Origin: Pseudomonas gozinkensis
GTDB lineage: Bacteria > Pseudomonadota > Gammaproteobacteria > Pseudomonadales > Pseudomonadaceae
DNA: 64,000 nt
Reading direction: 5' to 3'
NCBI RefSeq assembly: GCF_014863585.1
Contig: NZ_CP062253.1
Location: forward strand, 2,258,501 to 2,322,500
Shown: positions 1 to 64,000 of the stretch, piece by piece
Position numbering within the stretch: the first letter of the stretch is position 1
Layout of the letters: each line of letters opens with the position of its first letter
Position numbers and translations under genes: made by a program
The notes under the pieces: model-generated
What the model saw: the letters and a program-made list of their open reading frames with translations, nothing else
Told to the model about the DNA's origin: nothing
Database searches by the model: none

Positions 1-297
1 TAGACATGGTGTATCTCCAAGAAACATATATTTTCAGTAGTACTGTGCTGCTCAGGCCAACTGGGCACACTGGGGTATCATAGTCGAAATGTTCGCTTTG
101 GTAGCCCCCCGGACGTGCTGTTTGCCAATCAGTCGTGTTTTCTTTACTGCCTGTTTCGGCTGGAGGCCCCGGTTTAAAAGGCTTCTGGCGAAAAATAAAG
201 ACAATAAAAAAACCTGTAAAACCTGCATAAATCGTACGAAAAGGCCTGAATCAGATGCTTTTGAGCGGTGCTGGGAGCAGTGAAAAGGCCTGATTCA
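1..297. other. Intergenic, no gene recognised
   Basis: No convincing reading frame lies here; a 64-codon ATG frame at 89-283 has no ribosome binding site and no recognisable sequence. The segment AAAAGGCCTGA occurs twice, at about 239 and 283, as a direct repeat. The second copy runs into TGATTCATCATTTTTT, so it may belong to a weak terminator of a gene left of the window. Nothing else is seen. Confidence 0.5.
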
Positions 298-600
298 TCA
301 TTTTTTCGCCGGGGTGTTGGCCTTGCATTTGGCAATTTGCCCCAGGGCTTTCTGCTGCAGTTCCTGGCTAGCCTTGTTGTCCATCAGCGCCTGGATGTCG
401 CTGGCCGGGTAGGACTTGATGGCATCGGCACCGCACGCGCAGTGGGATTTTGCTGCAGCGGCACCGATTTGCGGAGTGGCCGCCTGGGTGCACTGAGCCA
501 TGTATTTATCACGCTCGCCCTTTGGCCAGTCGGCGTGGGCGCTCAGCGGCAGCAGCAAAACGAGGGGGGCGACTGCAGCAAGCAGGGTGTTAAGACGCAT
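298..600 (-). CDS. Small secreted protein of unknown function
   Basis: Predicted 100-residue protein starting at the ATG at 600; an in-frame ATG at 624 is possible, but the 600 start gives a clean signal peptide (MRLNTLLAA... ending ALSAHA-type, cleavage near residue 24). The mature part begins DWPKGERDKYM and holds three cysteines (CTQAA, CACGAD and a late CKAN), which suggests a small periplasmic disulfide-bonded protein. No enzyme motif is visible and I do not recognise the family. It is transcribed away from thrS, from the 601-971 intergenic region. Coding status is supported by the signal peptide and by composition typical of exported proteins; function is unknown. Confidence 0.75.
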   Translation of the reverse strand: MRLNTLLAAVAPLVLLLPLSAHADWPKGERDKYMAQCTQAATPQIGAAAAKSHCACGADAIKSYPASDIQALMDNKASQELQQKALGQIAKCKANTPAKK

Positions 601-971
601 GCGAGGATGCTCCTTGTGGGTCAATGTCTTGTTATCTGAGGGCCCAAAGGCCGATCAAGTTCAGCACTCTGGCATAAAACGGACGATTTGCCTCTCGGTA
701 AAACCAGAGTGCATCGGTGACCGTTCATCTGTGCTAGCATGCCTGGCTCGGGCGTTCGCAGGCTCCGGATGGCCATAAGTCCCCGCAGCGGCAGCGTACG
801 AACATTCTGAATTGAATCCCAGTCACTCTGGTTCGGTTTTCCGGTTGGCCGCAAGGCTCCTGCCGCTGTAAGGCAGGCGTTCGTCATTGAATGGCCTGGA
901 TCGGATCTTGTACTGGCTCATCCCAACCCACGTGACCTTTGGTAGGGGTCACCACTAGGAGAGGAGGCGCC
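601..971. promoter_or_regulatory. Divergent promoter region and likely thrS leader
   Basis: This 371-base gap separates the small secreted protein from thrS. An extended -10-like sequence TGCTAGCAT lies at 732-740 on the plus strand and would give a thrS leader of about 220 bases. Within it a hairpin CCTGCC/GGCAGG (859-864 with 872-877, 7-base loop) is visible. In E. coli thrS is autoregulated by ThrRS binding a tRNA-like leader; whether this leader does the same is inference. Frames of up to 92 codons here look non-coding. Confidence 0.35.
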
Positions 972-2894
972 ATGCCAACTATTACTCTTCCCGACGGCAG
1001 TCAACGTTCATTCGATCACCCGGTTTCCGTAGCCGAGGTCGCCGCATCCATTGGTGCCGGTCTGGCCAAGGCCACCGTGGCCGGCAAGGTCAACGGCAAG
1101 CTCGTCGACGCCTGCGACATCATCGACAGCGACGCGACGCTGCAAATCATCACGCCAAAGGATGAAGAGGGGCTGGAGATCATTCGCCACTCTTGCGCAC
1201 ACCTGGTCGGTCATGCGGTCAAGCAGCTGTATCCGACTGCAAAAATGGTCATCGGGCCGGTTATCGACGAAGGCTTCTATTACGATATCGCCTTCGAGCG
1301 TCCTTTTACTCCGGACGACATGGCGGCCATCGAACAGCGTATGCAACAGCTGATCGATACAGAATATGACGTCATCAAGAAAGTCACTCCGCGTGCCGAA
1401 GTGATCGAAGTGTTCAAGGCCCGTGGCGAAGACTATAAGCTGCGTCTGGTCGAAGACATGCCGAACGAGCAGGCCATGGGCCTGTACTATCACGAAGAAT
1501 ATGTCGACATGTGCCGCGGTCCGCATGTGCCGAACACCCGCTTCCTGAAATCCTTCAAGCTGACCAAACTGTCGGGCGCTTACTGGCGCGGTGATGCCAA
1601 GAACGAGCAATTGCAGCGCGTTTACGGCACCGCCTGGGCTGACAAGAAGCAGCTGGCGGCTTACATCCAGCGTATCGAAGAGGCTGAAAAGCGCGATCAC
1701 CGCAAGATCGGCAAGCGTCTGGGCCTGTTCCACACCCAGGAAGAAGCGCCGGGCATGGTGTTCTGGCACCCGAATGGCTGGACGCTGTACCAGGTACTCG
1801 AGCAGTACATGCGCAAAGTGCAGCGCGACAACGGCTATCTCGAGATCAAGACGCCGCAAGTCGTTGACCGCAGCCTGTGGGAGAAATCCGGGCACTGGGC
1901 AAACTACGCCGACAACATGTTCACTACCGAGTCGGAAAGCCGCGACTACGCCATCAAGCCGATGAACTGCCCATGCCACGTGCAGGTGTTCAACCAGGGC
2001 CTGAAGAGCTATCGCGAACTGCCGATGCGTCTGGCCGAGTTCGGTGCCTGTCACCGTAACGAGCCGTCGGGTGCGCTGCACGGCATCATGCGTGTGCGCG
2101 CTTTCACTCAGGACGATGCTCACATCTTCTGCACCGAAGAGCAGATGCAGGCTGAATCCGCTGCGTTCATCAAGCTGACCATGGATGTTTATCGCGACTT
2201 CGGATTTACCGACGTCGAGATGAAACTGTCCACTCGTCCGGAAAAGCGCGTCGGTTCCGACGAGTTGTGGGATCGCGCCGAAGCGGCCCTGGCTGCAGCC
2301 CTTGATAGCGCTGGTCTGCCATACGATCTGCAACCGGGTGAGGGTGCCTTCTACGGTCCGAAAATCGAATTCTCGCTGAAAGATTGCCTCGGCCGCGTGT
2401 GGCAGTGTGGTACCTTGCAGCTCGATTTCAACCTGCCTGTGCGTCTGGGGGCCGAATACGTCTCCGAAGACAACAGCCGCAAGCATCCGGTGATGTTGCA
2501 CCGTGCGATCCTCGGTTCGTTCGAGCGTTTCGTCGGGATTCTGATCGAGCACTACGAAGGTGCATTCCCTGCGTGGCTGGCGCCAACCCAGGCAGTGATC
2601 ATGAATATCACTGATAAACAGGCAGATTTCGTCGCTCAGGTCGAAAAAACTCTCAACGAAAGCGGGTTTCGTGCCAAGTCCGACTTGAGAAATGAAAAGA
2701 TCGGCTTTAAAATCCGCGAGCATACTTTGCTCAAGGTTCCATATCTCTTGGTTATTGGGGATAAGGAAGTCGAGATGCAGACTGTCGCTGTGCGTACTCG
2801 TGAAGGTGCTGACCTGGGCTCGATGCCCGTCGCCCAGTTCGCTGAGTTTCTCGCGCAAGCGGTTTCCCGGCGTGGTCGCCCAGATTCGGAGTAA
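972..2894 (+). CDS. thrS: Threonyl-tRNA synthetase
   Basis: Charges tRNA-Thr with threonine in the cytoplasm. The 640-residue length is typical. The start at 972 ([10 protein letters not shown]) is chosen over a GTG-led extension from 939 because GGAGGCGCC lies just ahead and the TGS domain (about residues 1-61) begins directly. It is followed by the second additional/editing domain (about 65-225, with HSCAHL near residue 76 and a conserved MCRGPH), the class II catalytic core (about 240-530) and the C-terminal anticodon-binding domain. MNCPCH around residue 333 supplies the zinc-binding Cys. It is the first gene of the thrS-infC-rpmI-rplT block and its stop codon nearly abuts the infC start. 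Confidence 0.98.
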
Positions 2895-2896
2895 TT

Positions 2897-3445
2897 ATTA
2901 TTAAGCGTGAAATGAGACAAGATAAACGAGCTGCACCGAAAGCCCCGATCAACGAGAATATCTCGGCACGCGAGGTTCGGTTAATTGGCGCTGATGGCGA
3001 GCAGATTGGCATCGTCTCGATTGATGAAGCGCTTCGTATTGCTGAAGAAGCAAAGCTTGATCTGGTAGAAATCTCTGCCGACGCGGTCCCACCGGTTTGC
3101 CGTGTGATGGACTACGGCAAATCGATCTTCGAAAAGAAGAAGCAGATTGCTGCGGCGAAGAAGAACCAGAAGCAGATTCAGGTAAAAGAAATCAAGTTTC
3201 GTCCAGGGACGGAGGAAGGGGATTACCAGGTAAAACTGCGCAACCTGGTACGTTTCCTGAGTGACGGGGACAGGGCCAAGGTATCCTTGCGATTCCGCGG
3301 CCGTGAGATGGCCCACCAGGAGCTGGGGATGGAACTCCTCAAGCGGGTTGAACAAGACCTGCTCGAGTACGGTTCGGTCGAACAGCATCCTAAGATGGAA
3401 GGACGCCAGCTGATCATGGTCATCGCCCCGAAAAAGAAGAAGTAA
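2897..3445 (+). CDS. infC: Translation initiation factor IF-3 (non-ATG start)
   Basis: IF-3 binds the 30S subunit, blocks 70S re-association and checks start codons. The N domain (APINENI...[14 protein letters not shown]) and C domain ([18 protein letters not shown]...) are joined by a lysine-rich linker. The first ATG in frame is 2912, but the conserved pseudomonad N-terminus IKREM lies upstream of it, so translation starts at an ATT. Three ATT codons run in tandem (2894, 2897, 2900). GGAG at 2888-2891 is 5 bases from 2897, which I chose; 2894 would give 183 residues and overlap the thrS stop. ATT starts in infC are known to allow IF-3 autoregulation through start-codon discrimination. That regulation is inferred here. 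Confidence 0.95.
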
Positions 3446-3505
3446 TCAACAGGGCACGGCAGGCCTTCTGATTATGTTTATCAACTGAATGCGGAGTATC
3501 CGAAC

Positions 3506-3700
3506 ATGCCAAAGATGAAAACCAAAAGTGGTGCTGCTAAGCGGTTTCTGAAAACTGCTAACGGTATCAAGCACAAGCACGCTTTCAAGAGCCACATCCT
3601 GACCAAAATGTCGACCAAGCGTAAGCGTCAACTGCGCGGTAGCAGCTTGCTGCATCCGTCTGACGTGGCAAAAGTCGAGCGCATGCTGCGCCTTCGTTAA
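3506..3700 (+). CDS. rpmI: 50S ribosomal protein L35
   Basis: Sixty-four residues, very basic, beginning [20 protein letters not shown], which is the diagnostic L35 start. It binds 23S rRNA in the large subunit. It lies between infC and rplT in the conserved order, with a GGAG-type ribosome binding site ahead of 3506 and 30 bases before rplT. In E. coli L20 represses rpmI-rplT translation by binding the upstream mRNA. The 60 bases between infC and rpmI are short for such a structure, so the same mechanism cannot be asserted from this sequence. Confidence 0.98.
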
Positions 3701-3730
3701 TTTTTGGATCAAGAATAGAGGAAGTAACTC

Positions 3731-4087
3731 ATGGCTCGTGTAAAGCGTGGCGTCATTGCCCGTAAACGTCACAAAAAAATTCTGAAACTTGCTAAAGGCT
3801 ACTACGGCGCACGCTCCCGCGTATTCCGTGTTGCCAAGCAAGCGGTAATCAAGGCAGGCCAATACGCCTACCGTGACCGTCGTCAGAAAAAACGTCAGTT
3901 CCGCGCTCTGTGGATCGCTCGTATCAATGCTGGTGCTCGTGTTAACGGTCTGTCCTACAGCCGTTTCATCGCTGGCCTGAAAAAAGCGTCCATCGAGATC
4001 GACCGTAAGGTTCTGGCTGATCTGGCAGTGAACGAAAAAGCGGCGTTTGCTGCGATTGTCGAGAAAGCTAAAGCCACCTTGGCTTAA
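3731..4087 (+). CDS. rplT: 50S ribosomal protein L20
   Basis: One hundred and eighteen residues starting [19 protein letters not shown], the canonical L20 N-terminus with its long basic extension, followed by the globular part ([17 protein letters not shown]). L20 is an early 50S assembly protein that binds 23S rRNA. AGAGGAAG lies 7-8 bases before the ATG. Its stop is followed by two hairpins, the second a strong intrinsic terminator, before pheS. Confidence 0.98.
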
Positions 4088-4102
4088 GTACCCCCGACAG
4101 TC

Positions 4103-5213
<1,111 letters not shown>

Positions 5214-5239
5214 TCGTAACGAATTCTTAGGAGAGCAGG

Positions 5240-7618
5240 ATGAAATTCAGTGAACAATGGCTGCGTGGCTGGGTCAGCCCGCAGGTAGATCGCGACGCGC
5301 TGGTTGCACGTCTGTCGATGGCCGGTCTTGAGGTCGATAGCGTTACGCCGGCCGCCGGTGTTTTCAGCGGCGTGGTGGTGGGCGAGGTGCTGAGCACCGA
5401 GCAGCACCCCGATGCCGACAAATTGCGCGTATGCCAGGTCAGCAACGGTGCAGAAACCTTCCAGGTCGTGTGCGGTGCGCCAAACGTGCGTCCGGGCCTG
5501 AAGATTCCGTTCGCCATGATCGGTGCCGAGCTGCCGGGCGACTTCAAGATCAAGAAGGCCAAGCTGCGCGGCGTCGAGTCCAACGGCATGCTGTGCTCGC
5601 AATCCGAGCTGCAGGTCGGTGAAGGCAATGACGGTCTGATGGAGCTGCCGGCCGATGCGCCGGTGGGCGAAGATTTCCGCGTTTATCTGGACCTGGAAGA
5701 CGCCAGCATCGAAGTCGATCTGACTCCGAACCGTGGCGACTGCCTGTCACTGGCCGGTCTGGCCCGTGAAGTCGGCGCGCTGTACGACGCCCCGGTCACG
5801 CGTCCGGTGGTGATGACTGTTCCGGCCGTGCATGATGAAGTGCGTTCGGTAGAAGTCCTGGCACCTGCTGCCTGCCCGCGTTATCTGGGCCGTGTCATTC
5901 GTAACGTTGACCTGTCAAGGCCGACGCCGCTGTGGATGGTTGAGCGCCTGCGTCGCGCCGAAGTGCGCAGCATCGACGCCGCGGTCGATATCACTAACTA
6001 CGTGATGCTCGAGCTGGGTCAGCCGCTGCACGCCTTCGATCTCGCCGAAATCAATGGCGGCATCCGTGTGCGCATGGCGGAAGAGGGCGAGAAGCTCGTA
6101 CTGCTCGACGGTCAGGAAGTCAGCCTGCGTAGCGATACGCTGGTGATCGCCGACCACACCCGTGCTCTGGCGATTGCTGGCGTGATGGGGGGCGAGCACA
6201 GCGGCGTGTCCGCGACCACTCGCGACGTATTCCTTGAAAGTGCGTTCTTCGACCAGATCGCGGTGGCGGGCAAGGCTCGTTCCTACGGCCTGCACACCGA
6301 CGCTTCTCACCGCTACGAGCGCGGTGTGGACTGGCAACTGGCCCGTGAAGCCATGGAGCGCGCTACTGGCCTGCTGCTGGAAATCACCGGTGGCGAAGCC
6401 GGCCCGATCATCGAAACGGTCAGCGAACAGCACTTGCCGTCGATCGCGCCGATCACCCTGCGTGCGCAGCGCATCACTCAGATGCTGGGCATGGAAATGG
6501 ATTCGGCCGAAGTCGAGCGTCTGCTCAACGCTTTGGGTCTGAAGGTTTCCGTCGACGGAGCAGGGCAGTGGCGCGTAGAAGTGCCGAGTCATCGCTTCGA
6601 TATCAGCCTGGAAGTCGATCTGATCGAAGAACTGGCACGTCTGTACGGTTACAACCGCCTGCCGGTTCGTTACCCGCAAGCTCGCCTGGCGCCACAAGCC
6701 AAGGCTGAAGCGCGTAGCGACCTGCCGGAACTGCGTCGTCTGCTGGTTGCTCGTGGTTACCAGGAAGCGATCACCTACAGCTTCATCGATCCAAAGCAGT
6801 TCGAGCTGTTCAACCCAGGCGTCGAGCCACTGTTGCTGGCGAACCCGATCTCCAATGACATGGCTGCCATGCGTTCTTCGCTGTGGCCGGGTCTGGTCAA
6901 GGCGTTGCAGCACAACCTCAATCGTCAGCAGGATCGTGTCCGTCTGTTCGAGAGCGGTCTGCGCTTTGTCGGTCAGTTGGAAGGTCTGAAGCAAGAGCCG
7001 ATGATCGCCGGTGTGGTATGCGGCAGTCGTCTGCCGGAAGGCTGGGCGCAAGGTCGCGATACCGTGGACTTCTTCGACGTCAAGGCTGACGTAGAAGCAG
7101 TGCTGGGCTTCGCCGGCGCGCTGGATCAGTTCACTTTTGCGCCGGGCAAGCATCCCGCACTGCATCCGGGCCAGACCGCGCGCATCGAGCGGGAAGGGCG
7201 TGAAGTCGGCTTTATCGGCGCGATTCACCCTGAGCTGTCGAAATCCTTGGGTCTCGACCGTCCGGTCTTCGTCTTCGAGCTGGTTCTGGCTGAAGTCGCT
7301 CTGGGTAAAATGCCGAAATTCCACGAGTTGTCGCGCTTTCCTGAAGTGCGTCGTGACCTGGCACTGATTGCGCACAAAAACGTTGCAGCCTCGGCTGTAC
7401 TGGACGTAATCCGTGAAAATGCAGGCGAATGGCTGACAGACCTCAGGCTATTTGACGTGTATCAGGGTAAAGGCATTGATCCTGATAGAAAAAGCCTTGC
7501 AGTCGGCTTGACCTGGCAGCATCCATCGCGCACTCTTAATGACGATGAGGTGAATTCGACGACGCAAAATATCCTCACCTCGCTCGAACAAAGGTTGAAC
7601 GCCACGTTAAGGAAGTGA
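5240..7618 (+). CDS. pheT: Phenylalanyl-tRNA synthetase beta subunit
   Basis: Beta subunit of PheRS, 792 residues, the usual length. It shows the tRNA-binding OB domain (about 39-148, including the HPDADKLRVCQV signature), the B3/B4 editing domain (about 200-380; VDITNYVMLELGQPLHAFD), the B5 DNA-binding-like fold (about 400-475), the catalytic-like domain and the C-terminal ferredoxin-fold anticodon-binding domain (about 695-792; SRFPEVRRDLALI). The editing domain hydrolyses Tyr-tRNA-Phe. GGAG precedes the start. The stop is 3 bases before ihfA, so pheT and ihfA are almost certainly cotranscribed. Confidence 0.98.
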   Translation: MKFSEQWLRGWVSPQVDRDALVARLSMAGLEVDSVTPAAGVFSGVVVGEVLSTEQHPDADKLRVCQVSNGAETFQVVCGAPNVRPGLKIPFAMIGAELPGDFKIKKAKLRGVESNGMLCSQSELQVGEGNDGLMELPADAPVGEDFRVYLDLEDASIEVDLTPNRGDCLSLAGLAREVGALYDAPVTRPVVMTVPAVHDEVRSVEVLAPAACPRYLGRVIRNVDLSRPTPLWMVERLRRAEVRSIDAAVDITNYVMLELGQPLHAFDLAEINGGIRVRMAEEGEKLVLLDGQEVSLRSDTLVIADHTRALAIAGVMGGEHSGVSATTRDVFLESAFFDQIAVAGKARSYGLHTDASHRYERGVDWQLAREAMERATGLLLEITGGEAGPIIETVSEQHLPSIAPITLRAQRITQMLGMEMDSAEVERLLNALGLKVSVDGAGQWRVEVPSHRFDISLEVDLIEELARLYGYNRLPVRYPQARLAPQAKAEARSDLPELRRLLVARGYQEAITYSFIDPKQFELFNPGVEPLLLANPISNDMAAMRSSLWPGLVKALQHNLNRQQDRVRLFESGLRFVGQLEGLKQEPMIAGVVCGSRLPEGWAQGRDTVDFFDVKADVEAVLGFAGALDQFTFAPGKHPALHPGQTARIEREGREVGFIGAIHPELSKSLGLDRPVFVFELVLAEVALGKMPKFHELSRFPEVRRDLALIAHKNVAASAVLDVIRENAGEWLTDLRLFDVYQGKGIDPDRKSLAVGLTWQHPSRTLNDDEVNSTTQNILTSLEQRLNATLRK

Positions 7619-7621
7619 CGT

Positions 7622-7924
7622 ATGGGGGCTTTGACGAAAGCTGAGATGGCGGAACGTCTGTATGAAGAGCTGGGCCTGAACAAGCGGGAAGCCAAGGAAT
7701 TGGTTGAACTGTTTTTCGAGGAAATCAGGCACGCTCTTGAAGACAACGAGCAGGTCAAATTGTCGGGTTTCGGCAATTTCGACCTTCGGGACAAACGCCA
7801 GCGGCCTGGCCGCAACCCGAAAACGGGGGAAGAAATCCCGATCACGGCTCGCCGTGTGGTCACCTTTCGTCCAGGGCAGAAGTTGAAGGCCCGAGTTGAG
7901 GCTTATGCTGGAACCAAGTCATAA
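7622..7924 (+). CDS. ihfA: Integration host factor alpha subunit
   Basis: One hundred residues, matching the conserved IHF-alpha sequence: [28 protein letters not shown], the [10 protein letters not shown] core and the DNA-bending beta-arm [20 protein letters not shown] with its intercalating proline. The heterodimer with IHF-beta bends DNA, and is needed for many sigma-54 promoters such as those proposed further right in this window. AAGGAAG precedes the ATG. The last 20 bases overlap the following MerR-type gene. Confidence 0.97.
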
Positions 7925-8261
7925 CGACGAACTACCCGTCATCCCGGGCAAACGCTACTTCACCATTGGTGAAGTCAGCGAGCTGTGTGCGGTAAAACCG
8001 CACGTGCTGCGCTACTGGGAGCAGGAGTTTCCTCAGCTCAACCCCGTCAAACGCCGCGGAAACCGCCGGTATTATCAGCGCCAGGACGTGCTGATGATCC
8101 GGCAGATCCGCGCGCTCCTTTACGATCAGGGGTTCACCATCGGCGGCGCGCGCCTGCGTCTGTCAGGCGATGAAGCCAAAGACGACACCACCCAATACAA
8201 GCAAATGATCCGCCAGATGATCGCCGAGCTCGAAGATGTTCTGGTGGTACTCAAGAAATAA
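7905..8261 (+). CDS. MerR-family transcriptional regulator
   Basis: One hundred and eighteen residues from the ATG at 7905 ([12 protein letters not shown]), which overlaps the end of ihfA by 20 bases. A winged helix-turn-helix of MerR type is clear: [25 protein letters not shown], then the wing [21 protein letters not shown] short helix (residues 95-118) probably forms the dimer coiled coil. No Cys-based effector site is present, so it is not a metal sensor of the classical type. This gene directly after ihfA is the usual pseudomonad arrangement. The target is unknown. Confidence 0.9.
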
Positions 8262-8279
8262 TTTCCTGCTTTTAAATAC

Positions 8280-8308
8280 TTCCAGTTTTCAAAAGCTTGC
8301 GATATATT
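8280..8308 (+). promoter_or_regulatory. Candidate tRNA-Pro promoter
   Basis: TATATT at 8303-8308 fits a -10 box. The matching -35 position (TTCCAG, 8280-8285, 17-base spacer) is weak. The tRNA begins about 43 bases downstream of the -10 box. The surrounding segment (8262-8350) is AT-rich, unlike the neighbouring genes, as expected for a tRNA promoter. Confidence 0.4.
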
Positions 8309-8350
8309 CTTGAGCGTTCTTCGAGGTGAGGAACAAGTTTCACGCCTAGT

Positions 8351-8427
8351 CGGGGCGTAGCGCAGTCCGGTAGCGCACTAGCATGGGGTGCTAGGGGTCG
8401 AGTGTTCGAATCACTCCGTCCCGACCA
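8351..8427 (+). tRNA. tRNA-Pro (anticodon GGG)
   Basis: Cloverleaf of 77 bases: acceptor CGGGGCG pairs with CGTCCCG, the anticodon stem CTAGC/GCTAG encloses the loop ATGGGGT with anticodon GGG, the T arm contains GTTCGAATC, and the encoded 3' end is ACCA. The D arm GCGCAGTCCGGTAGCGC is regular. It reads CCC/CCU proline codons. Confidence 0.96.
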
Positions 8428-8443
8428 TATAATTCAATGACTT

Positions 8444-8471
8444 AGCCCAACTTTAGCGAGTTGGGCTTTTT
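8444..8471 (+). terminator. Terminator after tRNA-Pro
   Basis: Perfect 9-pair stem AGCCCAACT / AGTTGGGCT with a 6-base loop, followed by TTTT; it begins 17 bases after the tRNA. Confidence 0.85.
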
Positions 8472-8531
8472 CATGCACAGTGACTTTTGTCGTGGAATCC
8501 AGTTTCCCTCCTAATCAAAGTCAGACACTCA

Positions 8532-8558
8532 AGCCGATCAGCCAGATCGGCTTTTTTG
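8532..8558 (+). terminator. Second intrinsic terminator
   Basis: AGCCGATC (8532-8539) pairs with GATCGGCT across a 5-base loop and is followed by six T. It is about 60 bases after the first terminator; no gene lies between them. Confidence 0.7.
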
Positions 8559-8617
8559 TGCCTGCGCAAATGGCTCGCTTTAACGAGTGCCACATCCGGC
8601 AGCGACGGCAAAACCCT

Positions 8618-8875
8618 CTAAGGTTTTTTTTCTTGCACCTTGTCTGTTGGCTTGCTGGACGTCTGCGCATCCTTCTCTGTCTCATGAGTCTCTGCACCTG
8701 AGTTCGACCCCGAGGCCTCTTCACCTTTTTTGTCGGCCTTTTCCTCCTTGGATTCGGTGCCTCCCTGGTTGACCCCGGGAATGGCGGCAGGCGGAGTGCT
8801 GCTTCCTGCTATCGCAAGAGGGGCGATGGCAGACAGATAGCCTCCAAGCACGAATGCTGCAATGGATATGTTCAT
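8618..8875 (-). CDS. Small exported hydrophilic protein, unknown
   Basis: Eighty-five residues: an N-terminal hydrophobic segment (MNISIAAFVLGGYLSAIAPLAIAG, probable signal peptide) followed by a disordered, Lys/Glu/Ser/Thr-rich tail (ESKEEKADKKGEEASG... to VQEKKP). No cysteine and no known motif. GGAAG lies about 8 bases ahead of the ATG. The product is probably secreted or periplasmic. Function unknown; the low-complexity tail makes family assignment by eye unreliable. Confidence 0.6.
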   Translation of the reverse strand: MNISIAAFVLGGYLSAIAPLAIAGSSTPPAAIPGVNQGGTESKEEKADKKGEEASGSNSGAETHETEKDAQTSSKPTDKVQEKKP

Positions 8876-9081
8876 ATTCGGGGCTTCCGCGTCAGTTGAA
8901 TGAACGTTGGAAAATCAGAGGCAAGGCAAAGTGCCGGGCGACTGACGGGCGGATGTGAAACCGTGCATCTTATGGGAGAGCCCCTTCGCAAAACACGGCT
9001 TCAAAAGGCGGCAAATTGCTGGCCCCCGAATGTTCAAAGTCCCGGCAAACTCGCTTTTTTTCAAAAGGTTAGGTGGGCCAC

Positions 9082-9411
9082 ATGCGGACGATTGTCATCA
9101 CCGTAGCAACGCTTTCCCTCGCTCTGTTCGCGGTGGAGGCCCAGGCCAGGGAACTGAGCAAAAGCCATCGTTTTGCGTGTACCTGGGGTTCGGACATCGC
9201 CGCCGGCGCACAACAATCGAAGCTGTCAGGGATTTCGCTGTATGGCGCGCGCAAGCGCTTGCAGGCGCGCAAGTTCCAGCAACCGTGGATGCGCATGACC
9301 GCCATGGGCATCACCGAGCAGACCTATGACAGCGCGTCGCGGCTAAAGCCGGCGGCCGTCAAGCAGACCTACTACGAACAGTGCGTTCGGCACGAACTGG
9401 CCCAACGTTGA
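9082..9411 (+). CDS. Small secreted protein, unknown
   Basis: One hundred and nine residues from the ATG at 9082, with AGGTGGG just upstream; a GTG three codons earlier (9073) is the alternative. A signal peptide MRTIVITVATLSLALFAVEAQA is evident. The mature part contains two cysteines (HRFACTWG and YEQCVRH), which may form a disulfide, and basic patches (GARKRLQARKF). No catalytic motif is seen. It stands alone and is followed immediately by a strong bidirectional terminator. Confidence 0.75.
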   Translation: MRTIVITVATLSLALFAVEAQARELSKSHRFACTWGSDIAAGAQQSKLSGISLYGARKRLQARKFQQPWMRMTAMGITEQTYDSASRLKPAAVKQTYYEQCVRHELAQR

Positions 9412-9415
9412 ATGA

Positions 9416-9448
9416 AAAAGCCCGACCTGAAGAGGTCGGGCTTTTTTA
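9416..9448. terminator. Bidirectional terminator
   Basis: AAAAAGCCCGACCT pairs with AGGTCGGGCTTTTTT around a GAAG loop. With T runs on both strands it can end both the plus-strand gene at 9411 and the minus-strand VOC gene that stops at 9469. Confidence 0.9.
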
Positions 9449-9468
9449 TGTCCGGCGCACTGGCAGCG

Positions 9469-9882
9469 TCATTTGTCAGTTTCGCAATTGACCATCCACG
9501 ACACGCCAAAACGATCCACCAGCATGCCGAAGCGTGCGGCCCAAAAGGTGGCTTCCAATGGCATGTCGACGCGACCGTCCCTGGCAAGGGCGTTAAATAC
9601 CCGCTCTGCCTCGGCGATGCTGTCGACATTCAGGGAAATCGAGCAACCGCTCATGCCTTGGGTCGGGCGGTCGGGTGTGGTGTCCGAAGCCATGAGCATC
9701 TGATCGCCGACTTTCAGGCAGGTGTGGATGATCAGGTTGTGGTGCTCTTTCGGTACATGTTCGGCGGCTGGGGTTTCGCCGAAGGTCATCATCGCCTCGA
9801 GCTTGCCTTGCAGGCATTGCTCGTAAAACGTGAAGGCTGCACGGCAGTCGCCGTTGAAGATCAGGTACGGGTTGATTTTCAT
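9469..9882 (-). CDS. VOC-superfamily protein (PhnB/glyoxalase-like)
   Basis: One hundred and thirty-seven residues with the paired beta-alpha-beta-beta-beta layout of the vicinal oxygen chelate fold. The start MKINPYLIFNGDCRAAFTFYEQCLQG is typical of PhnB-like (3-demethylubiquinone methyltransferase-like) proteins, and the C-terminal DMPLEATFWAARFGMLVDRFGVSWMVN is the family hallmark. Such proteins are often metal-binding or degenerate glyoxalases. The substrate cannot be told from sequence. AGCACCACC lies before the ATG at 9882. Single-gene unit ending at the shared terminator. Confidence 0.88.
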   Translation of the reverse strand: MKINPYLIFNGDCRAAFTFYEQCLQGKLEAMMTFGETPAAEHVPKEHHNLIIHTCLKVGDQMLMASDTTPDRPTQGMSGCSISLNVDSIAEAERVFNALARDGRVDMPLEATFWAARFGMLVDRFGVSWMVNCETDK

Positions 9883-10041
9883 GGTGGTGCTCCCGAATAG
9901 GCAGTGGAACGCCGCACGGCCGGGTGTGCCGAAGCAGCGTCATGGATTGACTCCATCCAGCAAAGCGTTAGAACGCCGGATTGCCAGCCGATGCTGCAAG
10001 AATTTCGGTTCTGGGTGACCGATGGTCTGCGAGAAAGGGCG

Positions 10042-10986
10042 TCAGGAGTCGCGTGGGTTCTTCTGCACCGCGGCGCCCGCCACTCGGGCGGCAGGTCGGG
10101 TTTGCATCAGTGCATCGATCGCCTTGCGATAGTTCTGTCCGCCCAGCGCCATGCTGTTGTTATGTGTCGCGCCGGGCACCAGCAGCAGGCGTTTCGGTTG
10201 CCGGGCGGCGGCGAACAGTTGTTCGCTGAAGCGAGACGGGACGAATGCGTCGGCCAGGCCGTGCACCACCAGCAAGGGCATGTGGATCTCGGCGATCTTG
10301 TCGATGGAATCGAATTTCTGCGACAACAACCAGCGTACCGGAAGAGAGGTGTTGGCCACGGCAGCCGCCACATCCGCCAGTGACGTGAACGTGGATTCGA
10401 TAACCAGTCCCCGCACCGGCAGTGGGGTGTGATTTCTGGCAGCATCGCGGCCAAGTTCGGCAGCCAGATCGATGGCGACCGCGCCCCCCAGTGAATGCCC
10501 GTAGATCAGGCGTTTGTTCGGGTCCGGTTGCAACAGCTGAAAGCGTGCCCAGGCCACCCGGGCATCCTCGTACACCGTGCTTTCCGATGGCAGGTCGCCA
10601 TGGCTCTGGCCGAAGCCGCGATAGTCGATGGCCAGTACCGAATAACCTGCAGCACGCAATTGTTCGATACGGAACAGTTGGCCGGTGAGGTTCCAGCGCA
10701 CGCCATGCAAATAGAGGATGGCCGGTGCATCGGCGCGTTCTGCCGGCCACCACCAGGCGTGAATGTTTTGCCCGGCCTTGAAGCTTTTCGGTTGCAGGTC
10801 GAGTTCCTGCACGCTGCCGGGCAATCCGTGATACCAGCCGGCAGTGCCCGGTTCTATGCGAAACAACAGTTTGCGTTCGGTGTGTTCCAGCACGGCACAA
10901 CTCGCCGGCACGCCGATGATCAGGGCGGCCATGCAGGCGAACGCCAGACGGCGGCGTCGAAGTCGGGTCATGAAGGCAAGGAACAT
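10042..10986 (-). CDS. Membrane-anchored alpha/beta hydrolase
   Basis: Serine hydrolase with nucleophile elbow GHSLGG at about residue 165. LYLHG carries the oxyanion strand, a GLADAF segment carries the likely acid, and GATHNN the catalytic His. The N-terminus is Arg-rich followed by a hydrophobic helix (LAFACMAALIIGVPASCAVL), so the enzyme is anchored in or exported across the inner membrane; the Cys is not in a clean lipobox. I chose the ATG at 10986 because GGTGAT lies about 7 bases ahead; GTG 11001 and ATG 10971 are alternatives. The fold resembles the BEM46/FrsA-like hydrolases. Substrate unknown. It is a single gene, divergent from nothing close. Confidence 0.85.
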   Translation of the reverse strand: MFLAFMTRLRRRRLAFACMAALIIGVPASCAVLEHTERKLLFRIEPGTAGWYHGLPGSVQELDLQPKSFKAGQNIHAWWWPAERADAPAILYLHGVRWNLTGQLFRIEQLRAAGYSVLAIDYRGFGQSHGDLPSESTVYEDARVAWARFQLLQPDPNKRLIYGHSLGGAVAIDLAAELGRDAARNHTPLPVRGLVIESTFTSLADVAAAVANTSLPVRWLLSQKFDSIDKIAEIHMPLLVVHGLADAFVPSRFSEQLFAAARQPKRLLLVPGATHNNSMALGGQNYRKAIDALMQTRPAARVAGAAVQKNPRDS

Positions 10987-11098
10987 TAAACGTATCACCA
11001 CGGTGTGGACAAAGAACGCTTTTTACCAGATGCCTCGACCCGCGCGTGACATTTTCGATCACCGCACGCCTGCAACGATTACAAAATGCTGCAACGAC

Positions 11099-12097
11099 TC
11101 AGTCGATCTTCAGCACGATCTTGCCGATGTGGTCGCCTGCTTCCATGTGCGCATGGGCCAGCGCTGCGTCGGCGAGCGGGTAGACTTTGTCGATGATCGG
11201 CAGGCAGCGCCCCGCAGCCAGCACCGGCCAGACGTGTTCGCGCAATTGATCGGCGATGGCAGCCTTTTCCGCAGAAGTGCGGGCGCGCAGGAGGGAGCCG
11301 GTGACCACCGCACGCTTGCCGAGGATGGCGAGCAGATCGATGTCATTGGCCCGCGCGCCACCGAGGAAACCGAGCATCACCAATCGCCCGTCCATTCCCA
11401 AGGCGCTGATGTTCCCGTTGAGGTACGAGCCGCCCATGATGTCGAGGATCACATTCACGCCCTGGCCGGCGGTCTTCTCGGCGATGACAGCCGCGAAATC
11501 CTGTTCCCGGTAGTTGATCGCTTCACCGTCCAGATCACGGATCGTTGCGCATTTTTCGGCGCTGCCGGCGGTGGCGAAGGCTTCAATGCCAAATTCGCGG
11601 CACAGCATCAGCGCGGTAGTGCCGATGCCGCTGGTGCCGCCGTGGATCAAGGCACGCTGGCCACGGCTGGCGCCGCCGAGGCCAAACAGATTGGCCCACA
11701 CCGTGAAAAATGTCTCCGGAATTGCCGCTGCCCGAATCCAGTCCAGTCCATCGGGAATTGGCAAGACCTGGCCCGCCGGAACCGTGCAGTATTCGGCGTA
11801 ACCGCCGCCATTGGTCAGTGCGCACACCCGGTCACCCACCGCGAATGTGCTGACACCATTGCCGACGGCCACGACTTCACCCGCCACTTCAAGGCCCGGG
11901 ATCGGGTTCATGCCAGGCTTCATCGGGTACTTGCCGGCGCGTTGCAGGGCATCCGGGCGATTGATGCCGGCAGCGTGCACGCGGATCAGTACTTCGCCTT
12001 GTGCGGCCACCGGCAGCGGGACGCGTCGGGATTGCAGAACCTCGGGCCCGCCCGGTTCGGTGATTTCAATTCGTGTCATTTCAGTGGGCAATGTCAT
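11099..12097 (-). CDS. NAD(P)H:quinone oxidoreductase of the MDR family
   Basis: Three hundred and thirty-two residues of the zinc-free medium-chain dehydrogenase/reductase type close to human PIG3 (TP53I3). Signs are HAAGINRPDALQRAGKYP, PGLEVAGEVVAVG, and the cofactor-binding loop ALIHGGTSGIGTTALMLC near residue 150. The Cys and His ligands of zinc alcohol dehydrogenases are absent. It probably reduces quinones or reactive carbonyls with NADPH. AGAGGA is 8 bases ahead of the ATG at 12097. The MFS transporter gene ends 66 bases upstream on the same strand, so the two may be cotranscribed and controlled by the divergent LysR gene. Confidence 0.92.
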   Translation of the reverse strand: MTLPTEMTRIEITEPGGPEVLQSRRVPLPVAAQGEVLIRVHAAGINRPDALQRAGKYPMKPGMNPIPGLEVAGEVVAVGNGVSTFAVGDRVCALTNGGGYAEYCTVPAGQVLPIPDGLDWIRAAAIPETFFTVWANLFGLGGASRGQRALIHGGTSGIGTTALMLCREFGIEAFATAGSAEKCATIRDLDGEAINYREQDFAAVIAEKTAGQGVNVILDIMGGSYLNGNISALGMDGRLVMLGFLGGARANDIDLLAILGKRAVVTGSLLRARTSAEKAAIADQLREHVWPVLAAGRCLPIIDKVYPLADAALAHAHMEAGDHIGKIVLKID

Positions 12098-12162
12098 TTT
12101 TCGATTCCTCTTGAAACAAGTGATCAGTAGATGGGAGCGCAGTCAGGGCGTAATGATTCCCC

Positions 12163-13383
12163 TCATTGGACGCAGCAGCGTTGCTCGACGGAGGAGGGCA
12201 GCAGTTTCATGACTTGTTCAAGTATCAGAGCGATCACGATGGCACCGGCGGCAATCACGAAGAGCAGCACATGCTGTCCGCCTGTGGCGTTGAACAGCGC
12301 CGAATAGACGAATCCGGCCAAGGCCTGAAACGTGGCGAACGACACCGTGGCCCGGCTCCACGCCACCTGCTGGCGATGATGATCCGGCACCAGCTCATGC
12401 ACCCGGGCCAACGCCAGCGGGACAATGCCCGGCGGGAACGAGCCGAGGACTACCGCCAACAGCGCCAGTGCCAGGAACGAGTGCGAAATGGCCAGCAAAC
12501 CAAGGGTGATCGCTTGCACCACCAGCACCAGACGAATCCCCGTTCGCGCACCGAGATGATCGGCGAGAAAGCCATAACTTACCGGGCCGACGATGGCGCC
12601 CAGACCGTACATGATCCAGACCAGCGCGCCGACGTGCGCCCCGGCGCCAAGGCCTCGGGCGACATAATCCACCAGAAAGACCATGGCCGGCACCAGCCCG
12701 GCGGCCATGAAAGCGTACTGGGCAAACAGCAGATAAACAGCAGGCGGCGTTGGTTCTGCCGGGGCCACCTGAGCCGTTGCGGTGGTTGCATGGGGCAGCT
12801 CCGAGGGCCAGCCGAACCAGCTTAATGCCGTCAGTGCCAGCGACAGTGCGCCCAATCCCAGCCAGGTCGCTTGCAAACCCAGACTCAACAGCAGCGGGAC
12901 GATCGTGCCCGAGCCAGCGATGCCCAGACCGATGCCAAGGAAAATCGCCCCACTGGCCAGGCCTTTGCGCGCGGCCGGTACGTGTGGCAGCACGGTCGCG
13001 GCCACCAGCACCATGATCGCGCCGCCAGCGATTCCGGAGAGCAGACGCCAGCCGAAATACCAGCTCACTGACACGGGGTACGCACAGGCAAAAAACGCCA
13101 CGGTCACCGCCAGCATCATCAGTCGCAAGGCGTTTCTCTGAGTGAGCCGGCGTGCCAGCGGACGGCCGAGGAGGGCGCCGATCAAGTAACCGACCAGATT
13201 CGCCGCGCCGAGATAGACCACATCATGGGCGGAAAACCACTGTGCCTGAATCAGCGAAGGGATCAGCGGCGTGTAAGCAAAACGCGCCAGACCGATGCTG
13301 ACCAGACTGGCGCAGAGTCCGGCGAAGATCGCCAGCCAGACGCTCGTGTCCGGACGCTCGGGCGAAGCAATTGAAGGGGGCAT
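12163..13383 (-). CDS. MFS transporter, YbfB/YjiJ type
   Basis: Four hundred and six residues with about 12 hydrophobic helices. The first loop shows the family pattern GLARFAYTPLIPSLIQAQWFS, and the A-motif-like sequence follows helix 2 (GRPLARRLTQRNALRL). This MFS group (YbfB/YjiJ) has no firmly known substrate. The start at 13383 lies 112 bases from the divergent LysR start, and the quinone oxidoreductase follows on the same strand. The arrangement suggests a LysR-controlled efflux/detoxification pair, but that is inference. Confidence 0.9.
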   Translation of the reverse strand: MPPSIASPERPDTSVWLAIFAGLCASLVSIGLARFAYTPLIPSLIQAQWFSAHDVVYLGAANLVGYLIGALLGRPLARRLTQRNALRLMMLAVTVAFFACAYPVSVSWYFGWRLLSGIAGGAIMVLVAATVLPHVPAARKGLASGAIFLGIGLGIAGSGTIVPLLLSLGLQATWLGLGALSLALTALSWFGWPSELPHATTATAQVAPAEPTPPAVYLLFAQYAFMAAGLVPAMVFLVDYVARGLGAGAHVGALVWIMYGLGAIVGPVSYGFLADHLGARTGIRLVLVVQAITLGLLAISHSFLALALLAVVLGSFPPGIVPLALARVHELVPDHHRQQVAWSRATVSFATFQALAGFVYSALFNATGGQHVLLFVIAAGAIVIALILEQVMKLLPSSVEQRCCVQ

Positions 13384-13434
13384 GACGGCAATCCTGTGGA
13401 AAGGTTTATGGCGCCCAGCATATCGGCTATCGTT

Positions 13435-13482
13435 GCTGCGTTAATGCAGCGAGTTTGCGTGTTAGTGATGCGTTTATGCATC
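13435..13482. promoter_or_regulatory. Paired operator candidate between MFS and LysR genes
   Basis: Two similar palindromes, GCTGCGTTAATGCAGC (13435-13450) and GATGCGTTTATGCATC (13467-13482), share the core TGCGTTWATGCA. They lie exactly 32 bases apart, about three helical turns. This spacing on one DNA face is what a LysR-type tetramer would use. The right copy ends 13 bases before the LysR ATG, consistent with autorepression. Confidence 0.6.
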
Positions 13483-13495
13483 AATGGAGAACGGT

Positions 13496-14371
13496 ATGAA
13501 CTGGGATGATGCACGAGTGTTTCTTGCGGTTTGTCGCGAGTCGACATTACGCGGCGCCGCGCGCGTGCTGGGCGTGGATCAGGCGACAGTCGGGCGACGC
13601 ATCACGGCACTGGAAAAGTCGCTCGGCGCGACCTTGTTCCTGCGCACCTCCGAGGGTTATGCGCTGACGGCAGTCGGCGAAGCGGCGCTCAAGTCTGTCG
13701 AAAAAATGGAGCATTCGGCACTGGAGCTGGAACGGCGCATTCAGGGCCTGGACAATCGCCTGACCGGAAGTGTGCGGGTCAGCACCACCGATTCGCTGGC
13801 CATCGACTTTCTGATCCCGGCCATCGCGCAGTTGCACGAATACCATCCGGACGTGCGCGTGCACCTGGATGCCTCTACGCAGATCCTCAGCCTGGCCAAG
13901 CGTGAAGCGGACATCGCCGTACGCAACACCCGTCCCGACAACCCGGACCTGATCGCCCGGCGCATCGCGCGTTGGCCCGTGGGCCTGTTTGCCTCGCAGG
14001 CCTATGTCGACCGCCATGGTGTGCCGACGCCAGGCAGTGCGTTCGAGGGCCATGATCTGGTGGTGTACCAGCCGTATCTGCAAGGCAACAAGGACCTGAC
14101 CCTGGTGACCGAATCCATAAGTCGGGGGCGTATCGTCGCCGGTCTGAGCTCGAGCCTGCTGGTACGACGCTCGATTGCCGCCGGGCTGGGTGTAGGAGAA
14201 ATCCCGGTCTACATGGGCGAGCGCGATGGACTGGTCAGGCTGTGGCCGGAGCGTACGCGAGCGTTGCCTTATGAAGTGTGGCTGGTGACCCATGCGGATT
14301 TGCGCCATACCGCGCGGGTCAGGGTGGTGATCGAGCAGATTGTCGAGGCGTTTGCGCTGGAGAATGAGTAG
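13496..14371 (+). CDS. LysR-family transcriptional regulator
   Basis: Predicted 291 residues from the ATG at 13496; GGAGAACGGT immediately precedes it, so the in-frame ATG at 13484 is less likely. The N-terminal helix-turn-helix is MNWDDARVFLAVCRESTLRGAARVLGVDQATVGRRITALEKSLG, followed by the usual linker and a periplasmic-binding-type effector domain (about 90-291). It is divergent from the MFS/quinone oxidoreductase pair, the likely targets. The effector is unknown. Confidence 0.95.
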   Translation: MNWDDARVFLAVCRESTLRGAARVLGVDQATVGRRITALEKSLGATLFLRTSEGYALTAVGEAALKSVEKMEHSALELERRIQGLDNRLTGSVRVSTTDSLAIDFLIPAIAQLHEYHPDVRVHLDASTQILSLAKREADIAVRNTRPDNPDLIARRIARWPVGLFASQAYVDRHGVPTPGSAFEGHDLVVYQPYLQGNKDLTLVTESISRGRIVAGLSSSLLVRRSIAAGLGVGEIPVYMGERDGLVRLWPERTRALPYEVWLVTHADLRHTARVRVVIEQIVEAFALENE

Positions 14372-14497
14372 TCCTTGATGCTGTGTAGGACGGCTACATC
14401 AGCTGACGATCTTGCCTACAACAGCGCCAGAATCCGCTGGCTTGTGAGTTTTATGGCCGGGCCCTATCGTTTCCCACACCCTGAGTGAGCAGGTGAA

Positions 14498-15538
14498 ATG
14501 CTCCGAGGTGATCAATCCAGGGAAGTATTGATAAACGTCAGAGGTGCGGAATTGATTGCAAGGGAATTCAGCCAATTTCAAGCAAGCGACATGGCCGGGC
14601 AAACGGATAGTACTGAGTCTATGAACTACATAACGCGAGACGAATTCAGCGCCAGGATCGAGGTCATCGAGACAAGAATCGATGCACGGATCGAATCCAT
14701 GTCTGCCAAGATCGATGGCTTTCTGACCCAGCAGGCCGAGCGGGATCAGGCACGGCTGGAGCTCGAAAAAAATCAGGAGCAGGCCCGGTTGGAGCAGAAA
14801 CGCTCTATGGAGGAGGCTCGGTTCGAGTGGGAGCGATCTCAGGAGGCGGCTCGGGTGGAGCGGGAGCGGTCCCAAGACGCGGCGCGCCTGGAGCAGAAAC
14901 GAGAGCAGGAGGCAGCACGGCGGGAGTGGGAGAAGTCTCAGGAAAAGTCGCGCCTTGAGCGGGAAGAGGCCCAGGAGAAAGTGCGCCTTGAGCGGGAAGA
15001 GGCCCAGGAGAAAGTGCGCCTTGAGCGGGAAGAGGCCCAGGAGAAAGTGCGTCTTGAGCGGGAAGAGGCCCAGGAGAAAGTGCGCCTTGAGCGGGAGCAG
15101 GCTCAGGAAAGAATCCAGCTGGCGTACGAGAAGAATCTCGAAAGCCTGCGGCAGGAGCGCTTGAAGGCTCGACTGGGGTATGAAAAGGTCTTGGAGACCA
15201 CCCGGGTCGAGCGAGAGAAAGCCTACGAAAAAGTCAGACTGGAGCAAGAAAAGGCTCACCTGGAGCGCGACCAGCGTTACGCGATCGTCTCGGCTCGCAT
15301 TGACAGGTCTCTGGAGCGAATTGACGAAGCCGTCAGGCAGGTCTCGACGATCAAGGCGAATTACTGGGCGGCAACGGCCGTACATTTTCTCGGGATGGTC
15401 GCCATACTCGCGGGTACTTACTACGCCAATCAGGCGAACGTGATGATGGCGATGCAGACAACCATGGCAATGCTTCAGTCGGTGAAAGAGGCTGGAAATC
15501 CTGCGCCAGCAGTGCTGATGACCTTCCCTGCAGAGTGA
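14498..15538 (+). CDS. Repeat-expanded coiled-coil protein with C-terminal membrane helix
   Basis: Up to 346 residues. After an N-terminal part with ITRDEFSARIEVIETRIDARIESMSAKID comes a long, highly charged helix (about residues 80-270). It is built on an 11-residue period, with successive units such as EKVRLEREEAQ, DAARLEQKREQ and EAARVERERSQ. A single transmembrane helix lies near the C-terminus (YWAATAVHFLGMVAILAGTYYA, about 288-310). Eleven-residue (hendecad) periodicity predicts a nearly straight or right-handed coiled coil. The start is uncertain: ATG 14498 has AGGTGA upstream, while 14591 and 14621 lack a binding site but resemble starts of shorter pseudomonad relatives. Function unknown. 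Confidence 0.8.
   Translation: MLRGDQSREVLINVRGAELIAREFSQFQASDMAGQTDSTESMNYITRDEFSARIEVIETRIDARIESMSAKIDGFLTQQAERDQARLELEKNQEQARLEQKRSMEEARFEWERSQEAARVERERSQDAARLEQKREQEAARREWEKSQEKSRLEREEAQEKVRLEREEAQEKVRLEREEAQEKVRLEREEAQEKVRLEREQAQERIQLAYEKNLESLRQERLKARLGYEKVLETTRVEREKAYEKVRLEQEKAHLERDQRYAIVSARIDRSLERIDEAVRQVSTIKANYWAATAVHFLGMVAILAGTYYANQANVMMAMQTTMAMLQSVKEAGNPAPAVLMTFPAE
14951..15082 (+). repeat. Four 33-bp in-frame tandem repeats
   Basis: Four units (14951-14983, 14984-15016, 15017-15049, 15050-15082) are identical except for one base in the last. Each encodes RLEREEAQEKV. A fifth diverged unit follows at 15083. Near-perfect DNA identity points to recent slippage or unequal crossing-over, so copy number probably varies between strains. 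Confidence 0.95.
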
Positions 15539-15566
15539 AAAACGGCCTTCAACGAAGGCCGTTTTT
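15539..15566. terminator. Bidirectional terminator
   Basis: AAAACGGCCTT pairs with AAGGCCGTTTT across CAACG, flanked by A and T runs. It separates the coiled-coil gene from the convergent pirin gene. Confidence 0.9.
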
Positions 15567-15588
15567 TCGATCGATGAAAGCCATGGAC

Positions 15589-16311
15589 TCATGGCATTTC
15601 CGGCAGCTCCTGCGGACGCAGGTCAAACACCAGGACCTCGGCATCCAGGCCATTGCTCAGGGTCAGTGCCTGTTCTTCACGAACCCGCACGCCGTCGCCT
15701 TCCTTCAACTGCACGCCGTTCAGTTCAACGCTGCCGCGAGCAACGTGTACATAGGCATAGCGGTTGGCAGGCAGCTTGAGTGTGGCGCTTTCCTCGCCAT
15801 CGAACAGCCCGGCGTACACTCGTGCATCCTGGCGTACTTTCAGCGAGCCGTGGCTGCCTTCGGGCGAAATGATCAGTTGCAGGCGACCGCGCTTTTTCTG
15901 TTCGCTGAAGTGCTCTTGCTGGTAACGCGGTTTCGCGCCGCTGACGTCCGGCACGATCCAGATCTGCAGGAAGTGCACAGGCTTGGTCGCCGAATGGTTG
16001 AACTCACTGTGGGCCACGCCGCTGCCGGCGCTCATCAGTTGCACATCGCCGGGGCGGATTACCGAACCGGTGCCAAGGGTATCCTTGTGTTCCAGGGCTC
16101 CTTCGAGCACATAGGAGAAAATCTCCATGTCGCGGTGCGGGTGCTGTCCGAAGCCTTTGCCGGCGGCGACGCGATCATCGTTGATCACCAACAGGTCGGA
16201 GAAGCCCTGTTCACGCGGGTCACGGTAGCTGGCGAAGGAAAAGGTGTGGAACGACTTCAACCAGCCATGATTGGCCAGACCACGGTCGGAAGCTTTACGA
16301 AGGGTCAGCAT
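15589..16311 (-). CDS. Pirin-family protein (quercetinase-like bicupin)
   Basis: Two hundred and forty residues with the bicupin pirin fold. The metal-binding motif of the first cupin is GFGQHPHRDMEIFSYVLEG (two His near residue 58, then a further His and Glu at GVAHSEFNH). The N-terminus LRKASDRGLANHGWLKSFHTFSFASY is diagnostic of YhhW-type pirins. These proteins show quercetin 2,3-dioxygenase activity in vitro; the physiological role is unclear. AAGGAGATTTC precedes the ATG. It is divergent from the GlxA-type regulator, 210 bases away, which may control it. Confidence 0.95.
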   Translation of the reverse strand: MLTLRKASDRGLANHGWLKSFHTFSFASYRDPREQGFSDLLVINDDRVAAGKGFGQHPHRDMEIFSYVLEGALEHKDTLGTGSVIRPGDVQLMSAGSGVAHSEFNHSATKPVHFLQIWIVPDVSGAKPRYQQEHFSEQKKRGRLQLIISPEGSHGSLKVRQDARVYAGLFDGEESATLKLPANRYAYVHVARGSVELNGVQLKEGDGVRVREEQALTLSNGLDAEVLVFDLRPQELPEMP

Positions 16312-16521
16312 GATGAAATCTCCTTTCAGGACGTTGATTCGTCCGAGTGAGGAGAAGGTTACTGTTTACTTATCGACGCAATAAGTAGATGAAAATTGAA
16401 ATACTGTCTCGCTATGGTTGACAGTGATGTTGACTGAAGCACGCATTCTTTTTCAACGGTTGCGCCGTATCTGGCCATAATGCGCAGATTTATGATTCCA
16501 CATGGATTTTGGTGATACCCC

Positions 16522-17472
16522 ATGAAGACCGTGGCAATGGTGCTGTTTCCGGAATTTCTGCTGCTCGACATGGCCGGGCCTCTGGAGGTCTTTTCGGTTG
16601 CCAACCGCTACCTGAAACCGCAAGCCCACTATCACCTGACAACATTGGGCACCGAGCGCGGGCCGTTGCGTGCGTCCAACGGCGTACTCGTGCACACCGA
16701 TCGACACATTGACGAAGCCGATGAGCGCTATGACTTGTTGCTGGTGCCGGGCGGACCCGGTGCGTACAACGAAAAACATCCGCCGTTGCTCGCCTGGCTG
16801 CAAGGCGCGGTGACGCGTGCCGGGCAATATGGCTCGATCTGTACCGGCGCCTTCGTGCTTGGTCATGCCGGTTTGCTCGACGGCTATCGTGTGACCACTC
16901 ACTGGAATTACACCGAACGATTGATCAAGGGCTTTCCGAAGGCAAACGTCGCGACCGACCAGATTTTCATTGAAGATCGCAACCTGATCACGTCGGGAGG
17001 TGTCACGGCCGGGATCGATATGGCGTTGGCGGTGGTCGCCCGCGATCATGGCAAAAAAATTGCCCAGGACGTGGCCAAGGTATTGCTGGTGGTGATGAAA
17101 CGTCAGGGCGGGCAAGCGCAGTTCAGCCCGTTGATGGCAGCCGTGGCGCCTCAGGAAACGCCGATAACCCGGGTACAGAACCATGTGCTGGAGCACCTGG
17201 AGGAAGCCTTCACCGTCGAGCGCATGGCGGGGCTTGCGAACATGAGTGCGCGGCATTTCGCCCGGGTGTTCGCCCGCGAGGTCAACATGACGCCCATGGA
17301 GTTTCTGCAAAGTGCGCGCATCGATTGCGCGCGAAATCTGCTGGAAACCAGCGATCTGCCGCTGAAAACCGTGGCCTATAAAAGCGGTTTCGGCAGCGTG
17401 CGGCACATGCGGTTTCTGTTCGGCGAAAAGCTCGGGCTGACCCCGACGCAATATCGCGAACAGTTCAGCTAG
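16522..17472 (+). CDS. GlxA-family regulator (DJ-1/PfpI domain plus AraC HTH)
   Basis: Three hundred and sixteen residues: an N-terminal class I glutamine amidotransferase-like domain (about 1-190), with YDLLLVPGGPGAY and SICTGAFVLGHAGLLDG carrying the nucleophile-elbow Cys. A C-terminal AraC double helix-turn-helix follows (about 215-312; FTVERMAGLANMSARHFARVFAREVNMTPMEFLQ). Such regulators sense small metabolites and usually activate. It is divergent from the pirin gene. The start is preceded by a weak site (TGGTGATACCCC). Confidence 0.95.
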   Translation: MKTVAMVLFPEFLLLDMAGPLEVFSVANRYLKPQAHYHLTTLGTERGPLRASNGVLVHTDRHIDEADERYDLLLVPGGPGAYNEKHPPLLAWLQGAVTRAGQYGSICTGAFVLGHAGLLDGYRVTTHWNYTERLIKGFPKANVATDQIFIEDRNLITSGGVTAGIDMALAVVARDHGKKIAQDVAKVLLVVMKRQGGQAQFSPLMAAVAPQETPITRVQNHVLEHLEEAFTVERMAGLANMSARHFARVFAREVNMTPMEFLQSARIDCARNLLETSDLPLKTVAYKSGFGSVRHMRFLFGEKLGLTPTQYREQFS

Positions 17473-17562
17473 AGCGGTTCTGTCCGTTACGGGCATCCGG
17501 ATGTCCGTGCTGGACCCCGCATGGTGGTTGTACCGTCATCGAGGCCTGCGAAGATAACGGAC

Positions 17563-19035
17563 ATGAACAGCCTCAACGAATTGAACTCGGCGTCGGTCCT
17601 GTATTTCGGGCCGTACGCGTTCCATTTGCGCCAGCGGCTGATCCTCGAAGGGGATCGGCAATTGCGCATGGGCGGTCGTGCGCTGGACATTCTGCAAGTG
17701 CTGGTCGAGCGCGCCGGGCGGGTGGTCAGTAAAGAACAATTGATTGCGCTGGTGTGGCCGACCTCGGTGGTCGAGGAAATCAACCTGCGGGTGCACATCG
17801 CCGCGTTGCGTCGGGCTCTCGGCGACGGCGAGAACGGTCAGCGCTACATCGTCAATGTGCCGCAATGCGGGTACAGCTTCGTGGCACCGGTGCAAAGCGA
17901 CAGCGTCGAGCAGGTGGTGTTCGAAAGCCTGCAGGCGCCCCAACACAATTTGCCCGCACGGCTGACGCCGGTCACCGGGCGCGATTCACTGGTCGGCGGT
18001 CTGGTGCGGCAATTGCCATTGTCCCGGCTCCTGACAGTGACGGGACCTGCCGGCGTTGGCAAAAGCACCGTGGCGTTACGCGCAGCGGAACTGCTGCTGC
18101 AACATTTCCGTGATGGCGTGTGGCAGGTGGATCTATCGCTGATCGACGACGACATCCCGCTCCTTGATCACCTGCTGAAAACCCTCGACATCGATTTCCC
18201 CACCCTGACCGCGCGCCACGCCTTGCTGGTGCTGGACAATTGCGAGCATCTGCACGAAGCCTGCCGGAAGTTGCTGCAAACGCTGCTCGACACCGCGCCT
18301 CGTCTATCAATCCTTGCCACCAGCCGCGAACCGTTGCGTCTCGGTCTGGAAGTACTCCAGCCGCTTCCGCCCCTGACCCTTCCCAAATCTTCGGCCCTCA
18401 ACAGTGTTGCCGAGGTCATGGGTTATTCGGCGGTGCAGCTGTTTGTCAGTCGTGCCCGTGCGCGTCAACACGGTTTTTGTCTGCGTGAGCAGGATCTGGA
18501 AACGGTGCGCGATATCTGTCGGCGGCTCGACGGTCTGCCGTTGGCGATCGAACTGGCAGCCGCGCAGATCGATGCGCTGGCGCTGGTCGGCCTTCAGACG
18601 CAACTGGATCAAGGCCTGCAAGTCCTGAGTCACGGTCGCCGCACCGCCGTGCCACGCCATCAGTCGATGAAGGCTGCGCTGGACTGGAGCTATCAGCGCT
18701 TGAGCGAGCAGGAACAACGCGTGCTGCAACGCTTGTCGGTGTTCAAGATGGCATTCACCCTGGACGCCGCCATCGGCGTGATCAGTTGCGCGCAACTACC
18801 ACCCTCGACACTGGTGGCAGTGGTCGAACAGCTGGCGGCCAGGTCATGGCTGACAACGGACCGATCCAGCGGAACGCTGCGCTATCGAATGCTCAACACC
18901 ACACGCCGCTATGCCCTTGAACAGCTGGAGCAGGGCGGCGAACTGAGTGATGTCGAGCGTCGGCACGCGCGTTACCTGGGCCGCACCCGGCCAGCCTCAA
19001 GCGGCCGACTGACCGCGCAGTTCGTCGAGCAGTAA
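17563..19035 (+). CDS. Winged-helix/NB-ARC ATPase regulator, short form lacking TPR domain
   Basis: Predicted 490 residues. The OmpR-type winged helix (about 10-105; LRMGGRALDILQVLVERAGRVVSKEQLI...GYSFVAPV) is followed by an NB-ARC-like ATPase with Walker A GPAGVGKSTVAL and Walker B LLVLDNCEHL, then the helical segment ending NTTRRYALEQLEQGG...RRHARYL. Beyond that the protein ends within 16 residues. The convergent paralogue continues from the same point into a TPR domain of about 400 residues. The last 39 bases overlap that paralogue antisense. It looks like a natural truncation of a STAND-type regulator. It would bind DNA and ATP but lacks the usual sensor. Confidence 0.88.
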   Translation: MNSLNELNSASVLYFGPYAFHLRQRLILEGDRQLRMGGRALDILQVLVERAGRVVSKEQLIALVWPTSVVEEINLRVHIAALRRALGDGENGQRYIVNVPQCGYSFVAPVQSDSVEQVVFESLQAPQHNLPARLTPVTGRDSLVGGLVRQLPLSRLLTVTGPAGVGKSTVALRAAELLLQHFRDGVWQVDLSLIDDDIPLLDHLLKTLDIDFPTLTARHALLVLDNCEHLHEACRKLLQTLLDTAPRLSILATSREPLRLGLEVLQPLPPLTLPKSSALNSVAEVMGYSAVQLFVSRARARQHGFCLREQDLETVRDICRRLDGLPLAIELAAAQIDALALVGLQTQLDQGLQVLSHGRRTAVPRHQSMKAALDWSYQRLSEQEQRVLQRLSVFKMAFTLDAAIGVISCAQLPPSTLVAVVEQLAARSWLTTDRSSGTLRYRMLNTTRRYALEQLEQGGELSDVERRHARYLGRTRPASSGRLTAQFVEQ

Positions 19036-21783
19036 ACGCACTTTGCGCAGATCCGGTGTGGCATAGCCTTCGGTGAAGCGTTGGTAGATCGGTGTCAGCA
19101 ATTCTAGCGCCTCGTGATAACGCGACTGGCGTTGCCACAACTGCGCCAGCGACGTTGCGCTGCGCAGCTCCCAGGCCAGGGCGCCTTGTGTCCGCGCTAT
19201 CTCAAGCGATTGCTGCAAGGCGCTTTCGACCGTGTGATGACAGGGCGCTTCAGCCGCAAGCAATCGCTCGGCCCGGGCCCGCAAGATTTCCGCAGTACTC
19301 CAGCCGGCCGCGCCACTTTGCGCCCGTTCCAGCAACGCATCATCAACGAAGCCCGGATCCAGCGTGACCATGATTTCCCTGACCAGACCGCTGTCGGCGG
19401 GCGGGATGGCGGGGGCTTTGTCGGCGTCGATCACCTGCGCGTAGTGTCGCGCCCACGTGTAGAACAGCAGCACCGAATGCTTCTGCGCCTGTTCGAGCAA
19501 CAGTTGCAGCAGCGCGCGGGCGTTCTGTACGTCGCCGTTGTAATGGGCGATCAGGCACGATGCGAGTGCCAGGGTGTAGCAGATCGAGGTGCCGTGGTTG
19601 ATCTGCACCGCGATGTCCAGCGCCTGCCGCGCCGTGCGCCAGGCCTGCTCGGGAAAACCTTGCAACCACAACACTCGGGCGAGGACGGTCAGCGAGGCAA
19701 CGCTCTGATCGTATTGCACGCCGAAACCGTGAGTGAAGCGGTTGAGATGGCCGCTGTGGGCCATGCGCTGGATCACCTGTTCGGCGTGGATTCGCGCCTG
19801 ATGCTGATCGCCGGCGTAATGCAGCGCGAGTACCCGCAAGCGATGGGTGCTCAGGGACAACTGCGCATCGCCGTACACACCGAGGCTTTCGAATTGCTCG
19901 CTCTGCTCGAGCGCCATCCGGTAATGCCCGCAACTCAGGTTGACCGCCATATGCCCCGACACCGCGCGCAACTGGCCGGCCTTGTCGTCGTGCCGTTGCG
20001 CCAGCAGGCGGGCGCTGACGAAGGCTTCGATGGTTTCCGGGGTGCCACCCCAGGTGTGGTAGCAGGCGCTGCCGAGGGCCAGTTTCAGGGCGATTTCCAG
20101 TCGCGGGCAGGGCTCGTCGGATGACGCCAGCAGCGCGAGTGCCCGGCGTACGTGAACGCCGTATTCCTTAAGCAGGGACAGCTCCTGCCACAGTGGCGCG
20201 GAAGTCGCCGTCAGGCGCACGCCGAGAGGGCGCGAGCCCGCGCCATTCAGCGTCCACTCAAGCGCCGCGCGCAGGTCTTCGAGACCACGGGCGTATCGCT
20301 CGATCCAGACTTCGGTTGGCGTATTCTCCCAATCGGCCTGGGCCTGATGCATCAGCGCCAGGCTGCGTTCGGCATGGCGTTCGCGGGTTTCGCCGAGCTC
20401 GGCGGCCTGGTCGAGTTTTTCCAATGCGTAGCGGCGAGTGGTGTCGAGCAGGCGATAAAACACCTCTTCATCGCCGACCTCGACGTTGAGCAGCGACTTG
20501 GCGACCAGTTGCGTAATCGAGGCAAACACTTCGTTCGACTCGATGTGCTGACCGACGATAACCGCCGCCGCCGATTCCAGCGTGAACGCGCCACGAAACA
20601 CACCCAGTCGACGCAGGCCGGTCTGTTCGCAGCCGTTGAGCAGATTGAAGCTCCAGTCCAGCGTAGCGCGCAGGGTTTCATGCCGGCCGAGGCGAGTCTG
20701 ATTGCCTGTCGGCAAACGCCCCTGAAGCTGACTCAGCAAACCGTCCAGCCCAAGGCTCGCGACTTGCGCGGCCGCCAGTTCCAGTGCCAGCGGGATGCCG
20801 TCCAGCCGTCGACAGATGTCGATGATCAAGGGCAGATCAGCGTTGCCCGGCTCAAAGTGTTCGTGGGCCGCCATTGCCCGTTCGACGAACAGTTGCAACG
20901 CAGAAAATCCCATCGCCTGATCGCGATCGAGAACCGCAATCGGAGGTGGACAATCGAGAGATTCCAGACGCTGCACATACTCGCCCTCGGCGCGCAGGCT
21001 TTCGCGGCTGGTGGCCAGGATGTGCACCTGCGGCGCACCACGCAGAATGCTTTCGCTGAGTAACGCCACGGCGTCGATCAAGTGCTCGCAGTTGTCGATC
21101 ACCAACAGCATCTGACGCTCGCGCAGGCTGCTGATCAGGCAGGCCATCGGTTCATTGTCATGCAGCGAAAGATCCAGCAGGGCGGCGAGGTGCGAGCAGA
21201 TCGATCCCGAATCGTTGAGCGGTGCCAGATCCAATAGTCGGATACCGTCGCGGTAGCGGCCGATCAGCTGTTCGGCAACGCGCAAGGCCACGGTGGTCTT
21301 GCCGATCCCGCCGGGGCCGACCAGGGTGATGCAGCGCTGGCGCGGCAGTTGCTTCATCAGGCTATCGACCACCGACTGGCGACCGATCATCCGCGTACGG
21401 CGCAGCGGCAGGTTATGCCGGCCGAGGTTGGCGGCCGCGGGGTGTTGTTCGATGGATTGCAGCAGGACCGGCGCGACGAAACTGTATCCGCGCTGCGCCA
21501 CCGTGACGATGTAACGCTGCCCGGCCTGACCGTCGCCGAGCGCCTTGCGCAGCGCGGCCATGTGCACCCGCAGATTGATGTCTTCCACCACGCTGTCCGG
21601 CCAGACCCCGGCAATGAGCTGCTGCTTGCTGACGACCTCGCCGGCGTTGGCCAGCAGGATCAGCAGAATGTCCATGGCGCGCCGGCCCAGGCGCAAAGGC
21701 TGGTCGCCTTCAAGCACCAGCCGCTGACCGGGGTGGATCCGATAGGGGCCGAAACCGATGGCCTGATTCGGGGAAAGACTCAA
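18997..21783 (-). CDS. Winged-helix/NB-ARC/TPR STAND-type transcriptional regulator
   Basis: Nine hundred and twenty-eight residues: winged helix (about 1-105; LRLGRRAMDILLILLANAGEVVSKQQLI), NB-ARC-type ATPase (about 140-490) with Walker A GPGGIGKTTVAL and Walker B MLLVIDNCEHLID, then a long alpha-helical repeat region resembling TPRs (about 500-928). STAND regulators couple ligand-induced ATPase oligomerisation to transcription. It starts at 21783, divergent from the flavodoxin gene 332 bases away, and converges with and overlaps its shorter paralogue. Ligand and targets unknown. Confidence 0.92.
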   Translation of the reverse strand: MSLSPNQAIGFGPYRIHPGQRLVLEGDQPLRLGRRAMDILLILLANAGEVVSKQQLIAGVWPDSVVEDINLRVHMAALRKALGDGQAGQRYIVTVAQRGYSFVAPVLLQSIEQHPAAANLGRHNLPLRRTRMIGRQSVVDSLMKQLPRQRCITLVGPGGIGKTTVALRVAEQLIGRYRDGIRLLDLAPLNDSGSICSHLAALLDLSLHDNEPMACLISSLRERQMLLVIDNCEHLIDAVALLSESILRGAPQVHILATSRESLRAEGEYVQRLESLDCPPPIAVLDRDQAMGFSALQLFVERAMAAHEHFEPGNADLPLIIDICRRLDGIPLALELAAAQVASLGLDGLLSQLQGRLPTGNQTRLGRHETLRATLDWSFNLLNGCEQTGLRRLGVFRGAFTLESAAAVIVGQHIESNEVFASITQLVAKSLLNVEVGDEEVFYRLLDTTRRYALEKLDQAAELGETRERHAERSLALMHQAQADWENTPTEVWIERYARGLEDLRAALEWTLNGAGSRPLGVRLTATSAPLWQELSLLKEYGVHVRRALALLASSDEPCPRLEIALKLALGSACYHTWGGTPETIEAFVSARLLAQRHDDKAGQLRAVSGHMAVNLSCGHYRMALEQSEQFESLGVYGDAQLSLSTHRLRVLALHYAGDQHQARIHAEQVIQRMAHSGHLNRFTHGFGVQYDQSVASLTVLARVLWLQGFPEQAWRTARQALDIAVQINHGTSICYTLALASCLIAHYNGDVQNARALLQLLLEQAQKHSVLLFYTWARHYAQVIDADKAPAIPPADSGLVREIMVTLDPGFVDDALLERAQSGAAGWSTAEILRARAERLLAAEAPCHHTVESALQQSLEIARTQGALAWELRSATSLAQLWQRQSRYHEALELLTPIYQRFTEGYATPDLRKVRLLLDELRGQSAA

Positions 21784-22115
21784 CCGCTCACTCCTTCGAC
21801 GTTTTTAAGATCCTGATCCGCCTCGGTGAAGAATCCGTGACGGGCAGGGCGGAGATCGACTCGAGGGTCACGCAAGCCGTCTAATCCGCAGTATCCGGGC
21901 ATATTCCTCAGGAATTGACGCCAGTGCAACGTGCGCGCAATGCACGCGCCCGGGCATCGCTCGGCATCCCGTGCCGTCACCACTGTATTTAAAGGCTGGA
22001 ACCTGTGCCGGCTCACCCGACAGCCGGGAAAAATTAACAACGATTAACTCGTCCGCGCCCGCTCCAGAGCCAAAACTCCACGGCAATGGAATGCATACGT
22101 CCGGAGGACGCTGCG
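21784..22115. other. Intergenic promoter region
   Basis: A 332-base divergent region between the STAND regulator and the flavodoxin gene. The left two thirds hold no obvious element. At 22032-22053 lies one copy of the operator-like sequence described separately. No reading frame of 60-86 codons here looks coding. Confidence 0.5.
22032..22053 (+). promoter_or_regulatory. Operator candidate, copy 1 (upstream of flavodoxin gene)
   Basis: AATTAACAACGATTAACTCG (plus two more bases, TC) is found again, with a single base change, at 23199-23220 in inverted orientation. Relative to their genes both copies point the same way: here 62 bases upstream of the flavodoxin start, there 104 bases upstream of the AraC-type regulator start. 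The core resembles two TTAAC half-sites. Confidence 0.65.
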
Positions 22116-22679
22116 ATGAGCAAGGTAGTGGTGGTCTATCACAGTGGCTACGGGCACACCCGCGTCATTGCCCAGGCTGTGGCGCGAGGTGTTGAGCGCC
22201 ACTTGGGCAGCACCTGCCTGCTGCTGGCGGTGGAGGACGTGGACGCCCACTGGGATGACCTGCACCGCGCCGACGCCATCATCTTCGGCGCGCCGACCTA
22301 CATGGGCAGCGCTTCGGCGGCGTTCAAGCAGTTCATGGAGGCCACGGCTTCGTTCTACCTTGCCCGGCCGTGGCGCGACAAACTCGCGGCGGGCTTCACC
22401 AACTCCGGCAGCCTGTGTGGCGACAAACTCAATACCTTGCTGCAAATGGCAGTGTTCGCCGCCCAGCATTCGATGATCTGGGTCGGGCTCGATCTGTTGC
22501 CGGCGCGCGCGCGCGAAGGTGTTTTCGATGGTCAGTTGAATCGCCTCGGTAGCTCCCTCGGCGCCATGTCCCAATCCTGTGTCGAGCAACCGCCCGAGTG
22601 GGTCCCCCCGCTTGAGGATCAACAGACCGCAGCGCATCTGGGCGAGCGGGTGGCGCGACTGGCGCAGCGGATGGCTTGA
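22116..22679 (+). CDS. Flavodoxin-fold NAD(P)H-dependent oxidoreductase (WrbA-like)
   Basis: One hundred and eighty-seven residues from the ATG at 22116 (MSKVVVVYHSGYGHTRVIA), with GGAGG upstream; the frame is open from 22086. The FMN phosphate loop is HSGYGHT, and the second FMN-contacting loop is FGAPTYMGSASAAFKQFME. FTNSGSLCGDKLNTL matches the WrbA/NADPH-dependent FMN reductase group. It probably reduces quinones or other electrophiles. The 22-bp operator candidate lies 62 bases upstream and recurs before the neighbouring AraC-type regulator, which ends convergently 14 bases away. Confidence 0.9.
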   Translation: MSKVVVVYHSGYGHTRVIAQAVARGVERHLGSTCLLLAVEDVDAHWDDLHRADAIIFGAPTYMGSASAAFKQFMEATASFYLARPWRDKLAAGFTNSGSLCGDKLNTLLQMAVFAAQHSMIWVGLDLLPARAREGVFDGQLNRLGSSLGAMSQSCVEQPPEWVPPLEDQQTAAHLGERVARLAQRMA

Positions 22680-22683
22680 GGGC

Positions 22684-22705
22684 GAAACCGCCTCAGCGGT
22701 TTTTC
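22684..22705 (+). terminator. Terminator of the flavodoxin gene
   Basis: AAACCGC / GCGGTTT with a CTCA loop followed by TTT; it overlaps the stop codon of the convergent AraC-type gene. Confidence 0.65.
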
Positions 22706-23094
22706 ATGACCTGACAGCGCCACGCAAACGGATTGATCCCTTCGCTGCGGGTGAAGATGTGGCAGAAGTGCGCCTGATCGCAGAATCCGCATTCCAGGCT
22801 GATCTGCGTGAGGCTGTGGTTGGTGTGCTGGATCAACAGCTTGGCCCGCGCAATGCGCTGGGTGCGGATCCAGTCTTGCGGCGAGTACCCGGTGCTGCAC
22901 TTGAACGCCCGGGAAAAGTGACTGCGTGAGAGCGAGCAGGCGCTGGCCAGTTCCGTCACTTCAAGGCTGTCGCCAAGCCGTTCGAGGATCAGCTGTTTCA
23001 CCAGCCGTTCCCGTTGCGGGCTCAGCCCGCCGGTGTTGGTCTTGCCGGGTTCGCTGGCAGGGGCGCGGGCGACGGTTTGCTGTAAGTGAGCCAT
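22693..23094 (-). CDS. AraC-family regulator, DNA-binding domain only
   Basis: One hundred and thirty-three residues, essentially one AraC/XylS double helix-turn-helix (VTELASACSLSRSHFSRAFKCSTGYSPQDWI and LTQISLECGFCDQAHFCHIFTRSEGINPFAW) with about 30 extra N-terminal residues. There is no effector domain, as in SoxS/MarA-type regulators, so activity would be set by its own level. The repeated 22-bp element upstream of it and of the flavodoxin gene fits autoregulation together with control of that gene. Confidence 0.9.
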   Translation of the reverse strand: MAHLQQTVARAPASEPGKTNTGGLSPQRERLVKQLILERLGDSLEVTELASACSLSRSHFSRAFKCSTGYSPQDWIRTQRIARAKLLIQHTNHSLTQISLECGFCDQAHFCHIFTRSEGINPFAWRCQVMKNR

Positions 23095-23198
23095 GGCCTA
23101 AGTCCGTGTCGGGGGGGAACGCACGGTCAGCGCTTTCCCTCAGGTCAAAAAAACAACGCTGCGCAGAGGGATTCATTGTTTGGCGAAGGGCGAGTGCT

Positions 23199-23220
23199 GA
23201 CGAGTTAAACGTTGTTAATT
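23199..23220 (-). promoter_or_regulatory. Operator candidate, copy 2 (upstream of AraC-type gene)
   Basis: GACGAGTTAAACGTTGTTAA on the plus strand (continued by TT) is the inverse of the 22032-22053 element with one mismatch in 22. It lies in the intergenic region between the AraC-type gene (start 23094) and the metallo-beta-lactamase-fold gene (start 23342), 121 bases before the latter, so it could serve either. Confidence 0.65.
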
Positions 23221-23341
23221 CCACTGTCGGCCTCAACTCAGCACACCACTCCAAGTCCCCATGACGGGAACCGGGCAGGATGGCGACGAAGGGGGCGGTC
23301 CATAAGGGGCCGTAGAATCGGGCTCGGCCGAGGGGATGCAC

Positions 23342-24325
23342 ATGAAAGGTTTGTTCAACGGCGTCATCGGCATGGCGTTTGTCAGTGTGATGTCCAGCGC
23401 CATGGCGCAGGCACCGCAGGTCGGCACGCAGGCACCGGGTTATTTCAGACTGGCGCTGGGCGATTACGAGGTGACGGCGCTGTTCGACGGCTACAACGAT
23501 TTGTCGCCGAAGCTGTTGCAGGGCATGAGCCAGAGTCAGATTCGCGCGCTGCTGGCCCGTCGTTCGATTGAAACGCCGGGTGTACAGACCGCGTTCAATG
23601 CGTTCCTGGTCAACACCGGCAAGCAACTGATTCTGGTGGATACCGGCGCGGGTCAGTGCATCGGTGCTACCGCCGGCCAGCTCTCGGCGAACATGCAGGC
23701 GGCCGGCTACAAGCCTGAGCAGGTCGACGCGATTCTGTTGACTCACCTGCACCTGGATCACGTCTGTGGACTGGTCGATGGCCAGCAACAGCCAATCTTC
23801 ACCAATGCCACGGTTTACGCCGCCAGGGCCGAAGCCGACTACTGGCTCGATCCGCAGGCCGAGGCGAAGGCGCCAGCCGGCGCTCGGGAGTTCTTCAAGA
23901 TCGCCCAGGACTCCACCGCGCCTTACGTGGCGGCCGGACGCTTCAAGACTTTCGCTGCCGGCCAGTCGCCGTTGCCGGGTGTGGTAGAAGCCACGCTGGA
24001 AGCCGGGCACACGCCGGGCAGCACCACCTACCGTTTCACCTCGCAGAACCAGAGCATCGTGTTCATGGGAGATCTGGTGCATAACCTTGCGGTGCAGTTC
24101 GATCATCCGGACGTGTCGATTCGCTTCGACGTCAACGGTCAGCAAGCCATCAAAAGTCGTAACGCCGTGTTCAGCGCAGCGGCGGCCAGCAAGACCTGGG
24201 TCACGGCTGCGCATTTGCCGTTCCCGGGCATCGGTCACATCACCGCGGTCGACAAACACTTTCAGTGGGTGCCGGTCGAATACGGCCCCTACAAGCGCGC
24301 GGCCAAAGTGCCGTTGATCGAGTAA
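23342..24325 (+). CDS. Exported metallo-beta-lactamase-fold hydrolase
   Basis: Predicted 327 residues from the ATG at 23342 (GAGGGG 7 bases upstream favours it over 23336). Signal peptide MKGLFNGVIGMAFVSVMSSAMAQA. The metal site HLHLDHVCG (HxHxDH) is intact, with the later His in LEAGHTPGSTTYRF and a further His in TAAHLPFPGIGHI. FLVNTGKQLILVDTGAG is the usual fold start. Substrates of this exported group (AHL-lactonase-like or other esters) cannot be resolved. It is followed after 45 bases by a LysR-type gene on the same strand. Confidence 0.92.
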   Translation: MKGLFNGVIGMAFVSVMSSAMAQAPQVGTQAPGYFRLALGDYEVTALFDGYNDLSPKLLQGMSQSQIRALLARRSIETPGVQTAFNAFLVNTGKQLILVDTGAGQCIGATAGQLSANMQAAGYKPEQVDAILLTHLHLDHVCGLVDGQQQPIFTNATVYAARAEADYWLDPQAEAKAPAGAREFFKIAQDSTAPYVAAGRFKTFAAGQSPLPGVVEATLEAGHTPGSTTYRFTSQNQSIVFMGDLVHNLAVQFDHPDVSIRFDVNGQQAIKSRNAVFSAAAASKTWVTAAHLPFPGIGHITAVDKHFQWVPVEYGPYKRAAKVPLIE

Positions 24326-24370
24326 AGTGCGCAGCTCCCACGTCAGGCTCAAACAAGGAAAACGTGCCCC

Positions 24371-25294
24371 ATGAACCGTAACGATCTGCGCCGCGTCGAC
24401 ATGAACCTGCTGGTGATATTCGAAGCGCTGATGTTCGAAAAGAACCTGACCCGCGTCGCCGAAAAACTGTTCATGGGCCAACCGGCAGTGAGCGCGGCGC
24501 TGGGCCGCTTGCGCGATCTGTTCGACGATCCGTTGCTGCTGCGCAACGGTCGGGGCATGGAGCCGACAGCCCGGGCACTGGCGATTCTTCGGGAGCTGCA
24601 ACCGGCGATGGACGTGATTTCCGGCGCGGTCAGTCGGGCCAAGGAGTTCGATCCGGCGACCAGTTGCGACGTGTTCCGCATCGGCCTGTCGGATGACGCC
24701 GAGTTCGGTCTGTTCCCGCCGCTGCTGCGCCAGTTGCAGGAAGAGGCGCCGGGGATCGTGGTCGTGGTGCGCCGTGCCAACTACCTGCTGATGCCGACGC
24801 TGCTGGCCTCCGGGGAAATTTCCGTCGGCGTGAGTTACACCACCGATCTGCCGGCCAACGCCAAGCGCAAGAAACTGCGCGACATTCCCTGCAAGGTTCT
24901 GCGTGGCGATAACCGCCCAGGCCCGCTGACCCTCGACGAATATTGCGAGCGGCCTCACGCGATGGTGTCGTTCTCCGGCGATCTGAGCGGCAACATCGAC
25001 GTGGACCTGGCCAAGGTCGGCCGCTGCCGCCGCGTGGTGCTCGGCGTGCCGCAGTTCAGCGGTTTGCGCGCGCTGCTGGCGGGCACCGAGATGATCGCCA
25101 CCGTGCCGGATTACGCCGCGTGTGCGTTGGTCGAAGGCTGTGCGTTACGGGCTGAGGACCCACCGTTTCCGATTGATGCCGCGCAGCTGTCGATGGCGTG
25201 GAGCGGGGTGCATGACAACGATCCGGCGGAGAAATGGCTGCGGTCGCGGATCAGTCAGTTCATGTCGGTGGCGCTGGATATTCCAGTTGCCTGA
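24371..25294 (+). CDS. LysR-family transcriptional regulator
   Basis: Three hundred and seven residues with an N-terminal helix-turn-helix (DMNLLVIFEALMFEKNLTRVAEKLFMGQPAVSAALGRLRDLF) of the NodD/NahR-like LysR subgroup that begins RxVDMNLL. The effector domain covers about 90-300. The gene is downstream of and codirectional with the metallo-beta-lactamase-fold hydrolase, possibly cotranscribed. Target and ligand unknown. It is the last normal-composition gene before the AT-richer island. Confidence 0.93.
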   Translation: MNRNDLRRVDMNLLVIFEALMFEKNLTRVAEKLFMGQPAVSAALGRLRDLFDDPLLLRNGRGMEPTARALAILRELQPAMDVISGAVSRAKEFDPATSCDVFRIGLSDDAEFGLFPPLLRQLQEEAPGIVVVVRRANYLLMPTLLASGEISVGVSYTTDLPANAKRKKLRDIPCKVLRGDNRPGPLTLDEYCERPHAMVSFSGDLSGNIDVDLAKVGRCRRVVLGVPQFSGLRALLAGTEMIATVPDYAACALVEGCALRAEDPPFPIDAAQLSMAWSGVHDNDPAEKWLRSRISQFMSVALDIPVA

Positions 25295-25345
25295 TGCGGG
25301 TATTTCAGAGAGGGCCGAAAGCATCACTTCGACCAGTCGTCGAGA

Positions 25346-25361
25346 CTGTCAGAGTTGACAG
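25346..25361. promoter_or_regulatory. Palindrome copy 1 (degenerate) upstream of FPGGTP gene 1
   Basis: CTGTCAGAGTTGACAG is a 6-4-6 inverted repeat followed by TAGCGC, matching the cores of the longer palindromes at 27323 and 29505. Its left arm has decayed (GAGACTGTC instead of CTACTGTC). It lies 87 bases before the start codon; the other two lie 76 and 82 bases before theirs. Confidence 0.75.
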
Positions 25362-25448
25362 TAGCGCGTTTCAAGTCGGTTGGCGTTCCATTACCCAAGC
25401 CTGCTGCACTGAAGCAGTCCGGGCTCACCTTGCGATGGAGCGTCGACA

Positions 25449-26702
25449 ATGACTTTGGCATCATTCAGAAGCTGCACCTCGTTTCCCGGCGGGACCCCGA
25501 TTCCGTATGGTGGAAGCACACAGTCTAAAGACATTGAGTTTATCGGCGAAGGTTTGCCGGGCGCTCCCTATGAGATTTTTGAGAACAGCAATGTTCTGGC
25601 TCGCGGAAATTTCAATCTCAGTGGGGCATTCGTCGAACGGTTGCAGAATCTGTCGTCTGGATCTCATTTATTTAAGTTGCGCGAACATGGCAGTGCACTG
25701 CCTACGTCAGACTGGGCGTTGCGAATCCGGACCAGCAGGCCGATCGGTTCGATTCTGGTCGGGCTTTCGCCTTGGGGGCTGACACTCAATGACGATGGTT
25801 CCCGAGGGTACGTCCCTGTGGGCGGGAAATTGCAAGTAATCGACACCGACAACTCCACGTTGTTGGCGCCGATAAATATTCCGAAATTAATAAGCTCGTG
25901 GGGTATGGCGCTTACGCACAATGGAGCGCGTGCTTTTGTACTGAATAGCTCGGATACGCTGGTGGTTGATCTCACTACATCGACCGTCATTGCGACACTT
26001 CCGATACACGGTACCTGGATTGTGCCCGCCAGAGATGGCTCCAAGGTATTTATCAGTAATTACGCCCAGCATGCACTTGCTGTGGTCGACAGTAATAGCT
26101 TTTTGTTTTCAAACATTCCCGTCGGTCAGCTCCCAAGGCAGCTTGCCACAAGCCTGGATGGCAATCGGGTGTACGTTGCTCATTCTTCCAATGCTGTTGC
26201 AGTCGTGGACGCGCGTACGTTGGTTGTCCTCAAGCAGATCCACACTGGTTTTCCCGTCTATGGGTTGGCAGTGAGCCCGGACGGGAATCATGTGTACGCT
26301 GCAGGTTTTCTGACCACTCATAGTGTATTGGTGAAGCTTGATTCGTCGACCGGTTTAACGATCTGGACTTTGAATACCGGAACCGAAACGCGAGGGCTTG
26401 CAATCAATCATTCTGGCACTCGGGTCTACTGCTGTTACCGGGATCAGGAAAGCAAGGTCATCACAATTGATGCCCTGTCGAGCCAGATCCTCGCTACAGC
26501 GCAGCTGCCCGTAGGCCCGATGTCGCTGGAAATCAGTCCTGATGACCAAAATGCCTATGTCCCGTGCCTGGATAGCGGCATCGTATCGGTTATTGATCTG
26601 GCGCCAGGCGCGTCCAATGCCCAGGCGCAGGATGTGTCGTCGCTCGCAGGGGAAAGTGTCGAACGAATCCCGAAAGAGCGGTTTCCCGGTGGAGTGGATT
26701 GA
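25449..26702 (+). CDS. FPGGTP-module protein 1 with YncE-like beta-propeller
   Basis: Four hundred and seventeen residues, no signal peptide. Residues 1-95 form the module shared with the two following genes: TSFPGGTPIP near the start, then GAFVERLQNLSSGSHLFKLREHGSALPTS. Residues about 100-400 are a YncE-type propeller, with repeats such as LAVSPDGNHVYAAGF, LATSLDGNRVYVAHSSNAVAVVDA and LEISPDDQNAYVPCLDSGIVSVIDL. Propellers of this kind bind ligands or proteins and have no fixed reaction. GGAG lies 8 bases before the ATG. Base composition is lower in GC than the flanks (29 of 60 G+C on the line from 25921). Function unknown. Confidence 0.85.
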   Translation: MTLASFRSCTSFPGGTPIPYGGSTQSKDIEFIGEGLPGAPYEIFENSNVLARGNFNLSGAFVERLQNLSSGSHLFKLREHGSALPTSDWALRIRTSRPIGSILVGLSPWGLTLNDDGSRGYVPVGGKLQVIDTDNSTLLAPINIPKLISSWGMALTHNGARAFVLNSSDTLVVDLTTSTVIATLPIHGTWIVPARDGSKVFISNYAQHALAVVDSNSFLFSNIPVGQLPRQLATSLDGNRVYVAHSSNAVAVVDARTLVVLKQIHTGFPVYGLAVSPDGNHVYAAGFLTTHSVLVKLDSSTGLTIWTLNTGTETRGLAINHSGTRVYCCYRDQESKVITIDALSSQILATAQLPVGPMSLEISPDDQNAYVPCLDSGIVSVIDLAPGASNAQAQDVSSLAGESVERIPKERFPGGVD

Positions 26703-26783
26703 TCACTTCAACGCCGGGCGCCTCGTCACTTTGTGAGAGTAAGCATGCTCACTTTCACAGGAGATCTGTGTTGCAGATGCTCC

Positions 26784-27065
26784 TGTTGAATAGTGTTGAA
26801 GGGTATGTCCGCAAAGCCACGCAACCTTGCGCCTTTGCCTACGTGTACGCCAGAACCCGCCCGCTTGTGCGCCTCTGGGGCGGGCTCCTTTGTTTGGCGG
26901 TCGCTGAAAAACAGTGATCGGGTTTGGCAGCCTGGCTTTTTCTCTAGACGCACAATGTCTTCTGTTCGTGATCAGGTTCACGCCTGACCGTTCATGTTAT
27001 AGCGGCTTTGCGTGGGGCACTTCGGAGCGCCGGGTTCTAGAGTCCTGGTCTGCTAACCCGCGTAA
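26784..27065. repeat. Structured non-coding element, copy 1
   Basis: About 280 bases, highly similar to 28738-28987. Shared landmarks in order: TGTTGAATAGTGTT, GTCCGCAAAGCCACGCAAC, TTTGCCTACGTGTACGCCAG, a small hairpin after GGTCGCTG, GACGCACAA, then a UUCG-type hairpin followed by GGTTCTAGAGTCC. Copy 1 carries an extra stretch of roughly 27 bases in its middle. It ends at a deletion junction with the DUF6124-like remnant. Short frames on both strands exist but change between the copies. Confidence 0.8.
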
Positions 27066-27251
27066 GAACTGCTGGCCGACGCCTGCGAAACCCTGACCTC
27101 GGCCAAAACCATGGCCACCGACTTCGCCGGGCTGGTGGACGGCTCGCATCGGCATGTGCTGCTGGGGATTGCGCAGTTGATCATGCTGGGGGAACTGGCG
27201 GTGAATCGGGCGCTGGACAATCTGGAGGCGGCGACGGATTCGGCGGCTTGA
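27066..27251 (+). pseudogene. Remnant of a DUF6124-like gene, 5' part deleted
   Basis: Sixty-one codons with stop remain, reading ELLADACETLTSAKTMATDF...LGELAVNRALDNLEAATDSAA. The start codon and about the first 60 codons are missing: the sequence jumps from the end of the non-coding element (CCCGCGTAA) straight to GAACTGCTGG, whereas the second copy keeps about 250 more bases between these points. The family (DUF6124/DUF3077-type small proteins of pseudomonads) is named from memory of its sequence pattern. Confidence 0.75.
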
Positions 27252-27260
27252 TCCGCTGAA

Positions 27261-27290
27261 ACAAATAAACGGCCTGCGGGCCGTTTGTTT
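27261..27290 (+). terminator. Terminator of the DUF6124-like remnant
   Basis: AAACGGCC TGC GGGCCGTTT stem followed by GTTT. The same stem, AAAACGGCC TGC GGGCCGTTTT, follows the second remnant, so the terminator was duplicated with the cassette. Confidence 0.8.
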
Positions 27291-27322
27291 AGAAAAAGCG
27301 GATGAACCCAGCATGACCGCTC

Positions 27323-27352
27323 GTCGCTACTGTCAAAGTTGACAGTAGCGAC
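27323..27352. promoter_or_regulatory. Perfect palindrome copy 2 upstream of FPGGTP gene 2
   Basis: GTCGCTACTGTCAA, then AG, then TTGACAGTAGCGAC: a perfect 14-2-14 inverted repeat. It contains TTGACA, a -35-like hexamer. Downstream, a TTGGCGTTCGATGG stretch is conserved with the other two copies (TTGGCGTTCCATTA, ATGGCGCTCCATGG), giving a conserved promoter block of about 45 bases. There is no T-run, so it is not a terminator. Confidence 0.85.
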
Positions 27353-27428
27353 ACTCCTCTCGATTGGCGTTCGATGGCATATCCACCGGTCAAGCAGTTG
27401 CTGCGAACCCCATAAAGGAGTCTTTTCC

Positions 27429-28712
27429 ATGGACATCCAGTCACCAAGCTTTGGCGCCACGAGTTTTCCCGGCGGAACCCCCATCAATGATGGCGATGAC
27501 ATTCCATACACGGACATTGAACTGTCTAGCAGCGATGGAACGGCTTTTAGCACTTATCAGTTACTCGATAACGATGTCGTTGTTCGCGCGGGAGGTTTCA
27601 ATGCCAGTGGAGGGTTTGTCGAACGGTTCCTGGGTCTTGCTTCCGGAGCGCATCACTTCAAACTGCGCGAGCATGCCAGTGCGCTGCCGACTTCTGAGTT
27701 GCAGTTCACCGTTCAGGGGGTACTGAAGTCGCCACAAGTCGATGAGGCTGAGGCGAACAACAACGTGCTGGACTTGGTTGCGTTGGGTTCGAGTGACGCA
27801 ACGCTTCGTGCATTCGACTGGTCGCGAATCGAGGTGGGACAACAGGTCTGGCTGAAGTTTGCTGGCTTCAAATCAGACGGCACGATGCATAACCTGACGT
27901 TCTGGAATGGTGGAACTCACAAGACCAATGCGACGTGGATCAGTCAGGGGTACTGGATCAAACCACTGAGCAACGCCTATCTGGCAGAACTGGGAAACGG
28001 CACCACGCTGACTCTCACATTCAAGGTATCAATGGACAAGAGTGGCGAGGAAAGTACCGCTACATTGTTCCCGGAAACGGTTTATTCGATCAGGACCAAA
28101 GGGCTGGAGATTAAGCCTGAGCCCATGCTCCTCAACGGTATGGCCATTTTTTCACCTTACGGATGGGCAGACAGTGGTCGGGACTTTCCCGGTAACACAC
28201 AGTCTCGACGCCCGAATAATGGCACTGAACCTTACACCTTCGAATCAGAAAACACAGTCATTGCGACGGTCGATAGCTCAGGCAAGGTACAGGGCAAGGC
28301 AAACGGCGAGACTTGGATAATCGTCAAGGACGCGACCGGGGCTTCAGCCAGGTATCCCGTTGAAGTCAGTAATGTCTTTGAACTGGTCCACAATGGCGCG
28401 ACAGTTTCAGTACCTGCCGCAGTCGCCTGGGCGGCTTCGATAGGCGGATTGCCACTGACTCCGACAGTCTGGAACCTCATGGTTTTCAAATACCCCAACT
28501 ATCAAAGTTACTGCCCGCTGTTCTACAACGTGAGCAACATCATCAGCTGGGCAAAAGGTTGGGGCTGGTGGGCATGTCAGCCGAAAGGCAGTGGGCATGA
28601 AATAGCCGGGTATGCGCAAAGTAGCCATAGTGGGAATCAAGGGCCGGGGTTGTACGCCCAAGTGGGCGCTACTACAGCCACGGCAATGTGTATTCGGCCA
28701 TTGAACGGTTAG
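27429..28712 (+). CDS. FPGGTP-module protein 2 with Ig-like (BIG2-type) domain
   Basis: Predicted 427 residues from the ATG at 27429, preceded by AAGGAG; the frame is open from 27339 but that part contains the palindrome region. The N-terminal module (about 1-95) has TSFPGGTPIN and GGFVERFLGLASGAHHFKLREHASALPTS, nearly identical to protein 1. A middle domain (about 100-220; LKSPQVDEAEANNNVLDL...FKVSMDKSG) is followed by a BIG2-like Ig fold (TFESENTVIATVDSSGKVQGKANGETWIIVKDATGASARYPVEVSNVF). The Trp/Tyr-rich tail from about 320 is shared in pattern with protein 3. No signal peptide. Unknown function; Ig and shared modules suggest an adhesin- or effector-like cell-surface or secreted protein, which is inference. 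Confidence 0.85.
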   Translation: MDIQSPSFGATSFPGGTPINDGDDIPYTDIELSSSDGTAFSTYQLLDNDVVVRAGGFNASGGFVERFLGLASGAHHFKLREHASALPTSELQFTVQGVLKSPQVDEAEANNNVLDLVALGSSDATLRAFDWSRIEVGQQVWLKFAGFKSDGTMHNLTFWNGGTHKTNATWISQGYWIKPLSNAYLAELGNGTTLTLTFKVSMDKSGEESTATLFPETVYSIRTKGLEIKPEPMLLNGMAIFSPYGWADSGRDFPGNTQSRRPNNGTEPYTFESENTVIATVDSSGKVQGKANGETWIIVKDATGASARYPVEVSNVFELVHNGATVSVPAAVAWAASIGGLPLTPTVWNLMVFKYPNYQSYCPLFYNVSNIISWAKGWGWWACQPKGSGHEIAGYAQSSHSGNQGPGLYAQVGATTATAMCIRPLNG

Positions 28713-28737
28713 GTCGCTTGAGCGGAGCAGGCACTCT

Positions 28738-28987
28738 TGTTGAATAGTGTTTAAGGCTATGTCCGCAAAGCCACGCAACTTTGCGTCTTTGCCTACGTGT
28801 ACGCCAGAATCCGTCGGCTTGTGCGCCTTGAGGCTGGGTCTTTTCGTTTCCGGGTCGCTGACGAATCAGCGATCGGGGCTCGCAGCCCGCGATCTCTGGA
28901 CGCACAACATCCTCCGGTTTTATGGCGGCTGTACGTGGGAGACCTTCGGGTCTGCCGGTTCTAGAGTCCCGGTCTGCGACCCGCGTA
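28738..28987. repeat. Structured non-coding element, copy 2
   Basis: Second copy of the element at 26784. Visible stems are CGCAAAG/CTTTGCG, CGCTGA-CGAA-TCAGCG, and AGACC-TTCG-GGTCT. In copy 1 the second of these is TCGCTG/CAGTGA, where a pair is kept as G-U, a hint of selection for structure. It lies directly upstream of the second DUF6124-like pseudogene, so it may be its leader RNA. A 136-codon frame (28747-29157) runs through it into that pseudogene without a break, probably by chance. Confidence 0.8.
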
Positions 28988-29049
28988 TGGCTGCCACCCC
29001 TTCGTATCGCAGCGAATCGTGGCGGCTCAATGACTCTGGAGATGCAACC

Positions 29050-29420
29050 ATGATAAAACCCACGCCAAACCTACCTGAAACCGACACAACCTCGCCCTAC
29101 AAAACCCTCGACTCCAAGAAATTCCACGAAGCCGCCGAACGCGCCCTCGACCATTAGCTCAATCCGCTCCTCCCCAGAAAACCGCTGCTCAAACCCAACG
29201 CCCGCTACCTCATCGCGCCCGGTATCGACAGCGAAGAACTGCTGGCCGATGCTTGCGAAACCCTGACCTGCGCCAAAACCATGGCCACTGATTTCGCCGG
29301 GTTGGTGGATGGCTCGCAGCGGCATGTGCTGCTGGGGATTGCGCAGTTGATCATGCTCGGTGAACTGGCCGTGAATCGGTAATGGATAACCTGGAAGTGG
29401 CCGCTGATTCGGCTGCTTGA
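29050..29420 (+). pseudogene. Decayed DUF6124-like gene
   Basis: The start MIKPTPNLPETDTTSPYKTL and the later ARYLIAPGIDSEELLADACETLTCAKTMATDFAGLVDG...GELAVNR are both typical of the small DUF6124/DUF3077-type proteins. It is broken twice: TAG at 29155-29157, in the place of a Tyr codon after ALDH, and a one-base deletion after VNR that creates TAA at 29380 and shifts the tail (which would read DNLEVAADSAA by comparison with copy 1). Only the first 35 codons would be translated. Two lesions indicate a non-functional relic. Confidence 0.85.
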
Positions 29421-29432
29421 TCCGGTATTTAT

Positions 29433-29457
29433 AAAACGGCCTGCGGGCCGTTTTTTT
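29433..29457 (+). terminator. Terminator of the DUF6124-like pseudogene
   Basis: AAAACGGCC TGC GGGCCGTTTT with seven T; conserved with the terminator at 27261. Confidence 0.88.
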
Positions 29458-29504
29458 GTGTGCGAATGAATTCGCAGGCGGCAGAAATCACCTTGACCAT
29501 CCGT

Positions 29505-29530
29505 CGCTACTGTCAAAGTTGACAGTAGCG
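29505..29530. promoter_or_regulatory. Perfect palindrome copy 3 upstream of FPGGTP gene 3
   Basis: CGCTACTGTCAA, AG, TTGACAGTAGCG: a perfect 12-2-12 inverted repeat identical in its central 26 bases to copy 2. It ends 82 bases before the start codon of the third gene. Confidence 0.85.
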
Positions 29531-29612
29531 CAACGCTCTCTCGATGGCGCTCCATGGTCCATACCTGCTGCTGTTTCGACAGAAACGGCTGTTCTCGGAA
29601 GGAGCGTCTGCC

Positions 29613-30821
29613 ATGAAGAAAATGCCAGAAAAACAAAAGTCCAAAAAGAAAAAGCCAAAAAAACAGAATCCGTATTTCTCTTTTTTCACGTCTTTTCCTG
29701 GCGGGACCCCTTACAAAAATCCTGACAGCACTTTACTCAGAGGGCTCGATATGGGCGCTGACGGTCCGCCTGGAAGCCCTCTGGAAATAACCCACACACA
29801 TAACGGCATTCTTAAAGTTCTGACGCCTCCCGGGAGTGTGTTCAATCCCAGTGGCAGATTCCTGTTACAAGTGCTGAATCTTTTTGATGGGTCGCACACC
29901 TTCGGCTTGCGTGCAAACTCCAGTTCGTCGCCTTTCCACGAATGGTTATTGAATGTGGGTGCGGTCGAGAAGTTGACGATCGATTCGCTGAAAGGCTTGA
30001 ACAGCGGGGTGGAGATCCCTTCGGGCACCAGCACTTCCGAAAAGCTGTTTGCACTCAGTGGACAAGCGAGGGCGAATGCCACCGTTGATTTGTACGACAA
30101 CGACATTCTTGTCGCAGGACCGATCGCCGTGGGTGCGCTTGGCAACTGGACCTACAACACAGGGCCTCAGGCACAAGGGCCCCACCGTTATACGGTGAGA
30201 GGAAAATATGACTCGGGCCCTGAGTCGGCTCCGCCGAGAACGCTGACTATTCTTGGTCTGGCAATCGATCCGACTCCGATGATCCTGGACGGAGTTATGG
30301 TGATCAATGGGTATGGTTGGTCGACCAATGAGATGCCAGGAAATACGGCCACACGTGTACCCACCACGGGTGTGCTGCCCTTCACCTACCAACCGGCCGA
30401 CCCGACGATCGTGCAGGTGAGCAATCTCGGAAAAGTTGTCGGGATCAAAAACGGTAGCACGACTGTTACGGTTACTGACGCCACCGGCCAGAGTGCTTCC
30501 TACCCTGTTCAGGTTTCCAAGGTTTACAGATTGCTTATAAACAATTCATTGCTGACTGCTTTGGAGGGAATGGCGTGGTTAATGAGTGTTGGCGGTGTGA
30601 ACGACTACAACGTGATCGCATATGTCGGACCTAGTTTGATGAATCCCGTGCGCGATCTATATGAAAATCGGTTGTATCCAGATCCGTATGGTTCACGAAT
30701 CTACCAATACCTTCCGGGTCAAGTGAATGTGCTTTGTTGGAATGGCTCAACTATTTCGGGTTACGGCATCTTGTTTACAGGTATCGAGCGAGCAAGGGCA
30801 ATGACCGTGGTTCCAACTTGA
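29613..30821 (+). CDS. FPGGTP-module protein 3 with Ig-like domains
   Basis: Predicted 402 residues from the ATG at 29613, with GGAAGGAG 9 bases upstream. The N-terminus is unusually lysine-rich (11 Lys within the first 20 residues) before FTSFPGGTPYKNP. The module (about 20-110) is diverged from the first two: FNPSGRFLLQVLNLFDGSHTFGLRANSSSSP. An Ig-like domain (KLFALSGQARANATVDLYDNDILVAG, about 130-195) is followed by a BIG2-like domain (FTYQPADPTIVQVSNLGKVVGIKNGSTTVTVTDATGQSASYPVQVS). The tail from about 220 has the same framework as protein 2 (YGW, PGNT, R.P, DATG.SA.YPV). No signal peptide. Unknown function. Confidence 0.83.
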   Translation: MKKMPEKQKSKKKKPKKQNPYFSFFTSFPGGTPYKNPDSTLLRGLDMGADGPPGSPLEITHTHNGILKVLTPPGSVFNPSGRFLLQVLNLFDGSHTFGLRANSSSSPFHEWLLNVGAVEKLTIDSLKGLNSGVEIPSGTSTSEKLFALSGQARANATVDLYDNDILVAGPIAVGALGNWTYNTGPQAQGPHRYTVRGKYDSGPESAPPRTLTILGLAIDPTPMILDGVMVINGYGWSTNEMPGNTATRVPTTGVLPFTYQPADPTIVQVSNLGKVVGIKNGSTTVTVTDATGQSASYPVQVSKVYRLLINNSLLTALEGMAWLMSVGGVNDYNVIAYVGPSLMNPVRDLYENRLYPDPYGSRIYQYLPGQVNVLCWNGSTISGYGILFTGIERARAMTVVPT

Positions 30822-30946
30822 ACATGGAAGAGTTGGAGTGTTCCGTTAGCGGGCAGGCCCAGCAAATTTGCGTTTGATCAATCCCGGCGGCCCGCGTGGG
30901 AACAATCAACGGCCCGAAAGAGAGCACACCCATCCAATTTCCCCCC

Positions 30947-30982
30947 GATCAATCGTTGCACCATTGCCTGCAATGATTGATC
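30947..30982. promoter_or_regulatory. Inverted-repeat operator upstream of DoxX gene
   Basis: GATCAATCGTTGCA (30947-30960) faces TGCAATGATTGATC (30969-30982); 13 of 14 positions are complementary with an 8-base spacer. A further half-site TGATCAATC lies near 30876. The right arm ends 12 bases before the DoxX start codon, so bound protein would block expression, as for a TetR/GntR/MarR-type repressor. No such regulator is adjacent. Confidence 0.7.
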
Positions 30983-30994
30983 AAGGGTGGGCCC

Positions 30995-31411
30995 ATGAAC
31001 GCTGTAGAACGCAATGACCAGGCGCAAGACCTCGGCCTGCTGTTCCTGCGGGTGACCGGTGGGTTGTTTCTGCTGTTCGTCCACGGCTTGCCCAAGCTGC
31101 TGGACTTTACCGCGCAGCTGCAACTGATCGAAGACCCGTTCCATCTCGGGGCCCACCTCACGCTGATTCTGGCGATCTTCGCCGAAGTCCTCTGTCCGCT
31201 GCTGATCGTCGCCGGGGTGCTGGCGCGTCTGGCGTGCTTGCCTATTCTCTTTGTGCTGCTGGTGGCGTTGCTGGTCGTGCATCCGCAATGGAGTGTGGCC
31301 GAAGGGCAGTTCGGCTGGTTGCTCCTGATCCTGTTTACCACTGTTCTGATCGCCGGGCCGGGACGGCTGGCGCTCAATGTTCGTTTGCCCGGAGTGCTCC
31401 GTTATGCCTGA
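30995..31411 (+). CDS. DoxX-family membrane protein
   Basis: One hundred and thirty-eight residues, four predicted membrane helices. The N-terminal LFLRVTGGLFLLFVHGLPKL is the DoxX signature, with AHLTLILAIFAEVLCPLLIVAGVLARLACLP in helix 2-3. DoxX proteins are inner-membrane components linked to redox or thiol stress; the precise role is unsettled. The start at 30995 is favoured (AGGGTGGG upstream). Its end overlaps the next gene by 8 bases, so both are translated together. First gene of a four-gene operon. Confidence 0.9.
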   Translation: MNAVERNDQAQDLGLLFLRVTGGLFLLFVHGLPKLLDFTAQLQLIEDPFHLGAHLTLILAIFAEVLCPLLIVAGVLARLACLPILFVLLVALLVVHPQWSVAEGQFGWLLLILFTTVLIAGPGRLALNVRLPGVLRYA

Positions 31412-32030
31412 TTTCCAGACCCTGAAAAAACCGGGACCCGAAGAAACCGTGACGCTGATCGTCAAGCACCGGGTCAAGGCCGGTTTTGAGCAGCCATACG
31501 AAGCCTGGCTGCGCAATATCGTTAGCGTGGCGGGGCGTGAAGAAGGGCATCTGGGCGTGGATGTGATGCGCAGCCAACAGGGTGGACTCGCACTGTTCAC
31601 CTGCGTGCTGCGTTATTGCTCGACCGACGCGATGCAGCGCTGGCTCGACTCGCCGCAGCGTCAGGCGCTGATCGACGAAGCCGCACCAATGCTCGCCGAC
31701 GGCGACCAGACTGAAGTCAATGCGGCCAATGAATTCTGGTTCACGCCGACGGCCGAGGCCGGTTCACCGCCACCGCGCTGGAAGCAGGCCGTGGTCACGC
31801 TGCTGGTGATCCTGCCGCACACCTTGCTGGTGCCGCTGATCTGGGGGCCGCTGCTGCAACTCAATGCCTTTCTCTCCAACTACGTGGTCGCCACGTTCCT
31901 GATCACCCTGACCATCGTGGTGTCGGTGGTCTACGTGTTCATGCCGCCCGTGACCCGTCTGTTCGCGCCGTGGCTGGAAGCCGGTCAGTCACACAAACAC
32001 CCCGAATCCAATGCCAACCCGCCACGCTGA
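31404..32030 (+). CDS. Antibiotic biosynthesis monooxygenase-like protein with membrane helices
   Basis: Two hundred and eight residues from the ATG at 31404. Residues about 15-110 form an ABM dimeric alpha-beta barrel (VTLIVKHRVKAGFEQPYEAWLRNIVSVAGREEGHLGVDVMR). The C-terminal half has two hydrophobic helices (VVTLLVILPHTLLVPLIWGPLL and ATFLITLTIVVSVVYVFMPP), an arrangement common in ABM proteins of this length. Reaction unknown. The gene overlaps the DoxX gene by 8 bases and is 45 bases from the amidohydrolase. Confidence 0.88.
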   Translation: MPDFQTLKKPGPEETVTLIVKHRVKAGFEQPYEAWLRNIVSVAGREEGHLGVDVMRSQQGGLALFTCVLRYCSTDAMQRWLDSPQRQALIDEAAPMLADGDQTEVNAANEFWFTPTAEAGSPPPRWKQAVVTLLVILPHTLLVPLIWGPLLQLNAFLSNYVVATFLITLTIVVSVVYVFMPPVTRLFAPWLEAGQSHKHPESNANPPR

Positions 32031-32075
32031 AGCGGTGGGTCCGGGCTTCGTTTCACTTATCTCGAAGGAACTGCG

Positions 32076-33914
32076 ATGAACGCCGATCTGATTCTGTTCA
32101 ATGGCCAATTTCATACGGTAGACCGCGAAAAACCGCTCGCCAGCGCCGTGGCAATCAAGGACGGTCGTTTCGTCGCCGTCGGTAACGATGCCGAAGCAAT
32201 GGCCCTCAAAGGCGCCGGTACTCAGGTGGTCGACCTCAAGGGCCGCTGCGTGATTCCCGGCCTCAACGACTCGCACTTGCACCTGATCCGTGGCGGCTTG
32301 AACTACAACCTCGAACTGCGCTGGGAAGGCGTGCCGTCGCTGGCCGATGCGCTGCGCATGCTCAAGGATCAGGCCGACCGCACGCCGACTCCGCAGTGGG
32401 TACGCGTGGTCGGCGGCTGGAACGAATTCCAGTTCGCCGAAAAACGCATGCCGACCCTCGAAGAAATCAACCAGGCAGCGCCGGACACCCCGGTGTTCAT
32501 CCTGCACCTGTATGACCGCGCGCTGCTCAACCGCGCTGCGTTGCGCGTTGCCGGCTACACCCGCGACACGCCAAACCCGCCGGGTGGCGAGATCGTGCGC
32601 GATGCCAACGGCAATCCGACCGGCATGCTGGTGGCGCGGCCGAACGCGATGATTCTGTATTCGACGCTGGCCAAGGGGCCGAAGCTGCCGCTGGAATATC
32701 AGGTCAACTCGACCCGCCAGTTCATGCGCGAACTCAATCGCCTCGGCCTGACCAGCGCCATCGATGCCGGCGGTGGTTTCCAGAACTACCCGGACGATTA
32801 TCAGGTGATCGAACAACTGGCCAAAGACGACCAGTTGACCGTGCGCATCGCCTACAACCTGTTCACTCAGAAGCCGAAAGAAGAACTGACCGATTTCCAG
32901 AACTGGACCGGCAGCGTCAAGTTGCATCAGGGCGATGACTTCCTGCGCCACAACGGCGCTGGCGAAATGCTGGTGTTCTCGGCAGCGGACTTCGAAGACT
33001 TCCTTGAGCCGCGCCCGGATCTGCCGCAGACCATGGAACAGGAACTGGAGCCGGTGGTGCGCCACCTGGTCGAGCAGCGCTGGCCATTCCGTCTGCACGC
33101 CACCTACAACGAATCCATCAGCCGCATGCTGGACGTGTTCGAGAAGGTCAACCGCGACATTCCGTTCAATGGCTTGCCGTGGTTCTTCGACCACGCAGAA
33201 ACCATCACCCCGCAGAACATCGAGCGGGTGAGGGCGCTGGGCGGCGGCATCGCGATTCAGGATCGCATGGCGTTCCAGGGTGAATACTTCGTCGACCGCT
33301 ACGGCAAGCAAGCCGCCGAAGCCACGCCGCCGATCAAACGCATGCTCGCCGAAGGCGTACCGGTCGGCGCCGGCACCGATGCCACCCGCGTGTCCAGCTA
33401 CAACCCGTGGACCTCGCTGTACTGGATGGTCAGCGGTCGCACCGTTGGCGGTCTGGCGCTGTACGAAGAAGGTTTGCCACGCAGCACCGCGCTGGAACTG
33501 TTTACCCACGGCAGCGCGTGGTTCTCGTCCGAGCAGGGCAAGAAGGGCCAGATCAAGGTCGGGCAACTGGCGGATCTGGCGGCACTGAGCGCGGACTTCT
33601 TCAGCGTCGAGGAAGAAGCGATCAAGTGGATCGAGTCGGTGATGACTGTGGTCGGCGGCAAGATCGTGTACGCCGCTGGCGACTTCGAAGACCTCGGCCC
33701 GCGTTCGCTGCCGGTGCTGCCGGACTGGTCGCCGGTGGTCAAGGTTCCGGGCCACTGGCGCCCGAATTCGCCTTTGCAGGCCCAGGTGCACCAATGCAGC
33801 GGCCCGTGCGCGGTGCATACCCATAGCCATGAAAAAGCGCGGATGTCGAATGCGCCGGTCAGCGACTTTGCCGGTTTCTGGGGCGCGTTCGGTTGCTCCT
33901 GCTTCGCTTTCTGA
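32076..33914 (+). CDS. Amidohydrolase, YtcJ-like, with Cys/His-rich tail
   Basis: Six hundred and twelve residues. The amidohydrolase 3 fold is shown by MNADLILFNGQFHTVDREKP, VIPGLNDSHLHLIRGG (metal HxH near residue 70), the later His in FRLHATYNE and FFDHAETI, and GAGTDATRVSSYNPW. YtcJ-type enzymes hydrolyse formamides or cyclic amides, but the substrate here is unknown. After the usual end (about residue 560) comes a tail with HQCSGPCAVHTHSHEKARM and a closing FGCSCFAF, rich in Cys, His and aromatics. The ribosome binding site is AAGGAACTGCG. It is in an operon with DoxX, ABM and isochorismatase-type genes. Confidence 0.92.
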   Translation: MNADLILFNGQFHTVDREKPLASAVAIKDGRFVAVGNDAEAMALKGAGTQVVDLKGRCVIPGLNDSHLHLIRGGLNYNLELRWEGVPSLADALRMLKDQADRTPTPQWVRVVGGWNEFQFAEKRMPTLEEINQAAPDTPVFILHLYDRALLNRAALRVAGYTRDTPNPPGGEIVRDANGNPTGMLVARPNAMILYSTLAKGPKLPLEYQVNSTRQFMRELNRLGLTSAIDAGGGFQNYPDDYQVIEQLAKDDQLTVRIAYNLFTQKPKEELTDFQNWTGSVKLHQGDDFLRHNGAGEMLVFSAADFEDFLEPRPDLPQTMEQELEPVVRHLVEQRWPFRLHATYNESISRMLDVFEKVNRDIPFNGLPWFFDHAETITPQNIERVRALGGGIAIQDRMAFQGEYFVDRYGKQAAEATPPIKRMLAEGVPVGAGTDATRVSSYNPWTSLYWMVSGRTVGGLALYEEGLPRSTALELFTHGSAWFSSEQGKKGQIKVGQLADLAALSADFFSVEEEAIKWIESVMTVVGGKIVYAAGDFEDLGPRSLPVLPDWSPVVKVPGHWRPNSPLQAQVHQCSGPCAVHTHSHEKARMSNAPVSDFAGFWGAFGCSCFAF

Positions 33915-33984
33915 TCCCTTTGAAAAAGGCGCCGCTCTGCGTGAGCGGCGCTCCCCGCAACAACCATCCATCGAGGAGTTTCAC

Positions 33985-34614
33985 ATGAGCAACGTTCCTT
34001 ACAAGCGCTTGAACAAAGACGACGCTGTGGTACTGCTGGTCGACCACCAGACCGGTCTGATCTCGCTGGTGCAGGATTTCTCGCCGAACGAGTTCAAGAA
34101 CAACGTGCTGGCCCTGGGTGACATCGCCAAGTTCTTCAAACTGCCGACCATTCTCACCACCAGTTTCGACGCAGGCCCTAACGGCCCGATCGTGCCTGAA
34201 CTGCGCGAGCAATTCCCGGACGCGCCGTTCATTCAGCGTCCAGGCCAGATCAACGCCTGGGACAACGAAGACTTCGTCAAGGCCATCAAGGCCACTGGCC
34301 GCAAGCAGCTGATCATCGCCGGTGTGGTGACTGACGTATGCGTGGCGTTCCCGACCCTGTCGGCACTGGCTGAAGGTTTTGAAGTGTTTGTGGTGACCGA
34401 CTCGTCCGGCACCTTCAACGAAACCGTGCAACAAGCGGCGTGGGCACGGATGTCGGCGGCCGGTGCGCAGCTGTTGAACTGGTTCTCGGTGGCTTGCGAG
34501 CTGCAGGGCGACTGGCGCAACGACATGGAAGGGTTGGCGAATCTGCTGTCGAATCGTCTGCCTAACTATCGCAACCTGATCAACAGCTATACCAAGTTCA
34601 CTGCTGCCCAGTAA
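33985..34614 (+). CDS. Isochorismatase-family hydrolase (YcaC-like)
   Basis: Two hundred and nine residues. The catalytic triad pattern is visible: Asp in VVLLVDHQTGL near residue 20, a Lys region around 85, and the nucleophile Cys119 in GVVTDVCVAF. The sequence closely follows YcaC (octameric cysteine hydrolase of unknown substrate). GAGGAG lies 8 bases before the ATG at 33985. It is last in the operon, and a strong terminator follows. With an amidohydrolase upstream, the two may act in sequence on an amide, which is inference. Confidence 0.93.
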   Translation: MSNVPYKRLNKDDAVVLLVDHQTGLISLVQDFSPNEFKNNVLALGDIAKFFKLPTILTTSFDAGPNGPIVPELREQFPDAPFIQRPGQINAWDNEDFVKAIKATGRKQLIIAGVVTDVCVAFPTLSALAEGFEVFVVTDSSGTFNETVQQAAWARMSAAGAQLLNWFSVACELQGDWRNDMEGLANLLSNRLPNYRNLINSYTKFTAAQ

Positions 34615-34621
34615 TTGGTTG

Positions 34622-34652
34622 AAAAATGCCCGCTGAAAAGCGGGCATTTTTT
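34622..34652. terminator. Bidirectional terminator
   Basis: AAAATGCCCGCT pairs with AGCGGGCATTTT around GAAA with A and T flanks. It ends the DoxX operon and the convergent MscS gene. Confidence 0.92.
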
Positions 34653-34669
34653 CGTCTGTCGCAAAGGGC

Positions 34670-36097
34670 TCAGCGCTTCTGCAACCACCCCAAAAACCCA
34701 CCCTTGCGAACCGGCACAGGCTTGGCCATCAACGCCAGCCGACTGTTCTGCTGCCGTACCGCCTGCAATTTATTCAACGCCCGACCCACTTCACTGCGCT
34801 GCTCCATGCACTGGCGAGTCAGGTTCTTGTCGAGACGGTAGATGATCGAAGAGCTCAGCGCGGTGAACGTCGCCTGCGAAGGTGTATCCGCGAGGATGCT
34901 CTGTTCACCCATGACCTCACTCGGCCCCATGCGTCCGGCTTCGGTGAAACCATTGCCGTCCGGCACGCTGGCGCTGACCACGCCGGTGGCGATCACGAAC
35001 AGGCTGTCCGGGACTTCATTCAGATCCAGCACAACCTGCCCGGCGCTGTACTGCTGCGCGACCATCGATTCGGCGAGGCGATCGCGTTCTTCATGGCTCA
35101 GCGAGCGGAAGATTTTCACTTCATCGAGCAACGCGCGAGCGCGGGTCGAGGGTTCGATCACGCCGTCTGGGTGCCGCGAAATGCCGGCGGCTTCGAGATG
35201 GCGGTGGGCGAGGTCGAACAGTTGATTGCGCACGTCGCTTTTCTTGCCCAGCTCGGCGATGAAACCGCTGGCCACGTATTCCGACATTTCTTCGCCGGCC
35301 TCTTTCAGCACCGCTTTCGGCGCAGGCGACAGCAACAGACTGCTGCTGCCTTGCAGCGTGCGGTCGAGGGCGTCGAGTACCCGGCGCGGGCGGATGTGGT
35401 TCGGCACCTTGATGCTGATCGACACGCCATGCAGGTTGTTCGGGCGGCTGAGGTTGACGATCTTGGCCTTGGCCGCCACCGAGTTCGGCACCACGGCCAG
35501 GGTGCCGCTGCTGGTCAGCAGGTGCGTGGCGCGCCAGTTGATGTCGAGCACCTTGCCTTCGACGCCGTCGATGACCACCAGATCATCCACCTGATACGGT
35601 TTGGTGGTGTTGAGCACGATGCCGGAAAACACGTCGGCCAAGGTACTTTGCAGCGCCAGACCGATGACGATCGCCACCACGCCGGAGGTCGCGAGCAGGC
35701 CTTTGACCGGCAGATCCAGCACGTAACCGGCGGCTGCGACGATGGCGGCCAGAAACACCAGCGCCCCGATCACGTCCTGCAACAGCCGGCCGCTGTGACC
35801 GATGCGGCGCATCAGGATCAGGCCGATCACTTCGGTCAGCACCCGCGCGGCGTACAGCCACCAGAGAATCCCCAGCGCCGTGGCCCCGAGTTGCGCCACC
35901 GGGTCATCGGCAAACAACGGCGCCTGCAACGGGCTGACACCGGCGTTGATGGCCAGTGCGTTGAAGGCCAGAAACAGCACCAGTCGCACAGCGACCCGTT
36001 GCGCGCGATGTTTGAACGGCGCGAGATGCCAGAGCAGGGCGTCGAGCACCAGCAGCAGGGCGCTCCAGGACAGCATGTGGGCGGAAAAAAGACTCAT
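34670..36097 (-). CDS. MscS-type channel with cyclic-nucleotide-binding domain
   Basis: Predicted 475 residues from the ATG at 36097 (GGAG 8 bases upstream). There are four to five membrane helices, the pore-forming helix and beta domain of MscS (VVAIVIGLALQSTLADVFSGIVLNTTKPYQVDDLVVIDGVEGKVLDINWRATHL), and a C-terminal cyclic-nucleotide-binding domain (about 330-440). The latter has AGQVVLDLNEVPDSLFVIATGVVSA and GRMGPSEVMGEQSILADTPSQATFTALSSS. This matches the bCNG family, in which cAMP or related ligands gate or modulate the channel. The binding-cassette Arg appears replaced (TPSQATF), so ligand binding is not certain. Inner membrane. Confidence 0.92.
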   Translation of the reverse strand: MSLFSAHMLSWSALLLVLDALLWHLAPFKHRAQRVAVRLVLFLAFNALAINAGVSPLQAPLFADDPVAQLGATALGILWWLYAARVLTEVIGLILMRRIGHSGRLLQDVIGALVFLAAIVAAAGYVLDLPVKGLLATSGVVAIVIGLALQSTLADVFSGIVLNTTKPYQVDDLVVIDGVEGKVLDINWRATHLLTSSGTLAVVPNSVAAKAKIVNLSRPNNLHGVSISIKVPNHIRPRRVLDALDRTLQGSSSLLLSPAPKAVLKEAGEEMSEYVASGFIAELGKKSDVRNQLFDLAHRHLEAAGISRHPDGVIEPSTRARALLDEVKIFRSLSHEERDRLAESMVAQQYSAGQVVLDLNEVPDSLFVIATGVVSASVPDGNGFTEAGRMGPSEVMGEQSILADTPSQATFTALSSSIIYRLDKNLTRQCMEQRSEVGRALNKLQAVRQQNSRLALMAKPVPVRKGGFLGWLQKR

Positions 36098-36120
36098 GGG
36101 ATGAACTCCGGCGGGCACAA

Positions 36121-36150
36121 AAGAAAACGCCACACCCGAAGGTGTGGCGA
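36121..36150 (-). terminator. Terminator of the esterase gene
   Basis: On the minus strand CGCCACACC-TTCG-GGTGTGGCG followed by TTTTCTT. It lies between the esterase stop (36161) and the MscS gene start (36097), so the two genes are separate units. Confidence 0.88.
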
Positions 36151-36160
36151 GGGGTTGCAC

Positions 36161-37177
36161 TCAGTTCAGGTGGGTCTTGAGTTCCGCTGCGGCCTGGCGC
36201 ACGGCGGCTTTCACTTCAGGAATCCCGTTCAGCGGGTTGAGCAGGCCGAAGTCGTGAATCATCCCGTTGTAGCGCACCGAGGTCACCGGTACACCGGCCG
36301 CGTCGAGGTGGCGGGCGTAGCCTTCGCCTTCGTCACGCAGCACGTCGAACTCGGCGGTCTGCACCAGCGCGGCGGGCAGGCCCTTGAGCTGTTCGGCGCT
36401 GGCGTTGAGTGGCGAGGCATGGATCTGCGCACGCTCGGCCGGGTTGGTGGTGTAGTTGTCCCAGAACCACTGCATCATGCCCTTGGTCAGGAAGTGGCCC
36501 TCGGCGAACTGCTGGTACGAGCCGTTATCGAACCCGGCGTTGGTCACCGGCCACATCAGCAACTGAAAGCGCAGGGCCGGAGTTTTCTGTTCCTTGGCCA
36601 TCAACGCCACGACCGCCGCCATGTTGCCGCCGACGCTGTTGCCGGCCACCGCCAGACGCTTGCCGTCTACACCAATCTCCTTGCCGTGCTCGGCCACCCA
36701 TTTGGTTGCGGCGTAAGCCTGATTGATCGCAGTCGGGTACTGCGCTTCCGGCGACGGCGTGTAGTCGACATACACCGCGACCGCGCCAGAGCCCACCACC
36801 AGATCACGAATCAGGCGTTGGTGCGTCGGGAAGTCGCCCAGCACCCAGCCGCCACCGTGGAAGAACATGAACACCGGCAACTCACCCTTGACCTTCGCCG
36901 GGCGCACCACTTTCAGGTTGATGGTCTGGCCATCGACCTTGATCGCCTTGTCGCTGACTTCAACGCCGGACAGGTCAACCTTCACCGAAGCCTGGGCACC
37001 GGTCAGCACCGCACGGGCGTCTTTCGGGCTCAGTTGCTCGAGCGGTTTGCCACCGCCGCCGGCGAGGGCGTCGAGGAAGGCCTGGGTGGTGTGTTCGACG
37101 CCCGTGCCTTCGGCGGCGAAAGCGTTGCCAATGGACAGGGCGAGGAAGGAAGCGGCGAGGGTTTTCTTGATGTTCAT
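36161..37177 (-). CDS. Exported alpha/beta hydrolase of the HSL/esterase family
   Basis: Predicted 338 residues from the ATG at 37177, with signal peptide MNIKKTLAASFLALSIGNAFAA. The oxyanion motif HGGGW (in MFFHGGGWVLGDF) and the nucleophile elbow GNSVGG are those of the hormone-sensitive-lipase family. TAEFDVLRDEGEGYA gives the Asp and MIHDFGLLN the catalytic His. It would hydrolyse short esters in the periplasm or outside. A LysR gene is divergent, 162 bases away, and is the likely regulator. Confidence 0.93.
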   Translation of the reverse strand: MNIKKTLAASFLALSIGNAFAAEGTGVEHTTQAFLDALAGGGGKPLEQLSPKDARAVLTGAQASVKVDLSGVEVSDKAIKVDGQTINLKVVRPAKVKGELPVFMFFHGGGWVLGDFPTHQRLIRDLVVGSGAVAVYVDYTPSPEAQYPTAINQAYAATKWVAEHGKEIGVDGKRLAVAGNSVGGNMAAVVALMAKEQKTPALRFQLLMWPVTNAGFDNGSYQQFAEGHFLTKGMMQWFWDNYTTNPAERAQIHASPLNASAEQLKGLPAALVQTAEFDVLRDEGEGYARHLDAAGVPVTSVRYNGMIHDFGLLNPLNGIPEVKAAVRQAAAELKTHLN

Positions 37178-37339
37178 GTGCAAATCCTTTTTAAGTCGTT
37201 TGAGTTTTTGTATGCCTTGGGATCGGGCTGCTGTGGCGCTGGGCTTCAGGCCTCAGCAACACCGTGAGCACAGATTAATGAGGTGCCGGAAAGTGAAAAA
37301 GCGGCTATAAAGCGTTTAACTGTCAACCCGAGAGTGACA

Positions 37340-38239
37340 ATGAACCCGTTCGAAGACATGCGTATTTTTTGCCAGGTGATGGACTCCGGCAGCTTCACGG
37401 CGGCGGCCGATCAGTTGGGCCTGTCCAAGCAGTTCGTCAGCCGTCGCTTGATGCAGTTGGAAGAACGCCTCGGCGTGCGATTGCTCAACCGTTCGACCCG
37501 ACGCCTGGACGTGACACCGCTGGGCCAGAGCTATTACGAATCGGCGCTGCGTTTGCTTGGCGAAGTGGAATCGGTGGAGCAGGGCATTGCCGGACAGACC
37601 GCCGAGCCGCGCGGGGCGATTCGCGTGAGTGCGCCGTTGTCGTTCGCATTGGCCCATCTGGGCTGTTTGCTGCCGCCGTTTCTGCAGCGCTATCGCGAGG
37701 TCACGGTGGAGGTGGACCTGAGCGACCGGCCGGTGGATCTGCTGGGTGAAGGTTACGACCTGGCGCTGCGCATCGGCGTGCTGGAAGACTCGACCCTGAT
37801 CGCCCGGCGTATCGCGTCAATCGAGCGGGTGTACTGCGCCAGCCCTGCGTATCTGGCCGAACGCGGTACGCCGGTCAAACCGGAAGACCTGCTCGGCCAC
37901 GACTGCCTGCCCTACGGCCACGGACGTTCGGTGCAGTGGCGGTTCAATGCGGGGCAGGGCAAGCCGCTGCTGGTGAATGTCACCGGGCGGATGCGGGTCA
38001 ACAACGGTGAGTTGCTGCGGGATGCGGCGGTCGCGGGGATGGGGATTACCTATCTGCCGACGTTCATCGTCGGCGCGGCGCTGAAGGATGGGCGGCTGGT
38101 GCCGGTGCTGGATGAGTTTCGGCCTGAACCGCTGACGCTGTCGGCGGTGTATCCGCAGCATCGTCAGGCGTCGCGGCCGGTGCAGGCGTTGATCGAGTTT
38201 CTGCGGGAGCGGCTGGATCAAAACCACGTCGCTCTCTAG
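37340..38239 (+). CDS. LysR-family regulator divergent from esterase
   Basis: Two hundred and ninety-nine residues from the ATG at 37340 (MNPFEDMRIFCQVMDSGSFTAAADQLGLSKQFVSRRLMQLEERLGVRLL). The helix-turn-helix is clear and the effector domain follows from about residue 90. The in-frame codon at 37283 would add 19 residues without a better binding site. The shared 162-base intergenic region contains no long palindrome. Target probably the esterase; ligand unknown. Confidence 0.93.
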   Translation: MNPFEDMRIFCQVMDSGSFTAAADQLGLSKQFVSRRLMQLEERLGVRLLNRSTRRLDVTPLGQSYYESALRLLGEVESVEQGIAGQTAEPRGAIRVSAPLSFALAHLGCLLPPFLQRYREVTVEVDLSDRPVDLLGEGYDLALRIGVLEDSTLIARRIASIERVYCASPAYLAERGTPVKPEDLLGHDCLPYGHGRSVQWRFNAGQGKPLLVNVTGRMRVNNGELLRDAAVAGMGITYLPTFIVGAALKDGRLVPVLDEFRPEPLTLSAVYPQHRQASRPVQALIEFLRERLDQNHVAL

Positions 38240-38272
38240 GTTGTGCAGCGACCTTGTTGGCACTGATGAGCA

Positions 38273-38363
38273 CTGTGGGAGCCGGGCTTGCCCGCGATAG
38301 CGGTGGGTCAGGGAGTGAAGTTCTACCTGACCGGGCCCTATCGCTGGCAAGCCAGCTCCCACA
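38273..38363. repeat. REP pair (inverted)
   Basis: TGTGGGAGCCGGGCTTGCC (with GCGATAG) faces CTATCGCTGGCAAGCCAGC...TCCCACA. This is the common pseudomonad REP in head-to-head arrangement. It sits between the convergent LysR gene and the Gly-rich gene and can fold into a large stem. Confidence 0.9.
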
Positions 38364-38388
38364 GGGATTGCGGTGTTTTCAGTTCGGG

Positions 38389-39039
38389 TCAGTTGGCGCG
38401 CTTGTCATCGCCAGGCTCGCCACCGGCATGTACGCCGCGATCATCACCAGGTTCGCCCGCCGCATGCAGGCCTCGGTCATCACCGATTTCACCCGCGCGG
38501 TGTACGCCGTGGTCATCACCGATTTCGCCAGCGCGGTGTACGCCATGGTCATCACCGATTTCGCCAGCGCGGTGTACGCCATGGTCGTCACCGATTTCAC
38601 CGGCGCGATGCACACCATGGTCATCGCCAGGCTCTGAATGCGTGCCGCTACGGCCCGATGACGCCGTGCTGCCGGAATGGCCCGAACCGTGGTCACTGCC
38701 GCTGTGGCCACTGTTGCCACCGCCGCCGCTGCCACTGTTGCCGCCACTGCCGCTGCCGCCGTGACCACCACCATTGCCGCCGCTGCCGCCGCCACCTCCA
38801 TTACCGCCACCACCGCCTCCGCTGCCGCCACCACCATTGCCGCCGCCACCGCCACCGCCACCGCCACCGCCACCACTTCCGCCCCCTCCGTTACCGCCGC
38901 CACCGCTTCCTCCACCCCCACTTCCACCTTCCTTGGCCTGAACGCTGGACACCCCGGACAGGTTGTCCGGGATCAATATGGTAGACGCCGACAGGACTGC
39001 GCCGATGGCCATTGCGAGCACGAGCTTTTGAATGTGCAT
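38389..39039 (-). CDS. Secreted Gly-rich protein with 12-residue His/Asp repeats
   Basis: Two hundred and sixteen residues: signal peptide (to about SSVQA, residue 35), a Gly/Ser/Asn/His segment (about 37-130, made almost only of GGGG, SGG, NGG), then six 12-residue repeats of pattern G-D-D-H-G-V-H-R-A-G-E-I (about 138-210). The alternating Asp and His could bind metal; the low-complexity part should be disordered or amyloid-like. GGAGAACG is 7 bases before the ATG. It lies 79 bases downstream of gspF on the same strand, so it is probably in the gspG-gspF operon and may be a substrate or matrix component of that secretion system. Not recognised as a known family. Confidence 0.75.
   Translation of the reverse strand: MHIQKLVLAMAIGAVLSASTILIPDNLSGVSSVQAKEGGSGGGGSGGGGNGGGGSGGGGGGGGGGGGNGGGGSGGGGGGNGGGGGSGGNGGGHGGSGSGGNSGSGGGGNSGHSGSDHGSGHSGSTASSGRSGTHSEPGDDHGVHRAGEIGDDHGVHRAGEIGDDHGVHRAGEIGDDHGVHRAGEIGDDRGLHAAGEPGDDRGVHAGGEPGDDKRAN
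38404..38619 (-). repeat. Six 36-bp in-frame tandem repeats
   Basis: Units begin at 38404, 38440, 38476, 38512, 38548 and 38584. The fourth and fifth are identical and the outer ones are diverged. They encode the 12-residue repeats of the Gly-rich protein. There are no unique spacers, so this is not a CRISPR array. Confidence 0.93.
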
Positions 39040-39118
39040 ATCGTTCTCCGTCTTTGTTGTCTTGATTGGGAACGTGGATGTGCCTTGTTTTTGCTTGTGA
39101 TCCGACCCGTTCCCGAGG

Positions 39119-40306
39119 TCAGTGGATACTCGAAGCCAGTTCGAAGATCGGGATGTACATCAGGATCACGATCACCCCGATCAACAAGCCGATGAAGGTC
39201 ATGAGCAGCGGTTCGAACAAGCGCACGAACCACTCGATCCAGCGGCTGATTTCCTCGTCGTAGAAATCGGCGCTGCGTTCCATCATTTGCCCGAGGTTGC
39301 CGGATTGTTCGCCGGCGCGCAGCAGGCGCAGGGACACGGGTGTCACCAGGCGGTTGAGCTCCAGCGCAGTGGACAACGACTGCCCCTCGCGCACCCGCTC
39401 GCAGGCCTGATCCAGGCGTGCTCGCGAGGCTACGGTGAGCAGGCCGCGCACCATGCCCATGGCCGTCACCAGTGGAATCCCGCCTTGCAGCAGAATCCCC
39501 AGTGACCGGTAAAACCGCGCCAGCTCATACATGAAAATCCGCTGGTGCACGGCGGGCAGTTTCTCCACCAGCCGATCCAGCCCACGGCGAAACGCCGGTT
39601 GTTTCTGCAGCACGGCGAGGGCGATGACGATCGCCGCCAGCAGGCCGAAAAACTCGCCCTGATGGGCATGCAGAAACATGCCGCTGCTCATCAGGATCTG
39701 CGACAGCCACGGCAGGTTCGAGCCCAGCCCTTCGAACACCAGGCTGAAGCGCGGCACCACGTAGCCCATCAAAAACAGCACCACGCCACCGCCGACCACC
39801 AGCAACAACAGCGGGTAAATCGAAGCGCTGACGATCTTCTGCCGCACCTCGTCCATTCGCTGGCGATAGCTCACGTAACGGCCCAGCGCATCGCCGACCG
39901 CGCCGGTCTTCTCGCTGGACTGTACCAGCGCCACGTACAAGGGCGGGAAAACCGCCGACAACTGGCCCAGCGCCTGGGAGAAGGATTTGCCCTCGTACAG
40001 TAGCCGCACCAGCTCACTCAGGGTTTTGCGGGCGGCGGGGGCGGTTTCTTTTTCGGCCAGGCTTTCCAGTGCATCGATCAACGGCAGACCGGCATTGAGC
40101 AGGGTGGTCAGCTCCTGGCTGAACAGCACCAGGTTGAAGGTTTCACGCTTGCTCAGGCGCAACGAACGCCAGTGGCGTTCGGCGTGCAGGCTGACCACCC
40201 GCAAGCCCTGATCCTCGGCGATGCGCCGCGCTTCGCTCTGGCCGGGCGCCTCGACGCTCAGCGACACCACCCCGGCCTTGCCCACTGCCTTCAGATGAAA
40301 ACGCAT
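39119..40306 (-). CDS. gspF: Type II secretion inner-membrane protein F
   Basis: Predicted 395 residues from the ATG at 40306 (GGAG upstream; the open frame to 40486 is the Arg-rich antisense of other sequence). GspF/PilC fold: two homologous T2SSF domains (LVLFSQELTTLLNAGLPLIDALESLAEKE and ELARFYRSLGILLQGGIPLVTAMGM) and three membrane helices, ending in IGVIVILMYIPIFELASSIH. It anchors the assembly ATPase in the inner membrane. gspG is 14 bases upstream on the same strand. The remaining apparatus genes, including the ATPase, are 14 kb away on the other strand. Confidence 0.93.
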   Translation of the reverse strand: MRFHLKAVGKAGVVSLSVEAPGQSEARRIAEDQGLRVVSLHAERHWRSLRLSKRETFNLVLFSQELTTLLNAGLPLIDALESLAEKETAPAARKTLSELVRLLYEGKSFSQALGQLSAVFPPLYVALVQSSEKTGAVGDALGRYVSYRQRMDEVRQKIVSASIYPLLLLVVGGGVVLFLMGYVVPRFSLVFEGLGSNLPWLSQILMSSGMFLHAHQGEFFGLLAAIVIALAVLQKQPAFRRGLDRLVEKLPAVHQRIFMYELARFYRSLGILLQGGIPLVTAMGMVRGLLTVASRARLDQACERVREGQSLSTALELNRLVTPVSLRLLRAGEQSGNLGQMMERSADFYDEEISRWIEWFVRLFEPLLMTFIGLLIGVIVILMYIPIFELASSIH

Positions 40307-40320
40307 GCGCTGTGCTCCGG

Positions 40321-40749
40321 TTATTGCCAGTTGGTGACTTCGGCGTTTTCGCCTTCGCCGCCGGGCTGACCGTCCTTGCCCATCGAGAGCAGGTCGTACT
40401 CGGCGTTTTCGCCGGGATAGCGGTAGGTGTAGTTGCGCCCCCACGGATCCTGCGGCAGTTTTTTCTGCAAGTACGGGCCGGTCCATTTGGCTTCGTCGCT
40501 CGGTGCGGTCACCAGCGCCTGCAAGCCCTGTTCGGTGGACGGGTAGTGGCCGACCTCGAGCCGGTACAGATCCAGCGCCTTGCCCAGGCCTTCAATCTGC
40601 GCCTTGGCGACCTTCACTTCGGAACGCCCCAACTGGGCGAAGTATTTGGGCGCGACGATCCCGGCCAACAGGCCGAGCACCACCAGCACCACAAGCAATT
40701 CGAGCAGGGTGAAACCGCGTTGGGCACGCGGACGAAAATGCAGCTTCAT
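40321..40749 (-). CDS. gspG: Major pseudopilin GspG
   Basis: One hundred and forty-two residues from the ATG at 40749 (GGGAGGTCATC before it). Prepilin peptidase site RAQRG/FTLLELLVVLVVLGLLAGIVAPKYF with Glu at +5. The globular part has the GspG landmarks HYPSTEQGLQALV, GPYLQKKLPQDPWGRNY and YDLLSMGKDGQPGG. The latter supplies the calcium-site Asp region. It polymerises into the periplasmic pseudopilus. First gene of the leftward unit gspG-gspF-Gly-rich gene. Confidence 0.96.
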   Translation of the reverse strand: MKLHFRPRAQRGFTLLELLVVLVVLGLLAGIVAPKYFAQLGRSEVKVAKAQIEGLGKALDLYRLEVGHYPSTEQGLQALVTAPSDEAKWTGPYLQKKLPQDPWGRNYTYRYPGENAEYDLLSMGKDGQPGGEGENAEVTNWQ

Positions 40750-40868
40750 GATGACCTCCCGTGAGTGGCAGCCGTGTCGCCACAAGCGCTTATGCAATTG
40801 CCATGCTCAGCCCCCGATAATTTCGGCTGTCGGGCTGAAGCCCTTGTATTACGGGCTTTTCAAGAGTC

Positions 40869-40882
40869 GGCACAGTGCTTGC
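40869..40882 (+). promoter_or_regulatory. Sigma-54 promoter candidate before the transglycosylase gene
   Basis: TCGGCACAGTGCTTGCG contains GG (40869-40870), exactly 10 bases, then GC (40881-40882), matching the -24/-12 consensus TGGCAC-N5-TTGC closely. The start codon lies 70 bases downstream. Confidence 0.75.
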
Positions 40883-40952
40883 GTACGGCTGATTGACGAC
40901 GGGTCAGTGGGGCATTTCCCCCAATTTTTCGGGGCCTGTCAGGGGAGGCCCA

Positions 40953-41564
40953 ATGATCCATTCATTCACTGCAGGACTGCTCGGCTGCGTGCTGTCGGTT
41001 GGTGTCGCGCAAGCCGATGTCTTCGTTTCCGTGGACGCCAAGGGCAGCTACGTACTGTCCAACGTCCACCGTCCCGGACGTACCTACGAGCGGGTGATCC
41101 GCGAAGCCGATGCGCCGTTGGTCAGCCTTGACCGGCAACCGCAATTGATCGCCAACCAGCCCTACGCCGAGCTGGTGTCAGCCGCCGCCACTGCCAATCA
41201 CCTGCCCGAAGCGTTGCTGCATGCGGTGATCAGCGCCGAGTCGAACTACAACCCCGGCGCCACCTCGCCCAAGGGCGCCGGAGGGCTGATGCAACTGATG
41301 CCCGGCACCGCGCGGGACATGGGCGTGACCGACGTCTACGACCCCAAGGCCAACATCCAGGGCGGGGCCAAATACCTCAAGCGCCTGATGACGATGTTCG
41401 ACAACGACATCGCGCTGGCCGTAGCGGCTTACAACGCCGGGCCAGACGCGGTGCTCAGCCGGGGGCGGGTGATCCCGCCGTTCGCCGAAACCCAGCGTTA
41501 TGTCCCGAGCGTGCTGCGTCAGTACCGGCGCCTGCAGGGCCTGGCGGTGGATGCGCCGCTGTAA
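40953..41564 (+). CDS. Lytic transglycosylase (SLT domain)
   Basis: Predicted 203 residues from the ATG at 40953 (AGGGGAGG upstream). Signal peptide ending VAQA near residue 21. The SLT domain (about 75-190) has the catalytic Glu in AVISAESNYNPGATSPKGAGGLMQLMPGTARDMGV and the later AVAAYNAGPDAVLSRGRVIPPFAETQRYV. It cleaves peptidoglycan glycan strands. Such enzymes often open the wall for large secretion assemblies. The sigma-54 promoter ahead of it, like that of mnxG, and its place between the two halves of the secretion locus support a dedicated role. Confidence 0.94.
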   Translation: MIHSFTAGLLGCVLSVGVAQADVFVSVDAKGSYVLSNVHRPGRTYERVIREADAPLVSLDRQPQLIANQPYAELVSAAATANHLPEALLHAVISAESNYNPGATSPKGAGGLMQLMPGTARDMGVTDVYDPKANIQGGAKYLKRLMTMFDNDIALAVAAYNAGPDAVLSRGRVIPPFAETQRYVPSVLRQYRRLQGLAVDAPL

Positions 41565-41577
41565 AGGATGTCCCCGG

Positions 41578-41644
41578 TTGCCCCACTTTCGGGGCAAACC
41601 CAAGGGGCCCGGAAAAGTGGGGAATCGGGTGGGGAATATCCCCC
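41578..41644. promoter_or_regulatory. Enhancer-type sites upstream of mnxG
   Basis: An inverted repeat TTGCCCC-ACTTTC-GGGGCAA (41578-41597) is followed by a repeated GTGGGGAAT and the palindrome GGGGAATATCCCC (41631-41643). They lie about 50 to 115 bases upstream of the sigma-54 promoter, the usual distance for NtrC-type activator sites. Related CCCC-N-GGGG repeats occur at 40907-40934 and 53554-53616. Confidence 0.6.
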
Positions 41645-41693
41645 GGATTCTCAAGTGACTTGTGTAACTGATTGAGATGGAAAGACATTTTTT

Positions 41694-41711
41694 GTGGCAC
41701 GCGGCTTGCTC
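41694..41711 (+). promoter_or_regulatory. Sigma-54 promoter of mnxG
   Basis: TGTGGCACGCGGCTTGCTC: GG at 41696-41697, ten bases, GC at 41708-41709. It matches TGGCAC-N5-TTGC at every key base. The expected start of transcription is about 41721, 46 bases before the mnxG ATG. Mn oxidation in P. putida GB-1 is known to need a two-component system with a sigma-54-type regulator (MnxR). Confidence 0.85.
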
Positions 41712-41766
41712 TCAGGGGTTTATCGAGAATCGTTCCCTGTGAGCACCCACTACGAGGTTTCCGATC

Positions 41767-44700
41767 ATGGTTGGCATTCACCACGCTCCGTCCCTGTTGA
41801 ACTGGCTGCTGTTGCTGGCCTCGATGCTCAGTGTCGAACTGGCCAGTGCCGCCGTGCGCTGCGAGCGCAACCTGGTGGCCAATGTGGTCGCCTTCGATCA
41901 ACCGTTGATGTTCAACCGCCTCGGTGCGCAGAACGTCAACGGGATGATGTTCGCGTTGCGCCGCGATGTGGTCGATGACCATGACGTCTCGCTGGCCTAC
42001 GGCGGCAGCGCGGTGCCGGGCAAAGTGTCGCTGCGTGCGGACAAGCGTCCACGGCCACTGGTGCTGCGGGTAGCCGCCGGTGATTGCCTGACGATCAATC
42101 TGCAGAACCTGCTCGATTACCAGGCCAACCCCAACAAGCACTTCGAAGGGCCTGAAGGCGAAGAAGAAGGTGAGGAGGGCATCGAGAACGCGGGCGGCGC
42201 GGAAGACTTCAAGGTCGACGAGCAGGTCGCCGACCGCCATGTCGGTTTCCAGGTCAACGGCCTGCAAGCGGTGAACAGCATCGATGATATTTCCTCCTAC
42301 ACCGGGCGTAACGCCAACACACTGGTGCCGCCGGGGGCGAGCCGTTCTTACGTCCTGTACGCCGAGCGCGAAGGAGCGTTTGCCGTCAGCAGCCGTGGCG
42401 CGACGTTCGGCGGGGAGGGCGCGGCCGGCAACGTCGCCAATGGCCTGTTCGGCCAGGTCGTGGTGGTGCCGAAGTCGGGACGCACCTATCGCAACACCCT
42501 CACCGAAGAAGAAATGCGTCTGGCAACCACCGGCCGCACACCGGCCGGTCACCCCATCGTCGATTACCAGGCCCGCTACCCGCAGCGCGAACCGTGGCTG
42601 CGTGAAGGCAAGGCCGGCACGCCGATCATCAGCATGGTCGACGGCAACGAAATCATCTCCAGCGAAAGCGACGCAATCGTCATGGGCAGCAACGCCGATG
42701 GCAGTTTTGCGCCCAACACCTATCCGCTGGAATCAGTGGGCAAACGCAACCCGGCGATCCCCAACCGCCTCGAGCCGTTTCGTGATTTCGCCTCGCAGTT
42801 CCAGGACGAAACCGCCGCCACCCAGGCATTCCCCGCCTACTGGGCCGACCCGGTCATGGCTCATGTGCTGGAGCCGACCCGCGACTCGTTCATGATCAAC
42901 TACGGTTCCGGCGGCATGGGCGCTGAAGTAGTCGCCAACCGCCTCGGCGTGGGTCCGATGCACGATTGCCTGTCGTGCGCCTACGAAGAATTCTTCCTCA
43001 GCTCGCACACCGTCGGCGACGTGGCGATGCTGGTGGACGTGCCGGCCAATACCGGGCTCGAGAACATCGCCCCCGGCCAGACACCCAGCGCCGATCAGGT
43101 CGGCGTCAAGGCCACCATGGCCCTGTATCCGTCAGAGCCATCGAACGTCAACCACAGCTACATCGGTGACTTCGTCAAATTCCGCAACACCCACAACGGC
43201 CACGAGCAACACATCTTTCACCTGCACGGCCATCAGTGGCTGTTCAACCCCAACGACGACAACTCCGATTACGTCGATGCCCAAGGCATCGGCCCCGGGG
43301 CCGGCTATACCTACGAAATCGCCAACGGCGGCTCCGGCAACCGCAACCGGGTGGCCGGCGATGCGATCTATCACTGCCACTTCTACCCGCATTTCGCCCA
43401 GGGCATGTGGTCCATGTGGCGGGTGCACGATGTGTTCGAAGAAGGCACCCGGCTGGAAGTCTCGCAACAGGGCGCCGATGGTTATCACAGCGAACCTTAC
43501 GCACTGCGCAGCGGTAAACCTGCCGCCGGTGCCCGCGCCTTGCCGGATGGCGAGATCATTGCCGGCACGCCGATTCCTGCCGTCGTGCCGCTGCCCGGCA
43601 AAGCCATGGCGCCGATGCCGGGCAAAGTGGTGGTGGTGCCGAAAATCGGTGAAACCCTGGTCGCCGGCCACGATGACGACGATGAGGAAGAAGAGGGCGA
43701 TGACGACGGCGAACACCACGGCGGTAACGGTGGATCGCAAGCCATTGGTTCCCTGGCATTGGTCGATCGCAGCGAAGCCAACCGCAACGCCGACGGCAGC
43801 CTGAAAAACCCTGGCTATCCATTCTGGATCGGCGGCATGGAAAGTTCGGTGGGTCAGCGTCCGCCAACCCCACCGCTGGACATGCTCGATGCGGCCACCG
43901 CGCAATCGTTGAAAGCCAGCGGCAAAGCGCTGTGGGCCAACCTCGATCCGAATCAGTCCGGAGGCTGGGATGGCGGCTTGCAGCGTCATGCCCTCGACGG
44001 GGTGGCGGCCGGAGGCGAGGCGCACACCGTGACCACCTCGCTGGACTTCTCCAAGGAAGTCACCCGCGCCAAACCGATTTACCTGCCGGAAGAAGGCACT
44101 GAAGTGGAACAGGCCGCGATGGCGTTCCACGCGAAAAAGGATCACCCGAGCTTTGCCCTGCTGCCCGGCAATCAGATCGTGGCCAAGGCCTTCCGCACCA
44201 ACGGCGCTCTGCCGATGGCCGGCGCGCCGTACTACGAACCGTGCATGGACGACCGGCAAAAACGCCTGACCAGCAGCGCCGGCACCGGTGAGTTCGCCAG
44301 CGGCGACCGGTTGGACGGCATGTCCTTTGTTGGCGCCTCGACCTTCACCGCCGACCGTCCGCGTGTCTACAAGGCCGCCAACATTCAGTTCGATGCGGTC
44401 TACAACAAGGTCGGCTATCACTTCCCGCAAGCCCGGATTCTGGCGCTGTGGGAAGACGCCTGGCCGGTGATCACCAAGCAGCGTCCGCCAGAGCCGCTGG
44501 TGATGCGCATGAACACCTTCGACTGCGTGCAATACCAGCAAACCAACCTGGTACCCGCCACCTACGAGATGGACGACTATCAGGTGCGCACGCCGACCGA
44601 CGTGATCGGCCAGCACATTCACCTGCCGAAGTGGGACCTGACGTCTGCCGACGGTTCTTCCAACGGCTGGAACTACGAGGACGGCGTGCTCTCCCCAGGC

Positions 44701-47613
44701 GCCGTTCAGGAACGTATTCACGCGATCCGCGAATTCAACCAGTGCGAGGGCACCGACCCGCGCGACGGCACCCAGGCCTGCCCGAAAGCCAAGGCGCATC
44801 CGTTCTTCGGTCAGTTCGGGCGCAGTGACTGGATGGGCGCGCGCACGGCCATGCAACGCTGGTTCGTCGACCCGGTGGTCAACGCCAAAGGCGTGGATCG
44901 GGGGCTGGGCACCATCTTCACCCACGACCACCTCGGCCCATCGACTCACCAGCAGATCGGGCTGTATGCCACGGTGCTGGCCGAGCCGGCCGGTTCCACC
45001 TGGTTCCACGCCGAAACCGGCGAGCCTCTGTACAGCGGCGCGCGGCAGGACGGCGGGCCGACTTCATGGCAGGCGGTGATCAACACCGGCGACCTCGACG
45101 GCGACGGCAAGAACGACAGCTTCCGTGAGTTCTTCCTCGAATACAGCGACTTCCAGCACGCCTATGAAGCCGGTGTGTACGTGGGCGCCGGCCCCAACGG
45201 CGTGCCGAACCCGCAAGCTTTCCCGGCCACGGCCGACAGCTTCCGCTACGCGATCAACCCGCCGGTGCGCAACAACGCCAGCACCCTGCTCGAGGGCGTG
45301 CTGGAAGTGCAGGGCGGTCAGGTGCCGGGCTGCCCGAGCCGGCCTTGCCCGCAAGCGATCTCCGTGGATGATCCGGGCATGTTCGTCGTCAACTATCGAA
45401 ACGAGCCGCTGGCCCTGCGGGTCTACGACCCGAACAAGGTCGGCCCGGACGGCAAGCGCGGCATGCAGGCCGACGGCCTCGGCGGTGATCTGGCGTACGC
45501 CATGCAAAGCCGCACCGACCGCGCGATTCCGGCGATGAACCTGGCACCGAACCTGGTGACGGCCGCCACCGGCCCGACTGGCGGCACCACGCTGTTCCCG
45601 CCGCACATCAACAAGGGCGGCAGCGAGCCGGGCGATCCGTTCACCCCGATGCTGCGTACCTACACCGGCGACAACGTGCGCCTGCGGGTGCATGCCGGCG
45701 GCCACGAGGAAGAGCACAACGTCACCCTGCATGGCGTGAAATGGCTGCAGAGCGGTTCCGGTTTCGGCAACAGCTCCAACTCTGGCTGGCGCGCCTCGCA
45801 GATGATCGGCATCTCCGAACAGATGGGCTTCATCGCACCTGTGTCGATGCTGTCCAGCTCTGCGGCGACCACCGGTGACTATCTGTACTCGATGGACGCT
45901 TCGATCGAAGGCTACTGGAGCGGGATCTGGGGCGTGATGCGCAACTACACGGCCAAACGCAATGACCTGTTCGCCATCCCCAACAACCCGAGCCCGGCCG
46001 GCATGCGCAACACCGTGGCGTTCGAAGGCAGTTGCCCACGGATCAGCGCCAACCCCAACGGCATCGGCACCCGGCCGACGGTGCAGCGCAACTATGAAGT
46101 GGTCGCCGCGCTGGCCAACGACATCCTCGGCAATTCGCTGGGCCTGAGCATCGGCGATTCGGCCGGGCTCGGTCAGCATGTCGGCGGGCCGCTGAATCCG
46201 GCGGGCGGCACCCTGGTGCTGAACTCGCGCACGGTGAGCATCCCGCAAGTGACCGTGACCGATCCGGAGGACGGCGAGACCATCACCATTGGTGGCCAGA
46301 GCGGGCCGCTGCATGATCCGACGGCGATCCTGTACGTGCGCAAATCCGACCTCGATCCGGTCAGTGGCAAGCTCAAACCCGGCATTCCGGTCGAACCGCT
46401 GGTGCTGCGCGCAGCGGCCGGGGACTGCATCAACATCACCCTGGAAAACCGGCTGCCGAGCGTGATGCCGGACCTGACCCAGACCGCGGTGATGCAAGGC
46501 ATGGTCAAGCGCGACCGCAACAGCGGCCTGGGCTCGACCACGTTCAGCAACAACCTGATGCGGCCGTCCAGCCACGTGGGGCTGCACGCCCAACTGCTGG
46601 CCTACGACATCACCAAATCCGACGGTGCCAACGTCGGCGCCAACCCGATCCAGACCGTGCCACCACGGGTGGGCAGCAGCGGCGCCTACCCGACCCGTAC
46701 CTATCAGTACTACGCCGGGCACCTGGAGCGTGAAGGCAAACCGGTGACTCAACTGGGCCGCAGTGTCGACAACATCAACGCCACGGCCGTGGAGTTCGGT
46801 GGCCTGAACATCACCCCGGCGGATGTGATCAAGCAGCCGCAAAAAGGCCTGGGTGGTGCGATGAGCATCCTGCCGATCGGCGCGACCTGGGTCGACGATG
46901 CGCGCAAGGTCAACGCCACGGTCACCGCACCGGGGCAGACGACTTACCGCGACTTCGCGATGGTCTGGCACAAGGCGCTGAACACCCGCTGGGCCAATGG
47001 CCGGCCGGTCGAAGGCATCGCTGCCGAGGGCTTCGGTGTGCCGACCGATCCGCAGGATAACTCGAGCATGGCGATCAACTACAAGACCGAACCGCTGTGG
47101 TATCGCTTCGGTCTCGCCCCGGATGCGCCGTTCGGCCATGCCGATGGCGCGGGTTACGGCGACATGACCAACGCGCACATGGCCTACAGCAATGCACTGG
47201 TGGGGGGCGATCCGCAGACGCCGGTGCTGTATGCCAAACCAGGCCAGCCGTTCCGCACGCACATCCTGATGCCGAGCGGCGGCAGTCGCGGCACGACGTT
47301 CCAGCTCGACGGACACGTCTGGTCGCTCAACCCGTTCCAGGCCGAGAAGAGCGACACCGGCGGCTACCCGATGGGCACGCCGGGCGTGGGTTCGGTGCGC
47401 TTCGGCTACAACCCGATGTCGATGTACATCGGCGCTCACGAGAGCGTCCTGCCGGCGGCGCACTTCAGCTTCATGATCCCGAGCGCCGGGGGCAGCAACG
47501 CGATACCGGGGGACTACCTGTTCCGCGATTACGCGGCCTATGGCAACACCTCGGGACTGTGGGGATTGCTGCGGGTGACCAATGAGCCGGAGCCGGCGCC
47601 GCCTGCTCAGTAG
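41767..47613 (+). CDS. mnxG: Giant multicopper oxidase, MnxG-type manganese oxidase
   Basis: One thousand nine hundred and forty-eight residues with signal peptide (to about 28). Copper sites are visible: HIFHLHGHQW (residues 482-491) and YHCHFYPHFAQGMW with type 1 ligands His536, Cys537, His542 and Met547. Further His sites are GQHIHLPKWD (948-957) and THDHLGPSTHQ (1052-1062), and TLHGVKW near 1321. Two later segments, GDYLYSMDASIEGYWSGIWG and GDYLFRDYAAYGNTSGLWG, sit where HCH motifs would be but lack them, so several cupredoxin domains are degenerate. Acidic inserts (about 130-146 and 636-652) are notable. It would oxidise Mn(II) to Mn oxides at the cell surface after export. The name rests on recognised resemblance to the P. 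putida GB-1 protein. Confidence 0.88.
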   Translation: MVGIHHAPSLLNWLLLLASMLSVELASAAVRCERNLVANVVAFDQPLMFNRLGAQNVNGMMFALRRDVVDDHDVSLAYGGSAVPGKVSLRADKRPRPLVLRVAAGDCLTINLQNLLDYQANPNKHFEGPEGEEEGEEGIENAGGAEDFKVDEQVADRHVGFQVNGLQAVNSIDDISSYTGRNANTLVPPGASRSYVLYAEREGAFAVSSRGATFGGEGAAGNVANGLFGQVVVVPKSGRTYRNTLTEEEMRLATTGRTPAGHPIVDYQARYPQREPWLREGKAGTPIISMVDGNEIISSESDAIVMGSNADGSFAPNTYPLESVGKRNPAIPNRLEPFRDFASQFQDETAATQAFPAYWADPVMAHVLEPTRDSFMINYGSGGMGAEVVANRLGVGPMHDCLSCAYEEFFLSSHTVGDVAMLVDVPANTGLENIAPGQTPSADQVGVKATMALYPSEPSNVNHSYIGDFVKFRNTHNGHEQHIFHLHGHQWLFNPNDDNSDYVDAQGIGPGAGYTYEIANGGSGNRNRVAGDAIYHCHFYPHFAQGMWSMWRVHDVFEEGTRLEVSQQGADGYHSEPYALRSGKPAAGARALPDGEIIAGTPIPAVVPLPGKAMAPMPGKVVVVPKIGETLVAGHDDDDEEEEGDDDGEHHGGNGGSQAIGSLALVDRSEANRNADGSLKNPGYPFWIGGMESSVGQRPPTPPLDMLDAATAQSLKASGKALWANLDPNQSGGWDGGLQRHALDGVAAGGEAHTVTTSLDFSKEVTRAKPIYLPEEGTEVEQAAMAFHAKKDHPSFALLPGNQIVAKAFRTNGALPMAGAPYYEPCMDDRQKRLTSSAGTGEFASGDRLDGMSFVGASTFTADRPRVYKAANIQFDAVYNKVGYHFPQARILALWEDAWPVITKQRPPEPLVMRMNTFDCVQYQQTNLVPATYEMDDYQVRTPTDVIGQHIHLPKWDLTSADGSSNGWNYEDGVLSPGAVQERIHAIREFNQCEGTDPRDGTQACPKAKAHPFFGQFGRSDWMGARTAMQRWFVDPVVNAKGVDRGLGTIFTHDHLGPSTHQQIGLYATVLAEPAGSTWFHAETGEPLYSGARQDGGPTSWQAVINTGDLDGDGKNDSFREFFLEYSDFQHAYEAGVYVGAGPNGVPNPQAFPATADSFRYAINPPVRNNASTLLEGVLEVQGGQVPGCPSRPCPQAISVDDPGMFVVNYRNEPLALRVYDPNKVGPDGKRGMQADGLGGDLAYAMQSRTDRAIPAMNLAPNLVTAATGPTGGTTLFPPHINKGGSEPGDPFTPMLRTYTGDNVRLRVHAGGHEEEHNVTLHGVKWLQSGSGFGNSSNSGWRASQMIGISEQMGFIAPVSMLSSSAATTGDYLYSMDASIEGYWSGIWGVMRNYTAKRNDLFAIPNNPSPAGMRNTVAFEGSCPRISANPNGIGTRPTVQRNYEVVAALANDILGNSLGLSIGDSAGLGQHVGGPLNPAGGTLVLNSRTVSIPQVTVTDPEDGETITIGGQSGPLHDPTAILYVRKSDLDPVSGKLKPGIPVEPLVLRAAAGDCINITLENRLPSVMPDLTQTAVMQGMVKRDRNSGLGSTTFSNNLMRPSSHVGLHAQLLAYDITKSDGANVGANPIQTVPPRVGSSGAYPTRTYQYYAGHLEREGKPVTQLGRSVDNINATAVEFGGLNITPADVIKQPQKGLGGAMSILPIGATWVDDARKVNATVTAPGQTTYRDFAMVWHKALNTRWANGRPVEGIAAEGFGVPTDPQDNSSMAINYKTEPLWYRFGLAPDAPFGHADGAGYGDMTNAHMAYSNALVGGDPQTPVLYAKPGQPFRTHILMPSGGSRGTTFQLDGHVWSLNPFQAEKSDTGGYPMGTPGVGSVRFGYNPMSMYIGAHESVLPAAHFSFMIPSAGGSNAIPGDYLFRDYAAYGNTSGLWGLLRVTNEPEPAPPAQ

Positions 47614-47645
47614 CTGGAATGCGATGGATCGGTGAGTGCAAAACC

Positions 47646-47766
47646 TTGTGGGAGCTGCGGTTCGACGGTTCGACTTGCCAGCGATTGGGAGCAACTCGGT
47701 TCTGGATGGTGTGGCTGAAGCCCGCTATTGCGGGCAAGTCGAAACGTCGAACCGCAGCTCCCACAG
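47646..47766. repeat. REP-like element with 33-bp stem
   Basis: TGTGGGAGCTGCGGTTCGACG continued by GTTCGACTTGCC is followed 53 bases later by its reverse complement, with one mismatch in 33. The ends are the usual pseudomonad REP (GTGGGAGC). The 192-base gap between mnxG and the propeller gene consists almost only of this element, which may reduce transcription or protect mnxG mRNA. Confidence 0.88.
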
Positions 47767-47805
47767 GACCGAGTTGTCGGGGAAAGGTTTGTAGGGGAGA
47801 GAGGT

Positions 47806-49728
47806 ATGAACAGGATCATCAACATCATCGGCGTCTGCCTGCTGGCGATGGCCGGCGCGTTGCTCACGCTGAGCGAGATTGCCCTGGCGCAAACCGGCAC
47901 CGGGCAGGTGCTGACCCGCGACGGCGTGTCGATCGCCTTCGACCTGAAGCCGCTGGCCAGCGACGGCCAGTTGCGTGAGGGCGAGTTCGCCGACGTGCAG
48001 TTTCGCGTCACCGATGGCGCATCCGGCCAGCCGTTGTCCGGTGTGGCACCGGGGGCGTGGATCGATCCGCAAGCCATCGCCGCCGATCAGGCCCAGGGCC
48101 GTGACCAGAGCTGCAAGTCGCGGGTCGGCACGTTCCTCAAATCCAATATCGGCGCGCGGCCGTTGCTCGACCTCAACAGCTATTTCCTGCTGGTGATGAA
48201 CCGCGATGCCAGCGTTTCGGTGGTCGATCCGTCAGTTTCGGTCGGCGGTATCACCAGCACCCTGGCGCGGATCGAACTCAAGCAGTCGCCGATGGACTGG
48301 GTCACGCCCAAGGACAACAAAAAGGTCTTCGTGTCGATGCCGACGGCGGGGGAAGTGGCGGTGATCGACAGCGAGCAATTCAAGGTCATCGACTCGGTGG
48401 CCGCCGGCAGCCAACCGGTGCGGGTCGCTCTGCAACCGGATGAGCGCCTGCTGTGGGTCGGCAACAACGCAAGCACGGCTGAAGAGTCCGGCGTTACGGT
48501 GATCGACACCCAGAGCCTCAAACCGCTGAAACACCTGGCGACCGGTCGCGGCCACCACGAAATCACGTTCAGCAAGGACAGCCGTTTCGCCTTCGTCAGC
48601 AACCGCGACGACGGCACCCTGAGCGTCATCGACATTGCCAGCCTGAGCCTGCTGCAACAGGTCAAGACCGGTGCCAGCCCGTTGTCGGTGGCGTATTCGC
48701 CGTTGTCCGGCGCGGTGTACGTGGCCGATGGCAAGGACGGCACCGTCACCGTGATCGACAGCAACAGCCGCGCCGTACGCCGGGTGATCAAGCTGCAACA
48801 GGGCCTCGGCCCGATGGGCTTCAGCGCCGACGGCCGTTTTGGCGTGGTGCTCAACACGCTGGAAAACCGCGCCACGGTCATCGACGCGGCCAACGATTCG
48901 GCGATCCATGACCTGGAAGTTTCGGCCGAACCCTATCAAGTGGTGTTCACCCAGGCCTATGCCTACGTGCGCGGACTGGCCTCGCCGAAAGTCACCATGA
49001 TCAACCTGTCTTCGCTCGGCGAAGGGCGTCAGCCGATTACTCAAGGTTTTGAAGCCGGGCCACAGCCGCCACGGCTGGCCGGGGATCTGCCGCTGGCGTC
49101 GAGCCTCGCGGTATCGCGCGATGACAACGCGGTGTTCGTGGTCAACCCGGTGGACAACACCACCTATTTCTACGCCGAAGGCATGAACGCGCCGATGTCC
49201 GGTTATCCCAACCGGGGGCAGATCGCCCGCGCGGCGATGGTGATCGACCGCAGCCTGCGCGAAGTCTCGCCGGGGCTTTACAGCGCCCGGGTCAAGCTGC
49301 CGGCGGCGGGGCGCTTCGACGTGGCGTTCCTGCTCAACCAGCCGAACATCATTCATTGCTTCAGCGCCCAGGTGGCGTCCGACGGCGCGCCTGAAAAACA
49401 CCTGGGCGCGGCAAAAGTCGAGTTCCTGCTGGACAAGACTGCCGTGGCCCTCAACGACCCGTACGTGGTGCGCTTTCGCATCGTCCAGGGCAAACAGAAA
49501 ATCCAGCGCAGCGGCGTGAGCGACGTGCAGTTGCGCTACTTCCTTGCGCCGACTTCCCGGCCCCGCGAAGTGGCCGCACGGGAAGTCGCCGACGGCGTGT
49601 ACGAAGCGCCGGTGACCCTCGACCGCAGCGGCGCCTGGTACCTGCATGTGCGCGCGGCCTCGCTGGGCGCCGGTTTCGACGACAAGACATTTGCCAGTGT
49701 CCGGGTGCTGCCCGGCCAGACTCAGTGA
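47806..49728 (+). CDS. Exported YncE-type beta-propeller protein of the Mn locus
   Basis: Predicted 640 residues from the ATG at 47806 (GGGGAGAGAGGT before it); signal peptide ending LAQ near residue 27. A first small domain (TRDGVSIAFDLKPLASDGQLREGEFADVQFRVTDGASGQPL) is followed by a seven-bladed YncE-like propeller (about 130-470). Its repeats include FVSNRDDGTLSVIDIASL and VYVADGKDGTVTVIDSNSRAV. A C-terminal Ig-like domain (VEFLLDKTAVALNDPYVVRFRIV...GAWYLHVRAAS) completes it. It could be a periplasmic partner of the oxidase or a metal/haem-binding scaffold; no catalytic residues can be named. Cotranscribed with the SCO genes (13-base gap). Confidence 0.85.
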   Translation: MNRIINIIGVCLLAMAGALLTLSEIALAQTGTGQVLTRDGVSIAFDLKPLASDGQLREGEFADVQFRVTDGASGQPLSGVAPGAWIDPQAIAADQAQGRDQSCKSRVGTFLKSNIGARPLLDLNSYFLLVMNRDASVSVVDPSVSVGGITSTLARIELKQSPMDWVTPKDNKKVFVSMPTAGEVAVIDSEQFKVIDSVAAGSQPVRVALQPDERLLWVGNNASTAEESGVTVIDTQSLKPLKHLATGRGHHEITFSKDSRFAFVSNRDDGTLSVIDIASLSLLQQVKTGASPLSVAYSPLSGAVYVADGKDGTVTVIDSNSRAVRRVIKLQQGLGPMGFSADGRFGVVLNTLENRATVIDAANDSAIHDLEVSAEPYQVVFTQAYAYVRGLASPKVTMINLSSLGEGRQPITQGFEAGPQPPRLAGDLPLASSLAVSRDDNAVFVVNPVDNTTYFYAEGMNAPMSGYPNRGQIARAAMVIDRSLREVSPGLYSARVKLPAAGRFDVAFLLNQPNIIHCFSAQVASDGAPEKHLGAAKVEFLLDKTAVALNDPYVVRFRIVQGKQKIQRSGVSDVQLRYFLAPTSRPREVAAREVADGVYEAPVTLDRSGAWYLHVRAASLGAGFDDKTFASVRVLPGQTQ

Positions 49729-49741
49729 CGAGGAAAAGACC

Positions 49742-50392
49742 ATGAACCGATTTGCATCCCGTGGCCTGCTGACCCTGTGCCTGTTGGCCGTCGGTATCCA
49801 GCAGGCCAGCGCCCACTCGGCGGACGAGCATGCCGGGCATACCGCACCGGCCGCCAACAGCCAGGAGCACGCTCAGGTCAAGTTCGCCGACGTGCCGCTG
49901 CTCGACCAGAACGGCAAGACCGTGCACCTGGAGCAGGATCTGGTGCACAACAAAATCGTCGTCATGAGTTTCATCTACACCAGTTGCACCACGGTCTGCC
50001 CGGTGGTCTCGTCGATCATGGGCAAGGTGCAGAAACAGCTCGGTGCCCGGGTCGGGACGGAAGTGCAACTGGTGTCGATCAGCATCGACCCGCAGCGCGA
50101 CGACCCGAAACGTCTGCAGGATTACGCCCGCACCTTCCAGAAGGGCCCGGGCTGGAGCTGGCTCACCGGGTCGCCGCAGTCGATCACCGCCACCCTCAAG
50201 GGCCTCGGCAGTTTCAGCGGCGACTTCAAGAATCATCAGCCATTGATCCTCGTCGGTGACGGCAACAGTCGCCACTGGACGCGTTATTACGGCTTCACCG
50301 ATCCGGCACTGCTGGCCAAAGAGGTCGAGAAACTCAGCGGCCTGCGCACCCACGCCAAACACACCGCGATTGCCATGGAGCAACAACCATGA
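49742..50392 (+). CDS. SCO1/SenC copper chaperone 1
   Basis: Two hundred and sixteen residues from the ATG at 49742 (GAGGAAAAG ahead). N-terminal signal peptide or anchor, then thioredoxin-like fold with copper-binding Cys82-T-T-V-Cys86 in FIYTSCTTVCPVVSSIM, followed by QLVSISIDPQRDDPKRLQDYA. The usual third ligand His in a VDH-type loop is replaced by VGDGNSRHW, so the His is displaced. SCO proteins deliver Cu(I) to oxidases and here probably to MnxG. The end overlaps the next SCO gene by 4 bases (ATGA). Confidence 0.93.
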   Translation: MNRFASRGLLTLCLLAVGIQQASAHSADEHAGHTAPAANSQEHAQVKFADVPLLDQNGKTVHLEQDLVHNKIVVMSFIYTSCTTVCPVVSSIMGKVQKQLGARVGTEVQLVSISIDPQRDDPKRLQDYARTFQKGPGWSWLTGSPQSITATLKGLGSFSGDFKNHQPLILVGDGNSRHWTRYYGFTDPALLAKEVEKLSGLRTHAKHTAIAMEQQP

Positions 50393-51021
50393 GAACCCTG
50401 GACTGGATCACCCTGACGGTTTGTTTCTGGATTTTCAGCGCCATGGCCCTGGCTCACGAAGGCCACGAGCAACCCGCACCGGCAACGGCCAGCGCTGCTG
50501 CGGCTCCGGCGCCGGCGAAAGGCACCCACGATGCGAAAACCTGGTTCACCGACACCCCGTTGCTCGACCAGCACGGCGACGTCCAGCGCTTCTACAGCGA
50601 TGCGCTGCACAACCGTGTGGTGCTGCTCAACGTGATCTTCACCAGTTGCAATGACGCCTGCCCGCTGATCACCCGCAAGCTCAAGGAAGTCCGCGAGCTG
50701 CTGGGCGACAAGGCCGACGGCATCACCTTCATTTCCCTTACCAGTGATCCGCTGCGCGATACGCCGGCGGTGCTCAAGGCTTACACCTTGAAGCAGGGCG
50801 CCGATGACCCTCACTGGCTTTTCCTTACCGGCGACAAGGCGCAGATGGACCTGGTGCTGGGCCGCATCGGGCAGATCGTACCGACGCCCGAGCAGCACTC
50901 GACCCAGTTGATCGTCGGCGATGTGGCCAACAAACGCTGGAGCAAAATCCGTCCCGACGCCCCGGCCGCCGCCATTGCCCAGCGCTTGCAGCTGCTGACA
51001 ATGCCCGTGGCTGGCCGCTGA
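50389..51021 (+). CDS. SCO1/SenC copper chaperone 2
   Basis: Two hundred and ten residues. The signal peptide ends at ALAHEGHEQ, an Ala/Pro-rich linker follows, then thioredoxin-like fold with Cys87-N-D-A-Cys91 in VIFTSCNDACPLITRKL. TPEQHSTQLIVGD carries a plausible ligand His. It begins in the stop codon of the first SCO gene, so expression is coupled. Two different SCO proteins suggest separate copper-loading steps for the many copper sites of MnxG, or one redox partner and one chaperone; this is inference. Confidence 0.93.
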   Translation: MRTLDWITLTVCFWIFSAMALAHEGHEQPAPATASAAAAPAPAKGTHDAKTWFTDTPLLDQHGDVQRFYSDALHNRVVLLNVIFTSCNDACPLITRKLKEVRELLGDKADGITFISLTSDPLRDTPAVLKAYTLKQGADDPHWLFLTGDKAQMDLVLGRIGQIVPTPEQHSTQLIVGDVANKRWSKIRPDAPAAAIAQRLQLLTMPVAGR

Positions 51022-51030
51022 GTCCGCGCC

Positions 51031-52581
51031 ATGAACCTCGGCCGCGTCCTCGCCCTGATCCTGCTCGCTGGCGTCAGCCTCGGCGCGGCCGCGTTGCCGC
51101 TGACCGATGAAGAAAGTGCCGGCAAGCGCCTGTACCGCGAAGGCCTGTCCGCCAGCGGCGAGCCGATCATGGCGCGGGTCGGCGCGGCGGACGTGTTGCT
51201 GCCAGCCACCAGCCTGCCGTGCGCCAACTGCCACGGCGCCGACGGCCTCGGCCGGCCCGAAGGCGGGGTGCGTCCGCCGGAGCTCAACTGGTCGCGGCTG
51301 ACCAGCATTCACGGCCAGCAACAGGTCAACGGCCGCAACTACCCGGCCTACAGCGACAGCAGTCTGGCGCGGGTGATCCAGCAGGGCCGCGACCCCGGCA
51401 ACAATCGCCTCGACCCGAGCATGCCGCGCTTCCTGCTGTCAATGAAGGATCAGCGCAATCTCACGGCGTACCTCAAGCGTCTGGCCGATGACCGCGATCC
51501 GGGGCTCGATGACCAGACCTTGCACCTGGGCACCTTGCTGCCCAGCCAGGGGCCGCTGGCCGAGGAGGGCGCAACCATCGCGGCAGTGCTCAGCGGCAGC
51601 GTTGCGCGGATCAATCAGGCCGGTGGCATTCACGGCCGGCAGTTGCGCCTGACCGTGGCCGATCCCGGCCCGGATCGCGCCAGCGCCGAACAGGCCCTGC
51701 AACGGCTGATCGAGGAAGAGAAAGTCTTCGCCCTGATCGCACCGCTGGCCCCGGCGCTGGACAGCGAACTGGCGCCGCGTCTGGAGCAGTCCGGTGTGCC
51801 GCTGATCGGGGCCCTGTCGCTGCTCGGCCCGGTGCAGGCCAGCCCGCAGATTTTCGAACCGCTGCCGGGCCTGCGCGAGCAACTGATCGCGCTGGCCGAC
51901 TACGCCACCGCCAGTTTGCGGGTGCTGCAAGGGCCAACGCTGATTGCTTATCCCGATGACCCGGCGCAAGTGCTGGCGGCGCAGACACTTGGCCGCTACC
52001 TACAGGATCACGGCTGGCAAAAAGTCCGTTTGCAGGCCTACGACCCGGCGGCGGACAGCTTGCCGCTGGGCTCGCGTTCGGTGTTTTACCTGGGCAGCGG
52101 CGGTGGTTTCAGTCGGCTGGCGACCGGATTGCAGAATGCCGGGCAGGTGCCGTACCTGTTTGCCGCATCGAGCCAGGTGGCGGGGGATTTGTTGCAGGTG
52201 CCGGAGGGTTTTTCCCGGCGGGTGTTTCTGGCGTATCCGTTCGTGCCCAGCGACTGGACCCAGGCCGGGCGCATGGCGCTGACGCTGTTGCGCGAGCATC
52301 AAGGCCTCGGCGCCCAGCACGCGGTGCTGCAAGTCGGCGCCTACGCCTCCATGCTGTTGTTCAGCGAAGGCATGAAGCAGGCCGGCCGCGACGCCAGCCG
52401 CGAAAAACTGGTGGCGGCCCTCGAAGGCCTGCACGACTTCGACACCGGCCTGACCCCGCGCCTGAGCTTCGGCCCCGGCCGACGATTGGGTCTGAGCGGG
52501 GCGCACGTGGTTACCGTTGACTTGCCCGACCAGCGTTTTTATCTGGTCGCTCCCTACAAACCGATTATTGCCACGCCCTGA
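51031..52581 (+). CDS. Cytochrome c fused to periplasmic substrate-binding domain
   Basis: Five hundred and sixteen residues, signal peptide to about residue 21. Residues about 25-155 form a c-type cytochrome domain with haem motif C64-A-N-C67-H68 (LPCANCHGADGLGRPEGGVRPPELN) and a Met in DPSMPRFLLSM as a possible sixth ligand. Residues about 160-510 are a type 1 periplasmic binding protein (Peripla_BP_6 type): LLPSQGPLAEEGATIAAVLSGSVARINQAGGIHGRQLRLTVAD. It may take electrons from Mn(II) oxidation or sense a ligand. It is 9 bases after SCO 2 in the operon. Confidence 0.88.
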   Translation: MNLGRVLALILLAGVSLGAAALPLTDEESAGKRLYREGLSASGEPIMARVGAADVLLPATSLPCANCHGADGLGRPEGGVRPPELNWSRLTSIHGQQQVNGRNYPAYSDSSLARVIQQGRDPGNNRLDPSMPRFLLSMKDQRNLTAYLKRLADDRDPGLDDQTLHLGTLLPSQGPLAEEGATIAAVLSGSVARINQAGGIHGRQLRLTVADPGPDRASAEQALQRLIEEEKVFALIAPLAPALDSELAPRLEQSGVPLIGALSLLGPVQASPQIFEPLPGLREQLIALADYATASLRVLQGPTLIAYPDDPAQVLAAQTLGRYLQDHGWQKVRLQAYDPAADSLPLGSRSVFYLGSGGGFSRLATGLQNAGQVPYLFAASSQVAGDLLQVPEGFSRRVFLAYPFVPSDWTQAGRMALTLLREHQGLGAQHAVLQVGAYASMLLFSEGMKQAGRDASREKLVAALEGLHDFDTGLTPRLSFGPGRRLGLSGAHVVTVDLPDQRFYLVAPYKPIIATP

Positions 52582-52596
52582 CCGGAGGCCCTGATC

Positions 52597-53550
52597 ATGA
52601 AGCTCAAAACCCTGTGTTGGCTGCTGACAGGCTGGTTGTCGGTGGGAGTGGCGAACAATGAACCGGTGGCCGCCCGGGTCAACGGCGAGGCGATTTCCGA
52701 GTTTCGCCTGGAGCGCTTTTTCGCCGAGTACCTGGAAGATCAGGGCCGCGCCGTGGCGAGCATCCGCAACCCCAAGGCCTATAAACAACTGCGTCAGGCC
52801 GCGCTGGATACGCTGATTGACAAGGAATTGCTCTGGCAGGAATCGCGCAAGCGCGGGGTGAAAATCGATGCGCAAGCCGTGCGCGAACAGGTCGAACAGA
52901 CCCGCACCGCCATCGGCGGCACCGATAAATTTCTCCAGCGTTTGCAGGACGCCGGTTTCGACGAGGCCTCGTTCACCGAGTACACCCACCGCGAACTGGC
53001 GGCGCAGCGGATGTTCGCCGAGCTGACTAACGTCCAGGCTCCGGACGAGCAAGCGGTGCGTACGTTTTTTGAAGAACACCGCGCTGAAATGGGCGCGCCG
53101 GAGCAGGTCCGGGCCCGGCACATTCTGATCAAGGTTGCCGGCGATGCCGATGCCGCCACAGTTGAAGCGGCACGGCTACGCTTGGAGGAGTTGCGCACGG
53201 CTATCGCAGGGGGGCAAACCTTTGCTAGCGTCGCCCAATCGGGATCGGAAGATGTCACCGCCAGCCAGGGCGGGGACCTGGGGTATTTCGCCCGTGGACA
53301 GATGGTGCCGGCCTTTGAAGCGGCGGCGTTTGCCCTCAAGCCTGGCGAAGTCAGCACGGCGGTGCGCACACCGTTCGGCTGGCATTTGATTTTTGTCGAG
53401 AACCACAAGGAGGCGGCCGATGTCCCAGAGGAGCAAGGGCTGGAAACAGTCAGGGCATACCTCGCCCGACAGCAACAGACCCAGGCTCGTCGTCAGGTGC
53501 TCGCGCAGTTACGGGCAGAGAACAGGATCGAACGAATTGACGACGACTGA
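52597..53550 (+). CDS. Periplasmic parvulin-type peptidyl-prolyl isomerase
   Basis: Three hundred and seventeen residues; signal-like N-terminus (MKLKTLCWLLTGWLSVGVA), SurA-like N-terminal helices (about 25-165), and a PpiC/rotamase domain (about 168-265; RARHILIKVAGDADAATVEAARLRLEEL...SEDVTASQGGDLGYFARGQMVPAFEAAAFALKPGEVSTAVRTPFGWHLIFVE). It would help fold exported proteins, here presumably the huge MnxG before secretion by the nearby system. Last gene of the mnxG-side operon; 15 bases after the cytochrome gene. Confidence 0.94.
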   Translation: MKLKTLCWLLTGWLSVGVANNEPVAARVNGEAISEFRLERFFAEYLEDQGRAVASIRNPKAYKQLRQAALDTLIDKELLWQESRKRGVKIDAQAVREQVEQTRTAIGGTDKFLQRLQDAGFDEASFTEYTHRELAAQRMFAELTNVQAPDEQAVRTFFEEHRAEMGAPEQVRARHILIKVAGDADAATVEAARLRLEELRTAIAGGQTFASVAQSGSEDVTASQGGDLGYFARGQMVPAFEAAAFALKPGEVSTAVRTPFGWHLIFVENHKEAADVPEEQGLETVRAYLARQQQTQARRQVLAQLRAENRIERIDDD

Positions 53551-53553
53551 AGG

Positions 53554-53616
53554 TTCCCCCCCAATAGTGGGGAATGGCTTCGATGCCCATTCAGGTGCTT
53601 CCCCGTTTCTGGGGAA
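53554..53616. promoter_or_regulatory. Paired C/G-tract inverted repeats before the secretion operon
   Basis: TTCCCCCCCAATAGTGGGGAA (53554-53574, given here as arms TTCCCC and GGGGAA) and TTCCCC-GTTTCT-GGGGAA (53599-53616) are inverted repeats related to those upstream of mnxG. They lie 156 to 218 bases before the response regulator start. A promoter of sigma-54 type is not certain here: GG at 53679 is followed by GC one base too far. Confidence 0.55.
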
Positions 53617-53771
53617 CGGGGTGCCGGGACGAGCGGGCATTTCCATTCAATTCAAGGACATGAAGACAAAAAATTACCGGCACTTAGCCTGGCATGAAGT
53701 GTGCGTTACCTCTTGTGAGGCGCACTCCAGCGGGTTCAGTTTTCGGACTGGCGGGTTTCAAGGAGTTCACC

Positions 53772-54305
53772 TTGGTTAACAAAGTACTGGTTGTCGAAGA
53801 CGAACAGCTGCTTGCACAGAACCTTCAGGATTATCTGTCGGCGCAAGGGCTGGAAGTCCGGATTGCACATGACGGCGCAGAAGGAATCGGCCTGGCCGAG
53901 ACTTTCGCCCCCGACGTGCTGGTGTTCGATTACCGCTTGCCCGATATGGAAGGGTTCGAGGTGCTCGACGCGGTTCGCCAGAACAGGACGTGTCATTTCG
54001 TGCTGATAACGGGTCACCCGACCGCTGAAGTCTGTGAGCGGGCGCGGCAACTGGGGGTCAGTCACATCCTGTTCAAACCGTTTCCACTGGCGGAACTGGC
54101 CCGAGCTGTCTGCGACCTTCTGGGGATCCAGCGCGAAGCGAAACCCGGTGCGAGCCCATCCGAAGGCTTTGTCGAACGACGCCAGAGCAGGACCGAGAGC
54201 TTCCCGTTGCAGTTGTACGATGGCAGTTGGGTGCTGGCGGACCGCCGACGAAACCGGTCGGAGGCCATGGCACCGGACGACGATCAAATGCTCACCGGGG
54301 AGTAA
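53772..54305 (+). CDS. Orphan CheY-like response regulator (TTG start)
   Basis: Predicted 177 residues. AAGGAG at 53760-53765 stands 6 bases before TTG 53772 and the REC domain starts right there (VNKVLVVEDEQ), so TTG is preferred over the ATG at 53694. REC domain about 1-122: acidic pair E9/D10, phosphoacceptor Asp53 (LVFDYRLPDMEG), switch Thr in VLITGHPT, Lys in ILFKPFP. The remaining 55 residues are polar and carry no DNA-binding domain. No histidine kinase is next to it. Being the first gene before gspE (84-base gap), it probably regulates secretion or Mn oxidation by protein contact. Confidence 0.88.
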   Translation: MVNKVLVVEDEQLLAQNLQDYLSAQGLEVRIAHDGAEGIGLAETFAPDVLVFDYRLPDMEGFEVLDAVRQNRTCHFVLITGHPTAEVCERARQLGVSHILFKPFPLAELARAVCDLLGIQREAKPGASPSEGFVERRQSRTESFPLQLYDGSWVLADRRRNRSEAMAPDDDQMLTGE

Positions 54306-54388
54306 TGGCGCGATAGACGTTCCGGCACTCGCCGAATTCGCCTCCCGCGCCGTCAGGGCCTCAAGCCCCGGGTGTTGGAGAGCAAGCC

Positions 54389-56110
54389 ATGGATCGTCTG
54401 TCCGTTGTCGTCGAACCGCTGTCGGTCAATCCTCCACAGGAGGCGCAGACCCCGCCACGCTTTTCCAGTGAGCAACTGGCCCAGGCCCGGGCACGGGCCA
54501 CCACGTCCGGGGAACGGGTGCTCGATGCGCTGGCCGTGCTGTGCGAGCTGGCGCCGATGCCGTTCATTGCCAGTCTCGGCGCTACCCTGCATTACCCGGT
54601 GCTCGACACCGACACGCTGTTTCTGGCGACCCCGGTGTTCGACCGGGTCACCCTCGCGCAATGCCTCAAACGTGAATTCATCCTGCTGCGCCACAACGAC
54701 GAAGTCATCGGCGTGTTCGCCGACCCCTTCGACACGTCGCGTCTGGCCTGGATCGACGAATGCCTGCACGGCGCGCCGCTGTATCTGGTGCACGCCGATG
54801 ACCTCAAGGCCTACCTGGCCCGCCACGAAGAAAGCTTCCACGCGGTGGAATCGCTCAACGCCCAGGCCGACGCCGGCAGCGAGACCGACACCCTGCAAAG
54901 CCTGTCGCTGACCAGCATCAGCGAAGACTCGAGCGTGGTGGTGAAACTGGTCAACTCGACCCTGTACGACGCGCTGAAAATGCACGCCAGCGACATCCAC
55001 CTTGGCACCACTGGTCAGGGCCTGGTGATCAAGTACCGGATCGACGGCGTGCTGAACAACATCGGCAAGATCCAGGGCAGCGAGTTCGCCGAGCAGGTGA
55101 TCTCGCGGGTCAAGGTCATGGCCGAGCTGGACATCGGCGAAAAACGCGTACCGCAGGACGGTCGCTTCAAGATCGGTATCAGTGGCCGGCAGATCGACTT
55201 CCGGGTGTCGATCATGCCGAGCATCTTCGGCGAAGACGCGGTGCTGCGGGTGCTGGACAAACAGGACCTGGCCGACAAGGTCTGCGGCGTGCAACTGCAA
55301 GCGCTGGGCTTTGAAGACGAAACCCTGCGTCAACTGCGCCGTCTGGCTGCCGAACCCTACGGCATGGTGCTGGTGACCGGCCCCACCGGCAGCGGCAAGA
55401 CCACCACGCTGTACGCGATGATCACCGAGATCAATCACGGCGTGGACAAGATCATCACCATCGAAGACCCGGTGGAATATCAGTTGCCCGGGGTGCTGCA
55501 AATCCCGGTCAACGAGAAAAAAGGCCTGACCTTCGCCCGCGGCCTGCGTTCGATCCTGCGTCACGACCCGGACAAGATCATGGTCGGCGAGATCCGCGAC
55601 CCGGACACCGCCCAGATCGCCGTGCAATCGGCGCTCACCGGTCACCTCGTATTCACCACCATCCACGCCAACAACGTGTTCGACGTGATCGGTCGTTTTA
55701 CCCAAATGGAAATCGACCCCTACAGCCTGGTCTCGGCGCTCAACGCGATCCTCGCCCAGCGTCTGATCCGGCTGGTGTGCAGCAGTTGCAGCACACCGGT
55801 CAACCCGAGCGATGAAGAGCTGCGCGCTTCGGGCCTCGACCCACAGAAAGTCGATCACTACCACTTTGTCCACGGCAAGGGCTGCGGCCACTGCCGGGGC
55901 AGCGGCTATCGCGGCCGCACGGCGATTGCCGAGCTGCTGCACCTGGACGACGAACTGCGCCAGATGATCGTAGAGCGCCAACCCATCACCCAGATCAAAG
56001 CCCTGGCCTGCGCCCGTGGTTTGCGCCTGTTGCGCGAATCGGCGCTGGAGCTGGTGGAGCACGGTCGGACCACGCTGGAGGAGATCAATCGTGTCACTTT
56101 TATCGCGTGA
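54389..56110 (+). CDS. gspE: Type II secretion assembly ATPase GspE
   Basis: Five hundred and seventy-three residues. N-terminal GspE/MshE N domain (about 30-150), then the hexameric ATPase with Walker A GPTGSGKTT (331-339), Asp box IEDPVEYQLPG, Walker B KIMVGEIRD (396-404) and His box AVQSALTGHLVFTTIHAN. The tetracysteine zinc site is C464-x2-C467 and C499-x2-C502. It powers pseudopilus growth with GspF. GGAG precedes the ATG. The 3' end overlaps the next gene by 20 bases. Confidence 0.97.
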   Translation: MDRLSVVVEPLSVNPPQEAQTPPRFSSEQLAQARARATTSGERVLDALAVLCELAPMPFIASLGATLHYPVLDTDTLFLATPVFDRVTLAQCLKREFILLRHNDEVIGVFADPFDTSRLAWIDECLHGAPLYLVHADDLKAYLARHEESFHAVESLNAQADAGSETDTLQSLSLTSISEDSSVVVKLVNSTLYDALKMHASDIHLGTTGQGLVIKYRIDGVLNNIGKIQGSEFAEQVISRVKVMAELDIGEKRVPQDGRFKIGISGRQIDFRVSIMPSIFGEDAVLRVLDKQDLADKVCGVQLQALGFEDETLRQLRRLAAEPYGMVLVTGPTGSGKTTTLYAMITEINHGVDKIITIEDPVEYQLPGVLQIPVNEKKGLTFARGLRSILRHDPDKIMVGEIRDPDTAQIAVQSALTGHLVFTTIHANNVFDVIGRFTQMEIDPYSLVSALNAILAQRLIRLVCSSCSTPVNPSDEELRASGLDPQKVDHYHFVHGKGCGHCRGSGYRGRTAIAELLHLDDELRQMIVERQPITQIKALACARGLRLLRESALELVEHGRTTLEEINRVTFIA

Positions 56111-56894
56111 TCAATTTATCGCCGTGCTCGGCGCCAGCGGTGTCGGCCTCGGCCAGCGCCGGGGCAGCGACACCCTGTGGCTGGGCAGCGTCGGCTACAT
56201 CGACGAAGGCTTCCAGAGCTACGCGGTGGCGCTGGACACCCTCGACCGTCTGCTCGGCGAACACACCCGCGCTGGTGCCGAGCTGAGCGTGGTGATCTCC
56301 GGCCACTTCAGCCGCTTCTGCCTGGTGCCATGGAGCGAGCAGATCAGCAGCCCTGACGAACTGCGCGGCTTCGCCCAACTGTGCTTCGAAGACCTGTTCG
56401 GCGCCCCGACCCAACCGTGGAGCCTGGTGCTGTCGGCCGAGCCCGCCGGGCATGACCGGATTGCCAGTGCCTTGCCACAGGATTTGCTGGAACGCCTGCG
56501 CACGCTGGTCACGGGTCGCGGTCTGCGCCTGCGTTCGGTGCAGCCGTACCTGATGACCGCGTTCAACCGCTTCGACAAAAGCCTCGATGCCGGCGACTTC
56601 CTGTTCATCGTCGCCGAACCGCAACGCAGCGTGTTGCTGCTGGCAAGGGAAGGGCGCTGGTCGTCGGTGCGTTCGGTGGGCGGCAGCGACAGCGACGCGG
56701 CACTCAGCGCATTGATCGGTCGCGAACGGCAACTGCAAGCCTCCACCAGCGAACGCGCCTTCAACGTTTATCTGCACGCTCCGGCGCGCCTCGATGCGCA
56801 ACCGGATGTGGCGGGCGTGCACCTGCGCACCCTCGAAGACAACTCGATGACCGTGCGTGACGCCTTGTACGTCATGTCCCGGGCGGTGGCCTGA
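56091..56894 (+). CDS. PilM/GspL-like actin-fold protein (GTG start)
   Basis: Predicted 267-268 residues from the GTG at 56091, chosen because GGAGGAG (56077-56083) lies 7 bases upstream and the frame upstream is only shadow of gspE. The sequence resembles MshI/PilM-type cytoplasmic components (VSLLSRDQFIAVLGASGVGLGQRRGSDTLWLGSV...GYIDEGFQSYAVALDTLDRLLG), with an ASHA-like ATPase layout but little motif conservation. It would link the ATPase GspE to the inner-membrane PilN/O-like pair. Overlaps gspE by 20 bases. Confidence 0.8.
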   Translation: MSLLSRDQFIAVLGASGVGLGQRRGSDTLWLGSVGYIDEGFQSYAVALDTLDRLLGEHTRAGAELSVVISGHFSRFCLVPWSEQISSPDELRGFAQLCFEDLFGAPTQPWSLVLSAEPAGHDRIASALPQDLLERLRTLVTGRGLRLRSVQPYLMTAFNRFDKSLDAGDFLFIVAEPQRSVLLLAREGRWSSVRSVGGSDSDAALSALIGRERQLQASTSERAFNVYLHAPARLDAQPDVAGVHLRTLEDNSMTVRDALYVMSRAVA

Positions 56895-56895
56895 C

Positions 56896-57441
56896 ATGCG
56901 CGCCTTGAACCTCGACTTCCAGCCTCGTCCGCGTTCCGGTCCATTGGGCTGGAGCCTGCTCGGCGGCGGTGTGTTGCTCGCGCTGGTGTGCTTCGGCGTG
57001 CAGCAGCACCTCGGCGAGCAGGCCGAGCAACAGCAAGGTCACTTGCAGCACACCCAACGCCAGCTCACCGGCGACAGCGGCGCCAAGACAACGCTGAGCC
57101 CGGCGGAAACCCGCGAGCAGGCGCAGAACCTCGCCGAAATGCGCAAGGTCTCGCAGCAACTGCGCCGCCCCTGGGAACGCCTGTTCGCCATGCTCGAAGC
57201 CATGCCGCGCGACGACATCGCCTTGCTGACGCTGACCCCGGATGCACGCAAGGGCCAGGTACGGATCAGCGCCGAAGCCCGTGATCTGCAAGCGATGCTG
57301 GATTTTCACAAACGGCTGGAGGCCAGTGACGAGCTGTCCGACGTGTCGCTGCTGAGCCACGAAATCGTCGTCAAATCGCCGGAGCAACCGGTGCAATTCA
57401 ATCTGTCGGCGACCTGGGAGATAGGCGATGCGAATCCCTAG
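56896..57441 (+). CDS. PilN/GspL-C-like membrane protein
   Basis: Predicted 181 residues from the ATG at 56896, one base after the previous stop. A short cytoplasmic start (MRALNLDFQPRPRSGPLG) with the PilN-like NLL pattern, one membrane helix (WSLLGGGVLLALVCFGVQ), a coiled coil (about 45-95) and a ferredoxin-like C-terminal domain. It should dimerise with the following PilO-like protein to form the inner-membrane platform. Overlaps the next gene by 14 bases. Confidence 0.85.
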   Translation: MRALNLDFQPRPRSGPLGWSLLGGGVLLALVCFGVQQHLGEQAEQQQGHLQHTQRQLTGDSGAKTTLSPAETREQAQNLAEMRKVSQQLRRPWERLFAMLEAMPRDDIALLTLTPDARKGQVRISAEARDLQAMLDFHKRLEASDELSDVSLLSHEIVVKSPEQPVQFNLSATWEIGDANP

Positions 57442-57976
57442 ACTGATCGTTCACGAATACCTGCAAGGCCTCGGCGTACCGGGCCTGGCCGGTCTGGCGC
57501 TGCTGCTGGTCACGCTGGCCTGGGCACTCGGCGGTTTGCTGCCGGGCTGGCAGTCGCTGCAACAGCTCAGCCAACAAACCCAGGAAGCCACCGAATACCT
57601 GGCCAAGGTCGAGGACGGCAGCATCGCGCCGCCCGTGGTGCCGCAACGTCAGCTCGATGATTTTCGCAACAAGCTGCCGGCCCAGCCGCAAGCCACCGTC
57701 GCCATCGACCGCATCTACGCCCTGGCCGCGCAAGAGCACATCACCCTGGCGCGCGGCGAATACGCCCTCGGTGTCGATCCCAAGACCCATCTGGCGCGCT
57801 ACCAGATCCTGTTGCCGGTGCGTGGCAGCTACCCGCAACTGCGCCGCTTCCTGCACGCCTTGCTCGGCCAGTTGCCGGCGGTGGTGGTGGAAGACGTCGA
57901 GTTTCAACGCAAGAAGATTGCCGACACCGACCTCAGCGGCCGGATCCGTATGACCCTCTACCTGTCGAGGTCGTGA
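57428..57976 (+). CDS. PilO/GspM-like membrane protein
   Basis: One hundred and eighty-two residues: one N-terminal helix (LAGLALLLVTLAWALGGLLPGW), coiled coil, and a C-terminal ferredoxin-like domain (YQILLPVRGSYPQLRRFLHALLGQLPAVVVEDVEFQR), the standard PilO layout. It pairs with the PilN-like protein. It overlaps both neighbours (14 bases before, 1 base after), so the operon is tightly coupled. Confidence 0.87.
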   Translation: MRIPRLIVHEYLQGLGVPGLAGLALLLVTLAWALGGLLPGWQSLQQLSQQTQEATEYLAKVEDGSIAPPVVPQRQLDDFRNKLPAQPQATVAIDRIYALAAQEHITLARGEYALGVDPKTHLARYQILLPVRGSYPQLRRFLHALLGQLPAVVVEDVEFQRKKIADTDLSGRIRMTLYLSRS

Positions 57977-58494
57977 TGGACACCAAACGCATAACCGGCT
58001 GGGTGGCCTTCTTCGGCGTGGCGGCGGCGCTGGCCTGGTTGCCGGAATATTTCTCGCCGAGCGACGAAGCGGATTCGACCGAGGTTGCCGTGGCCAGCCC
58101 GGCGAAAGCCACCGCCCGTGGCGCGTTGCCCGCCAGCAGCGCCAAGGCCAATGCGGCGCCGATCAAGGACCTGAGCCCGGCCGGCGACCTGTTTGCGAGC
58201 AAATCCTGGAAGGCCGCGCCAACCCTGGCGACGGTCACCGAACAAGCGATCAACCCGACCCCGGTGGTGCAAGCCCCGAGCCTGCCACCGGTGCCGTTCC
58301 AGTTCGTCGGCAGGCTGCATGACCGCAGCGACCTGCAGGTGTTCTTGCAGGACGGCGAGAAAATCTACGTCGTGCGCAGCGGGGATGTGATCGACGACAC
58401 CTGGAAGATTGCGGCGATTTCCGATGTGGAACTGAGCCTGGTCTACCTGCCTTTGCATTTGTCGCAGACCTTGTCTGTGGGGAGTACGCAATGA
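57976..58494 (+). CDS. GspC/PilP-like periplasmic linker
   Basis: One hundred and seventy-two residues from the ATG at 57976. One N-terminal membrane helix (VAFFGVAAALAWLPEYF), an Ala/Ser/Pro-rich periplasmic stretch, then an HR-like beta domain (VPFQFVGRLHDRSDLQVFLQDGEKIYVVRSGDVIDDTWKIAAI), as in GspC and PilP. It connects the inner-membrane platform with the secretin. It overlaps the secretin gene by 4 bases (ATGA). Confidence 0.87.
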   Translation: MDTKRITGWVAFFGVAAALAWLPEYFSPSDEADSTEVAVASPAKATARGALPASSAKANAAPIKDLSPAGDLFASKSWKAAPTLATVTEQAINPTPVVQAPSLPPVPFQFVGRLHDRSDLQVFLQDGEKIYVVRSGDVIDDTWKIAAISDVELSLVYLPLHLSQTLSVGSTQ

Positions 58495-60338
58495 ACAGAT
58501 CCCGTTTGCTGATGAGCCTCGGCCTGTGTGCCGGGCTGGCCGCGTGCAGTTCCGCGCAGGTCGCCAACAAGGAAGCCGCCGACCTGATCGATCAGGGGCA
58601 GTACGAGGCGGGCCTGGCCCGGATCGAGGAAGGCTTGCGGGAAAACCCGCGCGACACCGAGCTGCACCTGCTGCTCAACAGCGGTCGCGCCAAGGCAATC
58701 ACCGCGCTGCTGACCTCCGGCGACACCGACCGCGCCCGCCGCGATTTCGCTTCGGCCCGCACCGCCTACAGCCGGGTGCTGACCATCGAGCCGAACAACC
58801 GTCGCGCCCAGGATGCCCTGCGCCAGCTCGACTACCTGCGCAGCATGGACGAGAAGCTGGAACTGGCCCGTGGCGACCTGCGCCGGGGCGATATCTACGG
58901 TGCCGACCGCCAGGTCAAACAGATCCTCGAACTCGACCCGAAAAACGATGGCGCGCTGGAACTGCAAGGCAACATCCGTCTGGTGCAGAGCCGCAACGTG
59001 GTCCAGTACCCGCAACTGCGCACCCGGCTTGATCGTCCGGTGACCCTGGAGTTTCGTGACGCCAACCTCAAGACCATTTTCGAAGTGCTGTCGCAGGTCG
59101 CCGGCCTCAATTTCATCTTCGACAAGGACCTGCGCCCGGACATGAAAGCCACGATCTTCGTGCGTGACGTGCGCATCGAAGACGCCGTGCAACTGCTGCT
59201 GCAACAGAATCAGCTGCACCAGAAAGTGGTGAACGAAAACACCTTGCTGATCTTTCCGGACTCGCCGCAGAAGCTCAAGGATTACCAAGAGCTGGTGATG
59301 CGCACCTTCTACCTGACCAGCATCGACGCCAACACCGCGCTGAACATGATCAAGACCATGCTCAAGACCCGCGACGTGTTCGTCGACGAACGCCTGAACA
59401 CCCTGACCATGCGCGACACCGAAGACGCCGTGCGCATGGCCGAGAAACTGCTGCAATCGCAAGACCAGTCCAACCCCGAAGTGGTGCTGGAAGTGGAAGT
59501 GATGGAAGTCGCCACCCAGCGGATTCTCGATCTGGGCCTGCAATGGCCGAACACCTTCGGCGTGGTCAACAGTGACGGTTCGGCGGTGACCATTCTCGAT
59601 CAACTGAAAGGCATCAACTCCAGCCGGATTTCTATCACCCCATCGCCGCAAGCCAAGATCAATGCCCAGGACAACGACATCAACACTCTGGCCAGCCCGG
59701 TGATCCGCGTCAGCAACCGCGAACAGGCGCGCATCCACATCGGTCAGCGCGTGCCGATCATCAGCGCCACGTCGGTGCCGTCGACCCAGGGCCCGGTGAT
59801 CACCGAAAGCGTCACCTACCTCGACGTCGGTCTGAAGCTCGAAGTGCAACCGACCGTGCATCTGAACAACGAAGTGGCGATCAAGATTGCCCTGGAAGTG
59901 AGTAACGCCACGCCGCTGGAGCCGACTCGCCAGGGGACGATTCCGGTGCAGGTCGATACCCGCAACGCCCAGACTTCACTGCGCCTGCATGACGGCGAAA
60001 CCCAGATCCTCGCCGGCCTGATGCGCAACGACCACGGCGCCACCGGCAACAAGATTCCGGGCCTCGGCGACATTCCCGGTCTGGGCCGGTTGTTCGGCAG
60101 CAACAAGGACACCATCGGCAAATCGGAACTGGTGCTCTCGATCACCCCTCGGATCGTGCGCAACCTGCCGTACCAGAGCCCGTCTGACATGGAATTCCCG
60201 ACCGGTACCGAAACCAGCATGCACATCCAGGCGCCGGACCGTTCGCAAACCTACTCGATGCCAGCGCCTGCCGCGCAGCCTCGTGCAGTCGGTGAAGCGG
60301 CCGTGGCAACCACTCACGTTACCGTCGAGAAGCCTTGA
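58491..60338 (+). CDS. gspD: Secretin, lipoprotein with N-terminal TPR region
   Basis: Six hundred and fifteen residues. Lipobox LAAC with Cys19, a TPR-like helical region (about 25-165; DLIDQGQYEAGLARIEEGLRENP, ARTAYSRVLTIEPNN, ADRQVKQILELDP), STN/N-type domains (about 175-330), and the secretin core with VPIISATSVPSTQGPV and the signature VTYLDVGLKLEVQPTVHLNNEVAIKIALEVS. Near the end is GETQILAGLMRNDHGATGNKIPGLGDIPGLGRLFGS. It forms the outer-membrane channel. The lipid anchor and TPRs may replace a separate pilotin. The architecture is closer to MshL/BfpB-like secretins than to classical GspD. Confidence 0.94.
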   Translation: MNRSRLLMSLGLCAGLAACSSAQVANKEAADLIDQGQYEAGLARIEEGLRENPRDTELHLLLNSGRAKAITALLTSGDTDRARRDFASARTAYSRVLTIEPNNRRAQDALRQLDYLRSMDEKLELARGDLRRGDIYGADRQVKQILELDPKNDGALELQGNIRLVQSRNVVQYPQLRTRLDRPVTLEFRDANLKTIFEVLSQVAGLNFIFDKDLRPDMKATIFVRDVRIEDAVQLLLQQNQLHQKVVNENTLLIFPDSPQKLKDYQELVMRTFYLTSIDANTALNMIKTMLKTRDVFVDERLNTLTMRDTEDAVRMAEKLLQSQDQSNPEVVLEVEVMEVATQRILDLGLQWPNTFGVVNSDGSAVTILDQLKGINSSRISITPSPQAKINAQDNDINTLASPVIRVSNREQARIHIGQRVPIISATSVPSTQGPVITESVTYLDVGLKLEVQPTVHLNNEVAIKIALEVSNATPLEPTRQGTIPVQVDTRNAQTSLRLHDGETQILAGLMRNDHGATGNKIPGLGDIPGLGRLFGSNKDTIGKSELVLSITPRIVRNLPYQSPSDMEFPTGTETSMHIQAPDRSQTYSMPAPAAQPRAVGEAAVATTHVTVEKP

Positions 60339-60340
60339 TC

Positions 60341-60814
60341 ATGAACGCCTCCCAGCGCGGTTTTACCTTGATCGAAGTCGTGGTGACGCTGGCCCTGATC
60401 GGCCTGCTGGCCGGCATGGCCGCGCCGCTGACCGAGACCCTGGTACGGCGTGGCAAGGAGCAGGAACTGCGCACCGCGCTGTATCAGATTCGCGATGGCA
60501 TCGACGCCTACAAGCGTGCCTTCGATGCCGGCTACATCGAGAAATCCCTGAACAGCAGCGGCTATCCGCCGAACCTGAAAGTGCTGGTCGAAGGCGTGCG
60601 CGACGTGCGCAGCGCCAAGGGTGCGAAGTTCTACTTTCTGCGCCGGATACCGCGGGATCCGCTGGTGCCGGCCAAGCGTGACGACAACGGCGGTTGGGGC
60701 CTGCGGGCCTACAACAGTTCGGCCCAGAACCCGCGCGATGGCGAGGACGTGTTCGACGTCTACTCCCACGCCAGGGGCCGTGGCCTCAACGGCATCGCGT
60801 ACCGCGAGTGGTGA
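60341..60814 (+). CDS. Pseudopilin 2
   Basis: One hundred and fifty-seven residues from the ATG at 60341 (TTG 60335 is an alternative). Prepilin site SQRG/FTLIEVVVTLALIGLLAGMAAPLTE with Glu +5, a GspG-like globular part (GYPPNLKVLVEGV, IPRDPLVP, DVFDVYSHARGRGLNGIAYREW). It joins the pseudopilus. It abuts pseudopilin 3 (5-base gap). Confidence 0.92.
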   Translation: MNASQRGFTLIEVVVTLALIGLLAGMAAPLTETLVRRGKEQELRTALYQIRDGIDAYKRAFDAGYIEKSLNSSGYPPNLKVLVEGVRDVRSAKGAKFYFLRRIPRDPLVPAKRDDNGGWGLRAYNSSAQNPRDGEDVFDVYSHARGRGLNGIAYREW

Positions 60815-60819
60815 TTCTC

Positions 60820-61194
60820 ATGCGCCGGGAAAAGGGTTTTACCTTGCTCGAGCTGATGGTGGTGATGGCGATCATCGCGACCCTTATGACCATCGCCTTG
60901 CCGCGCTACTTCAACAGTCTCGAGGCCTCGAAAGAGACCACGTTGCACCAGAGCCTGTCGGCCATGCGCGAGGCGCTGGATCACTACTACGGCGACACCG
61001 GGCGCTACCCCGATTCCATCGAACAACTGGTGGAGATGCGTTACCTGCGCAATGCGCCGCTGGACCCGATCACCGAACGCAATGATCAATGGGTGCTGAT
61101 CGCACCGCCGGACGGCGTGGCGGGCGGCGTTGCCGACATCAAGAGCGGAGCTACCGGGAGGGCGCGTGATGGCAGCCAGTATTCCGAGTGGTAA
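60820..61194 (+). CDS. Pseudopilin 3
   Basis: Predicted 124 residues from the ATG at 60820; a GTG at 60811 that overlaps the previous stop is possible. Prepilin site REKG/FTLLELMVVMAIIATLMTIALPRYF with Glu +5, then RYPDSIEQLVEMRYLRNAPLDPITERNDQWVLIAPPDG, a GspG-like pattern. End sequence DGSQYSEW. It overlaps the next gene by 26 bases. Confidence 0.92.
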   Translation: MRREKGFTLLELMVVMAIIATLMTIALPRYFNSLEASKETTLHQSLSAMREALDHYYGDTGRYPDSIEQLVEMRYLRNAPLDPITERNDQWVLIAPPDGVAGGVADIKSGATGRARDGSQYSEW

Positions 61195-61720
61195 GCACGT
61201 GGAGCAGGGTGGGTTCACCTACCTGGGCGTGCTGTTCCTGATCGTGATCATGGGCATGGGCCTGGCCAGTGCCGGCGAGTTGTGGTCGACCGTGTCGCGC
61301 CGCGATCGCGAGAAGCAACTGCTGTGGGTCGGCACCCAGTACGCCCAGGCGCTGCGCAGCTACTACCGCAGTTCGCCGGGCCTGGCGCAGTACCCGAAAG
61401 AACTGGTCGACCTGCTGCAGGACGAACGTTTTCCGGAAGCCCGTCACCATCTGCGCCAGCTCTATCCGGACCCGATCGGCGGCGGCGAATGGGCACTGCA
61501 ACGGGGTTTCGACGGACGCATCACCGGCATCAACAGTGCCTCCACCGAGTTGCCGTTGAAGCAGGCGGACTTCCCGTCGCAGTGGTCGGATTTCGAAGGC
61601 ATGCAGCGTTATTCGGACTGGCAGTTCGTGGCTGAAAAAGCCTTTCTCGATGGCACCGGCCCTGGCAACGGGGCCCCGGTCAAAGGCCAGTCGGCACTGC
61701 CGCAGGCGTTGCAGCCATGA
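61169..61720 (+). CDS. Pseudopilin 4, minor type without Glu +5
   Basis: One hundred and eighty-three residues from the ATG at 61169 (GGGAGGGCG ahead). The prepilin-like site EQGG/FTYLGVLFLIVIMGMGLASAGELWS has Gly in place of Glu at +5, as in GspK, which caps the pseudopilus tip. The globular part (DREKQLLWVGTQYAQALRSYY, QYPKELVDLLQDERFP, RQLYPDPIGGGEWALQRG) is typical of PulG-like proteins in MSHA-type operons. Its stop overlaps the csgE start by 4 bases. Confidence 0.9.
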   Translation: MAASIPSGKHVEQGGFTYLGVLFLIVIMGMGLASAGELWSTVSRRDREKQLLWVGTQYAQALRSYYRSSPGLAQYPKELVDLLQDERFPEARHHLRQLYPDPIGGGEWALQRGFDGRITGINSASTELPLKQADFPSQWSDFEGMQRYSDWQFVAEKAFLDGTGPGNGAPVKGQSALPQALQP

Positions 61721-62109
61721 GCCGCCACGTGTGGTGCGCGTTGATCCTCGCGGCCGTGGCGTCTTTCGCCAGCGCCAGCGAGGAAGACGAAATGATGGGC
61801 TTCATCGTCGACGACACGATCTCGCACATCGGCCACGACTTTTACTACTCGTTCAGCGAACGCCTGCGCGACACCAGCCGCATGGATTTCAACCTGGTGG
61901 TGCGCGAGCGCCCCGACGCGCGCTGGGGGAGCCTGGTGACCGTCGAGTATCAACAACGCCTGGTGTATCGGCGCTTCCTGCCGCCGAACACCGTGGAACT
62001 GAAGGACGAGGCCTACGAGGCCGCCGACTCGGTTCGACTGGAGGTCGTCCGGCGCAAGCTGGAAGCCCTGTTGCAGGACACCACCGACCTTGAGAAGGAC
62101 GAACTATGA
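61717..62109 (+). CDS. csgE: Curli export specificity factor CsgE
   Basis: One hundred and thirty residues; signal peptide to about FASA (residue 21). The mature part GFIVDDTISHIGHDFYYSFSERLRDTSRMDFNLVVRERPDARWGSLVTVEYQQRLVYRRFLPP is characteristic of CsgE, the periplasmic adaptor that caps the CsgG channel and selects substrates. It begins in the stop codon of pseudopilin 4 (ATGA), so it is translated as part of the secretion operon. Confidence 0.95.
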   Translation: MSRHVWCALILAAVASFASASEEDEMMGFIVDDTISHIGHDFYYSFSERLRDTSRMDFNLVVRERPDARWGSLVTVEYQQRLVYRRFLPPNTVELKDEAYEAADSVRLEVVRRKLEALLQDTTDLEKDEL

Positions 62110-62537
62110 ACACGACAACGTTCTCACGGCGCAGCGGATTCTGGATCTCGGGGTTGTTGATCGGGCTTGCCAGCGCCGCTGCCGTCCAGGCCACCGAACT
62201 GGTCTACACGCCGGTCAACCCGTCGTTCGGCGGCAACCCGCTCAACGGCACCTGGCTGCTCAACAACGCCCAGGCGCAAAACGACCACGACGATCCGGAT
62301 CTCAAGAAGCGTTCGACGGTGGCCGGTACGTCGGCACTCGAACGCTTCACCAGTCAATTGCAGTCGAGGTTGCTGGGGCAACTGCTGGACAACATCTCCA
62401 CCGGCAACACGGGGAGCCTGTCCACCGACGCTTTTATCGTCAACGTCGTTGATGACTCGGAGGCCCTCACGATTGAAGTGACGGACCGAGCGAGCGGCGA
62501 AGTTTCCGAAATTCAGGTGAACGGCCTCAACCCATGA
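62106..62537 (+). CDS. csgF: Curli assembly factor CsgF
   Basis: One hundred and forty-three residues; signal peptide to about AVQA (residue 28). TELVYTPVNPSFGGNPLNGTWLLNNAQAQN is the CsgF hallmark, the segment that inserts in the CsgG pore, followed by RFTSQLQSRLLGQLLDNI and a C-terminal beta segment. CsgF anchors the nucleator at the cell surface in E. coli. It overlaps csgE by 4 bases. No csgB-type nucleator is present in this window. Confidence 0.95.
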   Translation: MNTTTFSRRSGFWISGLLIGLASAAAVQATELVYTPVNPSFGGNPLNGTWLLNNAQAQNDHDDPDLKKRSTVAGTSALERFTSQLQSRLLGQLLDNISTGNTGSLSTDAFIVNVVDDSEALTIEVTDRASGEVSEIQVNGLNP

Positions 62538-62566
62538 CGGGATGACGGTTCCGGGGAGCGATGGAC

Positions 62567-63427
62567 ATGAAAAAAATAATTGCGCTAGGGCTGATGTTGG
62601 CAGCATTACAAGGGTGCAGTCTGCGCGAGCCGATGCCGGCCGAGCAGGACACCGATACCCCGACCCTGACCCCCAGGGCCTCGACCTACTACGACTTGCT
62701 GAAAATGCCGCGACCCAAGGGCCGGCTGATGGCGGTGGTGTACGGCTTCCGTGACCAGACCGGGCAGTACAAACCGACGCCGGCCAGTTCCTTTTCCACC
62801 AGCGTCACCCAGGGCGCGGCGTCGATGCTGATGGACGCGATGCAGGCCAGCGGCTGGTTTGTGGTGCTCGAACGCGAGGGGCTGCAGAACCTGCTGACTG
62901 AACGCAAGATCATTCGGGCTTCGCAGAAGAAGCCCAATACGCCGGTGAACATTCAGGGCGAGCTGCCACCGCTGCAGGCGGCGAACATGATGCTCGAGGG
63001 CGGGATCATCGCTTACGACACCAACGTGCGCAGCGGTGGGGAAGGAGCGCGGTATCTGGGGATCGATCTGTCCCGCGAGTATCGGGTTGACCAGGTTACT
63101 GTGAATTTGCGGGCGGTGGATGTGCGTAGCGGGCAGGTGTTGGCGAATGTGATGACCAGCAAGACGATTTATTCGGTAGCGCGCAGCGCGGGGATTTTCA
63201 AGTTTATCGAGTTCAAGAAGTTGCTTGAGGCTGAGGTCGGGTATACGACTAATGAGCCGGCCCAGTTGTGTGTGTTGTCGGCGATCGAGGCGGCGGTGGG
63301 GCATATGGTGGCGCAGGGGATTGAGCGGCATCTTTGGCAGGTGGCGGGGGATGCTTCTACGCCTGGGCAGGATGATGTCTTGAACCGGTACCTGACTCAG
63401 AACAAGGTTGATCCGGAGGCCGAGTGA
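62567..63427 (+). CDS. csgG: Curli secretion channel CsgG
   Basis: Predicted 286 residues from the ATG at 62567, because GGGGAG is 8 bases upstream; ATG 62561 is only 2 bases from it. Lipobox LQGC with Cys about residue 17. Pattern PRASTYYDLLKMPRPKGRLMAVVYGFRDQTGQYKPTPASSFSTSVTQGAASMLMDAMQASGWFVVLEREGLQNLLTERKIIR and GARYLGIDLSREYRVDQVTVNLRAVDVRSGQVL is that of the nonameric outer-membrane channel. The 5' half of the gene has normal pseudomonad codon use; the 3' half uses more TTG/GCG-rich codons. No gene follows it. Confidence 0.96.
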   Translation: MKKIIALGLMLAALQGCSLREPMPAEQDTDTPTLTPRASTYYDLLKMPRPKGRLMAVVYGFRDQTGQYKPTPASSFSTSVTQGAASMLMDAMQASGWFVVLEREGLQNLLTERKIIRASQKKPNTPVNIQGELPPLQAANMMLEGGIIAYDTNVRSGGEGARYLGIDLSREYRVDQVTVNLRAVDVRSGQVLANVMTSKTIYSVARSAGIFKFIEFKKLLEAEVGYTTNEPAQLCVLSAIEAAVGHMVAQGIERHLWQVAGDASTPGQDDVLNRYLTQNKVDPEAE

Positions 63428-63479
63428 ACTTGGCGGCCTTTGGGCCGACCAGGTTCTGGTTGATGTATCCGGTTCAAAT

Positions 63480-63577
63480 TGTGGGAGCCAGCCTGCTGGC
63501 GATGGCTATTTTTCAGACGCGGGCGTTATTGCGAATGTACCCGGAACCCTGTGGGAGCTGGCTTGCCAGCGATGGCG
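63480..63577 (+). repeat. Two REP sequences in tandem
   Basis: GTGGGAGCCAGCCTGCTGGCGATGGC at about 63482 and GTGGGAGCTGGCTTGCCAGCGATGG at about 63550 are the common pseudomonad REP. Here the two are in the same orientation, unlike the inverted pair at 38273. Confidence 0.85.
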
Positions 63578-63644
63578 CCCGGTCAGTCGATGGGGGGCTT
63601 TCTGGCTGGGTACATATCCATTTCTGCGGTAACGGCTGCTTAGG

Positions 63645-63905
63645 GTTTCGCCCTGACGGCGACTCACTTTTTTGACAAACGCCCGGAGTGCCGGCCCAGT
63701 CAAAAAGTAAGCAAAAAAAGGCTTGCTCCTACGTTCGGCCCGCTCGCTGAGGCTCGGGGTTCCTTCGCTCCGGGATTCATCCGGGGGGCATCGCCTACGG
63801 TTTGCTTCGCTGCACCTCCTCTCGATGCATGCGGCTTCGCCGCACGGTCGCTGCGCTCCCACCCCCGGATAAATCCCTCCACTCAGCCTTCCGAAGGGGC
63901 CGGCA
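63645..63905. repeat. Conserved pseudomonad non-coding repeat
   Basis: Contains CTCACTTTTTTGACAAACGCC, AAAAAGTAAGCAAAAAAAGG, CTTGCTCCTACGTTCGG and GGCTTCGCCGCACGGTCGCTGCGCTCCCACCC. I recognise this as a sequence scattered through Pseudomonas genomes, often misannotated as short hypothetical proteins. Several short inverted repeats are visible (CGGCTTCGCCG, GGGGTTCCTTCGCTCC). Function unknown; identification is from memory. Confidence 0.6.
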
Positions 63906-64000
63906 CGTCAAGAGCGGTACTCGAGCTAACGCTCATTGTGTTGAGTGGTGAGGGGCAAGAGCAAAATCAGGAGCTGGAGTGTTTGGCTCCTGCTTTTCTG

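Follow-up and report, generated by a model that had tools for sequence, protein, structure and literature searches.

Curli export genes in the operon of an atypical type II secretion system beside the manganese oxidase gene mnxG of Pseudomonas gozinkensis

Results

Genes of the mnxG and secretion operons

The window analysed here, a stretch of 64,000 nucleotides of the Pseudomonas gozinkensis genome, holds mnxG (41767..47613, + strand), which encodes a multicopper Mn(II) oxidase and is the first gene of its operon; the product matches the NCBIfam equivalog NF041487 (MnxG) with 3916 bits against a cut-off of 3100, and gave no Pfam match at 1e-4. The rest of the operon (47728..53550, +) encodes a YVTN beta-propeller protein, two SCO1/SenC proteins, a substrate-binding/cytochrome c protein and a SurA-like protein, and this six-gene order is the one given for GB-1, DSV-1 and MS-1 in Table 4 of PMC11409713. 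A minus-strand gene pair lies 13 kb from gspE: a gene for a GspG-type major pseudopilin (40321..40749; PF08334 3.9e-44, PF07963 1.2e-9) is directly upstream of a gene for a GspF-type inner-membrane protein (39119..40306, start read at 40306; PF00482 4.3e-57). An earlier sequence-only reading of this DNA did not include this pair (39119-40749). Adjoining gspF is a gene for a Gly-rich protein that looks secreted and has GDDHGVHRAGEI as a repeated motif (38389..39039, −; no Pfam match); this protein is also found beside GspF in three loci without csg and mnxG (L148, L150 and L151) and might, speculatively, be a further client of the type II secretion system (T2SS).

The main T2SS cluster lies on the + strand and likely begins with a receiver-only response regulator (53772..54305; PF00072 3.1e-22; the TTG start is our choice). 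It continues with a GspE-type ATPase (54389..56110; PF00437 (T2SSE) 1.3e-124; top NCBIfam model GspE, 492.6 bits, below its cut-off of 630), a protein in the PilM/GspL position (56079..56894, start provisional; no Pfam match, present in 94/95 loci), a PilN-like protein (56893..57441, frame coordinates with a provisional start; PF05137 1.3e-5), a PilO/GspM-like protein (57428..57976; PF10741 1e-5), a protein in the PilP/GspC position (57976..58494; no Pfam match, present in 95/95 loci) and a secretin (58491..60338; PF00263 3.8e-39; top NCBIfam model GspD, 155.6 bits, below its cut-off of 351). Then come an xcmT2-like pseudopilin (60341..60814; PF07963 (N_methyl) 7.2e-9), an xcmT3-like pseudopilin (60820..61194; PF07963 3.1e-10) and an atypical, xcmX-like fourth pseudopilin (61169..61720), which has no match in Pfam or NCBIfam and is called a pseudopilin because of its N-terminal sequence, its position and its homologues, among them those in five genomes of other genera. 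The last three genes are csgE (61717..62109; PF10627 6.5e-36; solved CsgE structure 2na4, 1.3e-13), csgF (62106..62537; PF10614 2.5e-31) and csgG (62561..63427; PF03783 6e-80; solved CsgG chains 1.5e-81; NCBIfam CsgG 294.9 bits, below its cut-off of 505), and CsgG carries, by eye, a lipoprotein-type signal (LQGC). The Pfam matches for CsgE, CsgF, CsgG, T2SSE, Secretin and N_methyl exceed the curated cut-offs.

By Pfam, the window contains the gene set of a T2SS (secretin, GspE-type ATPase, GspF, GspG and further pseudopilins), in a split organisation with its own gspG-gspF pair. We consider the system atypical because its GspE and GspD scores fall under the NCBIfam cut-offs for standard T2SS, and we class it as the atypical Xcm type, as in P. 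putida GB-1; we take the window's gspF, gspG and three further pseudopilin genes to be xcmS-, xcmT1-, xcmT2-, xcmT3- and xcmX-like.

The csg genes overlap the secretion operon

The sequence-only reading had placed csgEFG in the gspE...pseudopilin operon on the strength of start/stop overlaps, and direct reading of the letters bears this out: the csgE ATG (61717-61719) and the TGA of the fourth pseudopilin (61718-61720) share the ATGA at 61717-61720, csgE ends at 62109 with the csgF ATG at 62106-62108 (again a 4-base overlap), and the csgG ATG stands at 62561, 23 bases past the csgF stop. A consensus scan of the + strand from 58046 to 63647, which spans the junction of the fourth pseudopilin and csgE, found no sigma70-like or terminator-like site. 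The −4 overlap of the fourth pseudopilin with csgE is kept in 87/95 loci and that of csgE with csgF in 93/95, so that such overlaps are commoner than chance; the gene-order comparison among mnxG genomes that the same reading had proposed gave the full order GspE...pseudopilins-csgEFG in 93 of the 95 loci. Because of the overlaps, the lack of an internal terminator-like site and the conserved order, we regard csgEFG as part of the T2SS operon.

Ordinary curlin genes lie just past the window

There are no curlin genes inside the 64-kb window, as had been noted, but an intact csgB-csgA pair lies on the other strand 2-4 kb further on, behind the genes of two large proteins; the 3' end of csgA, which is the nearer one, is 2,013 bases from the window's edge. 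CsgA has 483 aa (PF07012 7.9e-24) and CsgB 154 aa (PF07012 5.8e-22); the large proteins have 448 aa and 757 aa, the latter with Ig- and cadherin-like domains, and the block of these four genes (big448-big757-csgB-csgA) was present in 20/20 genomes fetched. CsgG is single-copy in the source genome, which thus encodes CsgG, CsgE, CsgF and the curlin subunits of a curli system. The sequence-only reading had suggested that CsgG carries a non-curlin substrate and had named an intact csgBA operon directly downstream as the finding that would speak against it; with csgBA next door, one CsgG in the genome, and CsgE and curlins going together, whether present or missing, in every genome surveyed (see below), we find no support for that suggestion. 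A passage of PMC3521004 states that csgD is not near the csg genes of Pseudomonas, P. stutzeri excepted.

Past csgBA in the source genome lie two histidine kinases (both HisKA/HATPase) and a sigma54-activating response regulator (PF00158 1.5e-64 plus PF00072), and a multicopper oxidase gene and an SCO1 gene sit between the two kinases. We label these MnxS1-, MnxS2- and MnxR-like because of protein type and the gene order tabulated in PMC11409713.

Co-occurrence among 298 Pseudomonas genomes

We surveyed 298 congener genomes; as all belong to one genus and are related, the counts overstate the evidence. CsgE and curlins were present in the same 102 genomes, being either co-present or co-absent in 298/298, and mnxG was found in 95 of these 102 and was absent from the remaining 196. 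The association of the unit with mnxG proposed earlier was confirmed, as the T2SS-csgEFG arrangement occurs in 95/95 mnxG genomes, although only as a remnant in one (G136), where csgF and csgG are gone entirely, csgE in part and csgA for the most part, and the mnxG frame is still open. In 85/95, mnxG precedes the unit on its strand at a distance of at most 25 kb; it is far away in 2 and on another contig in 8.

Among 101 genomes with the Xcm secretin, 6 have no CsgE. These six lack mnxG, csgEFG and curlins and include two clearly different loci (G162 and G276 type); the T2SS is kept, with mnxG, csgEFG and curlins missing, in at least two lineages. Its persistence in the absence of mnxG and csg means that the T2SS may have another client. 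CsgE occurs without an Xcm-type T2SS in 11/106 loci, and 5 genomes from other genera contain the three-pseudopilin cluster but no CsgE. These separations lend no evidence to the idea, raised on first reading, of one joint T2SS-CsgEFG machine.

A common promoter design

A sigma54 −24/−12 site, TGGCACGCGGCTTGCT (41695..41710, +), lies 72 bp upstream of mnxG and is the sole 0-mismatch match in 95 kb; a perfect site is found in 20/21 other mnxG copies. Upstream of mnxG there is also a CCCC-N6-GGGG box (41581..41594), with a box within 350 bp in 16/21 other copies. The motif scan placed two such boxes (at 53559 and 53601; 53559..53614) before the T2SS-csg operon, where a box occurs in 94/94 loci vs. 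30/1,060 random 350-bp windows, together with a sigma54-like site, TGGCATGAAGTGTGCG (53690..53705, +), which has 1-2 mismatches in 94/94 loci vs. 7/94 shuffles; sigma54 matches with ≤2 mismatches are themselves not rare (116/1,060 random windows; 26/95 coding stretches before csgE). At the csgBA operon, a sigma54-like site (≤2 mismatches) stands 69-95 bp before the four-gene block in 20/20 genomes (shuffles 0/20), and the box is present in 17/20; for csgB itself, 43 loci resemble shuffles and give no sigma54 signal. The −12 GC of the csgBA-operon site is kept in 18/20 relatives and absent from two (G096 and G206). The site in the source genome, TGGTATGGAAGTTGTA, has 2 mismatches and lacks the −12 GC, and because of this the promoter may be weak or lost there. 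Sites before the xcmT1-like gene had ≤2 mismatches in 20/20, yet were not counted because the −24 GG is absent in 19/20. None of the stand-alone curli loci taken as a control has a box (11/11 without).

The mnxG, T2SS-csgEFG and csgBA operons have a common promoter design, a sigma54-like site with upstream boxes, and this commonality is apparently new; our guess is that the box is a putative MnxR site. Predicted sigma54 and IHF sites and a requirement for Mn are described for the GB-1 mnxG promoter in a section of PMC11930936, and Mn oxidation was abolished by an rpoN insertion in a relative, according to a passage of PMC11409713.

Discussion

Starting from the observed gene content, overlaps, conservation, co-occurrence and common promoter motifs, we consider it probable that the locus brings together two machines, a T2SS that probably serves MnxG and an ordinary curli exporter, under joint control, probably by MnxR and sigma54. 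The T2SS would move a folded client over the outer membrane, and CsgG with CsgE and CsgF would export the ordinary curlins CsgA and CsgB; the two exporters would be separate machines that are made together. MnxR, as a presumed common activator, and sigma54 would probably join transcription at the mnxG, T2SS-csgEFG and csgBA promoters, all three alike in design, and curli may be the matrix for Mn oxide deposition. The client of the T2SS is most likely MnxG, to judge from linkage and from the published Xcm study as represented by its title and by papers citing it; that title names the Mn-oxidising factor as a client of a Gsp-related pathway (de Vrind et al. 2003, Mol Microbiol 47:993).

We weighed three other accounts. 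That csgEFG was captured by accident as the tail of the T2SS operon and kept in place by the overlaps, with no functional or regulatory tie to Mn oxidation, would fit the Xcm-like pseudopilin clusters without csg in five other-genus genomes, the existence of stand-alone csg clusters, and G136, which kept mnxG and lost curli export genes. We nevertheless think it unlikely: csgBA, a separate operon, has the mnxG-type promoter design, co-occurrence is 95/95, and mnxG, csgEFG and curlins are jointly missing in the six secretin-keeping genomes, G162 and the G276 type included. The T2SS could instead have a curli-associated client, either the 757-aa or the 448-aa product of the csgBA operon, T2SS and curli forming one surface structure with MnxG a mere neighbour; the conserved four-gene block (20/20), the Ig- and cadherin-like domains, and a sister T2SS with a lytic polysaccharide monooxygenase (LPMO) after the homologous pseudopilin in 4/4 loci point this way. 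The retention of the secretin without curlins in six genomes and the title of the 2003 study point the other way, and we hold this account to be very improbable.

Even less credence goes to CsgG-CsgE/F exporting some component of the Mn system other than curlins, such as the Gly-rich repeat protein (38389-39039), and forming a two-part machine together with the T2SS. The placement of csgEFG in the T2SS operon, away from csgBA, and the secreted-looking repeat protein adjoining gspF are what it would lead one to expect. Against it, curlins are present in 102/102 CsgE genomes and 0/196 others, the genome has one CsgG only, and the Gly-rich protein survives without csgEFG (L148, L150 and L151); CsgG passes unfolded chains, and MnxG is a large copper enzyme.

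What had stood out on first reading is thus largely explained as a known atypical T2SS beside a normal curli system. Beyond the probable joint control of the two exporters, a bolder version is conceivable, to which we are somewhat less inclined than to its opposite: in these Pseudomonas curli would be a dedicated Mn-mineralisation amyloid, one Mn-responsive MnxS/R-sigma54 programme would make the oxidase, its own T2SS, the exporter encoded at the tail of the T2SS operon and the curlins, Mn oxide would be deposited on the fibre, and lineages dropping Mn oxidation would drop curli. These matters touch on why bacteria oxidise manganese and on the purpose of curli outside enterobacteria; should Mn-responsive sigma54 control limit curli to times when the Mn oxidase is also made, the oxide mineral would have a candidate scaffold in this amyloid, and genomes without both would offer a natural experiment.

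Comparison with known systems

The window resembles the Xcm system of P. putida GB-1 and KT2440 in having an atypical T2SS made up of a gspG-gspF pair and a main cluster; in GB-1 the pair presumably lies apart from the main cluster, and xcmT2, xcmT3 and xcmX, in the abstract of the 2003 work, reportedly adjoin the csg homologues csmE, csmF and csmG. The window differs from GB-1 in coming from another Pseudomonas group, the closest named loci by the fourth pseudopilin being those of P. pharyngis, P. paraglycinae, P. sputi and P. koreensis, and in having gspG-gspF, mnxG, csgBA and the mnxS/R-like genes within ~42 kb in its genome, whereas 72 gene ids separate mnxG from mnxS1 in GB-1 (PMC11409713 Table 4). 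The Xcm cluster is named for GB-1 and KT2440, and also reported from WCS358, in a passage of PMC4509608.

With the curli/type VIII secretion system of E. coli the genome shares CsgE, CsgF, CsgG and two curlins with PF07012 repeats, but here csgEFG sits in a T2SS operon, csgBA stands behind two large proteins, CsgG scores under the NCBIfam CsgG cut-off, and sigma54 control is likely. A sister T2SS of other Pseudomonas (L156-L159), whose secretin is 31-36% identical to that of the window, likewise has three pseudopilins including an xcmX-like one, then gspG, gspF, gspE and the secretin; in 4/4 loci an LPMO gene rather than csgE follows the xcmX-like gene, and this LPMO is a plausible client of that T2SS.

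An atypical type II secretion operon carries csgEFG

Gene calling and Pfam searches placed the type II secretion system (T2SS) operon at about 53772 to 63427, encoding in order a receiver-only response regulator, a GspE-type ATPase, PilM-, PilN-, PilO- and PilP-position proteins, the secretin, three pseudopilins, CsgE, CsgF and CsgG. The sequence-only reading had described csgE as starting inside the stop codon of the last pseudopilin gene (xcmX-like, 61169-61720), with csgF overlapping csgE in the same way; read directly, the csgE ATG and the pseudopilin TGA do share a four-base overlap, csgF likewise overlaps csgE by four bases, and the csgF-csgG gap is 23 bases. We rejected a promoter or terminator between this fourth pseudopilin gene and csgE, as a consensus scan of the plus strand (58046-63647) found neither a sigma70-like promoter nor a terminator-like site. 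A gspF gene and a GspG-type pseudopilin gene, absent from the earlier account, form a pair on the minus strand (39119-40749). Between this pair and the T2SS operon lie the six genes of the mnxG operon, arranged as listed for P. putida GB-1 and for strains DSV-1 and MS-1 (PMC11409713). MnxG scores above its NCBIfam cut-off; GspE and the secretin score under the NCBIfam cut-offs for standard T2SS parts, and the T2SS is therefore atypical.

Beside gspF, a gene at 38389-39039 (minus strand) encodes a Gly-rich protein with a signal-peptide-like start, a repeated GDDHGVHRAGEI motif and no Pfam match. It keeps this position in three fetched loci that have neither mnxG nor csgEFG (L148, L150, L151), and its product is a possible further T2SS client.

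Curlins are encoded just beyond the window

The same reading had proposed a two-part export machine in which CsgG perhaps carries a non-curlin substrate. We found, however, that all 14 PF07012 matches in the genome (E up to 10) fall at 2324519-2326311 of the contig (of which the window covers 2258501-2322500), minus strand, within two uninterrupted genes whose products have, by eye, signal-peptide-like starts: csgA (2324513-2325964, minus strand; 483 aa) and csgB (2325991-2326455, minus strand; 154 aa). CsgG is single-copy, the sole copy being that of the window, and csgBA is convergent with csgEFG in a separate operon. With an intact csgBA directly downstream, in substance the arrangement that the sequence-only reading had named as telling against its proposal, the curlins 2 kb beyond the window, and CsgE and curlins identically distributed among congeners, we rejected the non-curlin substrate.

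In 20/20 genomes, drawn from 49 loci with csgA nearby, csgBA are the last two genes of a block that opens with genes for a 448-aa and a 757-aa protein (big448 and big757; for G042, whose later stretch cuts csgA off, the position of csgA is known from an earlier-fetched locus). These two large genes (L010:7058-10674, minus strand, in the window's genome) overlap by 4 bases, and they stand directly before csgB-csgA in 20/20 genomes; the 757-aa protein has Ig/cadherin-like domains, the 448-aa protein has no Pfam match, and both may be curli partners that the E. coli system lacks.

Distribution and losses among congeners

Among 298 congeneric genomes, CsgE and curlin repeats each occur in 102, the two sets being identical, and mnxG (E at most 1e-100) occurs in 95, all within the 102; because genomes of a single genus share ancestry, Fisher's value for this co-occurrence is not readable as a probability. 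We fetched up to 19 kb around each of 106 CsgE matches. A T2SS lies directly upstream of CsgE in 95/106 loci, one per mnxG genome, and the ordered T2SS-csgEFG set is complete in 93 of these 95; the two incomplete loci are G076, on a short contig, and G136, where a deletion leaves the CsgE match as a remnant. The pseudopilin/csgE overlap is -4 in 87/95 loci, with mechanical start choice giving +4, +4, +10, +11, +14, -10, -82 and -124 in the other eight, and the four-base csgE/csgF overlap is found in 93/95. In the other 11/106 loci, which come from seven genomes without mnxG and, as second copies, from G042, G060, G086 and G150, the csg cluster stands alone: the curlins share its strand, and no T2SS gene was matched in the fetched stretches. 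At one of them (L142, G086:C4) the genome's second copy of mnxG (76% identity) adjoins the csg cluster on the opposite strand, and in G234 (C11:146118-151933) the mnxG matches lie in two separate frames meeting at about residue 1185. A further 80 named loci were taken as the best of 165 candidates; all have Pseudomonas titles, and several come from genomes already in the congener set. In 72/80 of them csgE, csgF and csgG follow the pseudopilin; of the 8 without, judged at the locus only, L214 is the deletion of G136 and L240 breaks off 239 bases past the pseudopilin.

An orthologue of the Xcm secretin (Xcm being the atypical T2SS of P. putida GB-1) at 72% identity or more is present in 101 genomes, in two of which contig ends leave it partial, and 12 further genomes have only a 33-36% sister form. 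Six of the 101 are without CsgE, curlins and mnxG (G021, G162, G222, G231, G245 and G276; G222 is only 73% complete). The losses in G021, G231, G245 and G276 may be one event, their loci being much alike, whereas G162 still has pieces of csgE (65-106) and csgG (247-282) after the pseudopilin gene, and the deletion there is thus separate. The promoter motif described below is retained in the csg-less loci checked (L148, L150 and L152, from G276, G245 and G162) and in six named ones (L238, L241, L242, L245, L246 and L249). In G136 (L147/L214), the deletion runs from csgE residue 69 into csgA, removing part of csgE, csgF, csgG and most of csgA; csgB is largely retained and the mnxG frame stays open, which counts against a tight dependence. 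G136 is a natural strain with the Mn oxidase gene and without curli export.

Shared sigma54-like promoter elements

A perfect sigma54-like site (TGGCAYR-N4-TTGCW) lies 72 bp upstream of mnxG and is the only 0-mismatch site in 95 kb; across 21 other mnxG copies, drawn from 20 genomes, it is perfect in 20 and has one mismatch in 1, with a CCCC-N6-GGGG box at most 350 bp away in 16/21. Upstream of the T2SS-csg operon, the corresponding site carries one mismatch in 33/94 loci and two in 61/94 (vs. two in 7/94 shuffles). A two-mismatch site on its own is weak evidence: sites with at most two mismatches occur in 116/1,060 random windows and in 26/95 coding stretches before csgE. The box precedes the operon in 94/94 loci, in 92 of them at least twice and mostly 80-150 bp upstream of the sigma54-like site, vs. 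30/1,060 random 350-bp windows. Since 14-base boxes of this kind are not in themselves rare (4 in 95 kb vs. a Markov expectation of 3.2), the argument rests on position and conservation. Genome-wide (6.56 Mb), CCCCN6GGGGAA has 7 matches, and the T2SS-csg promoter accounts for 3 of these (from two boxes, of which one matches on both strands); the reversed control pattern has 2 and 1. A scan of the 106 loci (1,954 kb) for box-plus-sigma54 modules gave 187 at the T2SS-csg promoter, spread over 94 loci. Another 15 fell at other places: 12 in that intergenic region but on its opposite strand (6 loci), 1 at the csgBA-operon promoter of L147, and 2 that look like chance. The xcmT1-like promoter was not counted, the -24 GG being missing in 19/20 and the N6 box present in 6/20.

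For csgBA, a sigma54 promoter directly before csgB was rejected, since 43 loci resemble shuffles there; the signal is instead before big448, where a site with at most two mismatches lies 69-95 bp upstream in 20/20 genomes (shuffles 0/20), with a box in 17/20. The -12 GC of this site is missing in the window's genome, G096 and G206, and the csgBA promoter may therefore be weak in the window's genome. In the 11 stand-alone csg loci no csg gene match has a box within 400 bp, and the best sites of these loci carry 2-5 mismatches.

After csgBA the window's genome encodes a histidine kinase, an mcoA-like multicopper oxidase, an SCO1 protein, a second histidine kinase and a sigma54-activating response regulator (fetched loci L010, from 12666, to L041, 5579), the order reported for DSV-1 and MS-1 as mnxS1, mcoA, SCO1, mnxS2, mnxR (PMC11409713). 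The first kinase follows csgBA within the fetched stretch in 14/20 genomes. In GB-1 the promoters of mnxG and mcoA are reported to depend on Mn and to carry predicted sites for IHF and sigma54 (PMC11930936), and an rpoN insertion abolishes Mn oxidation in MS-1 (PMC11409713). The CCCC-N6-GGGG box, which in the window stands at 41581 before mnxG and at 53559 and 53601 before the T2SS-csg operon, is a putative MnxR site.

Proposed mechanism and comparison with known systems

Beyond gene content, order, co-occurrence and motifs, we infer the following scheme. Manganese and stationary phase would activate MnxS/MnxR, and MnxR with sigma54 would then drive transcription of mnxG and of the T2SS-csgEFG operon, and of the csgBA operon as well in at least most of the relatives examined. 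MnxG would cross the outer membrane via the T2SS and the curlins would be exported by CsgG. Through their overlapping codons, csgEFG would be expressed in line with the T2SS, and oxide formation may take place on the amyloid or inside it.

Searches of an open-access library turned up no paper stating that curli and Mn oxidation share promoter control, which is weak evidence that such control is new. As for the gene arrangement, an Xcm pathway that exports the Mn-oxidising factor is known (de Vrind et al. 2003), and the abstract of that paper reportedly places csg homologues (csmEFG) beside xcmX in GB-1. Papers citing it establish no more than the existence of an Xcm cluster in GB-1 and KT2440 (PMC4509608, PMC10925705), and P. 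putida csgEFG and csgAB are listed elsewhere as two clusters (PMC3056050). The T2SS-csg arrangement has thus most likely been published before. Among 228 other genomes drawn from the class, scanned to about 1.5 kb each side of a match, Xcm-like pseudopilin clusters occur in 5, none of which is among the 3 with CsgE, and those 3 CsgE loci have no T2SS gene within about 1.5 kb. A sister T2SS in other Pseudomonas differs in what follows the homologous xcmX-like pseudopilin, which is directly an LPMO gene (LPMO_10, GbpA_2) in 4/4 loci fetched (L156:1777-3339; also L157, L158 and L159); by loose analogy, the slot after this pseudopilin may tend to hold cargo-related genes.
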